A DNA stretch of 64,000 nt from Telmatobacter sp. DSM 110680 (GTDB lineage Bacteria; Acidobacteriota; Terriglobia; Terriglobales; Acidobacteriaceae). Below are positions 1 through 64,000 of the stretch, in pieces. The DNA lies in NCBI RefSeq assembly GCF_039994875.1, contig NZ_CP121196.1, forward strand, positions 1,178,001 to 1,242,000, in the 5' to 3' direction. The notes below the pieces were generated by a model. That model was not told where the DNA came from. It searched no databases and worked only from the letters and a program-made list of their open reading frames with translations. How positions within the stretch are numbered: the first letter of the stretch is position 1; each line of letters starts with the position of its first letter. Position numbers and translations under genes: made by a program.

Positions 1-2
1 AG

Positions 3-1121
3 TTGGAACACGATCTCGTGCAAGCCGGGGGCAAAGAGTATGCAGCGATTGCGATTCTTGCTTTTCGTCAAGCAATCGCTGCGCACAAGCTCGTAGAAGA
101 CGCTGACGGAATTCCGTTCTTTATGCCCAAGGAGAATTTCAGTAACGGTTCAATCTCAACCGTGGACGTCATCTATCCTTCGGCGCCAATGTTTCTATTC
201 CTGAATCCCAAGCTGGTCGAAGCACAGCTTGAGCCCGTGGCTCGCTATGCGGAGACGCCGCATTGGAAGTTTCCGTTTGCGCCGCACGATCTGGGAGTGT
301 ATCCGTTGGCGAACGGCCAGCTCTATGGCGGAGGCGAGATAAGCGAAGACGACCAGATGCCGGTGGAAGAGTCCGGTAACATGATTCTGCTCTTCGCCGC
401 AGTCGCGCACGCTGAACACGACACATCTTTTGCTAAGCGCCATTGGCCGCTGCTCACCAAATGGGCAGATTATCTTCTCGAGAAGGGTTTCGATCCGGAG
501 AATCAACTGTGCACTGATGACTTTGCTGGTCACCTGGCGCACAACACGAATCTATCGATCAAAGCGATTGAAGCCCTGGCGACTTACGCTCAACTGGCGA
601 AGCAATTGGGAGAAGCGAAGACAGCCGAGAAGTATGACGCGGCGGCCAAGTCAATGGCAGCGAAGTGGGTGCAGATGGCTGCCGACGGCGACCACTACCG
701 CCTCGCGTTTGATAAAACCGGCACCTGGAGTCAGAAATACAATCTGGTATGGGACACGCTACTTGGGGTTCACATGTTTCCTGCCGATGTTGCGGCCAAG
801 GAGATTGCGTTTTATAAGACCAAAAGCAATCCCTATGGATTGCCACTCGACAATCGAGCGAAATACACCAAGCTCGACTGGTCGATCTGGTCAGCTACGA
901 TGGCGACGAATCCAGCAGACTTTCAGGCGATTGTTCATCCCATCTTCCAATTTCTGAATCAGACCCCGGATCGTATACCTATGACGGACTGGTACGACAC
1001 GGTGACAGCGCATCATGTTGGTTTTCAAGCGAGATCCGTGGTAGGCGGCGTCTATATCAAGATGCTGGCTGATCCAGAGCTATGGAACAAGTGGGCGGAA
1101 CGCGGCCTGCGCACGCATTGA
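3..1121 (+). CDS. Glutaminase A-like (GtaA/DUF4965) protein, C-terminal part
   Basis: Open from the left edge of the window, so the 5' part, including any signal peptide, lies outside. The visible 372 residues match the C-terminal all-helical region of secreted GtaA-type proteins (DUF4965/DUF1793): an acidic HDLG.YP stretch (residues about 94-99), then GNM and WADYL segments, and a C-terminal D-W-Y-D-T element. Family members are extracytoplasmic and are annotated as glutaminases, but many acidobacterial paralogues have unknown substrates. The nearby CE15 esterase, SGNH hydrolase and malectin regulator suggest polymer or glycan use. The family call rests on recognised motifs; the substrate is not inferred. 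Confidence 0.7.
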   Translation: MEHDLVQAGGKEYAAIAILAFRQAIAAHKLVEDADGIPFFMPKENFSNGSISTVDVIYPSAPMFLFLNPKLVEAQLEPVARYAETPHWKFPFAPHDLGVYPLANGQLYGGGEISEDDQMPVEESGNMILLFAAVAHAEHDTSFAKRHWPLLTKWADYLLEKGFDPENQLCTDDFAGHLAHNTNLSIKAIEALATYAQLAKQLGEAKTAEKYDAAAKSMAAKWVQMAADGDHYRLAFDKTGTWSQKYNLVWDTLLGVHMFPADVAAKEIAFYKTKSNPYGLPLDNRAKYTKLDWSIWSATMATNPADFQAIVHPIFQFLNQTPDRIPMTDWYDTVTAHHVGFQARSVVGGVYIKMLADPELWNKWAERGLRTH

Positions 1122-1159
1122 TCGATTGCATAGGGGCTCCTGATCCTTCAAAAATGATG

Positions 1160-1185
1160 TCTCGCCGTGGTGGATCACGGCGAGA
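1160..1185. terminator. Hairpin between convergent genes
   Basis: A perfect 10-bp inverted repeat, TCTCGCCGTG / CACGGCGAGA with a 6-nt loop, sits between the convergent glutaminase-like and TPR genes. Read on the minus strand it is followed by CATCATTTTT, a modest U-tract, so it probably terminates at least the TPR gene. Confidence 0.6.
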
Positions 1186-1210
1186 CAGAGAATTTCGGTC
1201 GCGGCCGCGT

Positions 1211-1957
1211 CTACCGCTTGATGATCTTTTCCAGACGAGGGTCCATCCACAACGAAGCAAATTCCTGATCTTTGTAGACTCTGGATAGTTCTGCGAATCG
1301 CAGCTCCTTGGCGCGACCCAGATACTCCAAGGCGCCATCGAGATTGCCACGTTTGGCATATGCCTTCGCGATGAGGTAATCGACGCGCGCGCGTTGTTCA
1401 GGAGTGCTTACGCGAGCAGAGACCCCCGTCGCACTATCGCTCAGGATGTCGGCATCCAGTTCGATCGCCCTTGCGTATTCCGTCATCGCGCGATCAACCT
1501 CTCCCATTCCCAGCCAGGCTTCGGCCAGGTTGAGATGAGCAGGAGCGCTGGACTCGTCGAGTTCGAGGGCCTGTTTCAGGTATTTGACAGCCGGTTTGTA
1601 CTTCTTGTCCAGATATGCGACGGCGCCAAGATTGTTGAGAGCTGAAATGTTCTTGGGATCCGCTTTCAATGCCTGGCTGAAGTACTTGCGGGCGGGTCCC
1701 CGGTCACCTAGTTTCAATTCAGAGATACCGATCTTGTTCAGAAGTGAAGGGTTTCGCGGGTCTGCCCGCAGAGCTTGCCTGTAGTAAGAGATCGCCAGAA
1801 AGTAGTTGTTGTGAATTCTTTCGAGGTCGCCTTTCATCTCCGCAGACTTAACTAGCTCGTCGGTCCTGGGGAGATCGAGGGAGGAGTTCGCCCACAATAT
1901 GGGGGCCGTACAAATAACAAGGCTGGTTGCAATAAGCTTCATCGTAAGAGTCTTCAT
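1211..1957 (-). CDS. Exported TPR protein
   Basis: 248 residues. An N-terminal signal peptide (Met, Lys-rich start, hydrophobic core, cleavage near residues 22-25) is followed by tandem tetratricopeptide repeats. Four or five TPR helices can be seen between about residues 41 and 230, for example YYRQALRADPRNPSLL and KYLKQALELDESSAPA. TPRs are protein-protein interaction scaffolds and no catalytic domain is present. It is divergent from the winged-helix/malectin gene across an intergenic region with repeated CCGTTA-type sites, so co-regulation is possible. Specific role unknown. Confidence 0.75.
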   Translation of the reverse strand: MKTLTMKLIATSLVICTAPILWANSSLDLPRTDELVKSAEMKGDLERIHNNYFLAISYYRQALRADPRNPSLLNKIGISELKLGDRGPARKYFSQALKADPKNISALNNLGAVAYLDKKYKPAVKYLKQALELDESSAPAHLNLAEAWLGMGEVDRAMTEYARAIELDADILSDSATGVSARVSTPEQRARVDYLIAKAYAKRGNLDGALEYLGRAKELRFAELSRVYKDQEFASLWMDPRLEKIIKR

Positions 1958-2296
1958 GGTCGTTCCTCTTCCAGGAGCATTTCGCCCTCGATCGGCCTCT
2001 GCATGTTCGGCGATCGGCTCAACATCGACCTAAGTAGACGACTCTTGGCGCGTTCCAGCAACGCTATGCCTGCTACCTGCCCGTTTCATCACCGTTACAT
2101 ACGGTGATCGTGATTGCAGGCCTCTGTTTCGAAAGAGACTTCTGCTTGCCAAAGCGTAGCGTGGGGGAGCAGTTTTTGAGGATTCAACCAGAGGTTAAAG
2201 CCGTTACATGGGTCGAGCAGCCCGCTCCCTACACCGTTAAATCCAGGCAACATCAATAAAGTGGAACTAATATGGCTGTGGATTCGAATCTTATGA
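1958..2296. promoter_or_regulatory. Divergent promoter region with repeated CCGTTA(C/A)AT sites
   Basis: 338-base region between two divergent genes. It contains a perfect 8-bp inverted repeat, ATCACCGT-tacat-ACGGTGAT (2088-2108), and three copies of CCGTTA(C/A)AT, at 2092-2100, 2201-2209 and 2234-2242. The first copy overlaps the inverted repeat. This looks like a set of operator sites for a DNA-binding protein; the winged-helix protein encoded immediately downstream is an obvious candidate, but that is inference. Confidence 0.4.
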
Positions 2297-3904
2297 GTGG
2301 ATAGCTTGAATTCAAAGCGTCACAAGATGACGACAGGAAGTACCGAAACCGTTGAGCGCGAACTGGAAAGGGCAGAGCTTGCAACCCTGCTGGAAGGGAA
2401 GGAGTTCGTTCGCGCCCCTAAACTTGCCCACTTGCTGTCGTACCTCTGCGAGAAGTACTTTGCCGGGGAGGCGAATCAGATCAAGGAGTACTCCATAGCG
2501 CTAGAGGTGTTCCAGCGTAGGGACTCGTTTGATCAGGATTCTGATTCCATTGTGAGAGTCGAAGCGAATCGGCTGCGCAAACGGCTCGCGGAGTACTATG
2601 CCGGCGAAGGCGCATCCCACCAGGTGCGCATCACTGTTCCGGTGGGACAATACGTACCGAAGTTCGAGAGCAATTTGAGCAGAACTCCGCTTGAACCCCG
2701 CACTTCAATTTCTCAAGAAAGCAGCGCAGTCGCCGATACTCTGGCCCTGAAAAAGACCACGGACCGGCAACGCTGGGGACCCAGACAATGGTGGCTCACC
2801 GGAACCGTCGGCTTGCTGCTTCTAGGCATGGGCATCACCTTCGGATTGATCCGCGCCCGGAAGGAAAGAAACGCCTCGCCCCCAGTGTCGGGTATTGAAG
2901 CGGCTGCGCCACCAGTTGAATCGCTCATAGGGCCTCCAACTGGCCAGGAGATTCGAATCCTGGCGGGCAGTAGCCGAAGCCTGGTCGACCATGCTGGTAA
3001 GCTTTGGAGCGCGGATTATGGTTTTTCCGGCGGTGAGGCCTTGAAGACCACCGCCGCGCATATTGCGCGCACGCAGGATCCATTCTTCTATCGAACTAAC
3101 AGGCAGGGGCAGTTTCGCTACGACATACCGCTGCCGAAAGGTATCTACGAACTGCATCTTCATTTTGCTGAGACAGTGTTCGGGCCGGAATCTGGAGGTT
3201 CCGGCGGTGAGGGCAGCCGCATCATGACGGTTCGCGCAAATGGAAAGACGCTGCTAAAACGGTTCGACGTGGTGGAGGATGCCGGAGCGAGCCTCACAGC
3301 CGACGTCAAAGTCTTTCCCGAAATCACTCCAGCGTCGGACGGGATGCTCCATCTCGAATTTGCCGGCGAAGATGGTAAGCAGGCGACGCTCTCTGCGATT
3401 GAAGTTCTGCCCGGACTTCATGGGCACATACGCCCAGTGCGCCTTCTCGCCAGGCAAACCCCTTACTATTCGAACGACAGCCATTGGTGGAGCCCGGATA
3501 ACTATTTTGCAGGTGGACAACTCGCGTCGTTCACGACGCCTGTTACTGGCACCGACGATCCTGAACTATTCGAATCGGAGCGATGGGGCAACTTCTCCTA
3601 TGCAATTCCGGTTGCGCCGGGCAAATACACAGTGACGTTATTCTTTGCGGCGCGACACGATAGCCCTGGAGCATTGTTGAATTCCGAAAACAAAGGTACG
3701 GAGGCCGAGCATATTTTTAATGTGTTCTGCAACGGAAAAGTGCTGCTACAAAACTTCAACCTCACGAGGGAAGCGCACGGGACCGCTGCCCAGAGTCGCA
3801 GATTCGCTGGACTTGAGCCGAACTCACAGGGAAAGCTGCTCATTGAGTTTGTTCCCGTCGAAGGCTATCCGACTGTCGTCGGAATCGAGGTCCTGCCGCA
3901 GTAG
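2297..3904 (+). CDS. Winged-helix-like / transmembrane / double malectin protein
   Basis: 535 residues from GTG 2297, or 525 from the in-frame ATG at 2327; neither has a clear ribosome site. Three parts are visible. Residues about 25-125 form the domain (KEYSIALEVF ... VRVEANRLRKRL ... VPVGQYVPKF) found at the N-terminus of many adenylate-cyclase-like and TolB-like regulators, probably a winged helix. A transmembrane helix follows near 164-186. Two malectin-like beta-sandwich domains (about 218-380 and 390-535) contain features such as LHFAE and FFAARHD. Malectins bind carbohydrate in eukaryotes. The topology suggests a one-component sensor with a cytoplasmic DNA-binding part and an outside sugar-binding part. 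The role is inferred. Confidence 0.65.
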   Translation: MDSLNSKRHKMTTGSTETVERELERAELATLLEGKEFVRAPKLAHLLSYLCEKYFAGEANQIKEYSIALEVFQRRDSFDQDSDSIVRVEANRLRKRLAEYYAGEGASHQVRITVPVGQYVPKFESNLSRTPLEPRTSISQESSAVADTLALKKTTDRQRWGPRQWWLTGTVGLLLLGMGITFGLIRARKERNASPPVSGIEAAAPPVESLIGPPTGQEIRILAGSSRSLVDHAGKLWSADYGFSGGEALKTTAAHIARTQDPFFYRTNRQGQFRYDIPLPKGIYELHLHFAETVFGPESGGSGGEGSRIMTVRANGKTLLKRFDVVEDAGASLTADVKVFPEITPASDGMLHLEFAGEDGKQATLSAIEVLPGLHGHIRPVRLLARQTPYYSNDSHWWSPDNYFAGGQLASFTTPVTGTDDPELFESERWGNFSYAIPVAPGKYTVTLFFAARHDSPGALLNSENKGTEAEHIFNVFCNGKVLLQNFNLTREAHGTAAQSRRFAGLEPNSQGKLLIEFVPVEGYPTVVGIEVLPQ

Positions 3905-3945
3905 CCTTCTGCGCACAGTGTTTCAGTCCCCCCTCTGTTGTTCAA

Positions 3946-5514
3946 TTATTGTGTCGCCGTGTGTCCGATTTTCTTGTCGGCCCACTCGATAAAGTACTTC
4001 ATATTCGGAGCGTCAGTGTGCCCGCCATCGTGCTGGCGCCAGGCGAGTTGCCCATCGAGGAGTCCAGTGTTTGCGGGCGGCATTTGTGCTGTACGGTAAT
4101 CGCCTTCGACGGCAAGACCTTTCGCGCCCAGCAAAGTGAAGACCCGGCTCGCGTCCACAGTCGCCATGAAGCTGCCTTTATGATCGAGCCAATTAGCGTC
4201 GCCCTTCGCGGGAATTCCATAGCTGATGAATGTCAAGCGCGGCGCGCACAGAGCGATCAGTTCATTGGAATCAACAGGAATATCGCCAGGCGTCATGCTT
4301 CCGAATGTTCCCTCAGAGGCGCCGTACTTCATGAAGTTTCCCGCCATCCAGTAGTATTCGCCCCCCGTCAAGCTCTCCACGGCTTCTCCGAAATTGCGAC
4401 GGAGCAGGGTGGCTCCCCCTTTTCCTGACGAGCCCACCAGCACCATGGCAAATCGCTGATCGAATGCCATCGTGACGAGCGCGGCTTTGCCGTAGCGAGA
4501 AACGCCCTCGATACCAACATGCTTTGCGTCTACGGCAGAATCGGTTTCCAGATAATCCAGTCCGCGAGCGGCGCCCCACGCCCACGCCCGTAGCGCGCCC
4601 CAGTCTTCAGGCTTGCGCGGTTGCCCTTTGTTGACGAGGCCTATAATCCCGCGCGTAATTCCTGCTCCATCGTCGGCCTGAACGCTGGCGGGGTCGAAGA
4701 GAGCAAATCCCCATCCCGCTGCAACCAACTGCCAGGGGTTCGGCAGACCGCCATCTTCATTCAATTGTGGAAATTGGAATGGAGTGGCCTTAATCGGTTG
4801 CCACGCGGGATGCTGCTCAAAAACCTGCTTCAATGATGGGTCTTGCTGAATAAGCACAGACTCCCAAGCCTTGTTGATCTTATCGAGATCGCCACCCGCG
4901 GGTTCGTTGGGATATGGGAACGCAGCGCGCCCAAACATCATCAACACTGGCACCGGCCCCTTGGCGCGAGCCGGTAATACCAGCATCATGTGCATATGGA
5001 CGCTGATGTCTGGAGACGAGGAGTTGTCAACAATGCCCTCGACGTCCTTTGCGATCACCGGCGTAAATCCAATCATTTCGTGATCAACGGTGTTGACTGT
5101 CCACTTAACCTTTGGGACATTGTTTGGAACCCGGCCATAAACGTACTTCGAAAACATTTCTATCAGTTCTGGACGCCGCTTATCCCACCACATTGCGGGA
5201 GTAGTCACCTTCTGTCCGTCGTTCATGGTGAGCGGGTCCGGCACATTCGGGTATGGATTCGCCCGGGACTCGTCGTAGTTGGCGTGATTGGGCGCCTTTT
5301 CGTCACCGCTCGGGCCGGGCCGAAGCGCCTTAATGCCAAGCTGGTCCATCATGTTCTGGTGGTCCTGGTCGGACGTGAATGTGACCGGCGTTTGCGCTGC
5401 AGCGGGACTTATGACAAATGCGCAAACTGTTGAGACAAGGTAGATCAGTGCAAACTTCAACTTGAAGACCGTCACGGAATGCTCCAGAATGTTATGCTTT
5501 GAGCGCTTTCGCAA
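3946..5514 (-). CDS. Secreted CE15-type glucuronoyl methylesterase
   Basis: 522 residues if the first ATG is used. That start overlaps the 5' end of the divergent SGNH gene by 53 bases, so the real start may be one of the GTG codons about 14-16 residues in, just before the signal peptide (KLKFALIYLVSTV, cleavage near AAAQ, residues 37-41). The nucleophile elbow GVSRYGK lies at 337-343 (Ser339), matching the GCSRxGK motif of carbohydrate esterase family 15. A C-terminal QHDGGHTDAP segment (about 494-503) carries the likely catalytic His. CE15 enzymes cleave ester links between lignin alcohols and 4-O-methyl-glucuronoyl side chains of xylan. An exported plant-cell-wall enzyme fits the neighbouring SGNH hydrolase. 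Confidence 0.8.
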   Translation of the reverse strand: MRKRSKHNILEHSVTVFKLKFALIYLVSTVCAFVISPAAAQTPVTFTSDQDHQNMMDQLGIKALRPGPSGDEKAPNHANYDESRANPYPNVPDPLTMNDGQKVTTPAMWWDKRRPELIEMFSKYVYGRVPNNVPKVKWTVNTVDHEMIGFTPVIAKDVEGIVDNSSSPDISVHMHMMLVLPARAKGPVPVLMMFGRAAFPYPNEPAGGDLDKINKAWESVLIQQDPSLKQVFEQHPAWQPIKATPFQFPQLNEDGGLPNPWQLVAAGWGFALFDPASVQADDGAGITRGIIGLVNKGQPRKPEDWGALRAWAWGAARGLDYLETDSAVDAKHVGIEGVSRYGKAALVTMAFDQRFAMVLVGSSGKGGATLLRRNFGEAVESLTGGEYYWMAGNFMKYGASEGTFGSMTPGDIPVDSNELIALCAPRLTFISYGIPAKGDANWLDHKGSFMATVDASRVFTLLGAKGLAVEGDYRTAQMPPANTGLLDGQLAWRQHDGGHTDAPNMKYFIEWADKKIGHTATQ

Positions 5515-6814
5515 AGCGATTTACTTGGGGGTCCATATTAAACCTTCCGCGGTGAAGCAGGCACTAAGTTTCTTCGTCTCGTTCTGGTTATGCTTAGCGG
5601 GAACGGCTCTCGGGGCGTGGTCGCAAAAGTCGCAAGCCACGATGCCCCGAACTTGGGTTGCGAGTTGGGGCGCGTCTCAGCAAGTCCCTGAACCTCAGAA
5701 CGCCTTGCCGGCGGAGGACCTCACCGATGCGACAATTCGACAGATCTTCCATCTCTCTGTTGGCGGTTCGGCAGTTCGCGTCCATTTTTCCAACGCTTTC
5801 GGAACGGAAACACTTCATGTTGATTCGGTGCACGTTGCGCGGCCAGTCTCGTCAGTCTCCTCTTCGATTGACGCGGCGAGCGACAGGCCATTGACGTTCG
5901 CTGGAAGTACTGAGGCCGTGATTCCTCCAGGCGCAGAATTGATCTCAGACCCGATCGACTACGTGGTGGCGCCGCTCTCTGATTTAGCCGTGAGTTTCCA
6001 TCTGCAATCCCCGCCCGCGCAGCAGACTGGCCATCCGGGATCGCGGACGACTTCCTATTTCATTCACGGCAATGTGGTGAACGCTGCCTCCCTGACCGAA
6101 CCGAAGCACGTAGATCACTGGTACCAAGTTTCAGAGATTGACGTGCAGACTCCAGTTGGGTCCGCAGCGGTAGTCGTGCTGGGCGATTCCATCACCGATG
6201 GGCACGGCGCCACGACCAATGGAAACGATCGCTGGACCGACGTGCTGGCGAACAAACTCCAGAGTTCACAGGCAACGCGCAATATAGGCGTATCGAATCA
6301 GGGCATCGGCGGAAATCATCTTTTGACTGACGGCCTTGGGCCAAACGCATTGTCGCGCTTCGATCGCGACGTGCTGGCGCCGGCGGGCGTCCACTGGGTT
6401 ATCGTCTTCGAAGGCGTGAATGACCTTGGCGGTTTAGCAAGGGACGGCGAAGTGGCTCCATCCCAGCACACCGCACTTGTTGGACGTGTAATCGAGGCCT
6501 ATCAGCAGATGATTGCACGCGCGCACGCCCATGGCATTCGTGTGATTGGAGCTACGATCACGCCCTACGTCGGATCGAGCTATTATCACCCAGGTCCACT
6601 GAGCGAAGCTGACAGGCAAGCCGTAAACCAGTGGATTCGTGCTGCAGGAAACTTCGATGCTGTGCTCGATTTCGACAGCGTAGTCCGCGACCCGCAGCAT
6701 CCGGATCAGCTTTTGCCTGCGTACGACTGTGGAGATCACCTGCATCCGTCCCCCGCAGGGTACAAGGCAATGGGCAATGCGATTCCACTTGCCCTGTTTC
6801 AAGGTGCAGACTGA
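5462..6814 (+). CDS. Secreted SGNH/GDSL hydrolase
   Basis: 450 residues from ATG 5462; ATG 5489 or GTG 5552, nearer the signal peptide (ALSFFVSFWLCLAG), are alternatives. Block I GDSITDG (Ser243), block III EGVND (317-321) and the C-terminal block V D-H-L-H-P-S are all present, so the Ser-Asp-His machinery is complete. The N-terminal 200 residues form an additional beta-domain common in large secreted GDSL esterases acting on acetylated polysaccharides. It diverges from the CE15 esterase and ends just before dinB. Substrate not determined; an acetyl-esterase role on glycans is the likely guess. Confidence 0.8.
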   Translation: MKTVTECSRMLCFERFRKAIYLGVHIKPSAVKQALSFFVSFWLCLAGTALGAWSQKSQATMPRTWVASWGASQQVPEPQNALPAEDLTDATIRQIFHLSVGGSAVRVHFSNAFGTETLHVDSVHVARPVSSVSSSIDAASDRPLTFAGSTEAVIPPGAELISDPIDYVVAPLSDLAVSFHLQSPPAQQTGHPGSRTTSYFIHGNVVNAASLTEPKHVDHWYQVSEIDVQTPVGSAAVVVLGDSITDGHGATTNGNDRWTDVLANKLQSSQATRNIGVSNQGIGGNHLLTDGLGPNALSRFDRDVLAPAGVHWVIVFEGVNDLGGLARDGEVAPSQHTALVGRVIEAYQQMIARAHAHGIRVIGATITPYVGSSYYHPGPLSEADRQAVNQWIRAAGNFDAVLDFDSVVRDPQHPDQLLPAYDCGDHLHPSPAGYKAMGNAIPLALFQGAD

Positions 6815-6860
6815 AATGCGGGCGGCTCTGCCAATTGAGGCTGAGCAGACGGCAATCCTA

Positions 6861-7928
6861 ATGGACACTCGCAAGATCATTCACGTAGATATGGATGCCT
6901 TCTACGCATCGGTAGAACAGCGGGATACGCCGCAACTGCGAGGGCAGCCCGTCGTCGTGGCTTGGCGCGGCAAGCGCTCAGTGGTTTGTGCGGCTTCGTA
7001 CGAAGCGAGGAAGTTTGGAGTCCGGTCTGCAATGCCGGCTGTTCAAGCTGAGCGTTTATGTCCGCACGCAGTTTTTATTCCACCAGACTTTTTGCGCTAT
7101 CGTGCCGTATCGAGAAGCGTGCGAGAGATCTTTCTGCGCCACACTGACCTTGTGGAACCGCTCTCATTGGACGAAGCCTATCTGGATGTCACCAAAAATA
7201 AGACCGGGCTTCCAAGCGCTACACATGTAGCACGCACGATTCGCGAACAGATTCGACAAGAGCTGCAGTTGACCGCATCTGCCGGGATCGCAGCTAACAA
7301 ATTCCTCGCCAAGATTGCCTCAGACTGGCGCAAGCCTGACGGATTGTTCGTCATCAAGCCGGATGAAGCGATCGACTTCCTCACTCCCCTCGCCGTCAAT
7401 CGTTTGCCCGGAGTAGGGAAAGTCACGGCGAGACGACTTGCGGATCTAGGGGTGCGGACAGTCGGAGAAATCAGAAGCTTTGAATCTGGTGTTCTACAAC
7501 AGCAATTTGGTCGCTACGGAATTCGTCTTTTCGAACTGGCTCGCGGAATCGACGATAATCCCGTCGAACCAAACCGGCCAACCCAGTCGATATCCGCCGA
7601 AGACACATTTGAATCGGACATACTGTTAGAGGAGACAGACGCCATGATTCGTAGTCTCGCAGAAAAGGTATGGCTGGCATCGCTTAAAGAGCCGAGGACA
7701 GCGCGCACGGTCGTGCTGAAGCTGAAAACGGCGGAGTTCAGCATCCTTACACGAAGCCATACGCCTGCTTGGCCTCCGGCTTCCTGCGAAGACCTCGTCA
7801 GCATCGCCTTAGCGCTGCGGGAAAAGGTGCTTCTGAGTCCGGGACAGAAATTTCGACTGGTGGGTATTGGACTCTCGAACTTTCGCGACGCCATGACCGA
7901 CCCAATGGAGAATCGACTGTTTGATTGA
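6861..7928 (+). CDS. dinB: DNA polymerase IV (Y-family translesion polymerase)
   Basis: 355 residues from ATG 6861; an upstream in-frame extension overlaps the previous gene and lacks family similarity. Y-family hallmarks are clear: HVDMDAFYASVE near the N-terminus (metal-binding Asp10) and SLDEAYLDV near residues 103-111 (Asp/Glu of the active site). A helix-hairpin-helix-like thumb (NRLPGVGKVTARRLADLG) and the little-finger domain follow. It inserts nucleotides opposite damaged bases and is usually induced by DNA damage. Length is normal for DinB (about 350). Convergent with the hydroxyproline cluster. Confidence 0.93.
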   Translation: MDTRKIIHVDMDAFYASVEQRDTPQLRGQPVVVAWRGKRSVVCAASYEARKFGVRSAMPAVQAERLCPHAVFIPPDFLRYRAVSRSVREIFLRHTDLVEPLSLDEAYLDVTKNKTGLPSATHVARTIREQIRQELQLTASAGIAANKFLAKIASDWRKPDGLFVIKPDEAIDFLTPLAVNRLPGVGKVTARRLADLGVRTVGEIRSFESGVLQQQFGRYGIRLFELARGIDDNPVEPNRPTQSISAEDTFESDILLEETDAMIRSLAEKVWLASLKEPRTARTVVLKLKTAEFSILTRSHTPAWPPASCEDLVSIALALREKVLLSPGQKFRLVGIGLSNFRDAMTDPMENRLFD

Positions 7929-7969
7929 GCCAGTCGATGGGTCGTGCTGGAATGATGCCGGTGATCGGT

Positions 7970-9238
7970 TCACATTGTTGAGCGAGCCTTTTCGATTGGG
8001 CTTCCCAAGGTCGACAAGCGCGCAGGAAGCGCAGGTGGGCGGCTGCGTTCAGCATTCCATCCAAGCAAAAATTCGGCTGCAGGTCCGCAAATCCGGCCCT
8101 GGCAAGGTCCCATTCCACAGCGTGTATGCAGCTTCGCTTCCCGCCAAGAATGCATCGAACCCAGTGCTTCGCGGGATACATCTTCGCAACGGCAAATCAG
8201 GGTGTCTGGAGCGGCAAGCTGGCTCAACTCGGGCCTCGGAGTGAAGGTTCGGTCTAGTTCTCTGGCAAACCGCCGATACCGATCTCGTCGCTTGAACAAA
8301 TGCGCAGCCGAACGCCCCGCAGATACCAGTCCTGCAATTTCGCCTTCGCAGAGCGCCTTCTCCAAACCGCCAACGCCCGTAGATTCTCCGACGCAGTAGA
8401 CGTCTTTCACGGATGTCTCTTGCTGTTCGTTCACGTGCACATAGCCGGACCGAAGCGCACATTGCAGCAAGCGCGGCAGTTCAAGGTTTGGGATCAGGTG
8501 GAATCCACAGCCAAGGTAGTCGCATGCGATTGTGCGCGTGCTACCTCTCGCCGCGACCGTTACCGATTGCAAGCGGTCTTTACCTTGCGCCTGCGTCACC
8601 CACGATCCGGTCCTGTAGGGGATCGAAAGGGTTGCCGAGCGATAAGCGGTGCCGTCTCGCAATTTCCCCGGATGACGAAGAAGCTTCAAACCAAATCGAG
8701 CTAAGCGCGCGGCAGATGCTTGTTCGAAGATGCCGAGAATGTGTGCCCCATTTTTTGAGAGGTTGGCAGCTACGGCCAGCAACAGAGGCCCGCTTCCCGA
8801 AAGCACCACCCGCTTTCCCTCAATCTGCAGACCCTGCTTGATCATCGCCTGAAGGCCGCCTGCTCCCATCACGCCCGGGAGGCTCCATCCGGGAAACGGC
8901 AGGAAACGCTCACGTGCTCCCGTAGCGAGAATCAGACGACGATAACGAATGTCCTCGGCTGAGGTAGCAGTTTCGAGCCGCAGGATGTAACGCGCAGGAT
9001 TCGCCACAACTCTTGTCCCATAGCGCACGACAACCTGTCCACGCTCAAGTGCGCTCCGCAATTGTACGAATCGTTGATCTGGCGCCTTTACGGCCAGATC
9101 GTATCCGCGCCAGATTTGTCCGCCGCAATGTGCATTTTCATCTACGATGCAAACGTTAGCCCCACCGGTGGATGCCGCTGTTGCAGCCGCCATTCCTGCG
9201 GGTCCGGCGCCGACCACTACCACGTCGAAGCTGGTCAC
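7970..9238 (-). CDS. FAD/[2Fe-2S] dehydrogenase large subunit (hydroxyproline or opine dehydrogenase type)
   Basis: 422 residues. An N-terminal FAD-binding GAGPAG motif (residues 10-15) and a second NAD(P)/FAD loop GSGPL (148-152) identify a two-dinucleotide-binding flavoprotein. The C-terminus carries a BFD-like [2Fe-2S] motif: Cys349 and Cys351 (CRC) with Cys374 and Cys379 (CGMGPC). This architecture is that of octopine/nopaline oxidase and D-hydroxyproline dehydrogenase subunits. Its start overlaps the stop of the small Fe-S subunit by 4 bases, so the two are translationally coupled and probably form one complex. With the epimerase next door it should oxidise D-hydroxyproline to pyrroline-4-hydroxy-2-carboxylate. 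Confidence 0.78.
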   Translation of the reverse strand: MTSFDVVVVGAGPAGMAAATAASTGGANVCIVDENAHCGGQIWRGYDLAVKAPDQRFVQLRSALERGQVVVRYGTRVVANPARYILRLETATSAEDIRYRRLILATGARERFLPFPGWSLPGVMGAGGLQAMIKQGLQIEGKRVVLSGSGPLLLAVAANLSKNGAHILGIFEQASAARLARFGLKLLRHPGKLRDGTAYRSATLSIPYRTGSWVTQAQGKDRLQSVTVAARGSTRTIACDYLGCGFHLIPNLELPRLLQCALRSGYVHVNEQQETSVKDVYCVGESTGVGGLEKALCEGEIAGLVSAGRSAAHLFKRRDRYRRFARELDRTFTPRPELSQLAAPDTLICRCEDVSREALGSMHSWREAKLHTRCGMGPCQGRICGPAAEFLLGWNAERSRPPALPARLSTLGSPIEKARSTM

Positions 9239-9504
9239 CGTGTCACCACGGTCATGCTCTGCTGCACATCAACCTGGCAGGTACGCACATGCTTGACGCC
9301 ATTCACCGTAGCGCAGCACTCCATGCAGATGCCCATGGCACAGAGAGGGCTACGCGCCCAGCCTGAAACGGATTCTCGGGTGCCAATCCCCGCGTTCATC
9401 AGTGCGGCCGCAAGCGTCGTTCCTTGCGGAGCCGAGATCTGCCTTCCGTTGAGAGTCAAATCAACGCAGGGAGTCGCGGGTTGTGCGGACGTCGATGAAT
9501 TCAT
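9235..9504 (-). CDS. Small (2Fe-2S) subunit of the hydroxyproline/opine-type dehydrogenase
   Basis: 89 residues from ATG 9504; an upstream in-frame Met at 9552 is possible, but the fold begins after residue 17 of that version. A plant-type ferredoxin-like cysteine pattern is visible (CAMGICMECC, then a distal Cys in VRTC), preceded by the beta-grasp sequence LNGRQISAPQGTTL. In hydrogen-cyanide synthase and opine-oxidase families this subunit passes electrons from the flavin subunit. It overlaps the large subunit gene at ATGA. Confidence 0.78.
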   Translation of the reverse strand: MNSSTSAQPATPCVDLTLNGRQISAPQGTTLAAALMNAGIGTRESVSGWARSPLCAMGICMECCATVNGVKHVRTCQVDVQQSMTVVTR

Positions 9505-9579
9505 GAGACTCGGAAACGACGTTGATTGTAATCCATTTTGTATACTTCGCAAGAAGCGACGAACGGCTAATAGCCACTT

Positions 9580-10539
9580 ATGAAAGTCGGATTGAGTTCA
9601 TCCCGCAAAATCGAAGTGATTGACTCGCATACCGCGGGCGAGCCCACGCGATGCGTTTTGTCTGGCGGACCAGACCTTGGCAAAGGAACATTGGCAGAGC
9701 GCATGGAGCGCCTTCGCCGTGATCACGACTGGGTGCGTCGCGCCATCTTATGCGAACCGCGCGGTTCCGATGTAGTGGTGGGCGCGTGGTTGCTCGAGCC
9801 GGATACTCCAGATTGTGCAGCCGCAGTCATCTTCTTTAACAACGCAGGCTATCTGGGAATGTGTGGCCACGGCACCATTGGCGTAGCTGCGACGCTGGCG
9901 CACGTGGGACGAATTGAGCCGGGGATTCATTTTCTGCAGACCCCTGTGGGTAAGGTCAAGATAGACCTCAAATCGGCAAATGATGCCACGATCGAAAATG
10001 TCCCAGCCTACCGTTACGCCACTGCGGTTGAGGTTCAAGTCCCCGGTCATGGAACCGTGTCCGGAGATATCGCATGGGGTGGTAACTGGTTCTTCCTCAT
10101 TGCGCATAACGATTTACCGCTAGAGTTAGAAAACGCGGAAGCGCTCACTAATTTGACTTGGAGGATTCGCACCGAGCTCTCGACCAACGGGATAACGGGG
10201 GCTAATGGCGCGGAGATTGATCACATCGAGCTATTTACTGCGCCGCGTGATCCGTTCAACCACAGCCGAAATTTTGTACTCTGCCCAGGCAAAGCCTACG
10301 ATCGCTCGCCTTGCGGGACAGGCACCAGTGCGAAGATGGCATGTCTGGTTGCGGCAGGCAAACTGGCTCCCGGCGACGCTTGGAGACAGGAAGGGATTCT
10401 CGGCACGGTATTTGAGGGGAGTGTACGCATCGAAAACGGAGCGATCATTCCGTCGATCACCGGTTCAGCGTTTGTGACGGCGGAGAGCACCTTGTTGTTC
10501 GATGCCGGAGATCCATTCCGCAATGGGATTGGGTCGTGA
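9580..10539 (+). CDS. 4-hydroxyproline 2-epimerase (proline racemase family)
   Basis: 319 residues. The family signatures MCGHGT (Cys95) and SPCGTGTS (Cys245) supply the two catalytic cysteines, which distinguishes epimerases/racemases from the Thr-containing dehydratases. The N-terminus IDSHTAGEPTR is also diagnostic. It converts trans-4-hydroxy-L-proline to cis-4-hydroxy-D-proline, the first step of bacterial hydroxyproline degradation. It is divergent from the Fe-S/FAD dehydrogenase and overlaps the following oxidase gene at its stop codon (TCGTGATG), indicating an operon. Confidence 0.88.
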   Translation: MKVGLSSSRKIEVIDSHTAGEPTRCVLSGGPDLGKGTLAERMERLRRDHDWVRRAILCEPRGSDVVVGAWLLEPDTPDCAAAVIFFNNAGYLGMCGHGTIGVAATLAHVGRIEPGIHFLQTPVGKVKIDLKSANDATIENVPAYRYATAVEVQVPGHGTVSGDIAWGGNWFFLIAHNDLPLELENAEALTNLTWRIRTELSTNGITGANGAEIDHIELFTAPRDPFNHSRNFVLCPGKAYDRSPCGTGTSAKMACLVAAGKLAPGDAWRQEGILGTVFEGSVRIENGAIIPSITGSAFVTAESTLLFDAGDPFRNGIGS

Positions 10540-11705
10540 TGCAAACTTCTTTCGATGCAGTCATCGTGGGTGGCGGCATTGTCGGGGCGGCCACGGCGGC
10601 CTCTTGCGCGCGAGCAGGGTTGCAAGTCGCGCTTGTCGAACGCGACATGCTCGGAGGTGGCGCGACAGCCGCAGGTATGGGCCACGTTGTAGTGATGGAC
10701 GACTCTGAAGCCCAGTTTGCCTTAACGCGTTATTCGCAGTTGTTGTGGTCCAGGCTCGCGGCTCAGCTGCCGGATAGTGTCGAATACGAAACGACCGGAA
10801 CAATATGGCTCGCAGCGGACGATGAAGAGATGGCCGAAGCAGAGCGGAAGCATCGGTTTTACTGCGACAGAGATGTGCCTGCCCAGCTGCTGAATGCACG
10901 TGAGCTATTCGATCTGGAGCCGAACGTCAGACCAGGGCTTGCCGGAGCGTTGCTGGTTCCCGAGGACGCGGTTATTTATCCGCCAACGGCCGCACTTCAC
11001 TTCGCAAAAGTGGCTGAGCATCTTGGTGCAACACTTGTAATCGGCCGCAGCGTAACGCAAATGGGAAGTGGTCGGGTGGTATTGGACTGCGGAGCGGAAC
11101 TGACGGCCCGATGCCTCATCAATGCGACCGGCACATGCGCGCCCGAACTGACTAGGGATGTTCCGGTGAAGAAGCGTAAAGGCCATCTCGTAATTACTGA
11201 TCGCTATCTGGGTTTTGTGCGTCATCAACTGGTCGAGCTAGGGTACCTGAAGAGCGCTCACTCAGTGTCGTCGAATTCTGTTGCGTTCAACGTGCAGCCG
11301 CGAAAGACGGGACAGATTCTGATCGGTTCCTCACGGCAATATGGCGATGAGACATCGAACGTCGACCAGGAGATTCTGAGCGCCATGCTCCAACGAGCCG
11401 CTACGTACATGCCATCGATCGGAGATTTAAATGCGCTACGTGTATGGACAGGGTTTCGGGCGGCCACTCCGGACAAACTCCCGCTGATCGGGCCTGCCTC
11501 ATTCGATGAGACGGTGTGGCTCGCAACCGGACACGAAGGCCTCGGCATCACGACGTCTCTGGCTACAGGGGAGTTGTTGGCCGCCAAACTCACCGGGCGA
11601 GAGTCAGCGATTCCCATTGAGCCTTATGTACCCTCACGATTTGTAAAGCCCGATAACCAAGATGTTGCGTCACACAAGGAGCCGCTATGCAATGGAAAGG
11701 CGTAA
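10539..11705 (+). CDS. FAD-dependent D-amino-acid oxidase-type enzyme
   Basis: 388 residues from ATG 10539, which overlaps the epimerase stop; a GTG one codon earlier is possible. The N-terminal Rossmann motif VGGGIVGAATA binds FAD and the C-terminal half contains the DAO-family segment TGHEGLGITTSLATGE. In comparable clusters a DAO-type flavoenzyme acts as, or together with, the D-hydroxyproline dehydrogenase. Here it coexists with the HcnA/B-like pair on the other strand, so it may be a second subunit of that complex or an independent oxidase. It overlaps the downstream DapA-like gene by 19 bases. Confidence 0.78.
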   Translation: MQTSFDAVIVGGGIVGAATAASCARAGLQVALVERDMLGGGATAAGMGHVVVMDDSEAQFALTRYSQLLWSRLAAQLPDSVEYETTGTIWLAADDEEMAEAERKHRFYCDRDVPAQLLNARELFDLEPNVRPGLAGALLVPEDAVIYPPTAALHFAKVAEHLGATLVIGRSVTQMGSGRVVLDCGAELTARCLINATGTCAPELTRDVPVKKRKGHLVITDRYLGFVRHQLVELGYLKSAHSVSSNSVAFNVQPRKTGQILIGSSRQYGDETSNVDQEILSAMLQRAATYMPSIGDLNALRVWTGFRAATPDKLPLIGPASFDETVWLATGHEGLGITTSLATGELLAAKLTGRESAIPIEPYVPSRFVKPDNQDVASHKEPLCNGKA

Positions 11706-12598
11706 TGCCGGCGATGACCACGCCATTCGATGAAAACCTCAAGGTCGACTGGCCATTTGTAAAGCGTCACGCACGGTGGCTGCATGCGAACGGTTGCTCT
11801 GGAATCGTGTGCCTGGGTTCGCTCGGCGAAGCGGCTACGCTGACTTTCGATGAGAAGATCCGCATTGTGTGCGATGTGGTGGACGCGGTCTCGCCTGCCA
11901 TCCCAGTTGTCGGCGCAGTTTCAGCGCTCTCTACGATCGAGGCCGTGAATCTCGCAAAGGCACTGGCCGATGCCGGGGCGCAAGGACTGATGATTCTGCC
12001 GCCCTATGTTTATCGGGGCGACTGGAGAGAAACGAAGGCGCATATCGCCGCAATTCTGCGCGCGACGCCGCTTCCGGCAATGCTCTATAACAACCCAGTT
12101 GCCTATGGAACAGATTTCATCCCTGAACAAATCTCCGAACTTGCAGATGAGTTCGGCAATCTTGCTGCGGTAAAGGAGTCCTCCACGGATGTGCGGCGCG
12201 TGACCGCAATTCGTGCGTTGTCGAACAATCGCCTCGCAATCTTTGTTGGTGTCGACGATGCGATTGTCGAAGGGATCGATGCAGGCGCCGTGGGTTGGAT
12301 TGCGGGATTGGTGAATGCCTTTCCGCGTGAATCCGTTGAACTATTCGATATAGCAAAAAGGGGAGACAAGCAATCTGCCTTCGATCTCTATCGTTGGTTT
12401 CTGCCCTTGCTGCGCATGGACACCGTCCCCAAATTTGTGCAATTAATCAAGCTGGTCCAGGAGGAAATCGGGATTGGATCGGCCCGGGTACGGCCACCAA
12501 GGCTGCAGATCGAAGGCGCCGAGTTAGCCGAAACAAAGAGGTTGGTCGCGGAAGCGGTGCGTAGTCATCCAAAAACGTACACGAGTTCAGCCCTCTAA
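11687..12598 (+). CDS. DapA-family aldolase/deaminase (pyrroline-4-hydroxy-2-carboxylate deaminase type)
   Basis: 303 residues, a TIM-barrel lyase of the dihydrodipicolinate synthase family. The GSLGEA loop (about 44-49), Tyr134 in LYNNP and the Schiff-base Lys163 in AVKESS are in place. In hydroxyproline clusters this family converts pyrroline-4-hydroxy-2-carboxylate to 2-oxoglutarate semialdehyde with loss of ammonia. It is the last gene of the plus-strand hydroxyproline operon. The aldehyde dehydrogenase needed to finish the route to 2-oxoglutarate is not in this window. Confidence 0.82.
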   Translation: MQWKGVMPAMTTPFDENLKVDWPFVKRHARWLHANGCSGIVCLGSLGEAATLTFDEKIRIVCDVVDAVSPAIPVVGAVSALSTIEAVNLAKALADAGAQGLMILPPYVYRGDWRETKAHIAAILRATPLPAMLYNNPVAYGTDFIPEQISELADEFGNLAAVKESSTDVRRVTAIRALSNNRLAIFVGVDDAIVEGIDAGAVGWIAGLVNAFPRESVELFDIAKRGDKQSAFDLYRWFLPLLRMDTVPKFVQLIKLVQEEIGIGSARVRPPRLQIEGAELAETKRLVAEAVRSHPKTYTSSAL

Positions 12599-12731
12599 CT
12601 TCAGCACGACTATTGTTGATCAGCAGCGCCAGACATCCTCCGGCCTTCTTGTTCGCATCGAATAGTCTTACGGCCTACTTTGCGTTCCTTTACCCACCAA
12701 AATCAATAACAACCCCAAAACCACGAGAGAT

Positions 12732-15392
12732 ATGCCGCGTCTTCCCACTTCAACTTACCGGCTGCAATTGCATGCGAATTTCACATTCGATGATGCCGCC
12801 AATGTTGCCTCGTATCTAAAGGCGCTTGGGATTTCGCACGCGTACTGTTCGCCATACCTTCAGGCTGCTCCCGGCAGCATGCATGGTTATGACGTTGTGG
12901 ATCATCAACAGGTGAATGATGAACTGGGAGGCGAAGAAGGGCACCAGCGCTTCTGCGCACGCCTCGGTGAACTTGGGTTGGGTCAGGTGCTCGACATCGT
13001 TCCCAATCACATGGCGATTGGTCCTCGCAATCAAAACTGGTGGGACGTTCTAGAAAATGGACCGTCAAGCCGTTTTGCGATGTGGTTCGATATCGACTGG
13101 CACTCGTCGGAAGTCAGGCTGCAGAACAAGGTCCTGATTCCCGTGCTTGGCGAGCAGTATGGTCGCGTACTGGCGGCCGGCCAAATCCGAATCGATCGTG
13201 AACGGGGAGCACTTTGCGTCCGTTACATCGACAACCCCTATCCGCTTGCCCCTCGCTCGCTGCCCGTCATTCTGGAGCGTGCAGCGCAATATGCATTCAG
13301 TCCGACTTTGAGCTTCCTTGCTGATAGCCTCGCTCGATTGCCCGTCCCCAATGCGACGGATACTGCGGCTATCAACTCCCGGCATCGCGACAAGGTGGTT
13401 ATCTACGGTCTTCTACAACGATTTTGCGATGAGCACCCCGAGGGATTGCAGGCAATCGACAAGGCTGTTCGCGAGCTGAATGAGGATCACGATGCACTTG
13501 ATGAATTGCTGAATCTTCAACATTACCGATTGGCATACTGGCGGACGGCCGATCAGGAACTAGGCTACCGAAGGTTCTTCGACGTGAACACTCTTGTCGG
13601 CCTCAGGATCGAAAGACCATACGTGTTCGAAGCGACCCATCGCAGAATTCTTGAATGGCTCAGCGCGGGTGTTTTGGATGGGGTTCGAGTGGACCATCCC
13701 GACGGCCTGCGCGATCCATTGCAATATTTCGCACGACTCCGGCAACGAGCGCCGGATGCATGGATCGTCGGAGAGAAAATCCTGGAGCCCGGCGAATTCT
13801 TGCGGGAAAACTGGCCGATTGAGGGAACCAGCGGTTATGACTTCTTAAACGTTTGCAACATCTGGCTCATGCAGCCGGATGGACTGAAGGAGCTGACACA
13901 GATCTACAGCGATTTCACGAAGCAACCAACCGATTTTGCAGCCATAGCCCAGGACAAGAAGCTCAGTGTTGAGTTGGAAGCGCTTGGAAGCGATGTGAAT
14001 CGTCTTTCGACATTGTTTCTGGAGATATGCGAAAACAACCGGGACCGCCGCGACTTTACAAGGGCGGAGATAAGACGCGCGATTCGCGAGATAGCTTCAT
14101 GCTTCGCGATCTACAGAAATTATGTTGTGCCGGACCGCGATGAAATTGCTGAAGAAGATCGTGAAGAAGTTCGGAAAGTTCTGGAGAGGGCCAAGGCCCG
14201 CCGGAACGATCTCGACCATGGGCTGCTCGACTTCATTGGAGAAGTCCTGCTACTGCGTTCACGTGGCACTCTCGAATCCGAATTCGTGTATCGGTTTCAG
14301 CAATTCACTTCACCGGTAATGGCTAAAGGTGTGGAAGACACAGCCTTTTATTGCTACAACCGCATGGTTGGACTGAATGAGGTTGGCAGTGCACCCGATC
14401 GCGACGGTCTCACATCCGCGGAGTTTATCGACTACTGCGCCAAGATGCAGGCATCCCGTCCGCTGACGATGACTACACTTTCCACGCATGACACCAAGCG
14501 CTCCGACGATGTTCGCGCGCGGCTCGCTGTCATTACGGAGATTCCCGGTCAATGGCGTTCGTTCCTGAGACGCTGGGCGCGTATAAATGGGCCGCTCAAA
14601 ACTCAGGATCTCCCTGACCGCAACACAGAGTACTTCCTCTATCAAACAATGATCGGCGCTTGGCCCATTGCAAGAGACCGCATGATTCAGTACATGGAGA
14701 AAGCTGTCCGCGAGGCCAAGCAGCAGACAAGTTGGACTCAGCAAAACAAAGAATTTGAAGATGCGCTGAAAAACTTCATTGAGCGACTGTATGACAGCCA
14801 CGAATTCGTTGCCGCAATTGAAGAGTTCGTAAATCGGCTCCTCGATCACGGACGAATCAATAGCTTGGCTCAAACGCTGTTGAAATGCACGGCTCCGGGC
14901 GTTCCGGACACATACCAGGGAAGCGAACTGTGGGACCTTCACTTGGTAGATCCTGATAATCGCGGGCCAATCGACTACGCTGCCAGACGGACGATGCTGT
15001 CGGAACTGAAAGCCGGAATGCCGGTCGAAGAGATTATGAACAGAATGGATAGCGGATTGCCAAAACTCTGGACGCTTCATTGCGCTCTGAATCTCCGGCG
15101 CAACAGGCCAGAATGGTTTGGCGCCGATGCTGGTTTCGAGCCCCTGGTGTTTGAAGGAAAAAAGATGGATCACGCGGTTGGATATCTACGTGCGGGAAGC
15201 GTGGCGACCATCGTACCAAGATGGTCGTTGAAGCTTGGCGGGAGTTGGGCCAATACGATCGTCGATTTGCCGGGAAGTCTGTGGAAGAATCTACTGACAA
15301 ACGAAACACTGAACGGAGGCCGTATTCCCGTGCAAGAGATTCTGCGACGCTTTCCCGTCGCATTGCTTGTGAAGGAAGAGCGCGATGCATAG
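12732..15392 (+). CDS. treY: Maltooligosyl trehalose synthase
   Basis: 886 residues, a GH13 intramolecular transglucosylase. It turns the terminal alpha-1,4 bond of maltodextrins into an alpha,alpha-1,1 bond, giving maltooligosyl-trehalose. Typical TreY features are the N-terminal STYRLQL and SPYLQAAPGS segments, DIVPNHMA (region I), the nucleophile region DGVRVDHPDGL and the acid/base region GEKIL. Length is at the long end of the family. A GAGAGA-type ribosome site precedes ATG 12732. The stop overlaps the treZ start by 8 bases, so treY-treZ form one operon. Confidence 0.95.
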   Translation: MPRLPTSTYRLQLHANFTFDDAANVASYLKALGISHAYCSPYLQAAPGSMHGYDVVDHQQVNDELGGEEGHQRFCARLGELGLGQVLDIVPNHMAIGPRNQNWWDVLENGPSSRFAMWFDIDWHSSEVRLQNKVLIPVLGEQYGRVLAAGQIRIDRERGALCVRYIDNPYPLAPRSLPVILERAAQYAFSPTLSFLADSLARLPVPNATDTAAINSRHRDKVVIYGLLQRFCDEHPEGLQAIDKAVRELNEDHDALDELLNLQHYRLAYWRTADQELGYRRFFDVNTLVGLRIERPYVFEATHRRILEWLSAGVLDGVRVDHPDGLRDPLQYFARLRQRAPDAWIVGEKILEPGEFLRENWPIEGTSGYDFLNVCNIWLMQPDGLKELTQIYSDFTKQPTDFAAIAQDKKLSVELEALGSDVNRLSTLFLEICENNRDRRDFTRAEIRRAIREIASCFAIYRNYVVPDRDEIAEEDREEVRKVLERAKARRNDLDHGLLDFIGEVLLLRSRGTLESEFVYRFQQFTSPVMAKGVEDTAFYCYNRMVGLNEVGSAPDRDGLTSAEFIDYCAKMQASRPLTMTTLSTHDTKRSDDVRARLAVITEIPGQWRSFLRRWARINGPLKTQDLPDRNTEYFLYQTMIGAWPIARDRMIQYMEKAVREAKQQTSWTQQNKEFEDALKNFIERLYDSHEFVAAIEEFVNRLLDHGRINSLAQTLLKCTAPGVPDTYQGSELWDLHLVDPDNRGPIDYAARRTMLSELKAGMPVEEIMNRMDSGLPKLWTLHCALNLRRNRPEWFGADAGFEPLVFEGKKMDHAVGYLRAGSVATIVPRWSLKLGGSWANTIVDLPGSLWKNLLTNETLNGGRIPVQEILRRFPVALLVKEERDA

Positions 15393-17133
15393 GTTTGAGG
15401 TGTGGGCGCCGCTTGCAAAATCTCTTTCCGTGCAAGCCGATGGTAAATCCTTCTCAATGTCTGGGCCAGATGAGGACGGCTGGTGGTTCGCCGCGGTGAG
15501 CTCTGCGGGGCATGGAACAGACTATGGTTTTCTCATCAACGACGATGAAAGACCTTATCCTGATCCGCGTTCACAATGGCAGCCAAACGGGGTTCATGCT
15601 CTTTCACGCGTCTACGATCAAGGCGCATTTCACTGGAACGACGAGGCATTCAACGCCCGTCCGCTCTCGAGCGCTGTTGTGTATGAACTTCATCTGGGAA
15701 CATTCACGCGCGAAGGAACCCTGGATGCAGCAATTACAAAACTTGAACACCTGCGCAATCTTGGTGTCACTCACGTGGAGCTTTTACCCGTCGGGTCTTT
15801 TGAAGGTGACCACGGCTGGGGCTATGACGGAGTCTCGCTCTTTGCCGTGCACGAGCCCTATGGCGGTCCCGACGCACTGAAACGATTCGTGAACGCCGCG
15901 CATGGTGCTGGACTGGCCGTGCTACTTGACGTGGTGTATAACCACTTCGGACCCAGCGGCAACTACACCGGAAAATTCGGGCCGTATCTCACAGATGCAC
16001 ATAAGACACCGTGGGGGGGCGCCGTCAATCTCGAAGAGGCCGCCTCACACCAGGTGCGCAGATTCTTTCTAGATAACGCGCTGATGTGGTTGCGCGACTT
16101 CCATATGGATGGGTTGCGCATCGATGCTGTTCATTCCTTTGTCGACCGATCCGCCATTCACATTCTTGAAGAACTCGCGGTAGAAATTGAAACACTGGCC
16201 GCAACGTTGGGGCGACAGCTGGTCTTGATTGCCGAAAGCGATCTGAACGATCCCCGCATCGTGACCCCGCGTGATTGCGGCGGATTGGGAATGGATGCGC
16301 AGTGGAACGATGATTTTCACCACGCGCTCTTTGCCGTTCTCAATCGAGAGCAGCCTGCCGGCTATTACACTGACTTCGGGTCTCTCGCCTACCTCGCCAA
16401 GGCGCTTGAGCGAACGTTTGTGTATGACGGAATGTATTCGCCGAATCGCAATCGCAGGCATGGTCGTCCAGTAGGGAATCTGTCTCAGCATCGCTTTCTC
16501 GGCTTCATTCAGAATCACGATCAAGTGGGAAATAGGGCTGTCGGCGACCGGATCAGCCAGAGCGCCGGTCTAGGTCGCGCAAAGATTGCAGCCGGTCTTG
16601 TTTTGCTTGGACCGTTTATCCCGATGCTTTTTCAAGGCGAGGAGTGGGCCACGAATTCGCCGTTCCTCTATTTTGCTGATCATCAAGATCCGGAATTGGC
16701 GCGGCTCGTTTCAGAAGGGCGCAGGCACGAGTTTGATGGGTTCGGATGGGATCCCTCCATCATTCCTGATCCCGAAAAACGCGAATCATTTTTGCGCTCA
16801 AAATTGAACTGGGACGAAATGCCCGAGCCTGTTCATGCCGATGCACTGAATTGGTATCGCAAGCTCATCCAGCTCCGGCGTGCTGAGCGTTCTTTGAATA
16901 ATGGCGAACCGGGCAATACCGCGGTCACGTACAACGAAGACGAGCGTTGGCTCTGTATGCTGCGCGGATCTATCATCGTTGCTTGCAGTATTGCGGAGAA
17001 TGCGCAGGTGGTGCCTATCCACCGAGAAGGCGAACTGATTCTCGCTTCTCAACAGGAAATCGTCGCTACAGGTGAGTCTGTCATGCTTCCACCCGACTCG
17101 ATTGTGGTAATTCGAACCATCGCCGACCGCTAA
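15385..17133 (+). CDS. treZ: Malto-oligosyltrehalose trehalohydrolase
   Basis: 582 residues, GH13 with an N-terminal carbohydrate-binding E-set domain (about 1-90). The catalytic blocks are MDGLRIDAVHSF (about residue 240), LIAESDLNDP (about 277) and IQNHDQVGNRA (about 376). It releases trehalose from the product of TreY, completing the two-step TreY/TreZ route from glycogen-type glucans. Start overlaps treY. Ends convergently, with a 4-base overlap, against the MscS-like gene on the other strand. Confidence 0.95.
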   Translation: MHRFEVWAPLAKSLSVQADGKSFSMSGPDEDGWWFAAVSSAGHGTDYGFLINDDERPYPDPRSQWQPNGVHALSRVYDQGAFHWNDEAFNARPLSSAVVYELHLGTFTREGTLDAAITKLEHLRNLGVTHVELLPVGSFEGDHGWGYDGVSLFAVHEPYGGPDALKRFVNAAHGAGLAVLLDVVYNHFGPSGNYTGKFGPYLTDAHKTPWGGAVNLEEAASHQVRRFFLDNALMWLRDFHMDGLRIDAVHSFVDRSAIHILEELAVEIETLAATLGRQLVLIAESDLNDPRIVTPRDCGGLGMDAQWNDDFHHALFAVLNREQPAGYYTDFGSLAYLAKALERTFVYDGMYSPNRNRRHGRPVGNLSQHRFLGFIQNHDQVGNRAVGDRISQSAGLGRAKIAAGLVLLGPFIPMLFQGEEWATNSPFLYFADHQDPELARLVSEGRRHEFDGFGWDPSIIPDPEKRESFLRSKLNWDEMPEPVHADALNWYRKLIQLRRAERSLNNGEPGNTAVTYNEDERWLCMLRGSIIVACSIAENAQVVPIHREGELILASQQEIVATGESVMLPPDSIVVIRTIADR

Positions 17134-17963
17134 AAGTGGCGAATGGTTTCGTGTCGGATCGGCTCCACCGGTGGAGGCATCGGCTCATGCTCTGCTCCGT
17201 AGCCGCGTTCGTTGGCGCGGTCCACGTGGCTCTCGAGAGATCGACTCACCAGATCGCGCGAACCGAGGCCAACCGCCAGCGCAAGAGTCAAGACGATTCC
17301 ACCGAACAAAATGCCGAATGCCAGTTCAACAACATTGCCGCCAACCTGAAGATGATCGAGTACCATGGCCGCGGTTAGGACCAGCACCAGCCATTTCACG
17401 CCGAGCGAAAGAAAGCGTGCATATTGTAATTGTGCATTGACTGCGCCAATCAGGACCGAGCGCGCGAGGAACCGTGCAATTAATGTGCCAGCAATCAACA
17501 GCAAGATGGCGCCAACCATGTGAGTCAGATAGGGCAGCATGGAAATCGGCAACGGTGCCCCAGTTGCGTACGATGCATCAAATGCCGACACACCAATGAT
17601 CAAACCAAGCAGCACACAGCCCCAGAACGCGGCGCGTGCAATCAGCGCTGTGGGCGAGCTGGAGGGAGCCCATTCCGAACTTCCGCGACTTAGGCGTTCG
17701 TCGAACTTAATAAAGGTGAGACCCTTGCGCAAAACCCACGAAAGCCCCATTCCGATCAGGGTGAATAGCGTGAGCGCGACAAAAATCGCAAGAATGCCGG
17801 GCAGGACTGCGATGAAAAGCGACAATACGCGAAAGACCGATTGTTGAAGCGCGAGCGACATGTGGTGCCAGATCGATCCATTGTCTGGGATCGCAGGTGC
17901 AGGCGGATTGTAGTCTTGAACAGTCTGCAGCATTGTTGCGATAAAGCTAAGCATCGGACTCAC
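17130..17963 (-). CDS. MscS-like / conserved TM-helix membrane protein
   Basis: 277 residues with four hydrophobic segments (about 45-75, 105-130, 140-165 and 185-235). The last includes the glycine/alanine-rich stretch LAFGILFGGIVLTLALAVGLG typical of the TM3 pore helix of small-conductance mechanosensitive channels, but no full cytoplasmic MscS beta-domain follows. Proteins with this conserved TM helix are often annotated as mechanosensitive channel relatives. Lying at the end of a minus-strand trehalose/glycogen gene group, it could release solutes on osmotic downshift. That function is inference. Confidence 0.6.
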   Translation of the reverse strand: MSPMLSFIATMLQTVQDYNPPAPAIPDNGSIWHHMSLALQQSVFRVLSLFIAVLPGILAIFVALTLFTLIGMGLSWVLRKGLTFIKFDERLSRGSSEWAPSSSPTALIARAAFWGCVLLGLIIGVSAFDASYATGAPLPISMLPYLTHMVGAILLLIAGTLIARFLARSVLIGAVNAQLQYARFLSLGVKWLVLVLTAAMVLDHLQVGGNVVELAFGILFGGIVLTLALAVGLGSRDLVSRSLESHVDRANERGYGAEHEPMPPPVEPIRHETIRHF

Positions 17964-18024
17964 CCCTTGTACTACTCGGACAAGTTCTCCTGTCGATTAA
18001 ACAAGTTCGCTCCCACACGGAGCA

Positions 18025-19215
18025 TCATGAATTAAAACGATCGGGCCAACGCCAGCGCGACACGATGTACTGCTTGTCAGATTCAAATGCCGCGGCAACT
18101 GCTTCCACGTGAACTTCAGAGCTTGTGCCGGACTTCACAACGTTGATGTGGCCGGCCACCCAGGCCAGATAGAGCGGAATCAAAGCTCCAAGCAGATGTC
18201 CACGATTAATAGTGCGCAGACGATACGCTACCAGAAAATCAAATACCACGCGTGCCCACAGGTTTTCCGGCATGCGAAAAGCCGCTGGTTCCACGACCGA
18301 AAGCCTCTTCAGCCCCAGCAGCGAGTTTGGAGCCAGGACGAGAGACCATATCTCTTGGAGATTTGAAAATGCCAGGCGAAACGCCTCAACCATTGGTGCG
18401 ATGTCAACATCTCCCTCAATTGCATGAATCGCAGGGAAAGGAGGTCGCTCCGGAGGAAGTCGCCGGGGTCTTTGCCAAAAGGCGGCTTTGGCTTCGATGT
18501 CTGCGAATAACGATCCCGTGACAAGAGAGAGAATTGCATTGATGTTGGGCTCAGCTGGTTGAGGCAAAACGCGCGTTCCCACATCGATTTCATCAACGCT
18601 CAATCCCGCAAGAGCCGCTTCGCTTACTGGCCAGACGATAGCGTCGGCCTGGTTCAGATTCACAAATCGCTGCGATGTGGTGGCCAGTCGATCGGCCATC
18701 CGGGCCGAGAACGCCATATCGATCGACAGGGGGAAGCGCACTCGCGAGCCGAATAGCGCGCGGGTGAGCGGATACAAGATAGCTGAGTTTACGAGTCCTG
18801 CGTTAGGCGGAAGAGAATAGTGAGGAACAGCAAGATCAAATGTCGTGTCGGATACAGCGTTGGCAAGATCACGCAAAGCGGCAGTGCTGAGGGAGTCCGC
18901 CCCGGGGCCGAGCATCAATACCGTTGGCGCTTCATTTTCTTTGGCCGCATTTGCAGCGCTCAAGAAATCAGTCGCCGATAATGGCCATACTGAATTGGTC
19001 GCTTGGGTTGCAATTACACGCAGTGCGGGATACGCGGTTCCGGAAGTGTCGTTCGGGGTGGCAATCGCGATTTCCTCTGCAGGAAACGATGCCGTTAAAT
19101 TCGCGAAAATGCCTTCGAGAGACTCGGCTGCCATGGGTGCGATAAAGACAAGCAATCCTGCTCGTACCGGCGTAACGGTCGCATTAGCATCCGAGACTGA
19201 ATTTGCAGTCGCCAT
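18025..19215 (-). CDS. Putative GT-A-fold glycosyltransferase-like protein
   Basis: 396 residues, no signal peptide. The N-terminal half resembles a nucleotide-sugar GT-A core: a VLMLGPGADSL stretch near 97-107, then VPHYSLPPNAG and RFPLSIDMAFS, which recall the donor and acceptor segments of glucosyl/mannosyl-glycerate synthases. A clear DxD motif is not obvious, so activity is uncertain. The C-terminal half is helical. It lies between the TreS fusion and the MscS-like gene on the same strand, hinting at a role in compatible-solute synthesis (for example a glucosylglycerate-type solute). Function not established. Confidence 0.4.
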   Translation of the reverse strand: MATANSVSDANATVTPVRAGLLVFIAPMAAESLEGIFANLTASFPAEEIAIATPNDTSGTAYPALRVIATQATNSVWPLSATDFLSAANAAKENEAPTVLMLGPGADSLSTAALRDLANAVSDTTFDLAVPHYSLPPNAGLVNSAILYPLTRALFGSRVRFPLSIDMAFSARMADRLATTSQRFVNLNQADAIVWPVSEAALAGLSVDEIDVGTRVLPQPAEPNINAILSLVTGSLFADIEAKAAFWQRPRRLPPERPPFPAIHAIEGDVDIAPMVEAFRLAFSNLQEIWSLVLAPNSLLGLKRLSVVEPAAFRMPENLWARVVFDFLVAYRLRTINRGHLLGALIPLYLAWVAGHINVVKSGTSSEVHVEAVAAAFESDKQYIVSRWRWPDRFNS

Positions 19216-19287
19216 AGGGAATCGGGGAAACTCTTACCAAGCGAGCAGTGACCTAACAGCCAGCCGACTGCATCGGTTTGATGCCAG

Positions 19288-22200
19288 TCATTTGCACAAA
19301 GATAGGATACCTGTAATTGGGATGTGTATCCATGCTGGACGGTTGTTGAGTTCATACATCAATTCATAAAAAGCTTTTTCCAACACATATGCGTCAAGCA
19401 ACGATTGCGTCTCCGAGGGGTTCGGGAGAAGCTCCGGGCGCTTTGCAATGGTCTCCCGATAAGCTTGAAGAAACGCCGCAGATGCAGAGTCCTGCCACGC
19501 CCGGGCCCAGTTACTCAAATTTACAGCGTCTGTTTGGGAGGTTCCAGGATTAGTCGCTTGGAACTCCTTCAGCCCCGCGAACGCAACATAGGAGAATGAG
19601 CGGAGCATGCCCGCCACATCTTTCAGGGGAGACTGCTTGCGGCGACGCTGCGAGAGGGGGCGCGCAGGCTCTCCCTCAAAGTCCAGCAGAACAAAGTCAC
19701 CATCCGACTCGAGCGATTCACCTTCTGCGTGGGTACGAAGAGTCTGCCCAAGGTGATAGTCACCGTGAATGCGGATGCGTTGCCCTGCAGCGGAGAGCGT
19801 GGAAAGATTGCGGCTTTGTTCCAGCAACTCCGAACGCTTTGTAAGGAGAAGGGCGGCTCCGTCGGCTGCGGACTCATCGAGTGTTGAGAACTTTGATTTT
19901 AGCGATTCCAACGCGGATCGTATCGACGTCTCAATCTGGTGAGCATCGGATTGCAGATCATCGCTCGAACAAGGCTCCGGCTCAAACGCGGGATCAGTCG
20001 CGGAGCAGCTTAACGCAAGGTGCATCTCGGCCGTGCGGCGACCTAGAAGTGACGAAGCTTCTACGGATCGCTGGGCCGATTGCGGCATCCGAGCTGGATC
20101 AGTTGTAGCGCCTTCGAATCTGGGTACAGGAAGATCGGGCACGTCAGCATTGGATCCGACACTCGTGTAAAACTCGCTCAGGTGGCGGAGGAACCACGCC
20201 CAGCCGTCCCCTTCATTGGCCACCAAGCCTTGCAGCATCGCGACGGTCGTTTTTTCGCCCGTGTGCGAAGTTACCGAAATCTCGCCGAGAAATGGAGGGA
20301 TCCGTTTGAAATGCGCGACCTCGGTGAGGAACTTTCCAATTTCCACATCTGGATTCTCCCCCGTTTGCAGGCGCCTGAAGAGCTTCAAGATCAAGGCATT
20401 TGCGTAGAGGATTGAGGTATTCGATTGTTCGGCAGACCCGACCCGCGAAGACAAAGGCTGCTCAAGTTTCGTTCCGCGGAACGCTGTTGAAGCGTGCGCA
20501 CTGAGTATCGAACCCGGAGTGCCAGATGCTGGCATGGCGAAAGAATCGATTGCTTGATCTGGCGTGTGGGCCGATGATGCCAAGGTCCTATCTTCCGGAC
20601 CACCGGCAGCGGCCTCGCCCGGCTGCACATGCAGCGGCAATGGCTGTGCTGGAAGCGCTGCCTCACCTGCCGATGAGATGACAGAGTTCGGTGCGGCCGA
20701 TGTTGGCTCGGTTTCAAGTCCGTTCAATGAGGCAGGTACTGAGACGCTGGTAAGCGGAACCGATGCGCTTCGTTCGATAAGCGCGAGTTCAATCCGGCGA
20801 AAATCCTGACGGACAGTAGCATCGTGCAGAACTGCTATGCCAGACGTCGATGTCAGGGTTGTAAGAATGCTGTCGGAACGTTCCGCAGTTACCGCATCTG
20901 CCTGTTGGCCGGCGCTGATTGCGAGCGGCAACTGGTATATATCGGGCTCGCCGTCAAAATAGGTAATTTCGACAAAGAAAACTGCGAGCGCAAGAATATC
21001 CGTGTCAATAGATCTGCCTGATTTTGGACTCTGTATTCCCGGCTCGGCGATGGAAAGATCGGCCCATTGCAATATGCGTGCCGATTGGATCCTCCTACTC
21101 TTCGCGCCGAACCAGCGTTGACGAGGCAGCCAGGCGGGCAATGCGGCCTCGATCTGTGCCAGTCCATTCCCTGAGAGCAGACCCGACCATCCCGCCGCCA
21201 CCAGATCGACTACGGTCACTTCTGCTCCATTGGGGTCCGCCACCGGAACGAGCTGTGGCTCCGGCAAAGTTCTCGTTCCTGAACTTGCGGGCTGAAGTTC
21301 AAGCCATAAGAAGGAATATGGGGCAAGCGTCAGTTGATAAGGCGCGGCGGTGATAGTCGGAAAGGGCACGTAGCCCAGCATCTCCACCGGCTCCATCCCC
21401 TCAAACGCCGCAAGATCAAGCGAGACAGGTTGTGCGAAGCGGCTTAGATTGGCGACGCATAGGACAATCTCGTGTGTACCGTAATCCTGCTCGAATTCGC
21501 GAAGATAGGCCAGGATCTTCCGGTTTGACGGGTTGAGAAAACTCAGCGTTCCACGACCGAACACCTGGAAGAGCTTGCGGAGCGCAATCATGTTGCGCGT
21601 CCATTGCAGCAAGCTCGATTGATCAGCCTGCTGCGCCTCCACGTTCACTACCTGGTATCCATAAATGGGATCCATCACGACTGGAAAGTAAAGCCGTGCC
21701 GGGTCGCACTTCGAGAAGCCAGCATTGCGGTCCGATGTCCACTGCATCGGAGTGCGCACTCCGTTACGGTCGCCCAGATAGATGTTGTCGCCCATCCCGA
21801 TCTCATCGCCGTAATAGAGGATCGGCGTTCCCGGAAAACTGAGGAGCAGGGAATTGAGCAGCTCAATGCGACGCCTGTTGTTGTCGACCAGCGGAGCGAG
21901 CCTGCGCCGAATGCCAACGTTGATACGCATGCGCGGATCAGCCGAATACGCAAAGTACATGTAGTCGCGCTCGTCGTCCGTTACCATCTCTAGTGTCAAC
22001 TCGTCGTGATTGCGAAGAAACAGGCCCCACTGGCAACTATCGGGAATGGGAGGAGTCTGCGCCATGATGTCCGTGATAGGCAGCCGATCCTCCTGACGCA
22101 GAGCCATATAAATCCGCGGCATCAGTGGAAAATGAAATGCCATGTGGCACTCATCCCCATCTCCGAAATAAGGCCGCACATCAGCGGGCCACTGATTGGC

Positions 22201-22965
22201 TTCGGCAAGAATCAGCCGATTGGCGTAGTCGACATCAATGGCGGCACGGATTGCCTTGATGACGTGATGCGTCTCCGGAAGGTTTTCGCATGAAGTTCCA
22301 TCGCGCTCCACCAGGTAAGGAATGGCGTCCATGCGCAGCGCGTCCACGCCCATGTCCAACCAGAAGCGCATGGCCTTCAGAACTTCCTCCATCACGCGCG
22401 GATTGTCCCAGTTGAGATCTGGCTGATGCGAAAAGAAGCGATGCCAGTAGTAGGCTTGAGCAACCTCATCCCACGTCCAGTTCGATTTTTCAGTATCGGT
22501 AAAGATGATTCGCGCGTTTTTGTAAACCTGATCTGTTTGCGACCAGACGTACATTTCGCGTTCAGGCGAGCCGGGTGGCGCGAGGCGTGCCGCCTTGAAC
22601 CAGGGATGCTGATCGCTGGTGTGGTTGATGACCAGCTCGATCATCACCTGCATGTTGCGCTGATGGGCTGCATCCAGAAACTGCTTGAAGTCACTTAACG
22701 TTCCATACGACGGATTGACATCGGTGTAGTTGGCGATGTCGTACCCGTCGTCGCGGAGCGGAGAGGGAAAGAAGGGCAGAATCCAGATGCAGGTGACGCC
22801 AAGGTCCTGAAGGTAGTCAAGCTTTGAAATGAGCCCTTGAAAATCGCCGATCCCGTCATTATTCGAGTCTGCAAAGGCGCGGATGTGCAACTCGTAAATG
22901 ATCGCGTCTTTGTACCAGAGCGGATCAGTAGCGCTTGCAATTTTCTTCACGCGGCGGGTCTCCAA
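19288..22965 (-). CDS. treS: Trehalose synthase / maltokinase fusion (TreS-Pep2)
   Basis: 1225 residues. Residues about 15-555 are GH13 trehalose synthase, which interconverts maltose and trehalose: nucleophile Asp213 (ALRMDAIPYL), acid/base Glu255 (ILAEANQW) and Asp321 (LRNHDEL). Residues about 610-1215 are a maltokinase (Pep2-like) with the kinase catalytic segments IHGDYHLGQTL and LLDFEGEPARPL; it phosphorylates maltose to maltose-1-phosphate, the GlgE substrate. A low-complexity Ala/Ser/Pro-rich insert of about 110 residues interrupts the kinase N-lobe, which is unusual. It is followed on the same strand by the glycosyltransferase-like gene. Confidence 0.92.
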   Translation of the reverse strand: METRRVKKIASATDPLWYKDAIIYELHIRAFADSNNDGIGDFQGLISKLDYLQDLGVTCIWILPFFPSPLRDDGYDIANYTDVNPSYGTLSDFKQFLDAAHQRNMQVMIELVINHTSDQHPWFKAARLAPPGSPEREMYVWSQTDQVYKNARIIFTDTEKSNWTWDEVAQAYYWHRFFSHQPDLNWDNPRVMEEVLKAMRFWLDMGVDALRMDAIPYLVERDGTSCENLPETHHVIKAIRAAIDVDYANRLILAEANQWPADVRPYFGDGDECHMAFHFPLMPRIYMALRQEDRLPITDIMAQTPPIPDSCQWGLFLRNHDELTLEMVTDDERDYMYFAYSADPRMRINVGIRRRLAPLVDNNRRRIELLNSLLLSFPGTPILYYGDEIGMGDNIYLGDRNGVRTPMQWTSDRNAGFSKCDPARLYFPVVMDPIYGYQVVNVEAQQADQSSLLQWTRNMIALRKLFQVFGRGTLSFLNPSNRKILAYLREFEQDYGTHEIVLCVANLSRFAQPVSLDLAAFEGMEPVEMLGYVPFPTITAAPYQLTLAPYSFLWLELQPASSGTRTLPEPQLVPVADPNGAEVTVVDLVAAGWSGLLSGNGLAQIEAALPAWLPRQRWFGAKSRRIQSARILQWADLSIAEPGIQSPKSGRSIDTDILALAVFFVEITYFDGEPDIYQLPLAISAGQQADAVTAERSDSILTTLTSTSGIAVLHDATVRQDFRRIELALIERSASVPLTSVSVPASLNGLETEPTSAAPNSVISSAGEAALPAQPLPLHVQPGEAAAGGPEDRTLASSAHTPDQAIDSFAMPASGTPGSILSAHASTAFRGTKLEQPLSSRVGSAEQSNTSILYANALILKLFRRLQTGENPDVEIGKFLTEVAHFKRIPPFLGEISVTSHTGEKTTVAMLQGLVANEGDGWAWFLRHLSEFYTSVGSNADVPDLPVPRFEGATTDPARMPQSAQRSVEASSLLGRRTAEMHLALSCSATDPAFEPEPCSSDDLQSDAHQIETSIRSALESLKSKFSTLDESAADGAALLLTKRSELLEQSRNLSTLSAAGQRIRIHGDYHLGQTLRTHAEGESLESDGDFVLLDFEGEPARPLSQRRRKQSPLKDVAGMLRSFSYVAFAGLKEFQATNPGTSQTDAVNLSNWARAWQDSASAAFLQAYRETIAKRPELLPNPSETQSLLDAYVLEKAFYELMYELNNRPAWIHIPITGILSLCK

Positions 22966-23090
22966 GCTTGTTTGATGCGCCTTGCTGATTCCCGTTTACT
23001 GCACGGCTAGATGTTCGAGCAGTTTAAGCCTGTTTTTACAGGATGTTTCATCCAGCGGGCGTGCTCTGTCAGAAGTCGGTCTGTCGAACG

Positions 23091-25094
23091 TTAGAGGAAG
23101 TATTCAAAATCCGTCTCCACCCTCATCCGCCGATGGATTTTGAGAATATGGCCTGACACCTTCGCCGGGCTGAGCTCGACGTAATTGCGCGGGCCTTGCC
23201 ACAAGTATCGCTCGCCAGAGAGCAGATCTTCGGCCTCGAAGCTGCGATCCGGCGGAATTTCCAATTCGTCCAGCGGCAAGGTCACAAATCCAGCCTGGGT
23301 GTGGTGCGGATCGAGATTGACGACTGTGATTAGCAGGTTCGAGCGATCATCCGACTCCTTGCTGTAGCAAAGCAGTTGATCGTTGTCTGTGGCGTGGAAT
23401 TTCAGAGACCAGTCATTCTGCAGCGCAGGATTGTCATTGCGAATTGCATTTACGCGGGCAATCAGGTTGCGCAAACTGTCGGGCCGTTCAAGATCCCAGT
23501 GCCGGATCTCGTATTTTTCTGAATTCAAATACTCTTCGCTGCCATGCTTCACCGGCCTGTTCTCCTGCAACTCGAAGGCAGGACCGTAGATTCCGTAGTT
23601 CGCTCCAAGCGTAGCCGCTAACAACAGCCGAATGACGAAGGCAGGCCTGCCGCCCATTTGCAGGAATTCCGTGAGAATGTCCGGAGTGTTCGGCCATTGG
23701 TTAGGCCGGAAAAACTCGCGCACCGGTGTTTGCGCCAATTCCGTGAGGTACGCGGTAATCTCTTGCTTTCCATTGCGCCACGGGAAATAGGTGTAGGACT
23801 GGCTGAAACCCAATTTGGCAAGACGGTACATAATCTTCGGCCGCGTAAATGCTTCCGCAAGAAAGAGCACCTCAGGATGGTCGCGCTTGATCTCCGCGAT
23901 CGCCCACTCCCAGAAAGGAAACGCCTTAGTGTGCGGATTGTCGACGCGAAAGATGGTAACGCCCATGCCGATCCAGTACATGAAGACGCTCTTCAACTCG
24001 TCCCACATTCCCTTCCAGTCTTCGCTTTCAAAATCGAAGGGGTAGATGTCTTGATATTTCTTTGGCGGATTTTCCGCGTACTGAATGGTGCCGTCTGGCC
24101 GTTTCTTGAACCAGTTCTCGTGTTTCTTTACGTAGGGGTGATCGGGCGCCGACTGGAACGCAATGTCCAGCGCGATTGACAGGTCGAGCTCTTTGGCTTT
24201 CGCGACAAAGTGCTTGAAATCCGCTACCGTTCCCAGGTCGTTGAGGATTTCCTTGTGTCCGCCTTCGCTGGCACCGATTGCCCATGGACTCCCAAAGTCG
24301 CCCGGCTGCGACTCAGGATTGTTATTCGGACCTTTGCGGAACATTCGACCGATGGGATGAATTGGCGGCATGTACACAACGTTGAAACCCATCTCCGCAA
24401 CATAGGGAAGCCGTTTCTCGCAGTCGGCAAAAGTTCCGTGAGCACCTGCTGTTTCCGCCGTCGAGCGCGGAAAGAATTCGTACCAGGAGCTGAATCGCGC
24501 GCGCACTGGATCGACCACGATCGTCAACTCTGGACTCGATTCGGTCGCAAACCGCTTGTCGGGATAGCGCAATACCAGCTCGAGCAGCATTGGATCGGTC
24601 GCATGAATCCGAAGTTCGCTCGTCGATTTTCCTGAACGCAAGACAGCCGCGCGTTCGCGCAGCCACAAGGCGTCTCCACCACTGGCTCTTTCAGCGGCAT
24701 GCGCTACGAGGTCTGCGCCGATAAGATAGTCGACCGCAGCATCGCTCTCGGCCTTGATGCGCTTTAGCAGGTCGCGCCGCCAGGTTTCAAAGTGATCCAC
24801 CCACCCCTGCACCTTGTAGCCATAGCGTCCTAACTCTGAAACGCGAAACGACGCCTCCCAACGGTCATTTACTAACGCCTTCATGGGAATCTCGGTCCAG
24901 GAATCTGAACCTTCGCGATGGGCAAGAAGAGATGCCGCAATCGCGTCGTGGCCATCTGTAAAGATATCGGCCTCTACGTGAACCTGGTCGCCCACGGTGC
25001 GTTTTGCGGGGAAACGGCCGCAATCCACCTGCGGCGTGATGCCTTCAATGATGACGCGCTTGCGTCCGTCGGTTGCTTTTGTGATCATTGCCAT
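23091..25094 (-). CDS. glgE: Alpha-1,4-glucan:maltose-1-phosphate maltosyltransferase
   Basis: 667 residues from ATG 25094; a longer in-frame start at 25139 would overlap glgM by 26 bases, and a GGA-type ribosome site precedes 25094. GH13_3 enzyme that extends alpha-1,4-glucan from maltose-1-phosphate. The N-domain (IIEGITPQVDCGRFPAK) and the catalytic segments VDNPHTKAFPFWEW (nucleophile Asp) and LFLAEAFTRPK (Glu acid/base) are typical. It follows glgM closely on the same strand and precedes the TreS-maltokinase fusion, completing the GlgE pathway. Confidence 0.94.
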   Translation of the reverse strand: MAMITKATDGRKRVIIEGITPQVDCGRFPAKRTVGDQVHVEADIFTDGHDAIAASLLAHREGSDSWTEIPMKALVNDRWEASFRVSELGRYGYKVQGWVDHFETWRRDLLKRIKAESDAAVDYLIGADLVAHAAERASGGDALWLRERAAVLRSGKSTSELRIHATDPMLLELVLRYPDKRFATESSPELTIVVDPVRARFSSWYEFFPRSTAETAGAHGTFADCEKRLPYVAEMGFNVVYMPPIHPIGRMFRKGPNNNPESQPGDFGSPWAIGASEGGHKEILNDLGTVADFKHFVAKAKELDLSIALDIAFQSAPDHPYVKKHENWFKKRPDGTIQYAENPPKKYQDIYPFDFESEDWKGMWDELKSVFMYWIGMGVTIFRVDNPHTKAFPFWEWAIAEIKRDHPEVLFLAEAFTRPKIMYRLAKLGFSQSYTYFPWRNGKQEITAYLTELAQTPVREFFRPNQWPNTPDILTEFLQMGGRPAFVIRLLLAATLGANYGIYGPAFELQENRPVKHGSEEYLNSEKYEIRHWDLERPDSLRNLIARVNAIRNDNPALQNDWSLKFHATDNDQLLCYSKESDDRSNLLITVVNLDPHHTQAGFVTLPLDELEIPPDRSFEAEDLLSGERYLWQGPRNYVELSPAKVSGHILKIHRRMRVETDFEYFL

Positions 25095-25113
25095 TTTATG
25101 TTCCGCTGAATTC

Positions 25114-26337
25114 TTACTTCGTGTCTTTCTTCTGCTCAATCAGCCGCTTGTACAAATCAATAGTCTGATGCGCAATCGCCGTCCAACTGAATATGTCTTC
25201 AACGCGCTGCCTGCCTGCATCGCCAAAGCGCTTGCACTTTTCCGGATCCTTCAACAGCTCGTTGATGCGCTTCGCAAGATCCTTTGCAAACTTCTCGGGA
25301 TCGCGCGGAAAGCTGGTTACGGGATCCTGATCGAACGGAACCAGGTATCCCGTTTTGTCATCGACAACTACCTCTTTGATGCCGCCTGTCGCGCTGGCAA
25401 CTACGGGAGCACGACACGCCATTGCCTCAAGGTTGATGATGCCGAACGGCTCGTAAACCGAAGGGCAGCAGAACACGCGCGCATGGCTGTAAAGCTGGAT
25501 GGTTTCCTGCCGGGTCACCATCTTTTCAATCCAGACAATTCGCGGATGATCCTTGCGCGCCACGTCCACTTTCTCGCGAAGCTCAGTCGCAATCTCCGGA
25601 GTATCGGGAGCACCCGCGCAGAGCACGATCTGCGTCTCGGCCGGCAAGTAGCGAATTGCATCCACCAGGTGGGTAACGCCCTTCTGTCGCGTGATTCGCC
25701 CTACGAAAAGAACATACGGCACAGCAGGATCGACGCCGTGATCTGTCAGTGCCTTGGTCTCGCTGGTCTTCTGATACTCTGCCAGATCGATGCCGTTATA
25801 GATGACGTGAATACGGTTGGGATCGACGTCGGGATACGCCTTTTGAATATCAGCTTTGGTTCCCTGCGAGACTGCGATCACCGCGTCTGCATCCAGAATG
25901 GCGGTCCGCTCCATCCACGAACTCATCGCATAACCGCTGCCCAGCTGCTCGGCCTTCCATGCGCGCAGCGGCTCAAGCGAATGTGTCGTCAGGACAAAAG
26001 GAACTCCATACAGCTTCTTCGCCAGAAATCCCGCCATCGATACGTACCACGTGTGCGTGTGGACAATATCGATCCCTTCGAGAGCCTTGATCTGCGTCAA
26101 ATTGAGACTGAAGGCCTCGAGAGCGCCTTTGAATTTCCCGTCCGTGCCATTGGAGATTTCAGCCCAGGGCTCGGCCCCGCGCACGTGCAAGTTGCTGCCA
26201 TCTGAGTGTTGTGGCCCCCAGCAGTGCACCTCGACCTCGATCTCCCTGGCCAGCTCCCGGCTCAGGTAGTCGACGTGAACGCCCGCTCCCCCGTAGACCA
26301 GTGGCGGATACTCACGTGTGAAAATGCCGACGCGCAT
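25114..26337 (-). CDS. glgM: Maltose-1-phosphate synthase / glycogen synthase (GT4, GlgM type)
   Basis: 407 residues, GT-B fold GT4. The N-terminus FTREYPPLVYGGAGVHV, the RITRQKG donor-site loop and CPSVYEPFGIINLEAMAC match the actinobacterial glycogen synthase family. In mycobacteria that enzyme mainly makes maltose-1-phosphate from ADP-glucose and glucose-1-phosphate. Being first in a run glgM-glgE-treS/pep2, this copy is more likely GlgM than an ordinary GlgA. Both names are used for the family. Confidence 0.88.
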   Translation of the reverse strand: MRVGIFTREYPPLVYGGAGVHVDYLSRELAREIEVEVHCWGPQHSDGSNLHVRGAEPWAEISNGTDGKFKGALEAFSLNLTQIKALEGIDIVHTHTWYVSMAGFLAKKLYGVPFVLTTHSLEPLRAWKAEQLGSGYAMSSWMERTAILDADAVIAVSQGTKADIQKAYPDVDPNRIHVIYNGIDLAEYQKTSETKALTDHGVDPAVPYVLFVGRITRQKGVTHLVDAIRYLPAETQIVLCAGAPDTPEIATELREKVDVARKDHPRIVWIEKMVTRQETIQLYSHARVFCCPSVYEPFGIINLEAMACRAPVVASATGGIKEVVVDDKTGYLVPFDQDPVTSFPRDPEKFAKDLAKRINELLKDPEKCKRFGDAGRQRVEDIFSWTAIAHQTIDLYKRLIEQKKDTK

Positions 26338-26582
26338 TCCTCTGACCTCCAGCCGGATAAGATCGGTTGATTTTTCTGATAAATCCAGAGGTGCAATCAG
26401 GCTGGACTTACCATGAGGGCCCAGGAAACCTCAACAATGATCGGGTACAACCGGTCGCGCCCCAAGTCCCAATGTTACTGCACCGGATGAGTTTAGTTGC
26501 CATACCCAGTATGCGCAAGCAGCCCTTGGGTTCGGTCGTCCCCTGTCAGCACCCGCGCGTCAATAATGAATGCAAGTGCCCA

Positions 26583-28139
26583 CTATCGTTTCGAATTGAT
26601 GCCTGCCTCCGGCAAGGTTTGAAAGCTCACGAATGCCAGATGCGTACCATCCGGAGCCCAGTTTGGCACGTTGTCGCTTCCCGACCCTCCAACAATGTTC
26701 ACCAGTACGCGGAGTCTACCGTCATCTGAGTTAAGGATCCGCAGTGCAATGTCCTTATTCGCCGGATGTCCTTTCACGTCCTTGTCATAGCTCAGGATCA
26801 AAATAGACTTGCCATCCGGCGAGGGGTGCGGAGTCCAATTGTTGAAGTCGTCCGAAGTCACTTGTTCCGCGCCGCTTCCGTCCCACCGCATGCGCCAGAT
26901 CTGCATCAATCCACCAGCCCGGTCAGAGTTGAAATAGATCCACTTCCCATCCGCCGAATAGTCCGGGTCATCGCTGATCCCCGCTCCAGTCGTCAGCGCC
27001 GTCTCCGTTCCGCCGTCAACGGGGATCGAAAAGATATTTCCGCCTCCGGTGTGATTGGGGCGGGTAAAGGCTATGGTCTTTCCGTCCGGTGACCAACTGT
27101 GAAAGTACGACGATGGATTCTCCGTCAGCAGCCTCGGCTCCCCGCCGGCCATTGGCACAATGTACACACGGGTTTCCGGCTTTCCCGGCATGCTGCAACT
27201 GATGGCCAGCCACTTGCCGTCTGGCGACAATCCATGGCTTCCCGTGCAGTTTGTTGCCGCGCCTGTATTGAGAATCGCGGCGGTTCCGCCCTCTGACGGA
27301 ATCGTCCAGATGCGTCCATCGCGATTGAAAATCAGTGTCTTCCCGTCTCGGCTCCAGTTCGGCGCCTCCATCTTTCCCGGCCCCGTCGACACTACCATGG
27401 CGCGCCGAAAATTGTCTTCGATGCCGATCGTTTGCAGTGTGCTGTACAAAACCGGTTGAGCCGACTCCGGCTGAGGTTGCAAAGCTTCCAGCTTTACGTT
27501 GCTGAACTTGGCCGTCTCCACCACGTCCTTGTTATGCGAACAAACGCCGATGCCCGCATAGAACTCACCATCGAAATGCAGCTTGATCGATGCGCCCACC
27601 TGATGCAGCGGCTCTCCATGATTGCTCAAGAACATCGTGATGGTATCGCCGCGTTTTTCTAGTCGAATCTGATGAGGAGACTCAATGTTCAATTCAATAT
27701 CCTGCGTAGTTGCACCCCGTTCGCGCCGATACTGCAACGCCGTCATTCCCGAACCGTGTTGGGCAGCGTCCGCATAGACTCCGTCGGCCTCAAGCGTCTG
27801 CCGGAACATCAAAACCGCCTTCCGGTGCGGATCTGGATTTCCTGATGTTGAAGGAAATGTCATATCAGCCGTGAGCGAAACATCGCCCGAAGCCTTCTTC
27901 CAAACAAAGTGAAATGCGTCGAGCGTGGACCACATGTTGGCCCCGGAAGCAGAGACGGTATAGACGCCACGTCCTGCATCGAGGGCGGCCGTTCCCGGCG
28001 GAGCAACTGCTCCAACATCCGTCTGGCCTTGAAAAACGCCGAGGATTAACGGCGCAGACTGCGCCGCACAAAGTCCGGCCGGAAGGCAAACTGTTAAACC
28101 ACAAAGCACCGCACCGAGCCCCTTAAAGCTCACTCGCAT
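26583..28139 (-). CDS. Exported PD40/TolB-like beta-propeller protein
   Basis: 518 residues. A signal peptide (about 1-27, hydrophobic GAVLCGLTVCLPAGLCAA) is followed by a DUF1349/concanavalin-like beta-sandwich (about 30-220). A TolB-type six-bladed propeller follows, with repeated PDGK/SPDGKTIAF motifs (about 235-518). Such proteins sit in the periplasm and are thought to bind or monitor partners; no enzyme activity is evident. It stands alone between glgM and the cupin gene on the same strand. Confidence 0.72.
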   Translation of the reverse strand: MRVSFKGLGAVLCGLTVCLPAGLCAAQSAPLILGVFQGQTDVGAVAPPGTAALDAGRGVYTVSASGANMWSTLDAFHFVWKKASGDVSLTADMTFPSTSGNPDPHRKAVLMFRQTLEADGVYADAAQHGSGMTALQYRRERGATTQDIELNIESPHQIRLEKRGDTITMFLSNHGEPLHQVGASIKLHFDGEFYAGIGVCSHNKDVVETAKFSNVKLEALQPQPESAQPVLYSTLQTIGIEDNFRRAMVVSTGPGKMEAPNWSRDGKTLIFNRDGRIWTIPSEGGTAAILNTGAATNCTGSHGLSPDGKWLAISCSMPGKPETRVYIVPMAGGEPRLLTENPSSYFHSWSPDGKTIAFTRPNHTGGGNIFSIPVDGGTETALTTGAGISDDPDYSADGKWIYFNSDRAGGLMQIWRMRWDGSGAEQVTSDDFNNWTPHPSPDGKSILILSYDKDVKGHPANKDIALRILNSDDGRLRVLVNIVGGSGSDNVPNWAPDGTHLAFVSFQTLPEAGINSKR

Positions 28140-28197
28140 TTCCAGCCTTCTTTCATTCCCGCGATTTGGTCAAAGCATTAGTTAGCTTCGAGCTGAA

Positions 28198-28647
28198 TTA
28201 ATGAGGAGTTTCAGCAGGCGTTGCCGCTGTTTTCCAGTTGATGACGTGATACACCGCCGGGTTGGTACCCACATTTCTCAGCCCATGCAATTGGTTCGAA
28301 GCAAAGAAGATCACCGACCCTGGCCCGACGCGCTTCCACTCTCCATTGATTAACGCCTCCACCGTCCCTTCCCGAACAATAATCATCTCCTCATTCGGAT
28401 GACGATGCGGAGGATGCGGCGATTTCCCCGGATTGAGCGTAGTGACGTGCACTTCAAGCTGCTCCAGCGTCGGTGTACGCACCTTGAAGAACGACCGCAC
28501 CGACCCCACTTCAGTCGGCTCTACCGTCACGGTATTCCAATCGAAGACTGACGAGCCCATCATGGGCAGTTCTTCGGCAATTGCGAGCCCGCCCAATGTA
28601 CAAGCCGTCGTCACCATCGCAACCATCAAATCTCTTCGACTGATCAT
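28198..28647 (-). CDS. Exported cupin-domain protein
   Basis: 149 residues. The start SRRDLMVAMV followed by a hydrophobic stretch resembles a twin-arginine or Sec leader cleaved near residue 25. The cupin beta-barrel has metal-binding motif 1 H-x-H (PPHRHPNEEM) and motif 2 (NQLHGLRNVG), so one bound metal is likely. Substrate unknown. It is separated from the PD40 gene by about 60 bases and may be co-transcribed upstream of it. Confidence 0.7.
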   Translation of the reverse strand: MISRRDLMVAMVTTACTLGGLAIAEELPMMGSSVFDWNTVTVEPTEVGSVRSFFKVRTPTLEQLEVHVTTLNPGKSPHPPHRHPNEEMIIVREGTVEALINGEWKRVGPGSVIFFASNQLHGLRNVGTNPAVYHVINWKTAATPAETPH

Positions 28648-28931
28648 TTCCGCACCCCCAAGTCACCCAAATACGAAACTTATCTCAGTGAACCGTTCTA
28701 CACCATCAACGATGCAAACGTCCCAACCATGAGCGCCCCGACCTTTTGAAAGACTGAGAATCATTCCTTCTGGCTGGAAGAGCGCCTTCCAACCGTGCAC
28801 TTGGAAGCTTAAATTGTTAAAGAGGTGCCACGCTGGCAACGCCCAAATCTCGAAACCTTTAGCCCAGAACCTGTAGATTGTCCGGTAGGTTAGGGTGATC
28901 TTGAGACACTTGAGGCTGTCTTTGGGAGTCC

Positions 28932-29732
28932 ATGGGAAAACTCAAGCACAAACGTCTTTATATCCTTCCCGCGATCCTGATCCTTGCGGTCGCGTTCATG
29001 TTTGTGTACCACTGGCAAAGTTCACGGCGCGCACAGTTATATCGTTTGCCGAGACGTTCGCAGCCGCTCGCACCTCAGGGTGTAGCAGAACAGTTGATGC
29101 TGCAAGGCAAATTCAGTTCGGACATTCCCGCCGAGCAACGCCAGATCGTCGCGGCAGAATTACAGGCGTCCGAACCGGCCGGTCTCAACCGTTCAGTTGA
29201 AACCGCTGCTCAACCGGAGCCGGGCGAACAGCACATCGCAATCACCCAGCCGATCGGAACGACAGTAGAAGATACTCAACCGACCTTCACGTGGGATGCA
29301 AATGTCGACGGATGGAGCTACCGCGTTCGCGTGGTAGACCAGAGCACTCATTTAGCCGTGATCACAAGCCCAGTTGTCGACGAGGCGATGTGGCGAATTT
29401 CAACGCCGCTTCCGCGTGGGCACAATTATGTCTGGAGCGTTGATGCGATTCCCGTTGGAATTCGCACAACCGCGACGACCGTCACCAGCCAGCCAGCCCG
29501 ATTCGCAGTTCTCTCCGACGAAGGCGAACAGGTGATTCAAAACGCAAAAGCCCACAACGCTTCCCATCTGCTTCTCGGTTCGCTTTACACCCACTATGAA
29601 ATGTGGCGAGACGCGGTCCTGGAGTACCGGCAGATGGTTGACGAAGTCCCCGATTCGCCCGAAGCGATAAAGCTCCTCCGCAACGCCGAAGTTCGCGCAA
29701 GCTCAAAAATATCTGCCGACTCCGCGCCCTGA
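28932..29732 (+). CDS. Membrane-anchored protein with Ig/FnIII-like domain
   Basis: 266 residues. A basic N-terminus and one TM helix (about 11-29) anchor the protein, leaving the rest outside. A beta-domain at about 96-195 (QPTFTWDANVDGWSYRVRV) looks like the fibronectin-III/Ig type often linked to anti-sigma factors. A helical C-terminus (about 200-250) could be a single TPR-like unit. A GGGAG ribosome site lies only 3 bases before the ATG, so the real start could differ slightly. No function assigned. Confidence 0.55.
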   Translation: MGKLKHKRLYILPAILILAVAFMFVYHWQSSRRAQLYRLPRRSQPLAPQGVAEQLMLQGKFSSDIPAEQRQIVAAELQASEPAGLNRSVETAAQPEPGEQHIAITQPIGTTVEDTQPTFTWDANVDGWSYRVRVVDQSTHLAVITSPVVDEAMWRISTPLPRGHNYVWSVDAIPVGIRTTATTVTSQPARFAVLSDEGEQVIQNAKAHNASHLLLGSLYTHYEMWRDAVLEYRQMVDEVPDSPEAIKLLRNAEVRASSKISADSAP

Positions 29733-30044
29733 GATTTCGTTCCGTGAGACGGTGAAATATTTTCTGAAATAGCTTGAAACGATTCGATACCGAGTTTCAC
29801 CACTTGGTGGGACTATCGCTCTGAATGCGATCTTTACGCGCGTTCTAGTGGTCGGCCTGCTAATTTTTTCGTTGAAACGCGTCAAGTAAACGTTACCAGC
29901 GGTGCAAGGGCTTGTTGCGGGGAAGTATCATCGGGTGTCAGGACAGATTTAGCCTTTCGACTTGAAATTCAATTTGAATTTCTGCTTCCCAACCGATTTC
30001 GATGTTTTCGCTTCAAAGAAACCGTGTGTTGAGGGCTATTGCTT
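29733..30044. other. Intergenic region with a palindromic operator-like site
   Basis: About 310 bases without a gene. The recognisable structure is the perfect inverted repeat GAAATTCAA-T-TTGAATTTC at 29964-29982, about 60 bases upstream of the ribbon-helix-helix gene. Nothing else stands out apart from short AT-rich tracts. Confidence 0.6.
29964..29982. promoter_or_regulatory. 9-bp perfect palindrome, likely operator of the RHH gene
   Basis: GAAATTCAA and TTGAATTTC are exact reverse complements around one T. Ribbon-helix-helix proteins bind short palindromes in their own promoters, so autoregulation of the gene starting at 30045 is the simplest reading. Confidence 0.45.
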
Positions 30045-30242
30045 ATGAAGCAAGAAAAAACGCCTGTCAAAACCTTTCCCCTCCGGCTATCTAGAACAAT
30101 GCGTATCCAGGTACAGCACCTGGCCGATCAGGAGGGCATTTCAATAAATCAATTTATCGCCTTGGCAATCGCCGAGAAGCTCGCGCGATTTGAACGGGCA
30201 ATGCCCCATGCCGAGAGTAGACATCCGAAGGACAATAAGTAA
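30045..30242 (+). CDS. Small ribbon-helix-helix (Arc/HicB-antitoxin-like) protein
   Basis: 65 residues from ATG 30045 (a TTG two codons earlier is possible). The sequence FPLRLSRTMRIQVQHLA followed by GISINQFIALAIAEKLA is the classic beta-strand/helix/helix of Arc/CopG-type DNA-binding proteins and of the C-terminal half of HicB antitoxins. No toxin gene (HicA- or RelE-like) is adjacent on either side, so it is an orphan regulator or a solitary antitoxin remnant. The upstream palindrome supports autoregulation. Confidence 0.6.
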   Translation: MKQEKTPVKTFPLRLSRTMRIQVQHLADQEGISINQFIALAIAEKLARFERAMPHAESRHPKDNK

Positions 30243-30295
30243 GTCAGACGCGGCAGCTTCAGAGAATGTCGCTTGTCATCCCGCCTCTTGCGAGA

Positions 30296-30829
30296 TCACT
30301 GAGAAATCGTCACGATGGAAGTGCTTTTCAAAGGGAGCGTGTTCTGAGTAAAGAAGGGCACCGGAAAAGTGAACTGGTAAGTAACGGTGACCTTCACAAT
30401 ACAGTTGGGACTGTTCACACCGTCTTCTGTATCACAAGTATCTCCGGAAGCAGTTGTTCCCGGCCACGATGACGATACCGAAAGATTTGCTGAGGACATC
30501 CCCGGCGGAAGCGCGCTTTTCACATAGCTGGAAATATCGTCGCTAGTCGCTGTGCAATCGAGCGCATTGGCAGAGCACGAGGCGCCATTCCAACTTGATC
30601 CACGTACCATCGCGTATCGACAGGCCTCCTCGGCTGCATTGGCCACGAAGTGTGCCGCATATAGCGCGAAAGATCCGTACATAATCAAAAACGCGGCTCC
30701 TATCCACAAGGAGAAGCTGAGAGCAAATTCGACGGACTCGCTTCCGCAATCTTCCTTGGCAATCTCAAACAGCGCCGCAGGGAAGCGCACAGTCTGCTCT
30801 GAACGGTTCTGCAGAAACTTGCCAATCAT
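30296..30829 (-). CDS. TadE-like pseudopilin-type protein
   Basis: 177 residues. A short basic N-terminus and the segment SVEFALSFSLWIGAAFLIMYGSF give the TadE signature: a Glu in position 5 relative to the hydrophobic helix. The extracytoplasmic part has Cys pairs (SCSANALDC). Last of three genes on this strand (TadG-like, TadE-like, TadE-like), 2 bases from its neighbour. TadE/F/G proteins are processed like minor pilins and are linked to Flp pilus assembly. No Tad ATPase or secretin is in the window. Confidence 0.75.
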   Translation of the reverse strand: MIGKFLQNRSEQTVRFPAALFEIAKEDCGSESVEFALSFSLWIGAAFLIMYGSFALYAAHFVANAAEEACRYAMVRGSSWNGASCSANALDCTATSDDISSYVKSALPPGMSSANLSVSSSWPGTTASGDTCDTEDGVNSPNCIVKVTVTYQFTFPVPFFTQNTLPLKSTSIVTISQ

Positions 30830-30831
30830 CC

Positions 30832-31302
30832 TTAGTCGCTTCCCACGCGCAGGCGGACTTCCTTCGAAATATTCATCGATGAAGGTAATCCGGGATACTT
30901 GAAGATAGGAACATAAGTGGAGCTGGCAACCACATCTACATAGTTCACATAGTTATAGGAGCAGGATGGTGTGGAACTACACGATGCCATCTGTGACGTT
31001 CCATCGGAGCATTCGCATCCGTAGGTCGCCGTTGATGTGACGCCGGGCAAATTTGCAGTGCCAGCGATCGCCGCGTTCTGCATTCCCGAAGCGTCGCTCG
31101 GATTCTGAAGCCCATATGCAGCACCCGCTTGTGCCGCCGATGCAACTTCAATGTATGCATAAAGTGCTCGCCCTATATCAACTGCCGGCACAAACATCAA
31201 GAAAAAGACGGGAAGCACGAATGCGAGTTCAACAAAGCTTGAACCTTCCGTGTCGGAATACGGCGATCGACTTACATTCCAGCGCATCGTTGGCATCTCC
31301 AA
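30832..31302 (-). CDS. TadE-like pseudopilin-type protein
   Basis: 156 residues. GSSFVELAFVLPVFFLMFVPAV shows the TadE N-terminal Glu plus hydrophobic helix, here after a short leader (about 18 residues). The rest is a small extracytoplasmic domain with several Cys (CECSDGTSQMASCSSTPSC). Middle gene of the Tad-like trio; 17 bases from the TadG-like gene. Confidence 0.75.
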   Translation of the reverse strand: MEMPTMRWNVSRSPYSDTEGSSFVELAFVLPVFFLMFVPAVDIGRALYAYIEVASAAQAGAAYGLQNPSDASGMQNAAIAGTANLPGVTSTATYGCECSDGTSQMASCSSTPSCSYNYVNYVDVVASSTYVPIFKYPGLPSSMNISKEVRLRVGSD

Positions 31303-31319
31303 TCGAACAGGGTCAAGCT

Positions 31320-32711
31320 CTATTGAACAAGAAAAACGTTGTTTCCATTGAGCGGCGACCCTCCCGCCAATGACGAATAGTCATTCCCAAAGGCGCTTGC
31401 GATTGCCACGTTCAGATGGATATCTTTGGCTACTAGTATGTTGTAGGAAGACGATAAAGCGCTTACGCCGTAACTTACATCCGCGTCGGGAAGATAGATC
31501 GCTCCTTCCAGCTTACTGTTATTGATCAGATTTGCGATAAAGACGCCTGTCGACGTTGACCCATGCGCCTGAAAGAATAGAATGCCAGCGTAGGTTCCGG
31601 AAGTTGGAGCGGACAAGGACACGTTACTCAGACTAAGTAATGAGCCACCCGACACCGGTTCGATGACGTTGATGCTGCCTTGAGTGCCTTCGTTATAGAA
31701 GGTCACACCGTTTCCTGTAATTGAAGAAAGCTCATTTAACGTGATATTCAATCCTCCTGAAGTGATTCCCAGCAGCCCTGGGCCATCTTTGAGGATGTAG
31801 GTTCCAGGATTGAATTTGATGTTTGAGGCGAGTGCCGCTGTGATGGAGATTCCGCCGCAATACACGCCTGGATTGAACGTGACATTGCCGCCGAGTAGAA
31901 CGTTGACTGCAGAAGAAGATCCGGAATAGGGCGAGGAGGTGCTCGTGCCGCACGCTGCACCAGCATTCGAAGGTGCTGGAAGGTAGGCCAGGGGATCGGC
32001 CGGATTCGGAGCAGGAACATAAGTCTGCGGCGTTGAGGATGCAAGACACAAAAGCCCTGAAGATCCGCCCGACACACTAATTCTTGGCGCATACATAAAT
32101 GCGCCGATGACGCACGTAAGTGCATCTGATGAAGTCGATTCGTCAACGACGGCACAGCGCGATCTTACAATCACTCCGGCAATGATCGTTATAGCTGGGC
32201 CTGTCGGATTGAGTGCATAGATACAGGGACCACTGCCTAATCCCCGGCCGGCCTCCGCACGCGTCTTTACCAATACCGACTTAAGTCCCATCAGGCCTGC
32301 AAAATAGGTAGGAACCTGTTGTGAAAGGATCACCTCGGCGTAATTGGTCTTATTTAGATTTGGATCTGTACCCACCGCGCAGGGTGGGTTGTTCAGCGTT
32401 AAGGTCATGCCAGAACCGACCGTTCCGGAGCAATTTGTCAAAGTGGTCGAAGCCGTGAGGCCGTTCTCACTTACTGCGTTCTGTGCTGCACTTTGCATGG
32501 CGGCGCAGACGTTCGTTCCATTGCAAGTCCTCGCCTCTAAGGCCGCCGCCAGTGCAGCCGCGTCAGCAGCATTTTGCATGTTTCTTTTAATGAGCAGAAA
32601 GTGTCCGAAGTCCACAGCGAATCCAAGAATCGTGAGAAACATGAGCAGGCAGAGCGCGGATATCACCAGGATCGAGCCGCTTTCATCGGTTGTTGTGAGG
32701 TATGTTTTCAT
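31320..32711 (-). CDS. TadG-like pilus-assembly protein
   Basis: 463 residues. The N-terminal 50 residues (GSILVISALCLLMFLTILGFAVDFGHFLL) match the Flp-pilus TadE/G N-terminal region, followed by NMQNAADAAALAAA, typical of TadG. The remainder is Gly/Ser-rich and beta-rich, with no von Willebrand A motif recognised. First gene of the trio. A GATATC-type palindrome lies about 340 bases upstream. Confidence 0.75.
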   Translation of the reverse strand: MKTYLTTTDESGSILVISALCLLMFLTILGFAVDFGHFLLIKRNMQNAADAAALAAALEARTCNGTNVCAAMQSAAQNAVSENGLTASTTLTNCSGTVGSGMTLTLNNPPCAVGTDPNLNKTNYAEVILSQQVPTYFAGLMGLKSVLVKTRAEAGRGLGSGPCIYALNPTGPAITIIAGVIVRSRCAVVDESTSSDALTCVIGAFMYAPRISVSGGSSGLLCLASSTPQTYVPAPNPADPLAYLPAPSNAGAACGTSTSSPYSGSSSAVNVLLGGNVTFNPGVYCGGISITAALASNIKFNPGTYILKDGPGLLGITSGGLNITLNELSSITGNGVTFYNEGTQGSINVIEPVSGGSLLSLSNVSLSAPTSGTYAGILFFQAHGSTSTGVFIANLINNSKLEGAIYLPDADVSYGVSALSSSYNILVAKDIHLNVAIASAFGNDYSSLAGGSPLNGNNVFLVQ

Positions 32712-33168
32712 CGCTTGTTACTCCCTCCCTACCAAGTGTGCTTCGGCAATACGCTCAATGGATCGCGTCCTGGTCACGCGAGTCCCAACCTTTGCCAGGA
32801 GGTCCTCCCTTCCCAAATTGTGAATGCTTTCGTCTTATGTCAGCGGCTTTTGAATCGCCGCTTTACTGGCTCAGAGCGGATCGAAGTTAAGGCCCGTTTC
32901 GGGAAGGGGAAGAAGTGTTCGGTACCGCTTTCTCAACTAGGAGAGTCTCACAAAATGACGAGGAACTGAATACGACATACGATGCAGCACTTGCCGATTA
33001 GTAATCCGGGATTCCCTTATGTACTAACCGGCTCACGATGTTATATCCACTCATGATATCGTCCGTGATATCGGTACGTTGAATAACATGCACTGTCGGC
33101 TTCTTCTATGCAAGCTGACATAGTAAGTTCCGAGTCTCCAGCCAGTCCGTTGTCTGGCATCGTGATGT
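32712..33168. other. Intergenic region upstream of the TadG-like operon
   Basis: About 457 bases between the TadG start and the stop of the OmpA-type gene. No convincing small gene is seen. The notable element is a 20-base near-palindrome (33053-33072) that is almost identical to one upstream of the giant lipoprotein gene. Confidence 0.5.
33053..33072. promoter_or_regulatory. GATATC-spacer-GATATC palindrome, copy 1
   Basis: ATGATATCGTCCGTGATATC contains two GATATC half-sites separated by GTCCGT. The first 19 bases match 18 of 19 with the reverse complement of 40458-40476. The two copies lie 342 and 408 bases upstream of minus-strand genes for surface proteins (TadG-like and the giant lipoprotein), suggesting a shared regulator. 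Confidence 0.4.
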
Positions 33169-34500
33169 TTACTGCGCCTCGGGGAGTAGCTGTGCGCGCC
33201 GGTTTTGCTGATAGCAACTCTCCGCATCTTCTGAGCAGAAGGAACGCTCTTTTCCATAGCTGATCACATGCATTCGGCTAGCCGTCACTCCGATGGATGC
33301 AAGCGCATCGCGAGCTGCTGTTGCGCGCTCCATGCCCAGAGCAACGTTGTATTCCGCTGAACCGCGTTCGTCTGCGTATCCCGCGATTGTGAGAACGATG
33401 CTCGGATGCGCGATGAGATATGCAGCATCTTCTCGAATGGCATTCAATGCATCCGGACGGAGATCCGCCTGATCGTAGTTGAAAAACAGATCTCGCAAGT
33501 TCTCGCGTGCGCCTTCATCGTAGCTCCCGCTCGGCGGAGCCGCGAACTTGGTTGTCAGAATCTGATCGCGTCCTTCGCTTCTACCGGTGATCTGGAATGT
33601 GACTTTGCAACTGGATGAATTCGACGGGTTCGACGAGAGCGCTGCCCGGCCGTCCACCTGATAAGTTCCAGGTTTCAGGTTTGCCGTATCAATCGTAATT
33701 ACGCTACCTCCGTTTCCGTGAATATCGCCGCCGCTTGTCGCCCAGTTATAAGCTACGGGGTAGAGATCGGGATCAAGAGAAGTTTCGCCCATGATGTGCA
33801 CGGGCTGCCCCGCGGCCACCAGCTGATTTGATACCGAACAGCTGAGAGAAATGCGCCTTGGGGCCTTGGAGGTTACAGCTGCCGATGGTGGCGTGGATGC
33901 CCCGGATCCTCCAAAGTGCATCACAAGCCCGACGCTAATTTGCAATTGACGCTGCGAACCATTCACTCCGTTTGGAAGGGCGGTGTGCAGATACTTCGCG
34001 TCGAACGCCCGGATAGCAAAGCGATCGTTCAGACTGAAATCCAGACCGCCTCCTCCGGTATAGGCGAAGCTGGTTGCGCTCGTACTACTCGACGTGCTTG
34101 ACGGAAAATAGGATCCCCCGCCGTGTGCGCCTCCAACGAAGAACTCGCCGAAGGGCACCGCACGATAGCGCGGCCACGAAATCCGAGGTCCTCCGATGAA
34201 CGTGGTGAGCGTGAGATCTTGACCCAGGGAACTGATATGCGAAGCATGACCTGCGCTGAACTCGCCGGCAACCCCGAGCCAACGACTGAAATTGAGCTGG
34301 CCGCCAGCAAATCCGCCATTCATCGTGAAACAGCCACAATCGCCCGGAGGAGCGTTGGCGTTGACCAGGTTATAACCGGCGGCCAGGTCAAACTGCGACG
34401 ACGAAGCCTGCGATCTCTGATCGAACGCTGTCTGTTGTCCGCTCGCTGCGCCCGCTCCCAACAGCGTGATGGCTATGCTCAATGCGATTGCTCGATTCAT
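33169..34500 (-). CDS. OmpA-family outer-membrane protein
   Basis: 443 residues with a signal peptide (cleavage near GAASGQ, residues 19-22). Residues about 35-200 look like an eight-stranded beta-barrel (aromatic-alternating strands ending in VGLVMHFGG). A middle Ig-like domain (about 212-305) follows. The C-terminal OmpA/peptidoglycan-binding domain (about 325-440) has the typical FNYDQADLRPDA, GYADERGSAEYN and R-A-x-x-A-R-D-A-L motifs. It links the outer membrane to peptidoglycan. Insertion of an Ig domain between barrel and OmpA domain is typical of acidobacterial versions. Confidence 0.85.
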   Translation of the reverse strand: MNRAIALSIAITLLGAGAASGQQTAFDQRSQASSSQFDLAAGYNLVNANAPPGDCGCFTMNGGFAGGQLNFSRWLGVAGEFSAGHASHISSLGQDLTLTTFIGGPRISWPRYRAVPFGEFFVGGAHGGGSYFPSSTSSSTSATSFAYTGGGGLDFSLNDRFAIRAFDAKYLHTALPNGVNGSQRQLQISVGLVMHFGGSGASTPPSAAVTSKAPRRISLSCSVSNQLVAAGQPVHIMGETSLDPDLYPVAYNWATSGGDIHGNGGSVITIDTANLKPGTYQVDGRAALSSNPSNSSSCKVTFQITGRSEGRDQILTTKFAAPPSGSYDEGARENLRDLFFNYDQADLRPDALNAIREDAAYLIAHPSIVLTIAGYADERGSAEYNVALGMERATAARDALASIGVTASRMHVISYGKERSFCSEDAESCYQQNRRAQLLPEAQ

Positions 34501-34551
34501 CTTGTCGTCTCCCGTCGTATCTGCGCGTAGAGTTCTGCTCCGTTTCGCCGC

Positions 34552-37500
34552 TTAGTAGAGCAACGAAACAGTTGGGGAAGTAGTAAGTGGGTTGGTATCG
34601 ATTACTACGAATCTGCCAGGTGAAATCGCATAGACCACTGTTGTCCCGTCGGCAAACACATAGCGTCCGGCAGTTGCAGGTGTGGCGTTGCCATTTGGAT
34701 TTGACAGGCTGTAGGTAGTGGATCCCGAGGTGCCAAGTTGAAGCACATTCAAAGTGCCGACGCCGACATTCTCGTCAAGCGTGTAGGTGGCGTTGCCGGC
34801 CCCGTCGGCAGTGAAGTTGCCGGAGGCATTGATGCTGGCAAGTGAGCTTGCCGGAATCGTTCCTTCGACATAGGTCCCCTTCAGTGTTGCAAGGCTGAAT
34901 GGAGCGCCGGTTTGTGCTTCAAGATGCCCAAGTCCGGCATATCCAGTTTCGAGGAAGTACCCGTGGTTGGGGCTTACCAGGTAGACAACACGAGCATCCG
35001 GCGGACCTGTCGGCAATCCGAGCAGGCCAAGAAGGATGGAAATGAGGCTTGAATGGTTTGGATAGTCAAGCACTCCACGGCCATTGGAACTCACGGTGCA
35101 TGCCGAGGTTCCGGTTGCGCCGTAGGACCCCAACAACCCTTCGAGAAGATTGCTCTTGTTCGAGTTGGACAGTCCAGTGAGGTTGTCGACAAGGCTGGTA
35201 AGGCCGCCGCTCTCAAAGTTGGTGGTGTCACAGGTGCCCGCACCGTTGCCACTCGCGCGGAAGACGGTTGCGGTCGAGAAATTCAGCACGTTCTGCAGCG
35301 TCGTGCCGAGAAGTCCAGGATTAGATTGCGCATCTTCGTAGCCAACGAACGGGCCGTTCATGGATGCGTTCGAGAAGCTACCCGAGGTCTGCAGTTCTGC
35401 GGTGCCCGCCAGCAGCGTGTATGCAGAATGCTTGTCCGTCGACAGAATGAATGCTTCGTTTGCATTCACGATATAGACAGCAAAGTTGGTGGGATAGAGG
35501 CCGTCGGAGATGCTCGTGTTCGTCATCTCTAGTTGCACGCGGCCATTCTGATCGGCGGTCTGGTAAGAGCCGCTGACTGGAGCATTCGCGAAGTTGAAGC
35601 TGGCAATATTTGTGTCTGCAGTGCCTGCAGATATGCTGCCGGATCCGTTGGCAGTGAAGGCTCCAACCGTGGCCACTGGTCCAGAAGCAATGCCAACAGT
35701 GCAGGAAACCAGACAAGGCGTATCCCCCGACAATCCGAATGCATAGCTGCCTTTCAGCCCAGCGCTGAAGGAAGAGGGGGTCTGCGCAAGCAACTGGCCG
35801 GACCCCTTGGTTCCCACGAGTTGATCGTTGTCAAACTCGATCAGGCTGCCCTGCGTCGACACGGTCGCTGGCGAGACGGGTGCCTTTAGCGAGATGGCAT
35901 AGGTGAAGGTCTGATCCGTGGTGCCGTCAGGATTCAGCGTCGTGATCGTGATCTTTCCGCGGCTGTCTGCGTTGATTTCGTAGGTGCCGAGGAAGTTCTG
36001 AGCCTGAACCGTCGTGCCGCTTGGATCAGAAGATTGGTGGTTGGCATCCAGTTCGCCCAGGTTGATGCCTCCGGTACCATCAGCAGTGAAGCTGCCAACG
36101 GTTGCGGTCTGGTAAGCGAGTACACCAGCCAACACGTCGTCGTATCCCTGGAAGAGGTACGCGTACGGTCCGGTAAGTTCGCCATCATAGGGAGTGGACG
36201 GATACTGCACGAGCAGTATCAGTGGAAGCGATGCAGTTGCCGATACGCTATCGGTCACAGTCGCCGTGAAGCTGGTTGCTCCAGGTTGCGTGGGCGTTCC
36301 GGAGATTAGCCCATCCGACTGCAGCGTGATGCCCGGAGGTAATGAACCTGCGGTTAGGGCATAGGTGTACGGCGGATTGCCACCTGTCGCTTTCAGCGTG
36401 TACGAGTACGGGACGCCGACGATAGCAATCGGTAAAGTTCCCGTCAGGCTCAAAGTGCCGGAAGGATGGATGGTGATGCTTTCCGCACCGGAAACTGTCT
36501 TCGTCGGATTGCTCGCATCCGTTACGGTCACGGTCAGATTCGAAGTTCCAACCGCAGTCGGAGTGCCGCTGATGACACATCCGGTAAGTGAAAGTCCAGC
36601 CGGCAGCGTGCCCGTTGTTATCGAGCAACTGTAGGGCGTAGTGCCGCCGTTCGCGCCAATGGTCGCGCTGTAGACCACACCGACAGTTCCATCAGGTAGC
36701 GTGCTGTTCAATGTAAGCGCTGCTGGATTGATAACGATCGTTTCCGGACCGGACGTACTTTGCGAAGGCGATTCAGAATCGGTCACCTTCACGGTCACTG
36801 TCGAACTTCCCGCTGTTGTAGGAGTGCCGCTGACTGAGCATCCAGTCATCGTGAGCCCTGCCGGCAGCGTGCCCGACGTAATCGTGCAGCTATACGGAGA
36901 TGTTCCGCCGCTAACGCCGATGGCCGCGCTGTAGGGCACGCCGACCGTACCGTCTGGCAGAGTTGAAGCAGTCAGAGTGAGCGGCGACGGATTAATCGTA
37001 ACGGTCTCGCTCTTGCTCGCGTTCTGTGTCGGACTACCGGAGTCAGTCACAGTGACGGTGACTGTCGACGATCCGGCAGACGTTGGTGTACCGCTCACCG
37101 TGCAACCGCTCAGGATCAATCCCGCTGGCAGCGTTCCCGAGATTGAACAGGTATAGGGAGACGTTCCGCCGGAGGCAGTAATCGTCGCGCTATAGGTTGA
37201 TCCGACGGTGCCATTCGGAAGAGATCCGGTAATGGTCAATGCGGCGGGGTTGATGACAATCGTCTCGTTCGAGCTCGCATTCTGTGCTGGGCTGCCGGAG
37301 TCAGTAACTTTGACGACGACCGGCGAAGATCCCGCGGTCGTCGGTGTGCCGCTGACCGTGCAACCAGCGAGGGTGAGTCCTGCCGGTAGAGTGCCCGTGA
37401 TCGAGCAGGTATACGGTGTCGTTCCCCCAGTTGCGGTAATCGTCGTACTGTACGCACTGCCTACCGTGCCATTGGGCAATGTTCCTGTGATCGCAAGTGT

Positions 37501-40050
37501 TGCCGGAGCGATGACGATTGTCTCGTTCTGGCTTGCGTTCTGTGCCGGGCTTCCAGAATCTGTCACTTTAACAGTGATGGGTGACGAGCCTGCTGCGGTA
37601 GGCGTTCCACCCACTGTGCAGCCGGTAAGGGTGAGGCCTGCCGGTAGCGCGCCTGTGATCGAGCAGGAATACGGAGGCGTTCCATCAGCTGCAGTAATAG
37701 TCGCGCTGTAGGGAGTTCCAACAGTTCCGCCAGGCAAAGTGTTGGTGATCGTCAGAGCAGCCGGAGCGATGACGATGGTCTCTGCCTGGCTCGCATTTTG
37801 TGCAGGACTTCCGGAGTCCGTAACCTTCACAGTAATTGGCGATGAACCTTGAGTCGTCGGTGTGCCGCTCACCGTGCAACCAGAAAGCGTGAGCCCTCCC
37901 GGCAACGTTCCGGTAATCGAACAGGTATACGGCGATGTGCCACCCGTTGCGCCAATCAGCGAGCTGTATGGCACACCGACCGTTCCATTTGGAAGCGTGT
38001 TCGTGAGCGTCAGGGCTGCGGGCGCTATCACGATGGTTTCGTTTTGACTTGCATTCTGCGCGGGGCTTCCAGCATCCGTGACCTTCACCAGAATCGTCGA
38101 GCTGCCAGAAGCTGTCGGCGTTCCGCTCACTGTGCATCCGGCCAGGCTCAAGCCCGCTGGCAAAGTTCCAGTGATCGAGCAACTGTAGGGAGTGGTACCA
38201 CCGCTCGCGGTGATATTCGCGCTATAAGCCACGCCGACCGTCCCGTTAGGCAGCGTATTTGTCAGCGCGAGAACCGGCGGAGCGATGACGATTGTTTCAA
38301 CCTGGCTCGCATTCTGTGCAGGGGTTCCAGAATCGGTGACCTTCACCGTGACCGTGGCGCTGCCTGCTGTTGTTGGAATGCCACTGACGACGCATGCGTT
38401 CAGCGACAGACCGGCAGGCAGTGTCCCCGTGATCGAGCAAGCATAAGGCGATGTCCCACCGCTTGCCGTGATCGTCGAACTGTATGCCACGCCAACTGTT
38501 CCGTTTGGCAGAGTGCTGGTGAGCGAAAGAGGAGTGGGAGAGATGATGATCGTTTCATTGGCACTGACGCTCTGCGAGGGCGTGCTGGAGTCAGTGACTT
38601 TTACTGTAATCGTCGAGGTCTGTGCCGTAGTGGGCGTGCCTGCAACGGAGCATCCTGACAGAGCGAGTCCCGCAGGCAGAGTTCCAGCAGTGATGGAACA
38701 GGTATACGGAGTCGTTCCACCGGTTGCGGAGATGGCCGCCGCGTACGACACGCCAACCGTGCCGTTCGGCAACGTGTTAGTAATGGCGAGCGGAGAATTG
38801 ATAGTGATGGAAACAGCAGCAGTCGCAGTTGCGCCGAGGGTGTCCTTCACCTGAACGGTGAAGCTTGACGTTCCCTTGTTAGTTGGCACACCGGAGATGA
38901 CGCCGGTCGTCGGAGAGATAGTGAGTCCGGCAGGAAGAGATCCCGCGACGACGCTCCACGCGTAAGGTGTCACGCCGCCTGAAGCGACGAACGAAGTTGT
39001 GTATGCGACGCCGACGGTGCCCTCAGGCTGCGGACCACCAACGAGCGTAAGCGGCGAAACAACAGTAATCGATGCAGTGGCGGTAGCGACCGCTGTTGTG
39101 CTGTCCTGTACTTGCACAACAAAAGTTGAAGTTCCGGGTGATGTCGGAGTTCCGGAGATAACGCCTGTTGTCGGAGAGATATTCAAACCGGCGGGGAGAG
39201 ATCCCGAAGCGATGCTCCAACTGTAAGGGGTTACTCCGCCTGCTGCTGTCAGCGAAGTCGTATAAGCGACGCCAACTTCGCCTTGTGGCTGCGGGCCACC
39301 TAACAGCGTAAGTGGCGGAACCGGATTTGAAATCAGAATCGATTCATTGGCAGTCACGGTGAAAGGCACAGAGCTCGCATCGGTCAACTGCAAGGTGAAC
39401 ATCGAAGTGCCGGCAGTCGTTGGTATCCCTGAGATGACGCCAGTTGCGGCGTTGAATGTGAGACCAGCGGGAAGTGTGCCACTCAGAACGGTGGTTGTTA
39501 ACGGCGCGGTGCCTCCTGCGGAGACGATCGTGGTGCTGTAGGCCTGGCCCACCACTCCTGCCGGCGGCACACCAGTCAGCGTTGGATCCGGATTCACCGT
39601 TATGCTTACGGTCTCCTGGCTTTTGGTGTTTGGGATTGCGGCGAGTAGCGTCACTTGCATTGGCGCTGTGATACCCGATGGTGCCGTATACGTAATTGTC
39701 GAACCATTGCTCGACGAGAGAGAGCCGCATGCACTTCCGTTGCACGAGTTGCCGGAGAAAGACCATGCGAGCTGATAAGTCCCGGTAAGATTTGCTGTGA
39801 TCTTCACAGACTGACCCGCATCGAGCACAAACGAAGTAGCCGAGAGGCTTGAGATTCCGCCGCCCGCATATCCTCCGCCTCCGCAACCACTGAGCACAAG
39901 ACACAGCAGAAGGAAAACCACGCTCAGCTGCGAAGCCAGCGATTTGGAATCGCTGAGAGACAGCGGCACGTTGCGGCTGACGTTAATCCGATTGCCTGCG
40001 CACGCAGGAAAGGTCTCGGGGATCACCATGGGGAATCTGACCTCCATCAA
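34552..40050 (-). CDS. Giant lipoprotein with 13 He_PIG/Ig-like repeats
   Basis: 1832 residues. After about 32 residues comes a lipoprotein signal (VVFLLLCLVLSGCGGGG, lipobox LSGC near residue 55), so the true start may be one of several internal codons. An Ig-like domain with bacterial Ig features follows. Then come 13 repeats of 80-90 residues with the core TLPNGTVGVAYS ... GTLPAGL ... SGTPT (about 155-1290). Repeats 4-12 each carry a cysteine pair (PYTCSI ... SGC), probably a disulfide per repeat. The C-terminal 500 residues contain repeated FTADGTGG segments common in acidobacterial surface proteins. Probably an adhesin or surface stalk. Confidence 0.78.
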   Translation of the reverse strand: MMEVRFPMVIPETFPACAGNRINVSRNVPLSLSDSKSLASQLSVVFLLLCLVLSGCGGGGYAGGGISSLSATSFVLDAGQSVKITANLTGTYQLAWSFSGNSCNGSACGSLSSSNGSTITYTAPSGITAPMQVTLLAAIPNTKSQETVSITVNPDPTLTGVPPAGVVGQAYSTTIVSAGGTAPLTTTVLSGTLPAGLTFNAATGVISGIPTTAGTSMFTLQLTDASSVPFTVTANESILISNPVPPLTLLGGPQPQGEVGVAYTTSLTAAGGVTPYSWSIASGSLPAGLNISPTTGVISGTPTSPGTSTFVVQVQDSTTAVATATASITVVSPLTLVGGPQPEGTVGVAYTTSFVASGGVTPYAWSVVAGSLPAGLTISPTTGVISGVPTNKGTSSFTVQVKDTLGATATAAVSITINSPLAITNTLPNGTVGVSYAAAISATGGTTPYTCSITAGTLPAGLALSGCSVAGTPTTAQTSTITVKVTDSSTPSQSVSANETIIISPTPLSLTSTLPNGTVGVAYSSTITASGGTSPYACSITGTLPAGLSLNACVVSGIPTTAGSATVTVKVTDSGTPAQNASQVETIVIAPPVLALTNTLPNGTVGVAYSANITASGGTTPYSCSITGTLPAGLSLAGCTVSGTPTASGSSTILVKVTDAGSPAQNASQNETIVIAPAALTLTNTLPNGTVGVPYSSLIGATGGTSPYTCSITGTLPGGLTLSGCTVSGTPTTQGSSPITVKVTDSGSPAQNASQAETIVIAPAALTITNTLPGGTVGTPYSATITAADGTPPYSCSITGALPAGLTLTGCTVGGTPTAAGSSPITVKVTDSGSPAQNASQNETIVIAPATLAITGTLPNGTVGSAYSTTITATGGTTPYTCSITGTLPAGLTLAGCTVSGTPTTAGSSPVVVKVTDSGSPAQNASSNETIVINPAALTITGSLPNGTVGSTYSATITASGGTSPYTCSISGTLPAGLILSGCTVSGTPTSAGSSTVTVTVTDSGSPTQNASKSETVTINPSPLTLTASTLPDGTVGVPYSAAIGVSGGTSPYSCTITSGTLPAGLTMTGCSVSGTPTTAGSSTVTVKVTDSESPSQSTSGPETIVINPAALTLNSTLPDGTVGVVYSATIGANGGTTPYSCSITTGTLPAGLSLTGCVISGTPTAVGTSNLTVTVTDASNPTKTVSGAESITIHPSGTLSLTGTLPIAIVGVPYSYTLKATGGNPPYTYALTAGSLPPGITLQSDGLISGTPTQPGATSFTATVTDSVSATASLPLILLVQYPSTPYDGELTGPYAYLFQGYDDVLAGVLAYQTATVGSFTADGTGGINLGELDANHQSSDPSGTTVQAQNFLGTYEINADSRGKITITTLNPDGTTDQTFTYAISLKAPVSPATVSTQGSLIEFDNDQLVGTKGSGQLLAQTPSSFSAGLKGSYAFGLSGDTPCLVSCTVGIASGPVATVGAFTANGSGSISAGTADTNIASFNFANAPVSGSYQTADQNGRVQLEMTNTSISDGLYPTNFAVYIVNANEAFILSTDKHSAYTLLAGTAELQTSGSFSNASMNGPFVGYEDAQSNPGLLGTTLQNVLNFSTATVFRASGNGAGTCDTTNFESGGLTSLVDNLTGLSNSNKSNLLEGLLGSYGATGTSACTVSSNGRGVLDYPNHSSLISILLGLLGLPTGPPDARVVYLVSPNHGYFLETGYAGLGHLEAQTGAPFSLATLKGTYVEGTIPASSLASINASGNFTADGAGNATYTLDENVGVGTLNVLQLGTSGSTTYSLSNPNGNATPATAGRYVFADGTTVVYAISPGRFVVIDTNPLTTSPTVSLLY

Positions 40051-40949
40051 ACTCTGAAAGGCATCCGGCCCGCCTTCCGGGCTTCCGTGATGCCGACTCC
40101 GCGGTAGGGAATTACCTCGAAGTCATTCGCGAGTTTTGTCCGTACTTCTTCGCGGGTCTATACAACAAACGAGCTAATACCGCGCGTAATGGACAGTAAC
40201 TCAACATTCAGTTGTTCAATTGGAGTTTGATTGGTGGCGCTCTAACTTAAGTTATGCGGATCGCATCAACCTTCTTGCATCAAGCATCGGGGAAACCACT
40301 AAGAAGGCAGTATTCATGGGATCGATTCCACAACTATCGCACTCAATATATGTGGACCGAAATGTTTCATTCACTTCTTTTGAAAGCTAAACCGAGTTTT
40401 TAATGAAGATATAGGTCAGCTCTCATTCAGATGATCAGAACTTACATATCTCATGTAATATCACGGGCGATATCATATTCATTTCTTGCACGATTAGTGG
40501 ATCGCCCTATAAGAGAAATGAAGTTCCGGAACTGAATATGATTGCCCTTCTACCGATCGACTGCACGATATTCAGCTTGCAAAGCATGTCCTGCACCCCT
40601 CAGAACGGTCCGATTGGGAACATTCCTTGCAGGCAAACTTTAGATATTACCCAGGCCCGCTCCAATGCTGGCGTGCACAAAAATGGCAGGGAACTGACTC
40701 GCTCTGCCAATCGGAAACTCCGATCGGCCAGTCTTGCTCAGCCGTTACGATGGCCGAGATCGTCGTTCCTCCACATCACGGTTGGAAAGCTTCGCCAACG
40801 TTCGTACCAGGTGTTCTGAAAGCGAGTGTCTCTTTGTGAGTTTTTCCGCAATGGAAAGAATGAATCACTCATCGGTCGCCGGACAACACTTCGACCCCGC
40901 ATGCGGATGTCGCTTATTTTGCGAATATTCCGGTAAGAAACGTGTGAGA
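40051..40949. other. Long intergenic region upstream of the giant lipoprotein
   Basis: About 900 bases between the lipoprotein start and tRNA-Sec. Open frames in it are short and have no recognisable family. It contains copy 2 of the GATATC palindrome (40458-40476) and an AT-richer stretch at about 40160-40500 that probably holds the lipoprotein promoter. I see no further structure. Confidence 0.5.
40458..40476. promoter_or_regulatory. GATATC-type palindrome, copy 2
   Basis: On the minus strand it reads ATGATATCGCCCGTGATAT, differing in one of 19 positions from 33053-33071. It lies 408 bases upstream of the giant lipoprotein start. Confidence 0.4.
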
Positions 40950-41044
40950 TGGCGGAAGCGCGTGTGAGTCGAACACACCGTCGCCCGTGAAGGACGACCG
41001 CCGGTTTTGAAGACCGGGAGGATCACCGGAGCCTAAGCACTTCC
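40950..41044 (-). tRNA. selC: tRNA-Sec (anticodon TCA)
   Basis: Minus-strand cloverleaf with an 8-bp acceptor GGAAGTGC/GCGCTTCC, 5-bp T stem GTGTG/CACAC with loop TTCGACT, anticodon arm CCGGT-CTTCAAA-ACCGG giving UCA, a long variable arm (GTCGTCC...GGGCGAC), discriminator G and encoded CCA. The 8+5 acceptor/T architecture and D-loop TCCGGTGA match bacterial tRNA-Sec. The D stem is imperfect. It decodes UGA as selenocysteine with SelB and lies divergently 70 bases from selD. Confidence 0.95.
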
Positions 41045-41114
41045 GTCTTGAAACTTTCTCACATGCTACCGTGGCTATGGAACAACTCACGACAATTTCT
41101 GTCGTAAAGAGAGA

Positions 41115-42188
41115 ATGACATTGGAACCTCACCAGCCGATTCGTCTGACTCAGCAAGTGAAAGCTGGCGGCTGCGCCAGCAAGCTTCCTGCCGGCTCACT
41201 GCGGCAGGTGCTCTCTGCGCTTCCGGCACAAACCAGTCCTGATCTCGTTGTCGGGTTTGAAACTTCAGACGACGCCGGTATATTCCGCATTGGCCCTAAG
41301 CAGGCTCTAGTGCAGACGATCGACTTCTTCACCCCGCTGGTCGATGACCCATTTACATTTGGCCAGATCGCCGCAACGAATGCATTGAGTGATGTGTATG
41401 CCATGGGAGGTCGCCCTCTCACTGCGCTGGCCGTCGTCTGCTTCCCGCAGGATTCCGATCTTGGGATTCTGGAGCAAATCATGCGTGGCGGTCTTTCGAA
41501 AATGTCCGAAGCCAACTGCATCGTAGTAGGGGGACATTCAGTTCGAGATGTGGAGATGAAATTCGGTTATGCGGTCACGGGTCTTATCGATCCGGAGCGC
41601 GTCTACACAAATGCGGGAGCAGTTCCGGGAGACACACTGATCCTGACTAAGCCGATCGGCACGGGGGTGATCACTACAGCCCTGAAACAAGGCAAATCGG
41701 AAGCGGTGTGGGTGGATCACGCGATCCGTTCGATGACCACGCTCAACGGCACGGCATCCGCTCTGGCAATTGCTTGCTCAGGCGTTCACGCAATTACGGA
41801 CATTACAGGTTTTGGTCTTATGGGCCATGCACGCGAGATGGCATTGGGCAGTGGTGTGACCCTGGAGATCGAAACAGCTCATTTGCCGTTACTCGATGGC
41901 GCGTTGAGCGCGGTTCGCCTGGAGGCGATACCGGGAGGTCTGCTGGCCAATCGTGATTTTGCAGAGTGCCTCGTTCAGGATTCCGTAGGAAGCCAAATTC
42001 CGGATGATCTTCGTGCACTCCTTTATGATCCGCAGACATCAGGAGGGCTCCTCATTTCAGTGGCTCGTGAAAATGCGCCAGGATTGCTTGCGTCTTTCCA
42101 GAGAGAGGGTGTTCCTGCCGCCGTCATTGGATGCGTATCAGGTGCGTCGACGCCAGGAGCCCATGCACCCGCGATCATTTTGCGGTGA
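41115..42188 (+). CDS. selD: Selenide, water dikinase
   Basis: 357 residues. It makes selenophosphate from selenide and ATP for Sec-tRNA synthesis. The N-terminal active site is KAGGCASK: the cysteine and lysine match Cys17 and Lys20 of the E. coli enzyme, so this is a Cys-type, not Sec-type, SelD. The ATP-binding segments (DFFTPLVDDPFTFGQIAATNALSDVYAMGG region, about 75-105) and GLMGHA follow. First gene of a plus-strand run selD-selA-selB, 29 bases before selA. Confidence 0.95.
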   Translation: MTLEPHQPIRLTQQVKAGGCASKLPAGSLRQVLSALPAQTSPDLVVGFETSDDAGIFRIGPKQALVQTIDFFTPLVDDPFTFGQIAATNALSDVYAMGGRPLTALAVVCFPQDSDLGILEQIMRGGLSKMSEANCIVVGGHSVRDVEMKFGYAVTGLIDPERVYTNAGAVPGDTLILTKPIGTGVITTALKQGKSEAVWVDHAIRSMTTLNGTASALAIACSGVHAITDITGFGLMGHAREMALGSGVTLEIETAHLPLLDGALSAVRLEAIPGGLLANRDFAECLVQDSVGSQIPDDLRALLYDPQTSGGLLISVARENAPGLLASFQREGVPAAVIGCVSGASTPGAHAPAIILR

Positions 42189-42217
42189 TGCATTACTCTG
42201 ATTGAGGATTGCCCGCC

Positions 42218-43657
42218 ATGACACCAAGGAATCTCGTCGATGATGAAAAGCGCAACGCTCTCTATCAATCGTTGCCCTCTGTCAGTGAGGTTCTTTTGAT
42301 GCCGATGTGTCGCGAGTTTCTCAAATCATATTCGCGTGGCCAACTAGTTGACGCGATTCGCAGCACGCTTGCAGACCTTCGTTTCGAGATCTCGTCGGGT
42401 GATCACACGGTGCCTAGCATCCAAAATGACATTGATCAGATACCGAACGCTGTTGCCAGATACCTTACATTGGGCGCGGCCTATTCGCTTCGTCCCGTCA
42501 TCAATGCTACCGGTGTGATTCTCCACACCAATCTGGGTCGCGCACCGTTGAGCAGCGGGGCACTTCGGCATGTCGTAGAGGTCGCGCAGGATTACTGCAA
42601 CCTCGAACTCGACCTCGACACTGGTTTGCGCAGCCACAGAGACGCGCACGCTGAAGCTCTTTTGCTTCGCGTCCTGTCCCAGGAGAGCTCTGCCGTGGTT
42701 GAACCTGATGGTTACGGCGTCGTAGTTATAAACAACTGCGCGGCAGCTACCTTACTTGCGTTAAATTCCGTCGCTGAAAAGAGCGAGGTGATTGTATCGC
42801 GCGGCGAACTCGTCGAGATTGGCGGTGGCTTCCGCATTCCGGAGATTCTGGAGAAGTCTGGTGCAATCCTCAAGGAAGTGGGCACAACCAACCGCACTCG
42901 GATAGCCGACTATGAGAATGCGCTAAGTGCTGCTACGGGACTTTTATTGCGAGTGCATCAGTCAAATTTCAGCATGGAAGGGTTTGTCGAACGACCATCG
43001 TTGCAGGAAATGGTCACACTCTCAAAACGAGTGAAGTTGCCTTTGTTCGAAGATCAGGGTACTGGCCTGCTCTCCTCACTCGAGCGTGTCGGAGTCCGTG
43101 GAGAGCCAACCCTGATGCAGTCGTTTGAGTCTGGCGTAGACCTGATCGCCGCGAGCGGGGACAAATTGCTGGGCGGACCGCAGTGCGGCATTCTTGTGGG
43201 CAGGAGGGACCTAATCGAGCGCATTCGAAAGAACCCTCTGCTCAGAGCACTGCGTGTAGATAAGCTCACCTATGCAGCGCTTGAGGCTACGCTGCTTGAG
43301 CATTTGTCCGATGCTTCCGCGACCATTCCTGTTGAGCGAATGTTGAGCATCCCATCCGAGGAGATCATGTGCCGGTGTCGAGTGGTTGTCAACAAGACGA
43401 TGTCTGCTCGCATTGTTCTCGACGTGGTTCCGGTCAACAGCCTGGTTGGCGGAGGAACGGCACCGAAAGCGTCGTTGCCGAGTTGCGCAATCTCGATACG
43501 GCATAGTGTGTTGTCGGCATCGGATCTGCTTGGGGCGCTTCGGAGGCTTGAACCTCCGATCATCGGACGTATCGAGGAAGATGTGGTGCTGCTCGATTTA
43601 CGCACTGTCCCTTCGAGTTTTGACGGCGACCTCAGCTCTCTTCTCTCAAGTCTCTGA
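42218..43657 (+). CDS. selA: L-seryl-tRNA(Sec) selenium transferase
   Basis: 479 residues from ATG 42218, chosen because the GAGGA ribosome site at 42204-42208 is 9 bases away; an in-frame TTG at 42209 is too close to it. A PLP enzyme that converts Ser-tRNA(Sec) to Sec-tRNA(Sec). The family motif NATGVILHTNLGRAPLS and the PLP-lysine region SGDKLLGGPQCG are present. Tightly placed between selD and selB. Confidence 0.95.
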   Translation: MTPRNLVDDEKRNALYQSLPSVSEVLLMPMCREFLKSYSRGQLVDAIRSTLADLRFEISSGDHTVPSIQNDIDQIPNAVARYLTLGAAYSLRPVINATGVILHTNLGRAPLSSGALRHVVEVAQDYCNLELDLDTGLRSHRDAHAEALLLRVLSQESSAVVEPDGYGVVVINNCAAATLLALNSVAEKSEVIVSRGELVEIGGGFRIPEILEKSGAILKEVGTTNRTRIADYENALSAATGLLLRVHQSNFSMEGFVERPSLQEMVTLSKRVKLPLFEDQGTGLLSSLERVGVRGEPTLMQSFESGVDLIAASGDKLLGGPQCGILVGRRDLIERIRKNPLLRALRVDKLTYAALEATLLEHLSDASATIPVERMLSIPSEEIMCRCRVVVNKTMSARIVLDVVPVNSLVGGGTAPKASLPSCAISIRHSVLSASDLLGALRRLEPPIIGRIEEDVVLLDLRTVPSSFDGDLSSLLSSL

Positions 43658-43695
43658 TTGCCTGGAGGCAGATGCGCCACGAAGGATTGCTCTGA

Positions 43696-45591
43696 ATGAC
43701 CAGCCAGCCCAGATCGATTGTCATCGGAACCGCGGGTCACATTGATCACGGCAAGACCACACTTGTTCGCGCCCTCACAGGCATTGATGCCGACCGGCTG
43801 CCTGAGGAAAAGCGACGCGGCATCACAATCGATCTTGGATTTGCCTCGTTCGATACGAAACTGCCGAATCAATCTCCGATGCGAATCAGTTTCGTAGATG
43901 TTCCCGGGCATAGCCTCTTCATCCGCAATATGCTCGCGGGCGCCGGATGCGTCTCTGCTGTCATGCTCGTCGTCGCAGCTGACGAGGGGGTCATGCCGCA
44001 GACGGTTGAGCATCTTGCAATCTGCGAACTTCTGGGGATCTCGCATGGAATTACGGTGATTACTAAAACGGATGCAGTCGATGCTACTCGGCTGGTGGAG
44101 ATGCAAAAGTCAGTCGAGTCCTTTCTGCAAGGTACGTTTCTCGAGCGTGATCATGGTGCCGTGGTGCCCGTTAGCGCCGCGTCCGGGGAAGGTATGGATG
44201 CCCTGCGAACTGCTTTAAGGGATCTTGCGACGCGGCTACACATCACCACCTCAGACGCGTTGATGCGGATGCCTGCCGATCGCTCATTCGTCATGAAGGG
44301 GTTTGGCACCGTCGTTACAGGGACACTGCTGTCAGGAACGATCCGCGAGGGCCAAACGCTGCAACTGGAGCCAGGAAATCGCGCAGTGCGTGTTCGCGGA
44401 TTACAGAGCCACGGCGAGCCCCAACAGACTGCGCAACCCGGTTCTCGCGTCGCTGTGAATCTTTCCGGCGTGGATGCAACGGAAGTGCATCGAGGTCAGA
44501 CGCTCGTTCTGCCCAATACCCTGCGGGCGGTCGACTTGATCGACGTGGAGATTGAGCTTCTTAAGAGCGCGCCAAAGCTGAAGCATCGGGCCAGTGTTCA
44601 TTTCCACGCTCTGACTTCCGAGACCATGGCCAACGTTTCACTATACGGATATGAAGCGGTTCAACCAGGATCAGTTCGCCTCGCACGCTTGAAGCTTACA
44701 GAGCCGATCGTTCTGGTTCCGGGTGATCGTTTCGTGATTCGGTTGCCATTGCCTGCCGGAACCATTGGCGGCGGACGCGTTCTCGATGCCAGTCCGGAGG
44801 CGCGCTTGCGCAAGGCTGTCACACTTTCGTGGCTCGAGCAAATCAAGGGCAGTTCTACAGAACAACAAATTGAGCTGCGCGTCGGCCGTCGCAAGACGAC
44901 TGGGATTACGCTTGATGCTCTCTCGATCGAAACGGGCTTGTCCATAGACGCGGTGCGGCGTCTCATCCATCCTGCGGTGCGACGCGGAAGCCTCCTGTTC
45001 GTCACGGACGATCTGCTACTGAGCAGGGAAGGATTGGTAGCTGCCGCCAGCGCGATCATGGCGCGCCTGCAGGTTGGACAACCGACCGCAAAGAGATCTG
45101 AGTTGCGCAGCCAGACGAGCCTCAAGGCCGAGATTTTTGAATTCGCGATTCAGTCACTCCTGCGAGAGCAAAAAGTAGAGGTATCCGGCGAGACGGTCTC
45201 TATCTACAGGGCGACACGAAATTCTTCGGATGCTGAAAGCGAGCAATTGACAGCGGTGGCTCGAATTTACGAAGCGGCTGGCCTTGCGTCTCCTTCTGTT
45301 ACTGAACTTGCAGCGAGGCTCAAACTTGGAGAAGCCGAGATCAGGCGACGCGTCACGATTCTCCAGCGCAATATGACCATCGTGCGGATGGGCAATGATG
45401 ACCTGTTTATCCATTCTGCAGCGCTTCAACAGCTTGCCGCGCAGATTACCGCGCTTCGCGGGAGTGTGATGGATGTTGGCCGATTCAAGCAGATCACCGG
45501 ACTTTCCCGAAAATATGCGATCCCTTTACTCGAATACCTGGACCGCCAGCACATCACGCGCAAAAAAGGAGATGAGCGCGTGGTGCTCTAG
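43696..45591 (+). CDS. selB: Selenocysteine-specific elongation factor
   Basis: 631 residues. N-terminal GTPase with [13 protein letters not shown] (P-loop), DVPGHSLF (G3) and TKTDA (G4), then EF-Tu-like domains 2-3. The C-terminal winged-helix repeats (about 370-631) bind the SECIS hairpin of selenoprotein mRNAs; the end ([21 protein letters not shown]) is the classic SelB WH4. It delivers Sec-tRNA(Sec) to UGA codons. The two UGA-containing genes begin less than 80 bases downstream. Confidence 0.95.
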
Positions 45592-45668
45592 ATCCCGATC
45601 CTCCCACGGAGGGATGCCATTCGGGCCAGCCCGTGATATATTGCCTGAGAATTCGCTGGGAGAATCCC

Positions 45669-46256
45669 TTGAATTTGCCTGACCACGAGACCAAGATCGA
45701 GCTCATCGAGGATAAAGACGCGACCGGCGAAGTTGCCGAGGTCTACGAACAATGGCGCGCCAAGTCGGGGCGCCAGCAAATGCCCGGTATTTTGAAGTGC
45801 TTCAGCCATCGCCCTGACTTTCTTCGCCAGGTGATGCAATTCAGCGACACCGTACATTTTTCTCAGGGACATCTCGACCGGCGAACCAAGGAAGCGATCG
45901 CGAGCTGGGTATCATGGCTCAATCGCTGTCCTTATTGACTGGACTCTCATGCATACTTCCTGCGTGTTCAGGGAGCCGAAGAGAGTGCGGTAATAGCAAT
46001 AGCGAAGGGCAATCTGGAAGAAGCGGGCTTGACCCCTGCGGAACGTGCATTGCTTGACTACGTAACTAAAGTGACAGAAGCGGCCTATCGAACAACGAGC
46101 GAGGACGTGCAGGGACTTCGGAATCATGGTTGGACGGAACGGCAGATCGCTGAGGCGGTTTACATCACGGCGATGTTTGCGTTTTTTAATCGAGTTGCCG
46201 ACGCGTTCGGGATTGCGCCGCAGGGTTACCTTGAGATGAATGGGTTGACGAAGTAG
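45669..46256 (+). CDS. AhpD-like selenoprotein (CxxU active site), UGA at 45936-45938
   Basis: Read through the in-frame TGA this is a 195-residue AhpD/carboxymuconolactone-decarboxylase-fold protein. TTG 45669 is chosen because GGGAGA lies 5 bases upstream; GTG 45633 is an alternative. The active site is E75...C87-P-Y-U90-L-D-S-H94. Spacings of 12, 3 and 4 residues equal those of Glu118, Cys130, Cys133 and His137 in mycobacterial AhpD. Sec thus replaces the second, reactive cysteine. The frame is open and AhpD-like on both sides of the TGA (TPAERALLDYVTKVTE follows). AhpD proteins are thiol peroxidases/disulfide reductases. It lies 77 bases after selB, followed at 7 bases by the second selenoprotein gene. 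Confidence 0.88.
45956..45975 (+). promoter_or_regulatory. Bacterial SECIS-like hairpin of the AhpD-like gene
   Basis: Stem CTTCCTG (45956-45962) pairs fully, with one G-U, to CAGGGAG (45969-45975) around the loop CGTGTT. The loop starts 24 bases after the UGA and has G in its second position. Both fit the known bacterial SECIS rules for SelB recruitment (apical loop roughly 16-37 bases downstream, G among its first two bases). Confidence 0.7.
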
Positions 46257-46263
46257 GAGAGGC

Positions 46264-46992
46264 ATGGACGGAACCAAAAAGAGACGTATGCGCAACTGGC
46301 TCATCAGTGCCGCGGTGGTCTGTTTTGCGGGCTGGCTTTGTCTTGTGAGTTACGTCAACTGGGCAATGCATCAGTCGCCGGAAGTCTTCGGCCATGTAAT
46401 GGCCCGGATGCCGATGCCCGCGTATTTTGTGCTTCCGTTCGAGACTCTCTGGATGCGGGCGCGTGGTGGGCAATTGAATGTAGGTGATGCCGCTCCTGAT
46501 CTGACTGTGAAAAAACTCGAAGACCATAGTCCGACCGAGTTAGCATCGCTCTGGGCGGACAGACCGGTCGTTTTGGTCTTCGGCAGCTATACGTGACCCC
46601 CTTTTCGGCGGGAGGTTCCCGCCCTGAATAAACTGGCGGATCAGTACAAGGACAAGATCGGCTTCTACGCCGTGTACATCCTTGAAGCGCACCCCACCGA
46701 CGTATGGCAGATGCAATCCAACGTGCGCGATAACGTTCTTTTCAGTAGTCCCAAGGATGAGGTAGAACGCGCGTATGTTGCCGGCGCGTGTGTACGCAAG
46801 CTGGGCATCAAATTTCCGGCGCTGGTTGACGGTTTCGACAATCGAGTTGAGTCCGCCTACACAGGCTGGCCCGACCGACTCTACCTGGTCGGTAAAGGCG
46901 GGCGCGTTCTATACAAGAGCAAGCCCGGCCCCTTCGGCTTTCATCCCGACGACCTTGCGCAGGCCATCACGAAGTCGTTGCCCACGAACTGA
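46264..46992 (+). CDS. Deiodinase-family (thioredoxin-fold) selenoprotein, UGA at 46594-46596
   Basis: 242 residues with Sec111 encoded by TGA. The N-terminus is a membrane anchor (LISAAVVCFAGWLCLVSYV, about 13-31). The thioredoxin-like domain has the active-site sequence VLVFGSYT-U-PPF, the same as the FGSxTUPxF motif of iodothyronine deiodinases. Further family marks after the TGA are YAVYILEAHPTDVW (compare IYIxEAHxxDGW) and a C-terminal WPDRLYLVGKGGRVLYK. Homology runs continuously across the TGA, so this is not a frameshifted pseudogene. Bacteria lack thyroid hormone; a reductive dehalogenase-like or thiol-redox role is inferred. Follows the AhpD-like gene by 7 bases. Confidence 0.9.
46607..46623 (+). 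promoter_or_regulatory. Bacterial SECIS-like hairpin of the deiodinase-like gene
   Basis: GGCGGG (46607-46612) pairs with CCCGCC (46618-46623) around loop AGGTT; an extra A-T pair can close inside. The loop begins 16 bases after the UGA and has the G-G-U character of the E. coli fdhF SECIS loop. It lies within the coding sequence as expected for bacterial SECIS. Confidence 0.75.
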
Positions 46993-47216
46993 ATCTGCTC
47001 GAGCATGAAATCAGCGTGCTGAAATCTATTACGGCCGCCGCCTTCTAGCGCAGCCCTTTCTCCGCCTTTCGATGGACCAATAAGCCGTCTTAACGGGCGA
47101 TGCTCGCGATCGGTCCGATTCCGTATCGTCCCGCAAGAGGCTCTTCGTCCAACCCCTATCACTCAGAAAAAGATTGAAGCCTCGTTTTTTGTGAGGTCAA
47201 TGCTTCGGAGGTTCTT

Positions 47217-50200
47217 GTGCACACAACGACACTCGGCAGAGTGATAAGCAGATCTCTGCTCGCTGTTCTTTTACTCCTTCCCCGTCTGCATGCTCAACAA
47301 GCTGCCAGCGGTAACATCGCAGGAATAGTCACCGATCCCTCTGGCAAGTGTGTCGCTAAGGCCGTGGTTACACTCACCAACGTCGCGCAGGGCACTGTCC
47401 GCACCTTTACGACACAGAACGATGGTGTGTTCTCGTTCGCCGCACTCGAGGCGGCTAAATACATACTTTCGGCGACGGCGCCTTCCGGCTTCGCCCCTTG
47501 GAATGAAAAGGTCAATCTTGAGGTCGGACAGACGCTGAACATCCCAGCTCATCTCGAAGTTGCCATGAGTCGCACAGACATTCAAGTAACCTCAGATGCA
47601 CAGTCAGGTGTCAACACCACAAGTTCCGATCTTGGCGGAGTCATTGGTGCACGCCAGATCGAGACGCTGCCGCTGAATGGCCGCAACTATCTTGAACTGG
47701 CCTATCTTGTTCCCGGCAATGCTCCCGCACCTAACTTCGATCCCACCAAAGTGAATACGATTGTCGTCTCTTCTGCAGGCCAAGTCGGTCGCGGCGGCAA
47801 CGTCATGATCGACGGGGCCGACAACAACGACGATGCGGTGGGCGGCTCGCTCGTCAATATCCCCGAAGATGCAGTGCAGGAATTTCAAATTGCCAGCAAT
47901 CGTTTTTCTGCTGGTCTCGGTCGCTCCGGCTCGACAGTGATCAACGTTGTCACTAAACAGGGGTCCAACAGTCTTCATGGCGGCCTTGCAATCTACGAGC
48001 GCGACCACTCTCTTCAGGGACTTCCTGCGACCTATCAGCCAATCCCCGGTCTCTCGCCAACGTTTCATCGACAGCAGTATGCTGCCGATGCCGGCGGTCC
48101 GTTTCGTCGGGACAAAGCATGGTGGTTCGTTGCCATGGAAGATCGCCAGCAGCTTGGCGCCGACCTCGTCGGTCAGCGCGACACCGCGAAACAAGTCATC
48201 AACCGCGTCTTCGCAACTGCACCTTTGCACGACTTCCTCACCACAGAGCGCCTCGACTGGCAACTTGACGAGCGTGATCGTATCGGCTTCCGCGAGTCTC
48301 TCCAACTGGAGGATGATCTAAGTCAAAGCTCACTTGATCGCGCACTGGGGAGCGCCGCTTATCGACAGACCGCCGTCAATCATCTGCAGGGGCTCACCGC
48401 GGATTGGGTACATATTTTCACTCCAGCCGTAGTCAATCGTCTCAGCTTCGCTGACAACAACTTCATCAATACAACTTCACCCCTCTCTACAGCGCCGCAG
48501 ATCACGTACCCTGACCTCGACGACGGAGCCACTTACCGCGTTCCACAGCAAACGCTGCAGTTTCGACTTCAAGGCGATGACACGCTGAGTTGGAGCCGGC
48601 ACAACCACACCCTCAGCTTTGGCGGAGAAGTGCAGTCCATCGACGCTGACTTTAACCTCGGCGTTTTTCAGCAGGGCAACATCCAGACCGTCGAAGATTT
48701 TCCTGACTTCGACCGCAACCAGGATGGCAAAGTCGATGACAATGACTTGCTTTTCGCGGTAGGCCTCCGCAGTTCCACGCCAACGCGTGCTCTCGATCTT
48801 CCCAACAATGACAGCTTCCATTTTGCGCTGTTCACCGAAGATGATTGGAAAGTAATTCCGAAGCTCACCCTCAATCTTGGTCTCCGCTGGGAGATGGATA
48901 CCAATCTCAACAATCTCAGCTGGTATGGCCAACGCAACCCAATCGTGCAGTCGTTCTATCAAGGCAGGCGCCACCGTGACTTCAACAACTGGGCTCCGCG
49001 CGTTGGCTTCAACTTTGCGCTCAATCCCGACCTTACCATTCACGGTGGCTACGGAATCTACTACGACCGCATTACGCTCGAAATCATGTCGCTGGAAAAA
49101 GGCTTCGACGGCCGGGCGCTTGCTCTGAACGTAACGGCCGGCAATGTCATCACCGACCCGAACGGCGTGCCCGTCTATCTGAATCAGGACGGCACGTTCA
49201 AGTCGTATGCGCCCCAGGTCCTCTCCAGTCCTTTCAGCGGGTTTCTGTTCACGGGTGCGGGCGCCACCGGCATCGATATCATTAACAACCGCCTGCGCAA
49301 CCCAATGGTGCAACAGTTCAATCTCGGTGTTGAGAAGCAGATTGGCCGCGGTTTTCTCGTCAAGGTTGACGGTGTTCACAATCTCGGCACGCGTTTCATC
49401 ATCGGTCGTCCTGTTGGCACTGTCTACAATCCCGATACGCTAGGCCCCGACAACGTTACCGATCTCGAATCTGCCGTGAATACTAAATACGATGCACTCT
49501 GGGTTAGTGCTCGTCAGCGTTTCTCCAAGTACGGAGAGTTCGACGCCGCTTACACACTTGCCAAGGCCTTCAATTACGCTAACGACGATCAGATTCCGTT
49601 TGAATATTCACCCATCGATCCGAACAATCTGCAGCGCGAATACGGCCCTCCCCCGAATGATCAGCGCCACCGCCTCGTAATTTCAGGCATGGCTAACCTG
49701 CCACTCAAACTGCAGTTCGCACCCATCTGGACCATCGCTTCCGGTGTTCCCATGGATATCCTTCTCCCCGATGGCAGCGAGCGCGTACCTACGCTACAGC
49801 GGAATGCCGGCGGACGCGCATTCCATAATGCGCAGCAACTTAACGCGTTTATCGCGGCTACGAATGCTGCCGGCGGCGTATTCGAAGCCAGTGCCAATAG
49901 CAGCGTGACACTTCCCTCCGTCAGTCCTCACGCACGGTTCAACGACAGCTTCAATTCTCTCGACTTTCGTCTGGACCGATCCTTCCATCTCGGCGATCGC
50001 TACACCATCGCCGTTCTCGGTGAAGCTTTCAACATCTTCAACGTGACTAACATCCTCGGTGTCAGCAATCTGAACTATTCCGGTTTCGCCAACACGCTCT
50101 CGCCGGACCCCAACAACCCAAACTTCTCATCGAGTTTTGGCATGCCCGTCTCCACTGCCGGCGGCGTCTTCGGCTCGGGTGGTCCTCGCGCATTTCAACT

Positions 50201-50222
50201 CGCCGCAAAGCTCAATTTTTAG
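47217..50222 (+). CDS. TonB-dependent receptor, Oar/CarboxypepD-regulatory type
   Basis: 1001 residues from GTG 47217, with GGAGG 6 bases upstream. Signal peptide (cleavage at LHAQQ, about residue 24), an N-terminal carboxypeptidase-regulatory-like beta-sandwich (about 30-105, GNIAGIVTDPSG), a plug domain (about 125-230, LPLNGRNYLELAYL) and a large beta-barrel ending in LAAKLNF with the C-terminal Phe needed for Bam insertion. No typical TonB box was recognised. This SusC/Oar-like class is very abundant in Acidobacteria and is thought to import oligosaccharides or peptides. No SusD-like partner is adjacent. Confidence 0.88.
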   Translation: MHTTTLGRVISRSLLAVLLLLPRLHAQQAASGNIAGIVTDPSGKCVAKAVVTLTNVAQGTVRTFTTQNDGVFSFAALEAAKYILSATAPSGFAPWNEKVNLEVGQTLNIPAHLEVAMSRTDIQVTSDAQSGVNTTSSDLGGVIGARQIETLPLNGRNYLELAYLVPGNAPAPNFDPTKVNTIVVSSAGQVGRGGNVMIDGADNNDDAVGGSLVNIPEDAVQEFQIASNRFSAGLGRSGSTVINVVTKQGSNSLHGGLAIYERDHSLQGLPATYQPIPGLSPTFHRQQYAADAGGPFRRDKAWWFVAMEDRQQLGADLVGQRDTAKQVINRVFATAPLHDFLTTERLDWQLDERDRIGFRESLQLEDDLSQSSLDRALGSAAYRQTAVNHLQGLTADWVHIFTPAVVNRLSFADNNFINTTSPLSTAPQITYPDLDDGATYRVPQQTLQFRLQGDDTLSWSRHNHTLSFGGEVQSIDADFNLGVFQQGNIQTVEDFPDFDRNQDGKVDDNDLLFAVGLRSSTPTRALDLPNNDSFHFALFTEDDWKVIPKLTLNLGLRWEMDTNLNNLSWYGQRNPIVQSFYQGRRHRDFNNWAPRVGFNFALNPDLTIHGGYGIYYDRITLEIMSLEKGFDGRALALNVTAGNVITDPNGVPVYLNQDGTFKSYAPQVLSSPFSGFLFTGAGATGIDIINNRLRNPMVQQFNLGVEKQIGRGFLVKVDGVHNLGTRFIIGRPVGTVYNPDTLGPDNVTDLESAVNTKYDALWVSARQRFSKYGEFDAAYTLAKAFNYANDDQIPFEYSPIDPNNLQREYGPPPNDQRHRLVISGMANLPLKLQFAPIWTIASGVPMDILLPDGSERVPTLQRNAGGRAFHNAQQLNAFIAATNAAGGVFEASANSSVTLPSVSPHARFNDSFNSLDFRLDRSFHLGDRYTIAVLGEAFNIFNVTNILGVSNLNYSGFANTLSPDPNNPNFSSSFGMPVSTAGGVFGSGGPRAFQLAAKLNF

Positions 50223-50367
50223 TTGAGATTTAAGAATGCGGCTCCTTCGTCGGCCAACCGCACAACCCCTGCAGCCTCAGAATTAGCTGCAATTGGACCC
50301 AATTTCAACAGGGATGCCGGTTCGGCTCCGCAGCGAGTCGTCGATGAAACTGAATAGTTGGAGAGAG

Positions 50368-50400
50368 AGTCGTCGTCGTTTTACTGTACCGATGACGACT
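50368..50400. repeat. Imperfect inverted repeat beyond the 3' end of the tRNA array
   Basis: AGTCGTCGTCG (50368-50378) and CGATGACGACT (50390-50400) pair at 10 of 11 positions. It lies downstream of the last tRNA on the minus strand and could be a 3' processing or termination structure, but it has no U-tract. Confidence 0.35.
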
Positions 50401-50476
50401 ACATCTTTCCTTCTATGGCGAACAATGTCTCGCCGAAACTTAATCTTGTGCCGGGTGCATGAGTCGAACCTTATGG

Positions 50477-50550
50477 AGCGCGTGATAGGGCTCGAACCCA
50501 CAACCTTCGGCTTCGGACGCCGACGCTAAATCCGTTTGAGCTTCACACGC
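50477..50550 (-). tRNA. tRNA-Arg(CCG)
   Basis: Acceptor GCGTGTG/CACGCGC, anticodon arm TCGGC-GTCCGAA-GCCGA, T loop TTCGAGC, CCA encoded at 50474-50476. The D arm (GCTCAAACGGATTTAGCG) pairs poorly, so it is the weakest of the Arg tRNAs here. Confidence 0.8.
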
Positions 50551-50567
50551 GTGGACTACAACACTGG

Positions 50568-50640
50568 AGCCGTCCGCGGGACTTCAACCCGCATCTTCAT
50601 CGTTAGGACCGATACGCTCTTTGCATTGAGCTAGGACGGC
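50568..50640 (-). tRNA. tRNA-Arg(CCT)
   Basis: Acceptor GCCGTCC/GGACGGC, D arm GCTC...GAGC, anticodon arm TATCG-GTCCTAA-CGATG, T stem GCGGG/CCCGC with loop TTGAAGT (G at position 56 instead of C). CCA encoded. Confidence 0.88.
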
Positions 50641-50653
50641 GTAGAACATCTGG

Positions 50654-50728
50654 AGCGCCAGGCAGGACTCGAATCTGCGTGCGGCGGCTTTAGAAGTGCC
50701 GTGCCTCATCCATCTCGGCCACTGGCGC
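50654..50728 (-). tRNA. tRNA-Arg(TCT)
   Basis: Acceptor GCGCCAG/CTGGCGC, anticodon loop CTTCTAA in stem CGGCA/AGCCG (closing A-A mismatch), T arm GCAGA-TTCGAGT-CCTGC, CCA encoded. Reads AGA. Confidence 0.87.
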
Positions 50729-50736
50729 ATAATTGG

Positions 50737-50821
50737 TGGAGCCGGTGGGACTTGAACCCACATTGGGATTTCTCCCGCTGATTAAAAGTCAGGTCTCTGC
50801 ATCCGATTCGAGTACGACTCC
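50737..50821 (-). tRNA. tRNA-Lys(TTT) with an unusual long variable arm
   Basis: Acceptor GGAGTCG/CGGCTCC, anticodon loop CTTTTAA inside TGA...TCA as in ordinary tRNA-Lys, T arm GTGGG-TTCAAGT-CCCAC, CCA encoded. Between anticodon and T arms lies GGGA-GAAA-TCCC, a GNRA-capped hairpin, plus AAT. Lys tRNAs are class I with a 5-base variable loop, so this class II-like arm is abnormal. Confidence 0.75.
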
Positions 50822-50829
50822 AAAGCTGG

Positions 50830-50935
50830 TGGGTCAGCGGGAAGTCGAATCCCGTCCGAGCAGCTGCAAACCCAGAGTTACACATCGCGGAGCCGCTTCA
50901 GCGCAGTCGCCGCGACCAACAGGGAACGGCGACCC
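50830..50935 (-). pseudogene. Degenerate tRNA-like sequence
   Basis: A good 3' end is present: T arm CGGGA-TTCGACT-TCCCG, acceptor strand CTGACCC, discriminator A and CCA. A possible 5' partner GGGTC occurs at 50931-50935, making a unit of about 106 nt. No standard anticodon arm can be drawn between them; instead there is a strong separate hairpin GTCGCCG...CGGCGAC near the 5' end. It may be a broken tRNA invaded by a repeat. Isotype not assignable. Confidence 0.4.
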
Positions 50936-51003
50936 ATGAAGGTTCAGACGATGGCACGTCTTAAGAGCCGCCTATGCTGCCGTCAAGACCTGTGACCTAT
51001 TGG

Positions 51004-51079
51004 TGGAGGTATCGGGAGTTGAACCCGGAGACTCGCGCTTATAAGGCGCGGGCTACATACCGGTAGCAGCTATACCTCC
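51004..51079 (-). tRNA. tRNA-Ile(TAT)
   Basis: Acceptor GGAGGTA/TACCTCC, D arm GCTGC...GTAGC, anticodon arm CGCGC-CTTATAA-GCGCG, T arm CCGGG-TTCAACT-CCCGA, CCA encoded. An UAU anticodon reads AUA directly; most bacteria use lysidine-modified CAU instead. Confidence 0.88.
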
Positions 51080-51088
51080 AAATCGTGG

Positions 51089-51203
51089 TGGCTGCGGTCA
51101 GATTCGAACTGACTACTTTGCGCTTAAGGACCGGGGTCCCCGGCGACAGGTCTTCGTCGCTGGGGTGGTGAGACGCCTGCTCATCCGCGTGAGCTTCGCA
51201 GCC
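51089..51203 (-). tRNA. tRNA-Lys(CTT) interrupted in the anticodon loop by a 42-nt palindromic element
   Basis: Both tRNA parts are well formed: acceptor GGCTGCG/CGCAGCC, D arm GCTC...GAGC, T arm GTCAG-TTCGAAT-CTGAC, CCA encoded. Joining GGCGTCT (5') to CTTAAGCGC (3') restores a canonical Lys loop CTCTTAA. The sequence between (51129-51170) is a hairpin CCCCAGCGAC...GTCGCCGGGG with one mismatch. The insertion is at U33/C34. Either the RNA is spliced or the gene is dead; it is far too short for a group I intron. Confidence 0.65.
51129..51170. repeat. Palindromic repeat element inside tRNA-Lys(CTT)
   Basis: 42 bases. Core CCCCAGCGAC-GAAGACCT-GTCGCCGGGG on the minus strand forms a 10-bp hairpin with one A-C mismatch. 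Seventeen bases (GGCGACAGGTCTTCGTC, 51142-51158) recur exactly in inverted orientation at 53832-53848 next to the Ser-like unit. This behaves like a REP-type dispersed palindrome. Confidence 0.65.
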
Positions 51204-51208
51204 GCTGG

Positions 51209-51282
51209 CGAGGGTGGCGGGCTTCGAACCCGCTTCATTCGGCTTTGGAGGCCGACGTTCTACCAGTCTGAACTTCACCCTC
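51209..51282 (-). tRNA. tRNA-Trp(CCA)
   Basis: Acceptor GAGGGTG/CACCCTC, D arm GTTC...GAAC, anticodon arm TCGGC-CTCCAAA-GCCGA, T arm GCGGG-TTCGAAG-CCCGC, discriminator G, CCA encoded. Well formed. Confidence 0.93.
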
Positions 51283-51303
51283 ATTTTCAAAGATCAATAA
51301 AGA

Positions 51304-51323
51304 ACCCCGACCTGAGTCGGGGT
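51304..51323 (-). terminator. Terminator-like hairpin just upstream of tRNA-Trp
   Basis: ACCCCGAC-tcag-GTCGGGGT, 8 bp perfect on the minus strand, followed by TCTTTATT. It ends 21 bases before the 5' end of tRNA-Trp and lies about 150 bases downstream of tRNA-Arg(ACG). Confidence 0.6.
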
Positions 51324-51477
51324 CTGGTGCTCATTCGACGCATGCACTCAGACCCTCAAGACGCGGCTCCCCAAATGACCCGCTTGCCGGTCATTCTGAC
51401 TATGTCGCGTTTGAAGGTCCTAAGCATCATGTCAATTCACCATCAGAACGTTTGCGAAACTACGGTTCAATTTGTGG

Positions 51478-51551
51478 AGCGTCCGGCAGGACTCGAACCT
51501 GCGTGCACTTCGTTCGTAGCGAAGGCCATCAATCCGCTCTGGCACGGACGC
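51478..51551 (-). tRNA. tRNA-Arg(ACG)
   Basis: Acceptor GCGTCCG/CGGACGC, anticodon arm CTTCG-CTACGAA-CGAAG, T arm GCAGG-TTCGAGT-CCTGC, CCA encoded. D stem of 3 bp. A34 would need deamination to inosine by TadA to read CGU/CGC/CGA. Confidence 0.92.
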
Positions 51552-51563
51552 TCAAAACTTTGG

Positions 51564-51635
51564 TCGGGGAACTCAGAATTGAACTGAGTCCACGTGCTCC
51601 CAAGGCACGGATGCAACGCATTACACCATTCCCCG
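51564..51635 (-). tRNA. tRNA-Pro(TGG)
   Basis: Acceptor CGGGGAA/TTCCCCG with the C1-G72 start typical of bacterial tRNA-Pro, anticodon arm CGTGC-CTTGGGA-GCACG, T arm CTCAG-TTCAATT-CTGAG, CCA encoded. Confidence 0.92.
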
Positions 51636-51639
51636 ATGG

Positions 51640-51712
51640 TGCCAGCCCAGCGAGTTGAACGCTGCTCTCTCCGTTTTCAGCGGAGCGTATCGACCGCGCA
51701 TACGCGACTGGC
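51640..51712 (-). tRNA. tRNA-Phe(GAA)
   Basis: Acceptor GCCAGTC/GGCTGGC, D arm GTAT...ATAC, anticodon arm CTCCG-CTGAAAA-CGGAG, T arm CAGCG-TTCAACT-CGCTG, CCA encoded. The next tRNA 5' end (Pro) follows after a single base. Confidence 0.92.
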
Positions 51713-51721
51713 GAAATCTGG

Positions 51722-51795
51722 TGGACCTAGTCGGCTCTGCCCCGACCGCCTCCGCATTGCAAGTGCGGCGCTCTCCCTGAATGAGCTATAGGCCC
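51722..51795 (-). tRNA. tRNA-Ala(TGC) with non-consensus T loop
   Basis: Acceptor GGGCCTA/TAGGTCC, D arm GCTC...GAGC, anticodon arm CCGCA-CTTGCAA-TGCGG, T stem GTCGG/CCGAC, CCA encoded. The T loop is GGCAGAG, lacking T54, T55 and the usual TTC, so D-T loop docking should be impaired. It also lacks the G3-U70 pair in the usual sense but has G3-T70 here, consistent with Ala identity. Confidence 0.8.
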
Positions 51796-51830
51796 GAAAC
51801 TGTGCCGGGGAATTTCATCCCGGCGATAAG

Positions 51831-51907
51831 GGTGGCCGGTGGGAGTTGAACCCACAAGAGACATGAGTCACAGTCATGCCCGACGTTCCGATAGTCGGCA
51901 CGGCCAC
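51831..51907 (-). tRNA. tRNA-His(GTG)
   Basis: Acceptor GTGGCCG/CGGCCAC, D arm CCGAC...GTCGG, anticodon arm CATGA-CTGTGAC-TCATG, T arm GTGGG-TTCAACT-CCCAC. Discriminator C as expected for His. The base before G1 is T rather than the usual encoded G-1, and CCA is replaced by CCT, so 3' addition would be needed. Confidence 0.82.
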
Positions 51908-51913
51908 AGTTGG

Positions 51914-51986
51914 AGCACCCGGGGTTACTCGAAAACCCATTCTGCTGATTACAGGTCAGCCGCTCTTCCACTTGAGCTACAGGTGC
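51914..51986 (-). tRNA. tRNA-Thr(TGT) with C33
   Basis: Acceptor GCACCTG/CGGGTGC, D arm GCTC...GAGC, anticodon arm GCTGA-CCTGTAA-TCAGC, T arm GGGTT-TTCGAGT-AACCC, CCA encoded. Position 33 is C instead of the near-universal U. Confidence 0.85.
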
Positions 51987-51997
51987 AATCTCGTTGG

Positions 51998-52070
51998 AGC
52001 CGGCAGCAGGGCTTTAACCCGCATCCTTCGCCATACCGAGGCGACACTCTGACAATTGAGCTATGCCGGC
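51998..52070 (-). tRNA. tRNA-Thr(GGT) with C33
   Basis: Acceptor GCCGGCA/TGCCGGC, D arm GCTC...GAGT, anticodon arm TCGCC-TCGGTAT-GGCGA, T arm GCGGG-TTAAAGC-CCTGC, CCA encoded. C33 replaces U33 and the T loop has A at position 56. Seven bases separate it from the HNH gene stop. Confidence 0.82.
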
Positions 52071-52076
52071 TGAACT

Positions 52077-52589
52077 TCAGTAGTACAGATACTTCCTCCA
52101 CTTCTCCTCGCCGATTCCTGTCTGGCGCATGAAAGCACGAGAGGTGTGAATCGTCACGCGGCGCGGCTGACGGAGCAACTTCATGCCTGCTTCCGTCGGA
52201 GTCCGATCTGCCTTGCGCGCGTTGCAGTCGCGACACGCGGCAACCAGGTTTTCCCACGTGCTCTGTCCGCCTCGAGCGCGAGGAATTACATGCTCCAGTT
52301 CCAAGTCGCTGCTCAAGAACTTCTCGCCGCAATACTGGCAAATGTGTCCGTCGCGAATGAGGATGTTCTTCCTCGATAGCGTCTGGATCCGCAGCGGCAA
52401 ACGCCGATACTGGCGAAGGCGAATGACACAAGGCAATTGCAGGCCGACATGCACATACCGATCGTGTGCCTCTTCGATCACGGCAACACCCTTGATGAGC
52501 AACACGAGGGCACGGCGAGCACGTGTAATGTTCACGGGCTCATAGCTCGCATTGAGCACTAGTACTGGCATTGTCATCGCACTCGTCAT
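52077..52589 (-). CDS. HNH endonuclease inside the tRNA array
   Basis: 170 residues. An N-terminal domain (VLVLNASYEPVNIT, typical of the widespread stand-alone HNH family) is followed by a zinc-ribbon HNH core. CQYCG (about 84-88) and C-x-x-C (CRDC, about 118) bind zinc, and LEHVIPRARGG (about 97-107) with ENLVAACRDCN supplies the catalytic His/Asn/His. This family is common in Acidobacteria, cyanobacteria and planctomycetes and its role is unknown. The gene starts 22 bases after Thr(CGT) and stops 7 bases before Thr(GGT) on the same strand, so it is probably co-transcribed with the tRNAs. Confidence 0.85.
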   Translation of the reverse strand: MTSAMTMPVLVLNASYEPVNITRARRALVLLIKGVAVIEEAHDRYVHVGLQLPCVIRLRQYRRLPLRIQTLSRKNILIRDGHICQYCGEKFLSSDLELEHVIPRARGGQSTWENLVAACRDCNARKADRTPTEAGMKLLRQPRRVTIHTSRAFMRQTGIGEEKWRKYLYY

Positions 52590-52610
52590 ATAGCCTCTCC
52601 TGTGTCTTGG

Positions 52611-52683
52611 AACTGGCGGCCGGAATCGAACCGGCTTCGTCCTCGTTACGAATGAGGTGCATTACCCTCTCTGCCACGCCAGC
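52611..52683 (-). tRNA. tRNA-Thr(CGT)
   Basis: Acceptor GCTGGCG/CGCCAGT (closing G-U), D arm GCA...TGC, anticodon arm CCTCA-TTCGTAA-CGAGG (one A-C mismatch next to the loop), T arm GCCGG-TTCGATT-CCGGC, CCA encoded. Confidence 0.87.
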
Positions 52684-52712
52684 AAACACATACTCCTCAA
52701 TCAAACTCATGG

Positions 52713-52784
52713 AGCGGCTGGCCGGAGTTGAACCGGCGATCTCCGCGCTGGCGACGCAGCGTCTTACCGCTCGACTACAGCCGC
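52713..52784 (-). tRNA. tRNA-Gly(GCC) with C33
   Basis: Acceptor GCGGCTG/CAGCCGC, D arm GTC...GAC, anticodon arm CTGCG-TCGCCAG-CGCGG, T arm GCCGG-TTCAACT-CCGGC, CCA encoded. C33 replaces U33. Confidence 0.85.
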
Positions 52785-52795
52785 TCATCTTCTGG

Positions 52796-52923
52796 CTCCG
52801 GGAGGGGGATTCGAACTTGAGCCGCTTTGCGGGTGTTGGAATCCGCAGGCGAAATCCTGAGCGAAGCCGAAGGACCCATCCGCGGTTCCAAAGACCACTG
52901 TCCTGCCATTAGACGATCCCGGA
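52796..52923 (-). tRNA. tRNA-Gln(TTG) interrupted after the anticodon arm
   Basis: Acceptor TCCGGGA/TCCCGGA, D arm GTC...GAC and anticodon arm GTGGT-CTTTGGA-ACCGC are intact, discriminator G and CCA are encoded. After the anticodon stem about 50 extra bases intervene. They contain TCCTTCGGCTTCGCTCAGGA, a hairpin-forming sequence common as a dispersed repeat in many bacterial genomes. The 3' T-stem strand is CCCCC but its 5' partner is lost. At 128 nt it is probably a pseudogene unless the insert is removed. Confidence 0.6.
52824..52886. repeat. Palindromic insert inside tRNA-Gln(TTG)
   Basis: The minus strand carries GGAACCGC ... GCGGATTCC, pairing across an inner hairpin TCCTTCGGCTTCGCTCAGGA. 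The inserted element therefore also pairs with the 3' half of the anticodon stem. Exact ends cannot be fixed without an uninterrupted homologue. Confidence 0.5.
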
Positions 52924-52999
52924 ATATTCATCCTTCACTTTGCTTAGACACACTCCACTTATCCATGCCAGTTACTTCACTGACATAGTGACTAACTGG

Positions 53000-53072
53000 C
53001 TGGCGAGCAAGGCTTCAAACCTTGACTTTCCGCGTTCAGAGCGCGGCGTGTTCCCAGTTACACCACTCGCCA
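53000..53072 (-). tRNA. tRNA-Gln(CTG)
   Basis: Acceptor TGGCGAG/CTCGCCA with the U1-A72 start typical of tRNA-Gln, D arm GTGT...ACAC, anticodon arm CCGCG-CTCTGAA-CGCGG, T arm CAAGG-TTTGAAG-CCTTG, discriminator G, CCA encoded. Confidence 0.92.
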
Positions 53073-53082
53073 CTAATGTTGG

Positions 53083-53155
53083 CTGCGCAGGCGGGAGTCG
53101 AACCCGCATAACCCTGATTAACAGTCAGGTTCTCTGCCAGTTGAGATACCGCGCA
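53083..53155 (-). tRNA. tRNA-Asn(GTT)
   Basis: Acceptor TGCGCGG/CTGCGCA, D arm TCTC...GAGA, anticodon arm CCTGA-CTGTTAA-TCAGG, T arm GCGGG-TTCGACT-CCCGC, discriminator G, CCA encoded. First tRNA after the hairpin at 53172-53203. Confidence 0.93.
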
Positions 53156-53171
53156 ATGTTGCCCAGAAACT

Positions 53172-53203
53172 AAAAAACCCCTGACCTTGTTGAAGGCCGG
53201 GGG
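53172..53203 (-). terminator. Intrinsic terminator-like hairpin upstream of tRNA-Asn
   Basis: On the minus strand CCCC-CGG-CCTT-caac-AAGG-TCA-GGGG is followed directly by six T. It ends 16 bases before the 5' end of tRNA-Asn. Confidence 0.75.
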
Positions 53204-53324
53204 CTCGAGTCTCCTGAATTGGAGCTATATCTCGCTAGTCCGGCCAGAACACGGTGATACCCTGTCGCGTCAGTTGCGCCCACGCGGTGGGTATAAATCC
53301 GTGATTGAGTCGGAGCATCATGAC
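53172..53324 (-). ncRNA. Candidate small RNA or attenuated leader between tRNA blocks
   Basis: A minus-strand unit bounded by a promoter-like pair (53331-53336 and 53355-53360) and the terminator-like hairpin at 53172-53203. It would give an RNA of about 150 nt. It has internal hairpin potential (CCACCGCGTGG) but matches no RNA family I recognise. It could be an independent small RNA or the regulated leader of the Asn-Gln-Gly-Thr block. Confidence 0.3.
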
Positions 53325-53330
53325 CTAGGT

Positions 53331-53360
53331 ACTTTACCCCGACTTAGTTTCAAAAGTCAA
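53331..53360 (-). promoter_or_regulatory. Sigma-70-like promoter inside the tRNA array
   Basis: Minus-strand TTGACT (53355-53360), 18-base spacer, TAAAGT (53331-53336). Expected start near 53324, in the 311-base tRNA-free gap between Glu and Asn. Confidence 0.45.
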
Positions 53361-53467
53361 ATGCGAACGCTGCAACTATTAGTCACCTATGGATCTTGGG
53401 TACTAACATCTCGAACAATTGCGGGCGGCGTGCACGCAGAACGTCGTGCACCATCATTGAAGTTTGG

Positions 53468-53539
53468 TCACGCCGACCAGAGTTGAACTGGCATTCGCGC
53501 CTTGAAGGGACGCTGGCCTAACCGTTAGCCGACGGCGTG
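53468..53539 (-). tRNA. tRNA-Glu(TTC) with C33
   Basis: Acceptor CACGCCG/CGGCGTG, D arm GGC...GCC, anticodon arm GCGTC-CCTTCAA-GGCGC, T arm GCCAG-TTCAACT-CTGGT, CCA encoded. C33 replaces U33 and position 1 is C, both odd for Glu. Confidence 0.8.
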
Positions 53540-53551
53540 ATCCGTTGTTGG

Positions 53552-53625
53552 CGCGGCCGACCGGATTCGAACCGGCATCTGCTCGATCGACAATCGAGAG
53601 CTTTCGCCGTTTAAGTTACAGCCGC
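53552..53625 (-). tRNA. tRNA-Asp(GTC)
   Basis: Acceptor GCGGCTG/CGGCCGC, anticodon arm CTCGA-TTGTCGA-TCGAG, T arm GCCGG-TTCGAAT-CCGGT, discriminator G, CCA encoded. D stem CTT/AAG of 3 bp. Confidence 0.88.
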
Positions 53626-53643
53626 GCGTGTACAAACTTTTGG

Positions 53644-53729
53644 TGGGTGTGGAAGGATTCGAACCCTCAATACTCCAAAGAGCCCCGGGGTTACGGCCCG
53701 GTGGGGCAACCAGTCGCCCCAACACACCC
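53644..53729 (-). tRNA. tRNA-Tyr(GTA) with C33
   Basis: Class II tRNA. Acceptor GGGTGTG/CACACCC, D stem GGGGC/GCCCC, anticodon arm CCGGG-CCGTAAC-CCCGG, variable arm CTC...GAG, T arm GAGGG-TTCGAAT-CCTTC, CCA encoded. C33 replaces U33. Confidence 0.85.
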
Positions 53730-53737
53730 ACATTTAG

Positions 53738-53848
53738 CGGAGACAGCGCGAGTCGAACGCGCAAGCCCCGAAGGTACGTCCCGCTTCGGACGGGATGGGC
53801 TTTCCAATGCCCAACGCTACCCCACCCCCGAGACGAAGACCTGTCGCC
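53738..53848 (-). pseudogene. Ser-like tRNA lacking a normal 5' part, fused to the palindromic repeat
   Basis: The 3' part is good: T arm GCGCG-TTCGACT-CGCGC, acceptor strand TGTCTCC, discriminator G (then CTA instead of CCA). Upstream a nested hairpin GTCCCGCTTCGGACGGGA and GGGC-ATTGGAAA-GCCC (GGA in an 8-base loop) resemble a Ser variable and anticodon arm. The expected 5' strand GGAGACA and D arm are missing; the 17-base repeat GGCGACAGGTCTTCGTC lies there and could pair with the acceptor with one mismatch. Confidence 0.45.
53832..53848. repeat. Second copy of the 17-base palindrome segment
   Basis: GACGAAGACCTGTCGCC is the exact reverse complement of 51142-51158 inside tRNA-Lys(CTT). Both copies are located at tRNA genes. 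Confidence 0.7.
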
Positions 53849-53866
53849 AGGGATCTCAATTCTCGG

Positions 53867-53953
53867 CGGTAGGAGCAGGACTTGAACCTGCACACGCCTT
53901 GCAACGTGAGCCTCGACTCCAACGAGGTGCGATACCGTTCCGCTCATCCTACC
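53867..53953 (-). tRNA. tRNA-Ser(GGA)
   Basis: Class II. Acceptor GGTAGGA/TCCTACC, anticodon arm CCTCG-TTGGAGT-CGAGG, variable arm CACG...CGTG, T arm GCAGG-TTCAAGT-CCTGC, discriminator G. The 3' end is CCG rather than CCA. Confidence 0.85.
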
Positions 53954-53968
53954 GACGAAACAAACTGG

Positions 53969-54056
53969 CGGAGACGATCCGATTCGAACGGATGGTGCCT
54001 TTCAAAGGCACTCCGCGTTAGCAGTGCGGCGCCATAGACCACTCGGCCACGTCTCC
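53969..54056 (-). tRNA. tRNA-Ser(GCT)
   Basis: Class II. Acceptor GGAGACG/CGTCTCC, D arm GCC...GGC, anticodon arm CCGCA-CTGCTAA-CGCGG, variable arm GTGCC...GGCAC, T arm ATCCG-TTCGAAT-CGGAT, discriminator G, CCA encoded. Confidence 0.92.
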
Positions 54057-54069
54057 ATGAATCTCTTGG

Positions 54070-54151
54070 TGGGGATGGAGAGATTTGAACTCTCACGCGC
54101 GAAGGCACTGGTTTCTAAGACCAGCGTGTCTCCCACTTCCACCACATCCCC
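54070..54151 (-). tRNA. tRNA-Leu(TAG)
   Basis: Class II. Acceptor GGGGATG/CATCCCC, anticodon arm CTGGT-CTTAGAA-ACCAG, variable arm GCCTTCGCGC region, T arm GAGAG-TTCAAAT-CTCTC, discriminator A, CCA encoded. Confidence 0.9.
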
Positions 54152-54228
54152 ACGACTTACTAACTCCGTATGACCTAGATACACCTCGAGCGATCAGGTT
54201 CCTAAGCGCAAACCTGTCGACGAATTGG

Positions 54229-54305
54229 TGGGCTCCCAGGGACTCGAACCCTGAAGATGTCACAGCTCTTGAGGCTGCTGCGTCTGCCGATTCCGCCAGA
54301 AGCCC
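54229..54305 (-). tRNA. tRNA-Leu(CAA)
   Basis: First tRNA of the array. Acceptor GGGCTTC/GGAGCCC, D arm GCG...CGC, anticodon arm GCAGC-CTCAAGA-GCTGT, T arm CAGGG-TTCGAGT-CCCTG, discriminator A, CCA encoded. The variable region is only about 8 bases, short for a Leu tRNA. Confidence 0.87.
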
Positions 54306-54310
54306 ATAAA

Positions 54311-54344
54311 GCAAAAGCCCCTCGATTTCTCGAGGGGCTTTTGC
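54311..54344. terminator. 15-bp terminator-like hairpin directly upstream of the tRNA array
   Basis: GCAAAAGCCCCTCGA and TCGAGGGGCTTTTGC are perfect complements around TTTC, so it can act on both strands. On the minus strand it ends only 5 bases before tRNA-Leu(CAA), leaving no room for a promoter between. Confidence 0.7.
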
Positions 54345-54445
54345 GATTCCGTAGATTCTACCTAAATCAGCCGCACCCCTCCATGCCCAGCAAATCGCTG
54401 AGTGATTCGGACAGATACGACTTGAATAGGTTCTTCACGAAGACG

Positions 54446-54474
54446 AGAATAACTCAGTTCCGGTTTAAAGGCAA
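54446..54474 (-). promoter_or_regulatory. Sigma-70-like promoter for the tRNA array
   Basis: Minus-strand TTGCCT (54469-54474), 17-base spacer, TATTCT (54446-54451). Start expected near 54439, giving a leader of about 134 nt that contains the hairpin at 54311-54344. Confidence 0.45.
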
Positions 54475-54693
54475 CTAACTTTATGGTTATTACCAGAAGT
54501 AAGTAGCGTACTTCCCTTCGATGTGTGTTGCTTCTTTTTGAAAAGTAGGGCATGATGACATTCATGCTGAACCGAGTTCCATCAATGGCGCATCACCAAG
54601 CGAAAGACCTCCGGCCTTATTCGCAAGGTGAGGTTGTGTCCCTGCCAGGACTCGATTGGACAAGCGCTTAGCTTTTCCCAAAGCAGACTCTCG

Positions 54694-54722
54694 AGCCCCT
54701 GGCCTGATGGTCGGGGCTTTTT
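54694..54722 (+). terminator. Terminator-like hairpin in the rtcB upstream region
   Basis: AGCCCC...GGGGCT with an inner GGCC-tgat-GGTC stem, followed by five T on the plus strand. No plus-strand gene precedes it in this gap, so it may be an attenuator in the rtcB leader or end an unrecognised RNA. Confidence 0.5.
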
Positions 54723-54791
54723 CGTTGGTGTTTGAAAACTGTTGTCGCGATTTGACTCTGACGCGACACAAGCAAGTGAGGAACAACTCAA

Positions 54792-55976
54792 GTGATACGC
54801 ATGGAGATTTTCGATAACCAGATTCCTGTGTTCGGTCACGCCGATGATCGTACGCTGAACCAGATTCGCGTCTGCGCACGCACAGCCGACAAGGTCGCAC
54901 TGATGCCCGACAACCATGTCGGCTACGGTGTGCCCATCGGCGGAGTAGTGGCGTACAAGAATGCGATCAGCCCTACCGGTGTTGGCTATGACATCGGCTG
55001 CGGCAACAAGGCCGTGCGTCTTGATATGCCCGGCGTGGAGCTACGTGGGCGCATTGCCAAGATCATGGACGACGTGTGGTCGATCATCAGCTTTGGCGTT
55101 GGCCGCAAGAACAACGAAAGGGTAGACCACGCACTCTTCGATGATGTGGCTTGGAAACTGAAGTCGATTTCCTCTCTCAAGGAGATGGCGCGTAACCAGC
55201 TTGGCACCGTGGGCAGCGGCAATCACTATGTTGACCTGTTCACAGACGAAGAGGATCGCGTGTGGATTGGTGTGCACTTCGGATCGCGCGGACTTGGTCA
55301 CAAGACGGCTACGCACTTCTTGAAGGCCGCTGGCGCTTCGGACGGAATGGATGTTGAGCCTTGCGTTCTTTCAACCGATAGCGATCTTGGATCTGAATAC
55401 CTCGAGGCTATGCGTTTGGCTGGTGATTACGCCTATGCAGGTCGCGACTGGGTCTGCGGCCGCGTTGCCCAGATCCTGGGAGCGCCGATTGTCGAAGAGG
55501 TGCACAACCATCACAACTACGCCTGGCGCGAAGAGCACGAAGGCGAGCAATTGTGGGTGGTACGCAAGGGTGCGACGCCGGCCTTTCCGGGCCAGCGTGG
55601 ATTTGTCGGCGGGACGATGGGTGAGCAGTCGGTCATTCTCGAAGGAGTTGAAAACGAGCATGCCCGTTATTCGCTCTATTCCACCGTGCACGGCGCGGGT
55701 CGCGCAATGGGCCGTCGCGAGGCAGCCGGCGTTGTCGACCGCAAGACCGGAGAGGTCAAGCGTGCCGGCAAGGTCACTCCCGAGATGATGCGCACATGGG
55801 TGGATCGCGCCGGGATTGAACTGCGCGGTGCTGGGCTCGACGAGTCTCCGGACTGCTACAAGCGTCTCGATGAGGTGCTCGAGGCTGTTGGCGACACGGT
55901 GAGAGTCTTGCACCGTCTCACCCCGGTTGGAGTCGCAATGGCAGGAGCAAACGAGTTCGATCCCTATAAGGACTGA
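54792..55976 (+). CDS. rtcB: RNA-splicing ligase RtcB (3'-phosphate/2',3'-cyclic phosphate RNA ligase)
   Basis: 394 residues from GTG 54792 (GAGGA 9 bases upstream); ATG 54801 is an alternative. RtcB joins 5'-OH RNA ends to 2',3'-cyclic phosphate or 3'-phosphate ends with GTP and manganese. Family motifs are complete: VGYDIGCG (metal Cys), GSGNHYVD, HFGSRGLGH, HNHHNY and HGAGRAMGR, whose His carries GMP. It is the short bacterial type. No RtcA, archease or RtcR gene is adjacent; instead it sits next to a large tRNA array, suggesting repair or maturation of tRNAs cut by endonucleases. Confidence 0.95.
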   Translation: MIRMEIFDNQIPVFGHADDRTLNQIRVCARTADKVALMPDNHVGYGVPIGGVVAYKNAISPTGVGYDIGCGNKAVRLDMPGVELRGRIAKIMDDVWSIISFGVGRKNNERVDHALFDDVAWKLKSISSLKEMARNQLGTVGSGNHYVDLFTDEEDRVWIGVHFGSRGLGHKTATHFLKAAGASDGMDVEPCVLSTDSDLGSEYLEAMRLAGDYAYAGRDWVCGRVAQILGAPIVEEVHNHHNYAWREEHEGEQLWVVRKGATPAFPGQRGFVGGTMGEQSVILEGVENEHARYSLYSTVHGAGRAMGRREAAGVVDRKTGEVKRAGKVTPEMMRTWVDRAGIELRGAGLDESPDCYKRLDEVLEAVGDTVRVLHRLTPVGVAMAGANEFDPYKD

Positions 55977-56293
55977 ACCATTCAGCCAATTGGCCGCGCA
56001 GAGTGAAAGTTGCTCTGCGCGACCAGTTCAATAGCAGGCGAATCTGCCATTCTGGCGCTGGAACAGAGGCATCAAGGAACTGCCAGAACCGAATTGAAGA
56101 AACGACGCATCAAATCCGGGAGCGTAACGACGCTTTGCCGGTTACAGTAGAAGTCGACAGCAAACATGCCGCACCGGGCCATGCATTGAGACCTGCATTG
56201 TCTCCACCGCCTATCTTCCTCGCTTGCGACTCGTGTAAACTCTGAAGCATTCTGTTGACTTCTTAACCTCCCTTGCACCGCGAGGTCCGCTGT
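55977..56293. other. Intergenic region after rtcB
   Basis: About 317 bases. Apart from the hairpin at 55995-56021 I see no structure or small gene. Confidence 0.5.
55995..56021 (+). terminator. Hairpin downstream of rtcB
   Basis: CGCGCAGAG and CTCTGCGCG pair perfectly (9 bp) around a 9-base loop, 19 bases after the rtcB stop. No strong U-tract follows, so termination efficiency is uncertain. Confidence 0.55.
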
Positions 56294-59200
56294 ATGGTGA
56301 GCCCGCGCATTCACCCTGGACGCTGCGGATGGGCAATGCCGCTGGCTCTCATAGCTGCCCTGTTGCCCATGCAACTCGCCAGCCAGACCACTCAGACATT
56401 GCCGCCGCCCGGTGGTTTGGCGTCGGGTACGCAGGTTGCGGGTTCGCAACTGTCGCGTGATGAAAATTCCAGTTTGGATCAGCTTCAGGCAGCATTGAAT
56501 TCTGCAATTACGGCTCGCGATGCTCGAACTGTGGCGAAACTGCAGAATCAGATTGGCGACCTTTGGTTCCGTGCCGGAAACTCCAGCAATTCGCTCGAAG
56601 CCTACAACCAAGCTTTGGCGGCAGCAAAACGGGCACAGGATGCGGAGCAAGGCGTGACCGCGCTCAACGGACTGGGAAACCTGGCTCGGAATGCCGGTCA
56701 GCTCCAGCAAGCGATGCAGGCCTATCAGCGGGCTCTCGACGTTGCTACCGCGCAAAATGTCACGGCCGGTAAGGCGGAGGCGCTCAATGGCCTCGCGCTC
56801 CTCTCTGCCGCTCAGAAACAGCCGGCGAAGGCATTGGACTACGCAAACCAGGCCTTGGAGATCCGGCGCACTCTCGGCGACCACTCCGGCGAGGCGCAGA
56901 TCCTTGCCGAAATTGCCACCGGCTACAACGCCGCGGGAGATCAAACGAACGCACTCAAATACGCGCAGCAGGCCTACGATGCTTTCCATGCGTCTGGCGA
57001 CGGGCGCGGCGAGGCCATGGCGCTCATCGGCATGGGCGACATCTATGGCAGTCTCAGAGACAAGAAGGCAATGGACTATTATTCTCGGGCTCTTGCCATT
57101 GCCCGCCAATCGAACTTCCCGCGCATACTGGCAACAGCGCTGAACAAGTTGGGTACCGGCGAAAATGCGCTTGGAGAAAACCAGAAAGCGTTGGAAAACT
57201 TCAACGAGGCTCTATCGATCTTCCAGCGCTTGAACATGGCCGATGCAAGTGGGCTAACGATGAACAACATCGGCCTTGCCTTGTCCGAACTGGGAGAGAA
57301 GGAAAAAGCGATCGGCTACTACAACCAGGCTTTGCCCATTCTGCGCGCCGCGGGCGATCGCAGCGGCGAGGCAACGGTACTGAACGACATGGGGATGGTT
57401 TATCAGAGTCTTGGCGACCGGCAGAAGGCGCTCGATTACTACAACCAGGCGCTGCCCATCGTAATGACGAAGGGAGACCGCGCAACGGAAGAGATACTGC
57501 TGAACAACATGGGCGCGGCTTACGTTGAACTCGGAGACAAACAAAAGGCCGTCGAAGTTCTGGATCAGGCCATCGCACTGCAAACCGGTGTCGCCAATCG
57601 ACGTGGCGAAGGCGTTGCACGGGTGAGCGCGGGTATGGCGTATCACAAAATGGGTGACGATCAAAAGGCGCTTGAGTCCATCAACCAGGGCCTCGACATT
57701 CTTCGCCAGGTGAGCGATCGACAAAATGAGGCGCGCGCTCACACTGCACTCGCCAGAGTTTACTTCGATAAACGGGACATCGCCGACGCGCGTGCGAATT
57801 TGAATCAGGCTTTGCCTCTCGCCCAAGCCGTCAACGATCCCCTCATCTTGTCTCCCATCCTTTACGGCATGATGTGGGTACACAAGGATCAGCCCGCCTT
57901 AGCCATCTTCTATGGGAAGCAAGCGGTGAACCTGGTGCAAAAGGTGCGCAGCAATATGCAAGGACTCGACAAATCCCTGCAATCCACTTTTGTTGCGTCC
58001 AAGGCGGATTTTTATCACGATCTCGCCGATCTGCTCATAAACCAGGGCCGGCTGCCGGAGGCGCAACAAGTCCTCGACTTGCTCAAGCAGCAGGAATATT
58101 CAGACTATGTGCGTGGCGCGCCAACTGACGCGCTGAGTGCGCTGACACTCACCCCGGCAGAACAGAAGGCAGAGCAGGATTACGAGAAGTCAACCGGACT
58201 GATTGTGGCAGCGGGCGAACAGTGGGCGGAACTCAAGAGCAACAGCGCGCGCACACCGGAACAAGAGCAGCAATTCCGGCAGCTCTCCGATCAACTCAAT
58301 GCGGCGAATAGAGCGCTGGACGACTACTATGCAAGGCTTTATGTGCTTTTCGGCAAAGACAGTGCGGCGAATAAGCAACTGGCAGACGTGAAAGGAAACG
58401 TGAGCGCCCTTGAAGAGCAGGTCGCGGAATCGCCTCACACCGTTGCGCTCTACACGATGGTGTCCAACGGCTACTACCGAGTGATTCTGATCACCCCGGT
58501 AGCGACAGTGGCGCGTGAGTTTGCAATTGCAGACACAGAGTTGAACAAAGATGTGGCGGATTTCGAACGGGTGTTGCGCGACCCGCTAAGCGATCCGAAA
58601 CCGCAGGCACAGCTTCTGTACAACATCCTGATTGGCCCGGTAAAGACGGAACTCGACCAGGCAAAGGCTGAGACGCTTGTATGGTCACTGGATGGCGTAT
58701 TGCGCTATATACCGATAGCGGCGCTCTATGACGGGAAGCAATACATGGTAGAGAAGTACAACACCGTGACAATTACGCCTGCCAGTATCTCGCTTCTCGA
58801 GGACAAGCCGGATGTCGCCAACCTCAGCGTGGTCGCGATGGGCATAGCCCGCAAGTATGAGGAGGGATTGCCAGCTCTTCCTTCGGTGGCAAACGAACTC
58901 CGCGATGTCGCGAGAGACCCGAAGATGCAAGGCGCAAACGGCGCTTTACCGGGAACGATTCTGCTTGACAATCAGTTTACCGAGAAAGCGATGGAGGACC
59001 AGCTGAGCGCTAGGCACGGGGTGGTCCACATCGCCAGCCACTTTGTTTTCAAGCCCGGGGACGACAGTCAAAGCTATCTGTTGCTCGCCAGCAAAGACGA
59101 AGGAAGCACGGGATTTCATCTGACGGTGGCAGACTTTCGAGATAACAGAAATCTAGCGCTGCGCCATACGGATTTGCTCACGCTTTCCGCCTGCGAGACG

Positions 59201-59521
59201 GGAATCAGCGGCAATTCTGGCAATGGTCGCGAAGTGGATGGGCTGGGCACGACGGCGCAACTGAAAGGGGCCAAGTCCGTAATCTCATCGTTGTGGGAAG
59301 TGAGCGACTCGAGTACCGGCGAACTGATGGCCGACTTTTATCGGCGTTGGTCCTCGGGGAGCGGCAAAACCGCAAAGGTGGAGGCGCTTCGCCAGGCGCA
59401 GTTAGATCTGCTGATGGGCAGAATAAAACCAAAATCGGACTTCGCTAATCCCGACGCACTGACAAGCTTTGCGCACCCATTCTACTGGGCTCCATTTGTA
59501 CTCATGGGAAACTGGAGATAA
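56294..59521 (+). CDS. Exported TPR-CHAT (caspase-HetF-like) protein
   Basis: 1075 residues from ATG 56294; a TTG 21 bases upstream is possible. A signal peptide (PLALIAALLPMQLA, cleavage near QLASQT) is followed by about ten TPR/Kelch-like repeats (about 55-500; e.g. ALDYYNQALPIVMTKGDRATEE). A coiled linker leads to a C-terminal CHAT domain (about 720-1075). The clan CD protease dyad is intact: His in VHIASHFVF and Cys in LSACETGISG. CHAT proteins are caspase-like proteases or scaffolds; TPR-CHAT proteases are activated by partner binding. An exported version is unusual because characterised ones act in the cytoplasm. Neighbours are exported proteins of unknown function. Confidence 0.85.
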   Translation: MVSPRIHPGRCGWAMPLALIAALLPMQLASQTTQTLPPPGGLASGTQVAGSQLSRDENSSLDQLQAALNSAITARDARTVAKLQNQIGDLWFRAGNSSNSLEAYNQALAAAKRAQDAEQGVTALNGLGNLARNAGQLQQAMQAYQRALDVATAQNVTAGKAEALNGLALLSAAQKQPAKALDYANQALEIRRTLGDHSGEAQILAEIATGYNAAGDQTNALKYAQQAYDAFHASGDGRGEAMALIGMGDIYGSLRDKKAMDYYSRALAIARQSNFPRILATALNKLGTGENALGENQKALENFNEALSIFQRLNMADASGLTMNNIGLALSELGEKEKAIGYYNQALPILRAAGDRSGEATVLNDMGMVYQSLGDRQKALDYYNQALPIVMTKGDRATEEILLNNMGAAYVELGDKQKAVEVLDQAIALQTGVANRRGEGVARVSAGMAYHKMGDDQKALESINQGLDILRQVSDRQNEARAHTALARVYFDKRDIADARANLNQALPLAQAVNDPLILSPILYGMMWVHKDQPALAIFYGKQAVNLVQKVRSNMQGLDKSLQSTFVASKADFYHDLADLLINQGRLPEAQQVLDLLKQQEYSDYVRGAPTDALSALTLTPAEQKAEQDYEKSTGLIVAAGEQWAELKSNSARTPEQEQQFRQLSDQLNAANRALDDYYARLYVLFGKDSAANKQLADVKGNVSALEEQVAESPHTVALYTMVSNGYYRVILITPVATVAREFAIADTELNKDVADFERVLRDPLSDPKPQAQLLYNILIGPVKTELDQAKAETLVWSLDGVLRYIPIAALYDGKQYMVEKYNTVTITPASISLLEDKPDVANLSVVAMGIARKYEEGLPALPSVANELRDVARDPKMQGANGALPGTILLDNQFTEKAMEDQLSARHGVVHIASHFVFKPGDDSQSYLLLASKDEGSTGFHLTVADFRDNRNLALRHTDLLTLSACETGISGNSGNGREVDGLGTTAQLKGAKSVISSLWEVSDSSTGELMADFYRRWSSGSGKTAKVEALRQAQLDLLMGRIKPKSDFANPDALTSFAHPFYWAPFVLMGNWR

Positions 59522-59652
59522 ACAGCGTGCTGAGGTTCCGAACGGCGATGAATTATCGGGTTCTGAGAAACAATAACTTGATGAACAGTGTGATGACCAT
59601 CAGGCGAACAACAAGTAATGGTTAATTGCTATTAAAGTAAGGAGCAACTTCT

Positions 59653-60801
59653 ATGGGATTGTCACGACGTTCCTTCTTGACTGAGTCTGCAGCAATTGGG
59701 ATTCTGCCCGCGCTGCTTGCAAATTCCGAACTCGCACACGCCATTTCCACGATTGAAGATCAGCCCTCACAACACCCAACTGCAGGAGAGATGTACTGGA
59801 AATCTCTTTACGCCGGCGCAGCGGTTCGTGGCGGTTCCAAAACTCCAAAAGAAGAGCGGGACCCACGGATCGTGCACTACAGCGATAAGTCCGGGCTTCG
59901 CTGGGTGGAGGACATCAAGCCAACAGAGTTGCCATCCTTTGACGAAGACGCGGTGGTAACAATGGAACTGAGCGGTTTCCGACCGGGAAAGGGAGACTCC
60001 TCAAGGCTGGCGAAAGTGAAGTTCGCGCAGCTGCACCTATCCTGCCAACGCGTGTCTGGCAGCGAGTTTCTCGGACCAATCGTGTGGGCTGCACTGGCCA
60101 CCATATTCACCGACAAGGCTAGCAAGCTGCCTTCTGAACAGAACCTGAACTGGGGAGCTCTCACGGGGAATCAGACTGCGGCGCAAACTCAATCGAAGAG
60201 TAACGGACCCAAGCTGAGCCACATGGTTCTGAATCAAGGTGCCGGCCACCTGAGCGTGAATATCACAAGCACCCCCAGTAACTCGCCTTTGCATAAGCTT
60301 CTGGGCGCTATTGTCACCGGGGCTAAAATCATGAGCCCACTGCTTGGTTTTCCTGGTATCACGGTCTCTGCCTTGCAGTCGTTTTACGACTTCTACGGCA
60401 AAGTGGAACAAGCAAATCCCGAGAACTTTCTTCTCAACTCGGCGCAAAGAGACGTGGCTGTTACGCAGCAAGGAGCGGACAACAGTCTGATTTCCGCGAA
60501 CGCTATGCGTTTGATTAGCGGTGATTATGTCTTTGTTCCGAGGTCCCAAGAAGCAGACTTTCAAAAGAATATGGATCAACTAATCGTCCAGAACGGCTAT
60601 GTTGTGGACCGAAATGCAAAAGGAACGCCGGATGACCGTATCGATCAGGCGATTGATACGGTCACATATGTCACCCTCAATGTGAAAGTCCAGCCAGCTA
60701 GCTCCTTCCCAGCTTCGTCAACCGTTACTGACCCACTCTTGGATTCTGTGCCGCAGGGTTCCAGTCCTTCCAGCAAGAAGCCGCCGAAGAAGAAGCCGTA
60801 G
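59653..60801 (+). CDS. Tat-exported protein of unknown function
   Basis: 382 residues. The N-terminus LSRRSFLTESAAIGILPALLA has the SRRSFL twin-arginine signal, cleaved after about residue 30, implying export of a folded protein. No recognised catalytic motif; the C-terminus is Ser/Pro/Lys-rich (KKPPKKKP). An AAGTAAGGAG-type ribosome site precedes the ATG. It lies 131 bases after the CHAT gene on the same strand and could be its partner or substrate. That link is only positional. Confidence 0.65.
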   Translation: MGLSRRSFLTESAAIGILPALLANSELAHAISTIEDQPSQHPTAGEMYWKSLYAGAAVRGGSKTPKEERDPRIVHYSDKSGLRWVEDIKPTELPSFDEDAVVTMELSGFRPGKGDSSRLAKVKFAQLHLSCQRVSGSEFLGPIVWAALATIFTDKASKLPSEQNLNWGALTGNQTAAQTQSKSNGPKLSHMVLNQGAGHLSVNITSTPSNSPLHKLLGAIVTGAKIMSPLLGFPGITVSALQSFYDFYGKVEQANPENFLLNSAQRDVAVTQQGADNSLISANAMRLISGDYVFVPRSQEADFQKNMDQLIVQNGYVVDRNAKGTPDDRIDQAIDTVTYVTLNVKVQPASSFPASSTVTDPLLDSVPQGSSPSSKKPPKKKP

Positions 60802-60914
60802 CGCTTTCGAACCGGCGCAGCAATACCCATCCTTCCCACAGATTCAGCACGGCAAGGATGGGATCGCATGATCCGATCAGATTTGATAATCAATGCCCGG
60901 GATATAACTGGAAG

Positions 60915-62315
60915 CTATTTCTGTTTTGGCTCGAAGATAGTTCGGAACACCGTAATATCTGTCGCGTAGTTCCCATGGGCGCCAACCGGCCCGTCAAGAA
61001 ACGGTGGAATCTTGAATCCTGAATTTCGTACTGGAATATTCACTACGCGGACCCCGGCAATATCAGGAACACTCCAGGTGAGAAGGTCGCTTGCATCGCT
61101 GAACGCAATGATTTGTGGGGCGGGAGCCGAAGGCGATCGGCGCTCTAGATAAGCTTTTCTCATCGTTGCCCAACGCGAAATCCCCAACGCCGGATCGGCC
61201 GTCAATTCCGCCGGAGGTGGTGCGCCATCATGCGCGTCTGATTCAAGCGATAGTCTCGCAAGCCCGAGAAGCGCCACCTGGTTTGCCAGGAAATAAAATC
61301 CGACCGTATGTTCCGAGAGATAGTCGACTGCGCGCTTCTCATTCGCAGTGATCCGGAAATCCGCAAGCTCAGTCTGACGCGCTCCGAGAATTCCGGTATC
61401 CAGAGCGTCCAGGACGAGATAGCTTCCCAGGCTATGAGTGATAAAGAAAGTCGGAGAGCCATTGTCATATGGCTGCGTCGATTCCAAATCGACTCCCGAC
61501 AACTCCAAAGACTTCATCATCATTTGCCTGATGCCGGATGCCAGGATGTCGCGCATAGGTCCTAATGCCAGAACAGCATCCCCAAAGCCCCAATCCATCA
61601 GCCCACTTTTCAGGTTGCGATTCACAACATCCGCATGTCGAGGCTTGCCTTCAATCCCGGCAAGATCCGAACTTGAGAGCCACTGGTATTCCAGAAAGTG
61701 TTCCGGACTCGCGGGGTCCGGCTTTGTCTCTTGCGGCCGGCATACATTCAGCAGCCCCTTGGCCGGCCCGGTCAACAACGCGTCACTCTTGATAAGAAAC
61801 TTGCACTTTACCGCGTATACCAGGGGCCACCAATTCAGCTCGTCCAGAACAATCGTGACTTTCCCGCTGCCAGTGATCTCATAACGGTCGATGAAGGGTG
61901 CCGACGCATTCCAATCCTGGCGTGATGTCCAGATCGGATTATTCAGATACAAAAGCGCGGGCCATTTACCATCCATGGCAAAGGCTCCGCTGTCGACATA
62001 CACGCGGCGTAGGTCGCTTACTGTGCATTTGTGAAGGTACTTGCAAATGCTCTTCCGCAGGGGCATCGAATCTCCGGGCCCGATCTGGTTGATCCCGTGA
62101 ATGTAAAGAATATGGATCGGAGCGAATGAACCATTCGGGCCCCCTCGCGTGACCGGCAACGCCTTGACAGCCTGCTCGCTTTGAACCAGATCGCCAATTG
62201 ACTGCGTGTGTGCGAGCTGTTCCGTGGTGGATTGGTTTTGGCACCAAACCAATGGCGACAAGAGTTGAAACACTGTGAGGCACGTGAATATCCAGATTCT
62301 GTCAGGCATGATCAT
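60915..62315 (-). CDS. Exported alpha/beta-hydrolase-like protein
   Basis: 466 residues. Signal peptide (WIFTCLTVFQLLSPLVWC, cleavage near residue 25). ILYIHGINQIG (about 68-78) resembles the oxyanion strand of alpha/beta hydrolases and FFITHSLGSYLVLDAL (about 290-305) a nucleophile elbow (T-H-S-L-G). A late His (GPVGAHGNYATD, about 447) could complete the triad. It is convergent with the Tat-exported gene. Substrate unknown; a lipase/esterase role is a guess. Confidence 0.55.
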   Translation of the reverse strand: MIMPDRIWIFTCLTVFQLLSPLVWCQNQSTTEQLAHTQSIGDLVQSEQAVKALPVTRGGPNGSFAPIHILYIHGINQIGPGDSMPLRKSICKYLHKCTVSDLRRVYVDSGAFAMDGKWPALLYLNNPIWTSRQDWNASAPFIDRYEITGSGKVTIVLDELNWWPLVYAVKCKFLIKSDALLTGPAKGLLNVCRPQETKPDPASPEHFLEYQWLSSSDLAGIEGKPRHADVVNRNLKSGLMDWGFGDAVLALGPMRDILASGIRQMMMKSLELSGVDLESTQPYDNGSPTFFITHSLGSYLVLDALDTGILGARQTELADFRITANEKRAVDYLSEHTVGFYFLANQVALLGLARLSLESDAHDGAPPPAELTADPALGISRWATMRKAYLERRSPSAPAPQIIAFSDASDLLTWSVPDIAGVRVVNIPVRNSGFKIPPFLDGPVGAHGNYATDITVFRTIFEPKQK

Positions 62316-62769
62316 GCTTTGAACCCCAGGTTTACGAGATCCGATTTGCTTGCGGGTTGATCAAGATTGAACGACCCGATTCTTTGTGTTCAGTGGCGAG
62401 TAGTGTAGCGCAGCCGTAGAAGGAATCAGAATTTCTGTGCAAGTTCCGAATTTTGCTCATCTCCCGCTTGAGGTTTACATCAAGCTGCTCAATAAGACCC
62501 GCGCTGTGTCAACACGTTCGTCTCGTGAGCTTCCGGCACCAACGACCATAGCGCGATCCTGGGATATCTGCGGACCACTCCCCGGAGGACCTTTTCCGCG
62601 GCGCTCCAGCAGACTCGTCACAGGTCAAGGGAAGTTCTCGGCCGACTATATAAGGATGGGAGGAATATTCACGTCGAACACGTGGTCGGAACTCGGCGGA
62701 TCGGAATGGCAGCGTCGGCTAAGCGGGTCTTCACCTCTTTTGCCATTTTTGGCGATAATGGAAGATGCC
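62316..62769. other. Intergenic region upstream of htpG
   Basis: About 454 bases. No gene is recognised. I see no CIRCE element or clear sigma-32 promoter for htpG; a stretch GACTATATAAGG at about 62643-62654 could hold a -10 element. Confidence 0.35.
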
Positions 62770-64000
62770 ATGTCGAAACAACAATTTCAGACCGAAGTAA
62801 ACCAGCTACTCCAACTCATCGTCCATTCGCTCTACTCCCATCCGGAGATCTTTCTCCGCGAACTGATTTCCAACTCCTCCGATGCTCTCGACAAGCTCCG
62901 CTACCTTACCCTTACAGACGAGAAATACAAAGCTCTCGTCGGCAAGGGTATCGAGCCGCCGCGCATCGACCTGGAACTTGACGAAGCTAACAAGACACTC
63001 AGCGTCTCCGACACCGGCATCGGAATGAACGAAGAGGACCTCGTCTCGCACCTCGGCACCATCGCTCGCTCCGGCACCAAGAACTTCCTCGCCCAACTCT
63101 CCGGCGATGCACGCAAGGACTCGAACCTCATCGGCCAGTTCGGCGTCGGCTTTTATTCCGTCTTTATGGTCGCCGACAAGGTTGAGGTCGTGTCGCGCAA
63201 GGCCGGCGAAGAGAAGACCTTTAAGTGGACCAGCGATGGCAAGACCGGCTTCGACATCGAGGAGGTTCCCGGCGCCGATGCGCGTGATAGCGCTGGAACA
63301 AGAGTCCTCATCCATTTCAACGACGAGGGTTCACAGTACGCAAATGGCTGGCGTCTCACCGAGATCGTCAAGAAGTATTCGAATCACATTGAGTTTCCCA
63401 TTTTCCTCACCCACGACAAAAGCGAGTGGAACGCCGAGAAGAAAGAATCCATCAAGACTCGTACCACCGAGCAAGTCAACGCTGCCAGCGCGATGTGGCA
63501 GCGCCCGAAGTCTGATCTGAAAGATGACGACTACAAGGAATTCTACAAATCCATCACCGGCGACTGGGAAGACCCGCTCTTCTGGTTCCACACCCGCGCC
63601 GAAGGCACGCTCGAGTACACCACCCTCTTCTACATTCCCGCCAAGGCTCCCCTCGATCTCTACCAGGCCGACTACAAGGGTGGCGTCAAGCTCTACGTCA
63701 AACGTGTCTTTATCATGGATGATTCCAAAGATCTACTTCCGCAGTACCTTCGCTTTGTTCGCGGCATCATCGATTCCGAAGATCTGCCGCTCAATGTTTC
63801 GCGCGAGATCTTGCAGCAGAACAAGGTGCTCACCAATATCAAGACCGCCAGTGTCAAGAAGATCCTCTCCGAGTTAAAAGCGATCGCCACCAATGATCCC
63901 GGGAAATACTTGCAGTTCATCGCCGAGTACAACCGTCCGCTCAAGGAAGGACTCTACGGCGACTTCGCCAACAGGGAGACGCTGCTCGACCTCATTCGCT
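62770..64000 (+). CDS. htpG: Molecular chaperone HtpG (Hsp90), N-terminal part
   Basis: Runs off the right edge; 410 residues visible from ATG 62770, with an in-frame ATG at 62758 also possible. The GHKL ATP-binding site is complete: ELISNSSDALDKLR, SVSDTGIGMN, LGTIARSGTKNF and GQFGVGFYS. The middle domain with the catalytic-loop Arg (LPLNVSREILQQN) is also present. HtpG is a cytosolic ATP-dependent chaperone. No neighbouring gene is functionally linked. Confidence 0.95.
   Translation, partial: MSKQQFQTEVNQLLQLIVHSLYSHPEIFLRELISNSSDALDKLRYLTLTDEKYKALVGKGIEPPRIDLELDEANKTLSVSDTGIGMNEEDLVSHLGTIARSGTKNFLAQLSGDARKDSNLIGQFGVGFYSVFMVADKVEVVSRKAGEEKTFKWTSDGKTGFDIEEVPGADARDSAGTRVLIHFNDEGSQYANGWRLTEIVKKYSNHIEFPIFLTHDKSEWNAEKKESIKTRTTEQVNAASAMWQRPKSDLKDDDYKEFYKSITGDWEDPLFWFHTRAEGTLEYTTLFYIPAKAPLDLYQADYKGGVKLYVKRVFIMDDSKDLLPQYLRFVRGIIDSEDLPLNVSREILQQNKVLTNIKTASVKKILSELKAIATNDPGKYLQFIAEYNRPLKEGLYGDFANRETLLDLIR

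Follow-up and report, generated by a model that had tools for sequence, protein, structure and literature searches.

Organization of the locus

The DNA analysed here, referred to as the window, is a stretch of 64,000 nucleotides from Telmatobacter sp. DSM 110680 (NZ_CP121196.1, positions 1,178,001 to 1,242,000; coordinates below are counted from its first nucleotide). It contains dio, a reading frame that, with one internal TGA codon read as selenocysteine (Sec), encodes a predicted deiodinase-like selenoprotein of 242 residues. As a preliminary description of this DNA had stated, dio adjoins its own Sec machinery, since the genes for tRNA-Sec, SelD, SelA and SelB are found just upstream. A second selenoprotein gene, absent from that description, directly precedes dio at a distance of seven bases and codes for an AhpD-like protein with a CPYU motif. 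Hence, dio is the last gene of a selD-selA-selB-ahpD(Sec)-dio(Sec) cassette, which is seen again in close relatives. The features are as follows.

40954..41044, minus strand: tRNA-Sec, anticodon TCA (RF01852, 68.4 bits, gathering threshold 47; ARAGORN)
41115..42188, plus strand: selD, without an in-frame TGA (TIGR00476, 368.6 bits, cut-off 125)
42209..43657, plus strand: selA (TIGR00474, 495.2 bits, cut-off 267.9)
43696..45591, plus strand: selB (TIGR00475, 395.5 bits, cut-off 242.25)
45669..46256, plus strand: ahpD-like (CMD) selenoprotein gene, CPYU, TGA at 45936-45938, TTG start assumed (PF02627, TIGR01926)
46256..46262, plus strand: Shine-Dalgarno-like GGAGAGG upstream of the dio ATG (sequence)
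46264..46992, plus strand: dio, predicted deiodinase-like selenoprotein, 242 residues, Sec111 (PF00837, structural model, Dio2/Dio3 structural matches)
46297..46365, plus strand: predicted N-terminal membrane anchor of dio, residues about 12-34 (hydropathy, charge, helix in the model)
46594..46596, plus strand: in-frame TGA taken as Sec, FGSYT-U-PPF (TGA conserved in the covering loci)
46607..46623, plus strand: candidate bacterial SECIS, 6-bp stem GGCGGG/CCCGCC, loop AGGTT (synonymous recoding p 0.006; two-sided pair changes)

Over 45672-46256, with its TGA read as Cys, the AhpD-like gene matches PF02627 at E 7.7e-19 and TIGR01926 with 104.4 bits (cut-off 81.8). Elsewhere in the window, a dense array of 24 tRNA genes occupies 50474-54305 on the minus strand (ARAGORN), with an extra tRNA at 51722-51795 that was detected by Rfam and not by ARAGORN. 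An open frame of 1832 residues at 34552-40050, likewise on the minus strand, is built of repeats whose appearance, judged by eye, is Ig-like.

The dio gene encodes a predicted member of the deiodinase family

The dio frame starts at the ATG at 46264 and ends with the TGA at 46990-46992; the only other in-frame TGA is that at 46594-46596. Reading this codon as Sec yields the motif FGSYTUPPF and, in the same frame, the segment YILEAHPTDVW (translation around Sec: ...VVLVFGSYTUPPFRREVPALNKL...YAVYILEAHPTDVWQ...). The membership in the deiodinase family that had been proposed for this protein was borne out by a Dio-type predicted fold (see below) and by profile searches with hmmscan, in which PF00837 (T4_deiodinase) matched the whole protein with an E-value of 5.3e-28 (98.4 bits, cut-off 27) and the part following the TGA alone with an E-value of 4.3e-17 (62.6 bits). 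The lack of a family match beyond the TGA, which the preliminary description had named as an objection, is thereby excluded. The closest PDB sequences were mouse Dio3 (5.2e-17) and Dio2 (8.9e-17), followed by ResA (7.2e-5; phmmer), and PF00578 also matches dio in hmmscan. Positions 177-341 of the NCBIfam model NF038285 ("deiodinase family protein") match dio with 188.2 bits; this score is under the 250-bit cut-off of that model, and the first half of its 347 positions is unmatched. On this evidence, dio is predicted to be a PF00837-family selenoprotein of an acidobacterium.

The in-frame TGA is conserved among homologues

A homologue scan with one genome per species returned 44 loci, all acidobacterial by taxon name. 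Each of the 41 loci that cover the site has TGA at this position, while three others (L041, L042, L044) stop short of it, and few residues of the protein are better conserved than those flanking the TGA; the in-frame Sec codon suggested by the preliminary description thus holds. In an enlarged set comprising more loci and the window, with some genomes repeated, TGA was found in 59 of 60 covering rows, a count that leaves out the weaker matches L065-L070 (E 5.9e-5 to 9.9e-4, without an internal stop). The lone Cys belongs to L064, a 36% match with an E-value of 1.5e-8.

Conservation of this kind bears on the view that the TGA is a true stop and that dio is either broken or represents two separate genes, a view that we regard as very improbable. 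Translation table 11 reads TGA as a stop and the dio frame can also be read from a GTG at 46672, as this view would have it; against it stand the TGA in all 41 covering loci among the 44 found, the invariant or nearly invariant residues P112, P113, F114, R115 and R116 right past the TGA, and a low dN beyond it. Comparison of the post-TGA part with four relatives gave dN values of 0.08-0.18 and dS values of 1.0-2.7, of which the larger are saturated.

PF00837 matches occur in 136 of 399 Terriglobia genomes, and at least 115 of the 399 have a TGA inside the match, the place of the TGA being confirmed in the fetched loci only; one of these 115 genomes (G150) has three different stops inside its match. 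PF00837 rows without a stop number 31 among the matches listed, and most of these appear to be of another architecture because 20 of the 31 have open frames of more than 300 residues. One genome (G650; L118 and others) has six PF00837 matches, some with an internal TGA and some without a stop. In the phylum as a whole, 38 of 396 genomes have PF00837 matches, and the family is therefore far from general.

A SECIS-like hairpin lies within the coding region

The candidate SECIS begins 10 bases past the TGA, and its AGGTT loop is, we presume, like that of the E. coli fdhF SECIS. All six of its pairs form in the window, which only 0.6% of 500 synonymous recodings equalled, and its folding energy compared with 1000 synonymous recodings gave p 0.006 for bases 10-36 and p 0.05 for bases 4-48 after the start of the TGA. 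Dinucleotide shuffles of the wider stretch, by contrast, left the folding unremarkable (z -1.1 and -1.4). The hairpin claimed in the preliminary description therefore stands against synonymous recoding, though not against shuffling. Among 79 distinct homologous stretches, summed pairing amounted to 75.0 against 50.9 +/- 1.2 in recodings, a difference that relatedness inflates. When one missing pair is tolerated, 65 of the 79 stretches fit the register of the window, 10 fit a register four bases downstream, and four fit neither. Both sides of the stem have changed in these sequences: each of the two pairs adjoining the loop is G-C in 46 and C-G in 19 of the 65 rows, and the second pair from the stem base is G-C in 43, T-A in five and mismatched in 16. 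Taken singly, L013, L058 and L059 (p 0.44-0.46) and numerous sequences of the sister clade (p 0.34-0.56) do not reach significance. This sister clade (L071-L100) is acidobacterial and carries Sec, and some of its members fit the hairpin shifted by four bases. The pairing of the dio hairpin exceeds what the coding function requires.

The AhpD-like neighbour and the cassette in relatives

L001, L002, L004-L007, L011 and L024 share the order selB-ahpD(TGA)-dio with the window. L008 has selB-dio without ahpD, L009 and L034 have ahpD-dio with no selB in the stretch, and the sel genes of L010 are on the opposite strand. Neither sel genes nor such an ahpD were found in the stretches examined, many of them short, of L012-L033 and L035-L044. 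The ahpD TGA is present in all six distinct stretches caught by a pattern search, and 23 bases shortly past it are identical in the six rows, which hints at a separate RNA signal of ahpD; an ahpD hairpin was, however, not borne out by comparison with synonymous recodings (MFE p 0.28 and 0.25). A natural Cys variant of AhpD in L011 was considered and rejected, as the ahpD of this locus has TGA and the Cys presumably stems from a second match. The Cys-bearing AhpD match in L003 is a 28% match only.

Co-occurrence of dio with Sec decoding

An E-value of 0.001 did not discriminate for RF01852, since all 99 genomes and all 14 controls matched; we therefore counted a tRNA-Sec only above 55 bits, a limit of our own choosing that lies within a gap between 56.9 and 52.1. 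By this measure, eight of the 59 genomes of the window's genus possess a tRNA-Sec, and all eight carry dio. Two further genomes, 74-75% complete, have dio without a strong tRNA-Sec, and one more has a dio fragment only. The association (Fisher 2e-8, phylogeny being ignored) suggests which proteins keep Sec decoding in this genus.

With SelA called at an E-value of 1e-60, the matches listed for the 399 Terriglobia genomes give 110 with SelA and a TGA-bearing dio, five with dio only, 180 with SelA only and 104 with neither; most genomes with SelA therefore lack a TGA-bearing dio. In one of the five TGA-dio genomes without SelA at this threshold (G327, 98% complete, TGA-bearing ahpD and dio at C3:27640-28928), a search for PF03841 gave no match, and no SelA was found; either a contig is missing or Sec is made otherwise. 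TGA-bearing AhpD at E 1e-50 was found in 14 of the 399 genomes, and 13 of the 14 also have TGA-dio among the matches listed.

The window's own genome has three molybdopterin-oxidoreductase matches, none with an internal stop, so that a Sec-containing formate dehydrogenase is not an evident reason for its Sec decoding. None of its 17 AhpC/TSA (PF00578) matches has an internal stop either; this search missed dio itself and is therefore weak as to other TGA-bearing genes. Among seven CMD matches, TGA occurs in one, at the AhpD place only. When neighbours outside the window's clade were clustered in 30 loci, the commonest, TonB-type receptor-like by eye, was present in seven. A plasmid search with dio gave one matching record, from Mycolicibacterium, with 29.5% identity over 60% of the query; the plasmid gene in question (NZ_CP126902.1:138737-139138) is annotated as a deiodinase-like protein. 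The dio group is present in Occallatibacter savannae AB23, Edaphobacter lichenicola X5P2 and KBS 83, whose records are titled as strains, not metagenome bins, and which are presumably cultured.

The protein is predicted to be anchored in the membrane

An N-terminal membrane anchor as in deiodinases had been proposed, and both a hydrophobic segment (mean hydropathy 2.19 over the best 19 residues) and a helix spanning residues 3-35 in the AlphaFold model agree with it. Of 105 distinct homologue segments, 97 have a hydrophobic stretch (mean of at least 1.6) ahead of the domain; start codons were not fixed in this survey, and some segments may extend past the true start. By the positive-inside rule, the positively charged flank of such a segment is the cytoplasmic side. 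The net charge of dio is +4 between the Met and the segment and -1 past it, and the N-terminal side is the more positive one in 76 of the 97 homologue segments. The charges of the anchor therefore predict an N-in orientation that would place the domain outside. Taking family identity, Sec at the TGA and the N-terminal anchor jointly, we set the probability at roughly 0.9, a figure that does not include the substrate.

Predicted structure and active site

An AlphaFold (AF2) model of the protein, computed from a 42-row alignment of our choosing with Cys in place of Sec, has a mean pLDDT of 92.6 and adopts a thioredoxin fold of the Dio type. Its best structural matches are mouse Dio2 (Z 23.1; 2.4 A over 169 residues) and Dio3 (Z 22.5; 2.1 A over 168 residues), with Bcp/Prx, DsbE and ResA types next at Z 16.8 and lower. 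Foldseek likewise ranks Dio2 and Dio3 on top, then ResA. Judged from the model, the Prx and ResA matches would reflect the common fold only.

The residues Ser167, Thr169, Sec170, Tyr197, Glu200 and His202 of Dio3 correspond to S108, T110, U111, Y138, E141 and H143 of dio, all invariant in the 42 rows, as are P113, F114 and A142; Trp207 corresponds to W148, kept in 40 of the 42. Excerpts of PMC7506546 and PMC11592359 ascribe to this Ser/Thr/Tyr/Glu/His/Trp set the anchoring of an omega-loop and a proposed proton relay in deiodinases. Other Dio3 positions have changed. The place of Cys168 is taken by Tyr (39 rows), Phe (two) or His (one), and the column of His219 (163) holds Pro in 40 and Ala in two of the 42 rows. 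Arg275 belongs to the Arg/Lys clamp for the thyronine carboxylate; its aligned column (221) holds Pro in 30 of the 42 rows and Arg or Lys in none, while 25 of the 42 have Lys or Arg in column 220, one ahead of it; Dio1 is said, in an excerpt of PMC7506546, to have its Arg at the position corresponding to column 220. No second Cys is invariant in the 42 rows, the best being C176 (33 of 42). The third residue past Sec is Phe throughout, and there is neither a CxxC nor a UxxC motif. With the Dio network kept, His219 lost and Arg275 absent from its aligned place, the alignment points to Dio-type chemistry, probably on another substrate; the chemistry looks conserved, more so than the contacts with the substrate.

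Relation to the animal enzymes

A 103-row tree was computed with two animal rows, 12 loci having been omitted beforehand and rows with an X or fewer than 100 post-Sec residues dropped. In it, the two mouse Dio rows side with the other acidobacterial Sec clade (type L071), with weak support (87/77) and on a very long branch, so that we are unsure of their placement, and the suggestion that the window protein might display the ancestral chemistry of the family was not sustained. L071 also matches mouse Dio3 better (1.7e-30) than the window protein does (5.2e-17; phmmer). Seven Cys rows fall separately from both clades, among a few divergent Sec rows.

Proposed function and alternatives

We infer the orientation of the protein, Sec incorporation in the cell, all reaction steps and the substrate, and propose the following course of events. 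SelB, directed by the hairpin 10 bases past the UGA, would insert Sec111; the N-terminal helix would anchor the protein, with the thioredoxin-fold domain probably in the periplasm. As in animal deiodinases, Ser108/Thr110 together with a network of Tyr138-Glu141-His143-Trp148 would keep Sec111 in position, and this residue might attack a soft electrophile and remove a heteroatom, with the network protonating the leaving part. The selenolate would then be restored by an external thiol or redox protein, since a second invariant Cys is lacking.

Sequence alone cannot separate peroxide, halide and disulfide substrates. We favour the function of a thiol-dependent, periplasm-facing selenoperoxidase; a hydroperoxide has, in our estimate, about even odds of being the substrate class, an organohalide is clearly less probable, and a protein or small disulfide the least probable of the three. 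Reductive dehalogenation is the main rival of the selenoperoxidase. In a true reductive dehalogenase, the selenolate would take X+ from a haloaromatic compound and the Glu-His network would protonate the carbanion, as in animal deiodinases. Retention of the Dio segment EAHPxDxW (E, A and H invariant in the 42 rows, W kept in 40), which is missing from the ResA alignment, and the UPPF following Sec, the same as in Dio, speak for such an enzyme; the replacement of His219 by Pro or Ala in every row and the absence of Arg275 from its aligned place speak against it, as does an excerpt of PMC1088965, which argues that one would not expect bacteria of this kind to have thyroid hormones, and we consider it unlikely. 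Genome context, for which neighbouring genes were clustered, speaks neither for nor against a dehalogenase. Still less likely is an enzyme of the ResA/CcmG type, a periplasmic thiol-disulfide reductase using Sec incidentally. ResA is second to Dio both in sequence and in Foldseek, and Prx, DsbE/ResA and CcmG types all reach Z 15-17 (VIA table), but a CxxC or UxxC motif is lacking, Phe is the third post-Sec residue in all 42 rows, and C176, the best candidate for a second Cys, is present in 33 of them.

A proposal compatible with any of these chemistries is that the AhpD-like selenoprotein donates electrons specifically to DIO, in the way that AhpD acts as the adaptor for AhpC; an excerpt of PMC3141380 calls AhpD an essential adaptor protein. 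The seven-base spacing, the adjoining genes in close relatives and the presence of TGA-dio in nearly all genomes with TGA-AhpD among the matches listed would fit this partnership. Yet the window AhpD lacks a counterpart at E 1e-50 in 102 of the 115 TGA-dio genomes among the matches listed; moreover, AhpD has no export signal by eye, so that the outward position of the DIO domain predicted from the charge pattern speaks against direct reduction by a cytoplasmic-looking AhpD. We hold this partnership to be doubtful. More speculative, and in our opinion improbable, is the notion that a large, Sec-using and periplasm-facing acidobacterial branch of the deiodinases removes halogen heterolytically from natural organohalogens by means of another substrate pocket and would be, together with Sec-AhpD, a main reason why the window's genus keeps Sec decoding. 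Whichever substrate the preferred selenoperoxidase or its rivals may use, the dio group has an animal-type active-site network, though not every thyronine contact, and in the window's clade an adjoining Sec machinery, and it offers a workable system in which to ask what role deiodinase-type chemistry has beyond thyroid hormone.

Comparison with known systems

Bacterial deiodinase-like selenoproteins were published in 2005 from the Sargasso Sea; an excerpt of that report gives four Sec sequences, mentions Cys homologues and proposes a redox role (PMC1088965). A 2008 study of the GOS data has 22 deiodinase-like entries, which we take as Sec sequences, with the motif given as "-" in the table excerpted (PMC2398784); UPPF may therefore not be new. 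Excerpts of reviews of 2022 and 2026 give the family motif as UxxC, which differs from the UPPF of dio, and the excerpt of the 2026 review states that most selenoproteins of this sort have no known function. Three selenoprotein families in Acidobacteria are reported in an excerpt of PMC1794560 in which the word deiodinase does not occur. The literature that we searched, which covered few subscription papers, held no account of an acidobacterial deiodinase-like group or of a sel-ahpD-dio cassette. Hence, dio is a new member of a known bacterial selenoprotein family, not the first of its kind.

Mouse Dio3 (4tr3) and Dio2 (9h48) share with dio the predicted fold, the GSxTUPPF motif and the N-terminal membrane anchor at 25-27% identity, and the Tyr197/Glu200/His202/Trp207 network of Dio3 is also present in dio. 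The differences from Dio3 are Pro for His219, Tyr for Cys168 and an Arg275 missing at the aligned place; in contrast to the animal deiodinases, dio has its hairpin within the coding region. With the Sargasso Sea and GOS proteins, as excerpted from PMC1088965 and PMC2398784, it has in common the PF00837 family, a bacterial selenoprotein and a bacterial SECIS; those proteins come from marine metagenomes, whereas the dio group is acidobacterial and adjoins selDAB. The AhpD-like selenoprotein (TIGR01926, CxxU) recalls the clusters of Prx-like and AhpD-like genes in an excerpt of PMC13188914, which likewise consist of two adjoining Sec redox genes, one of them AhpD-like; here, however, the partner is deiodinase-like and both genes lie downstream of selDAB.
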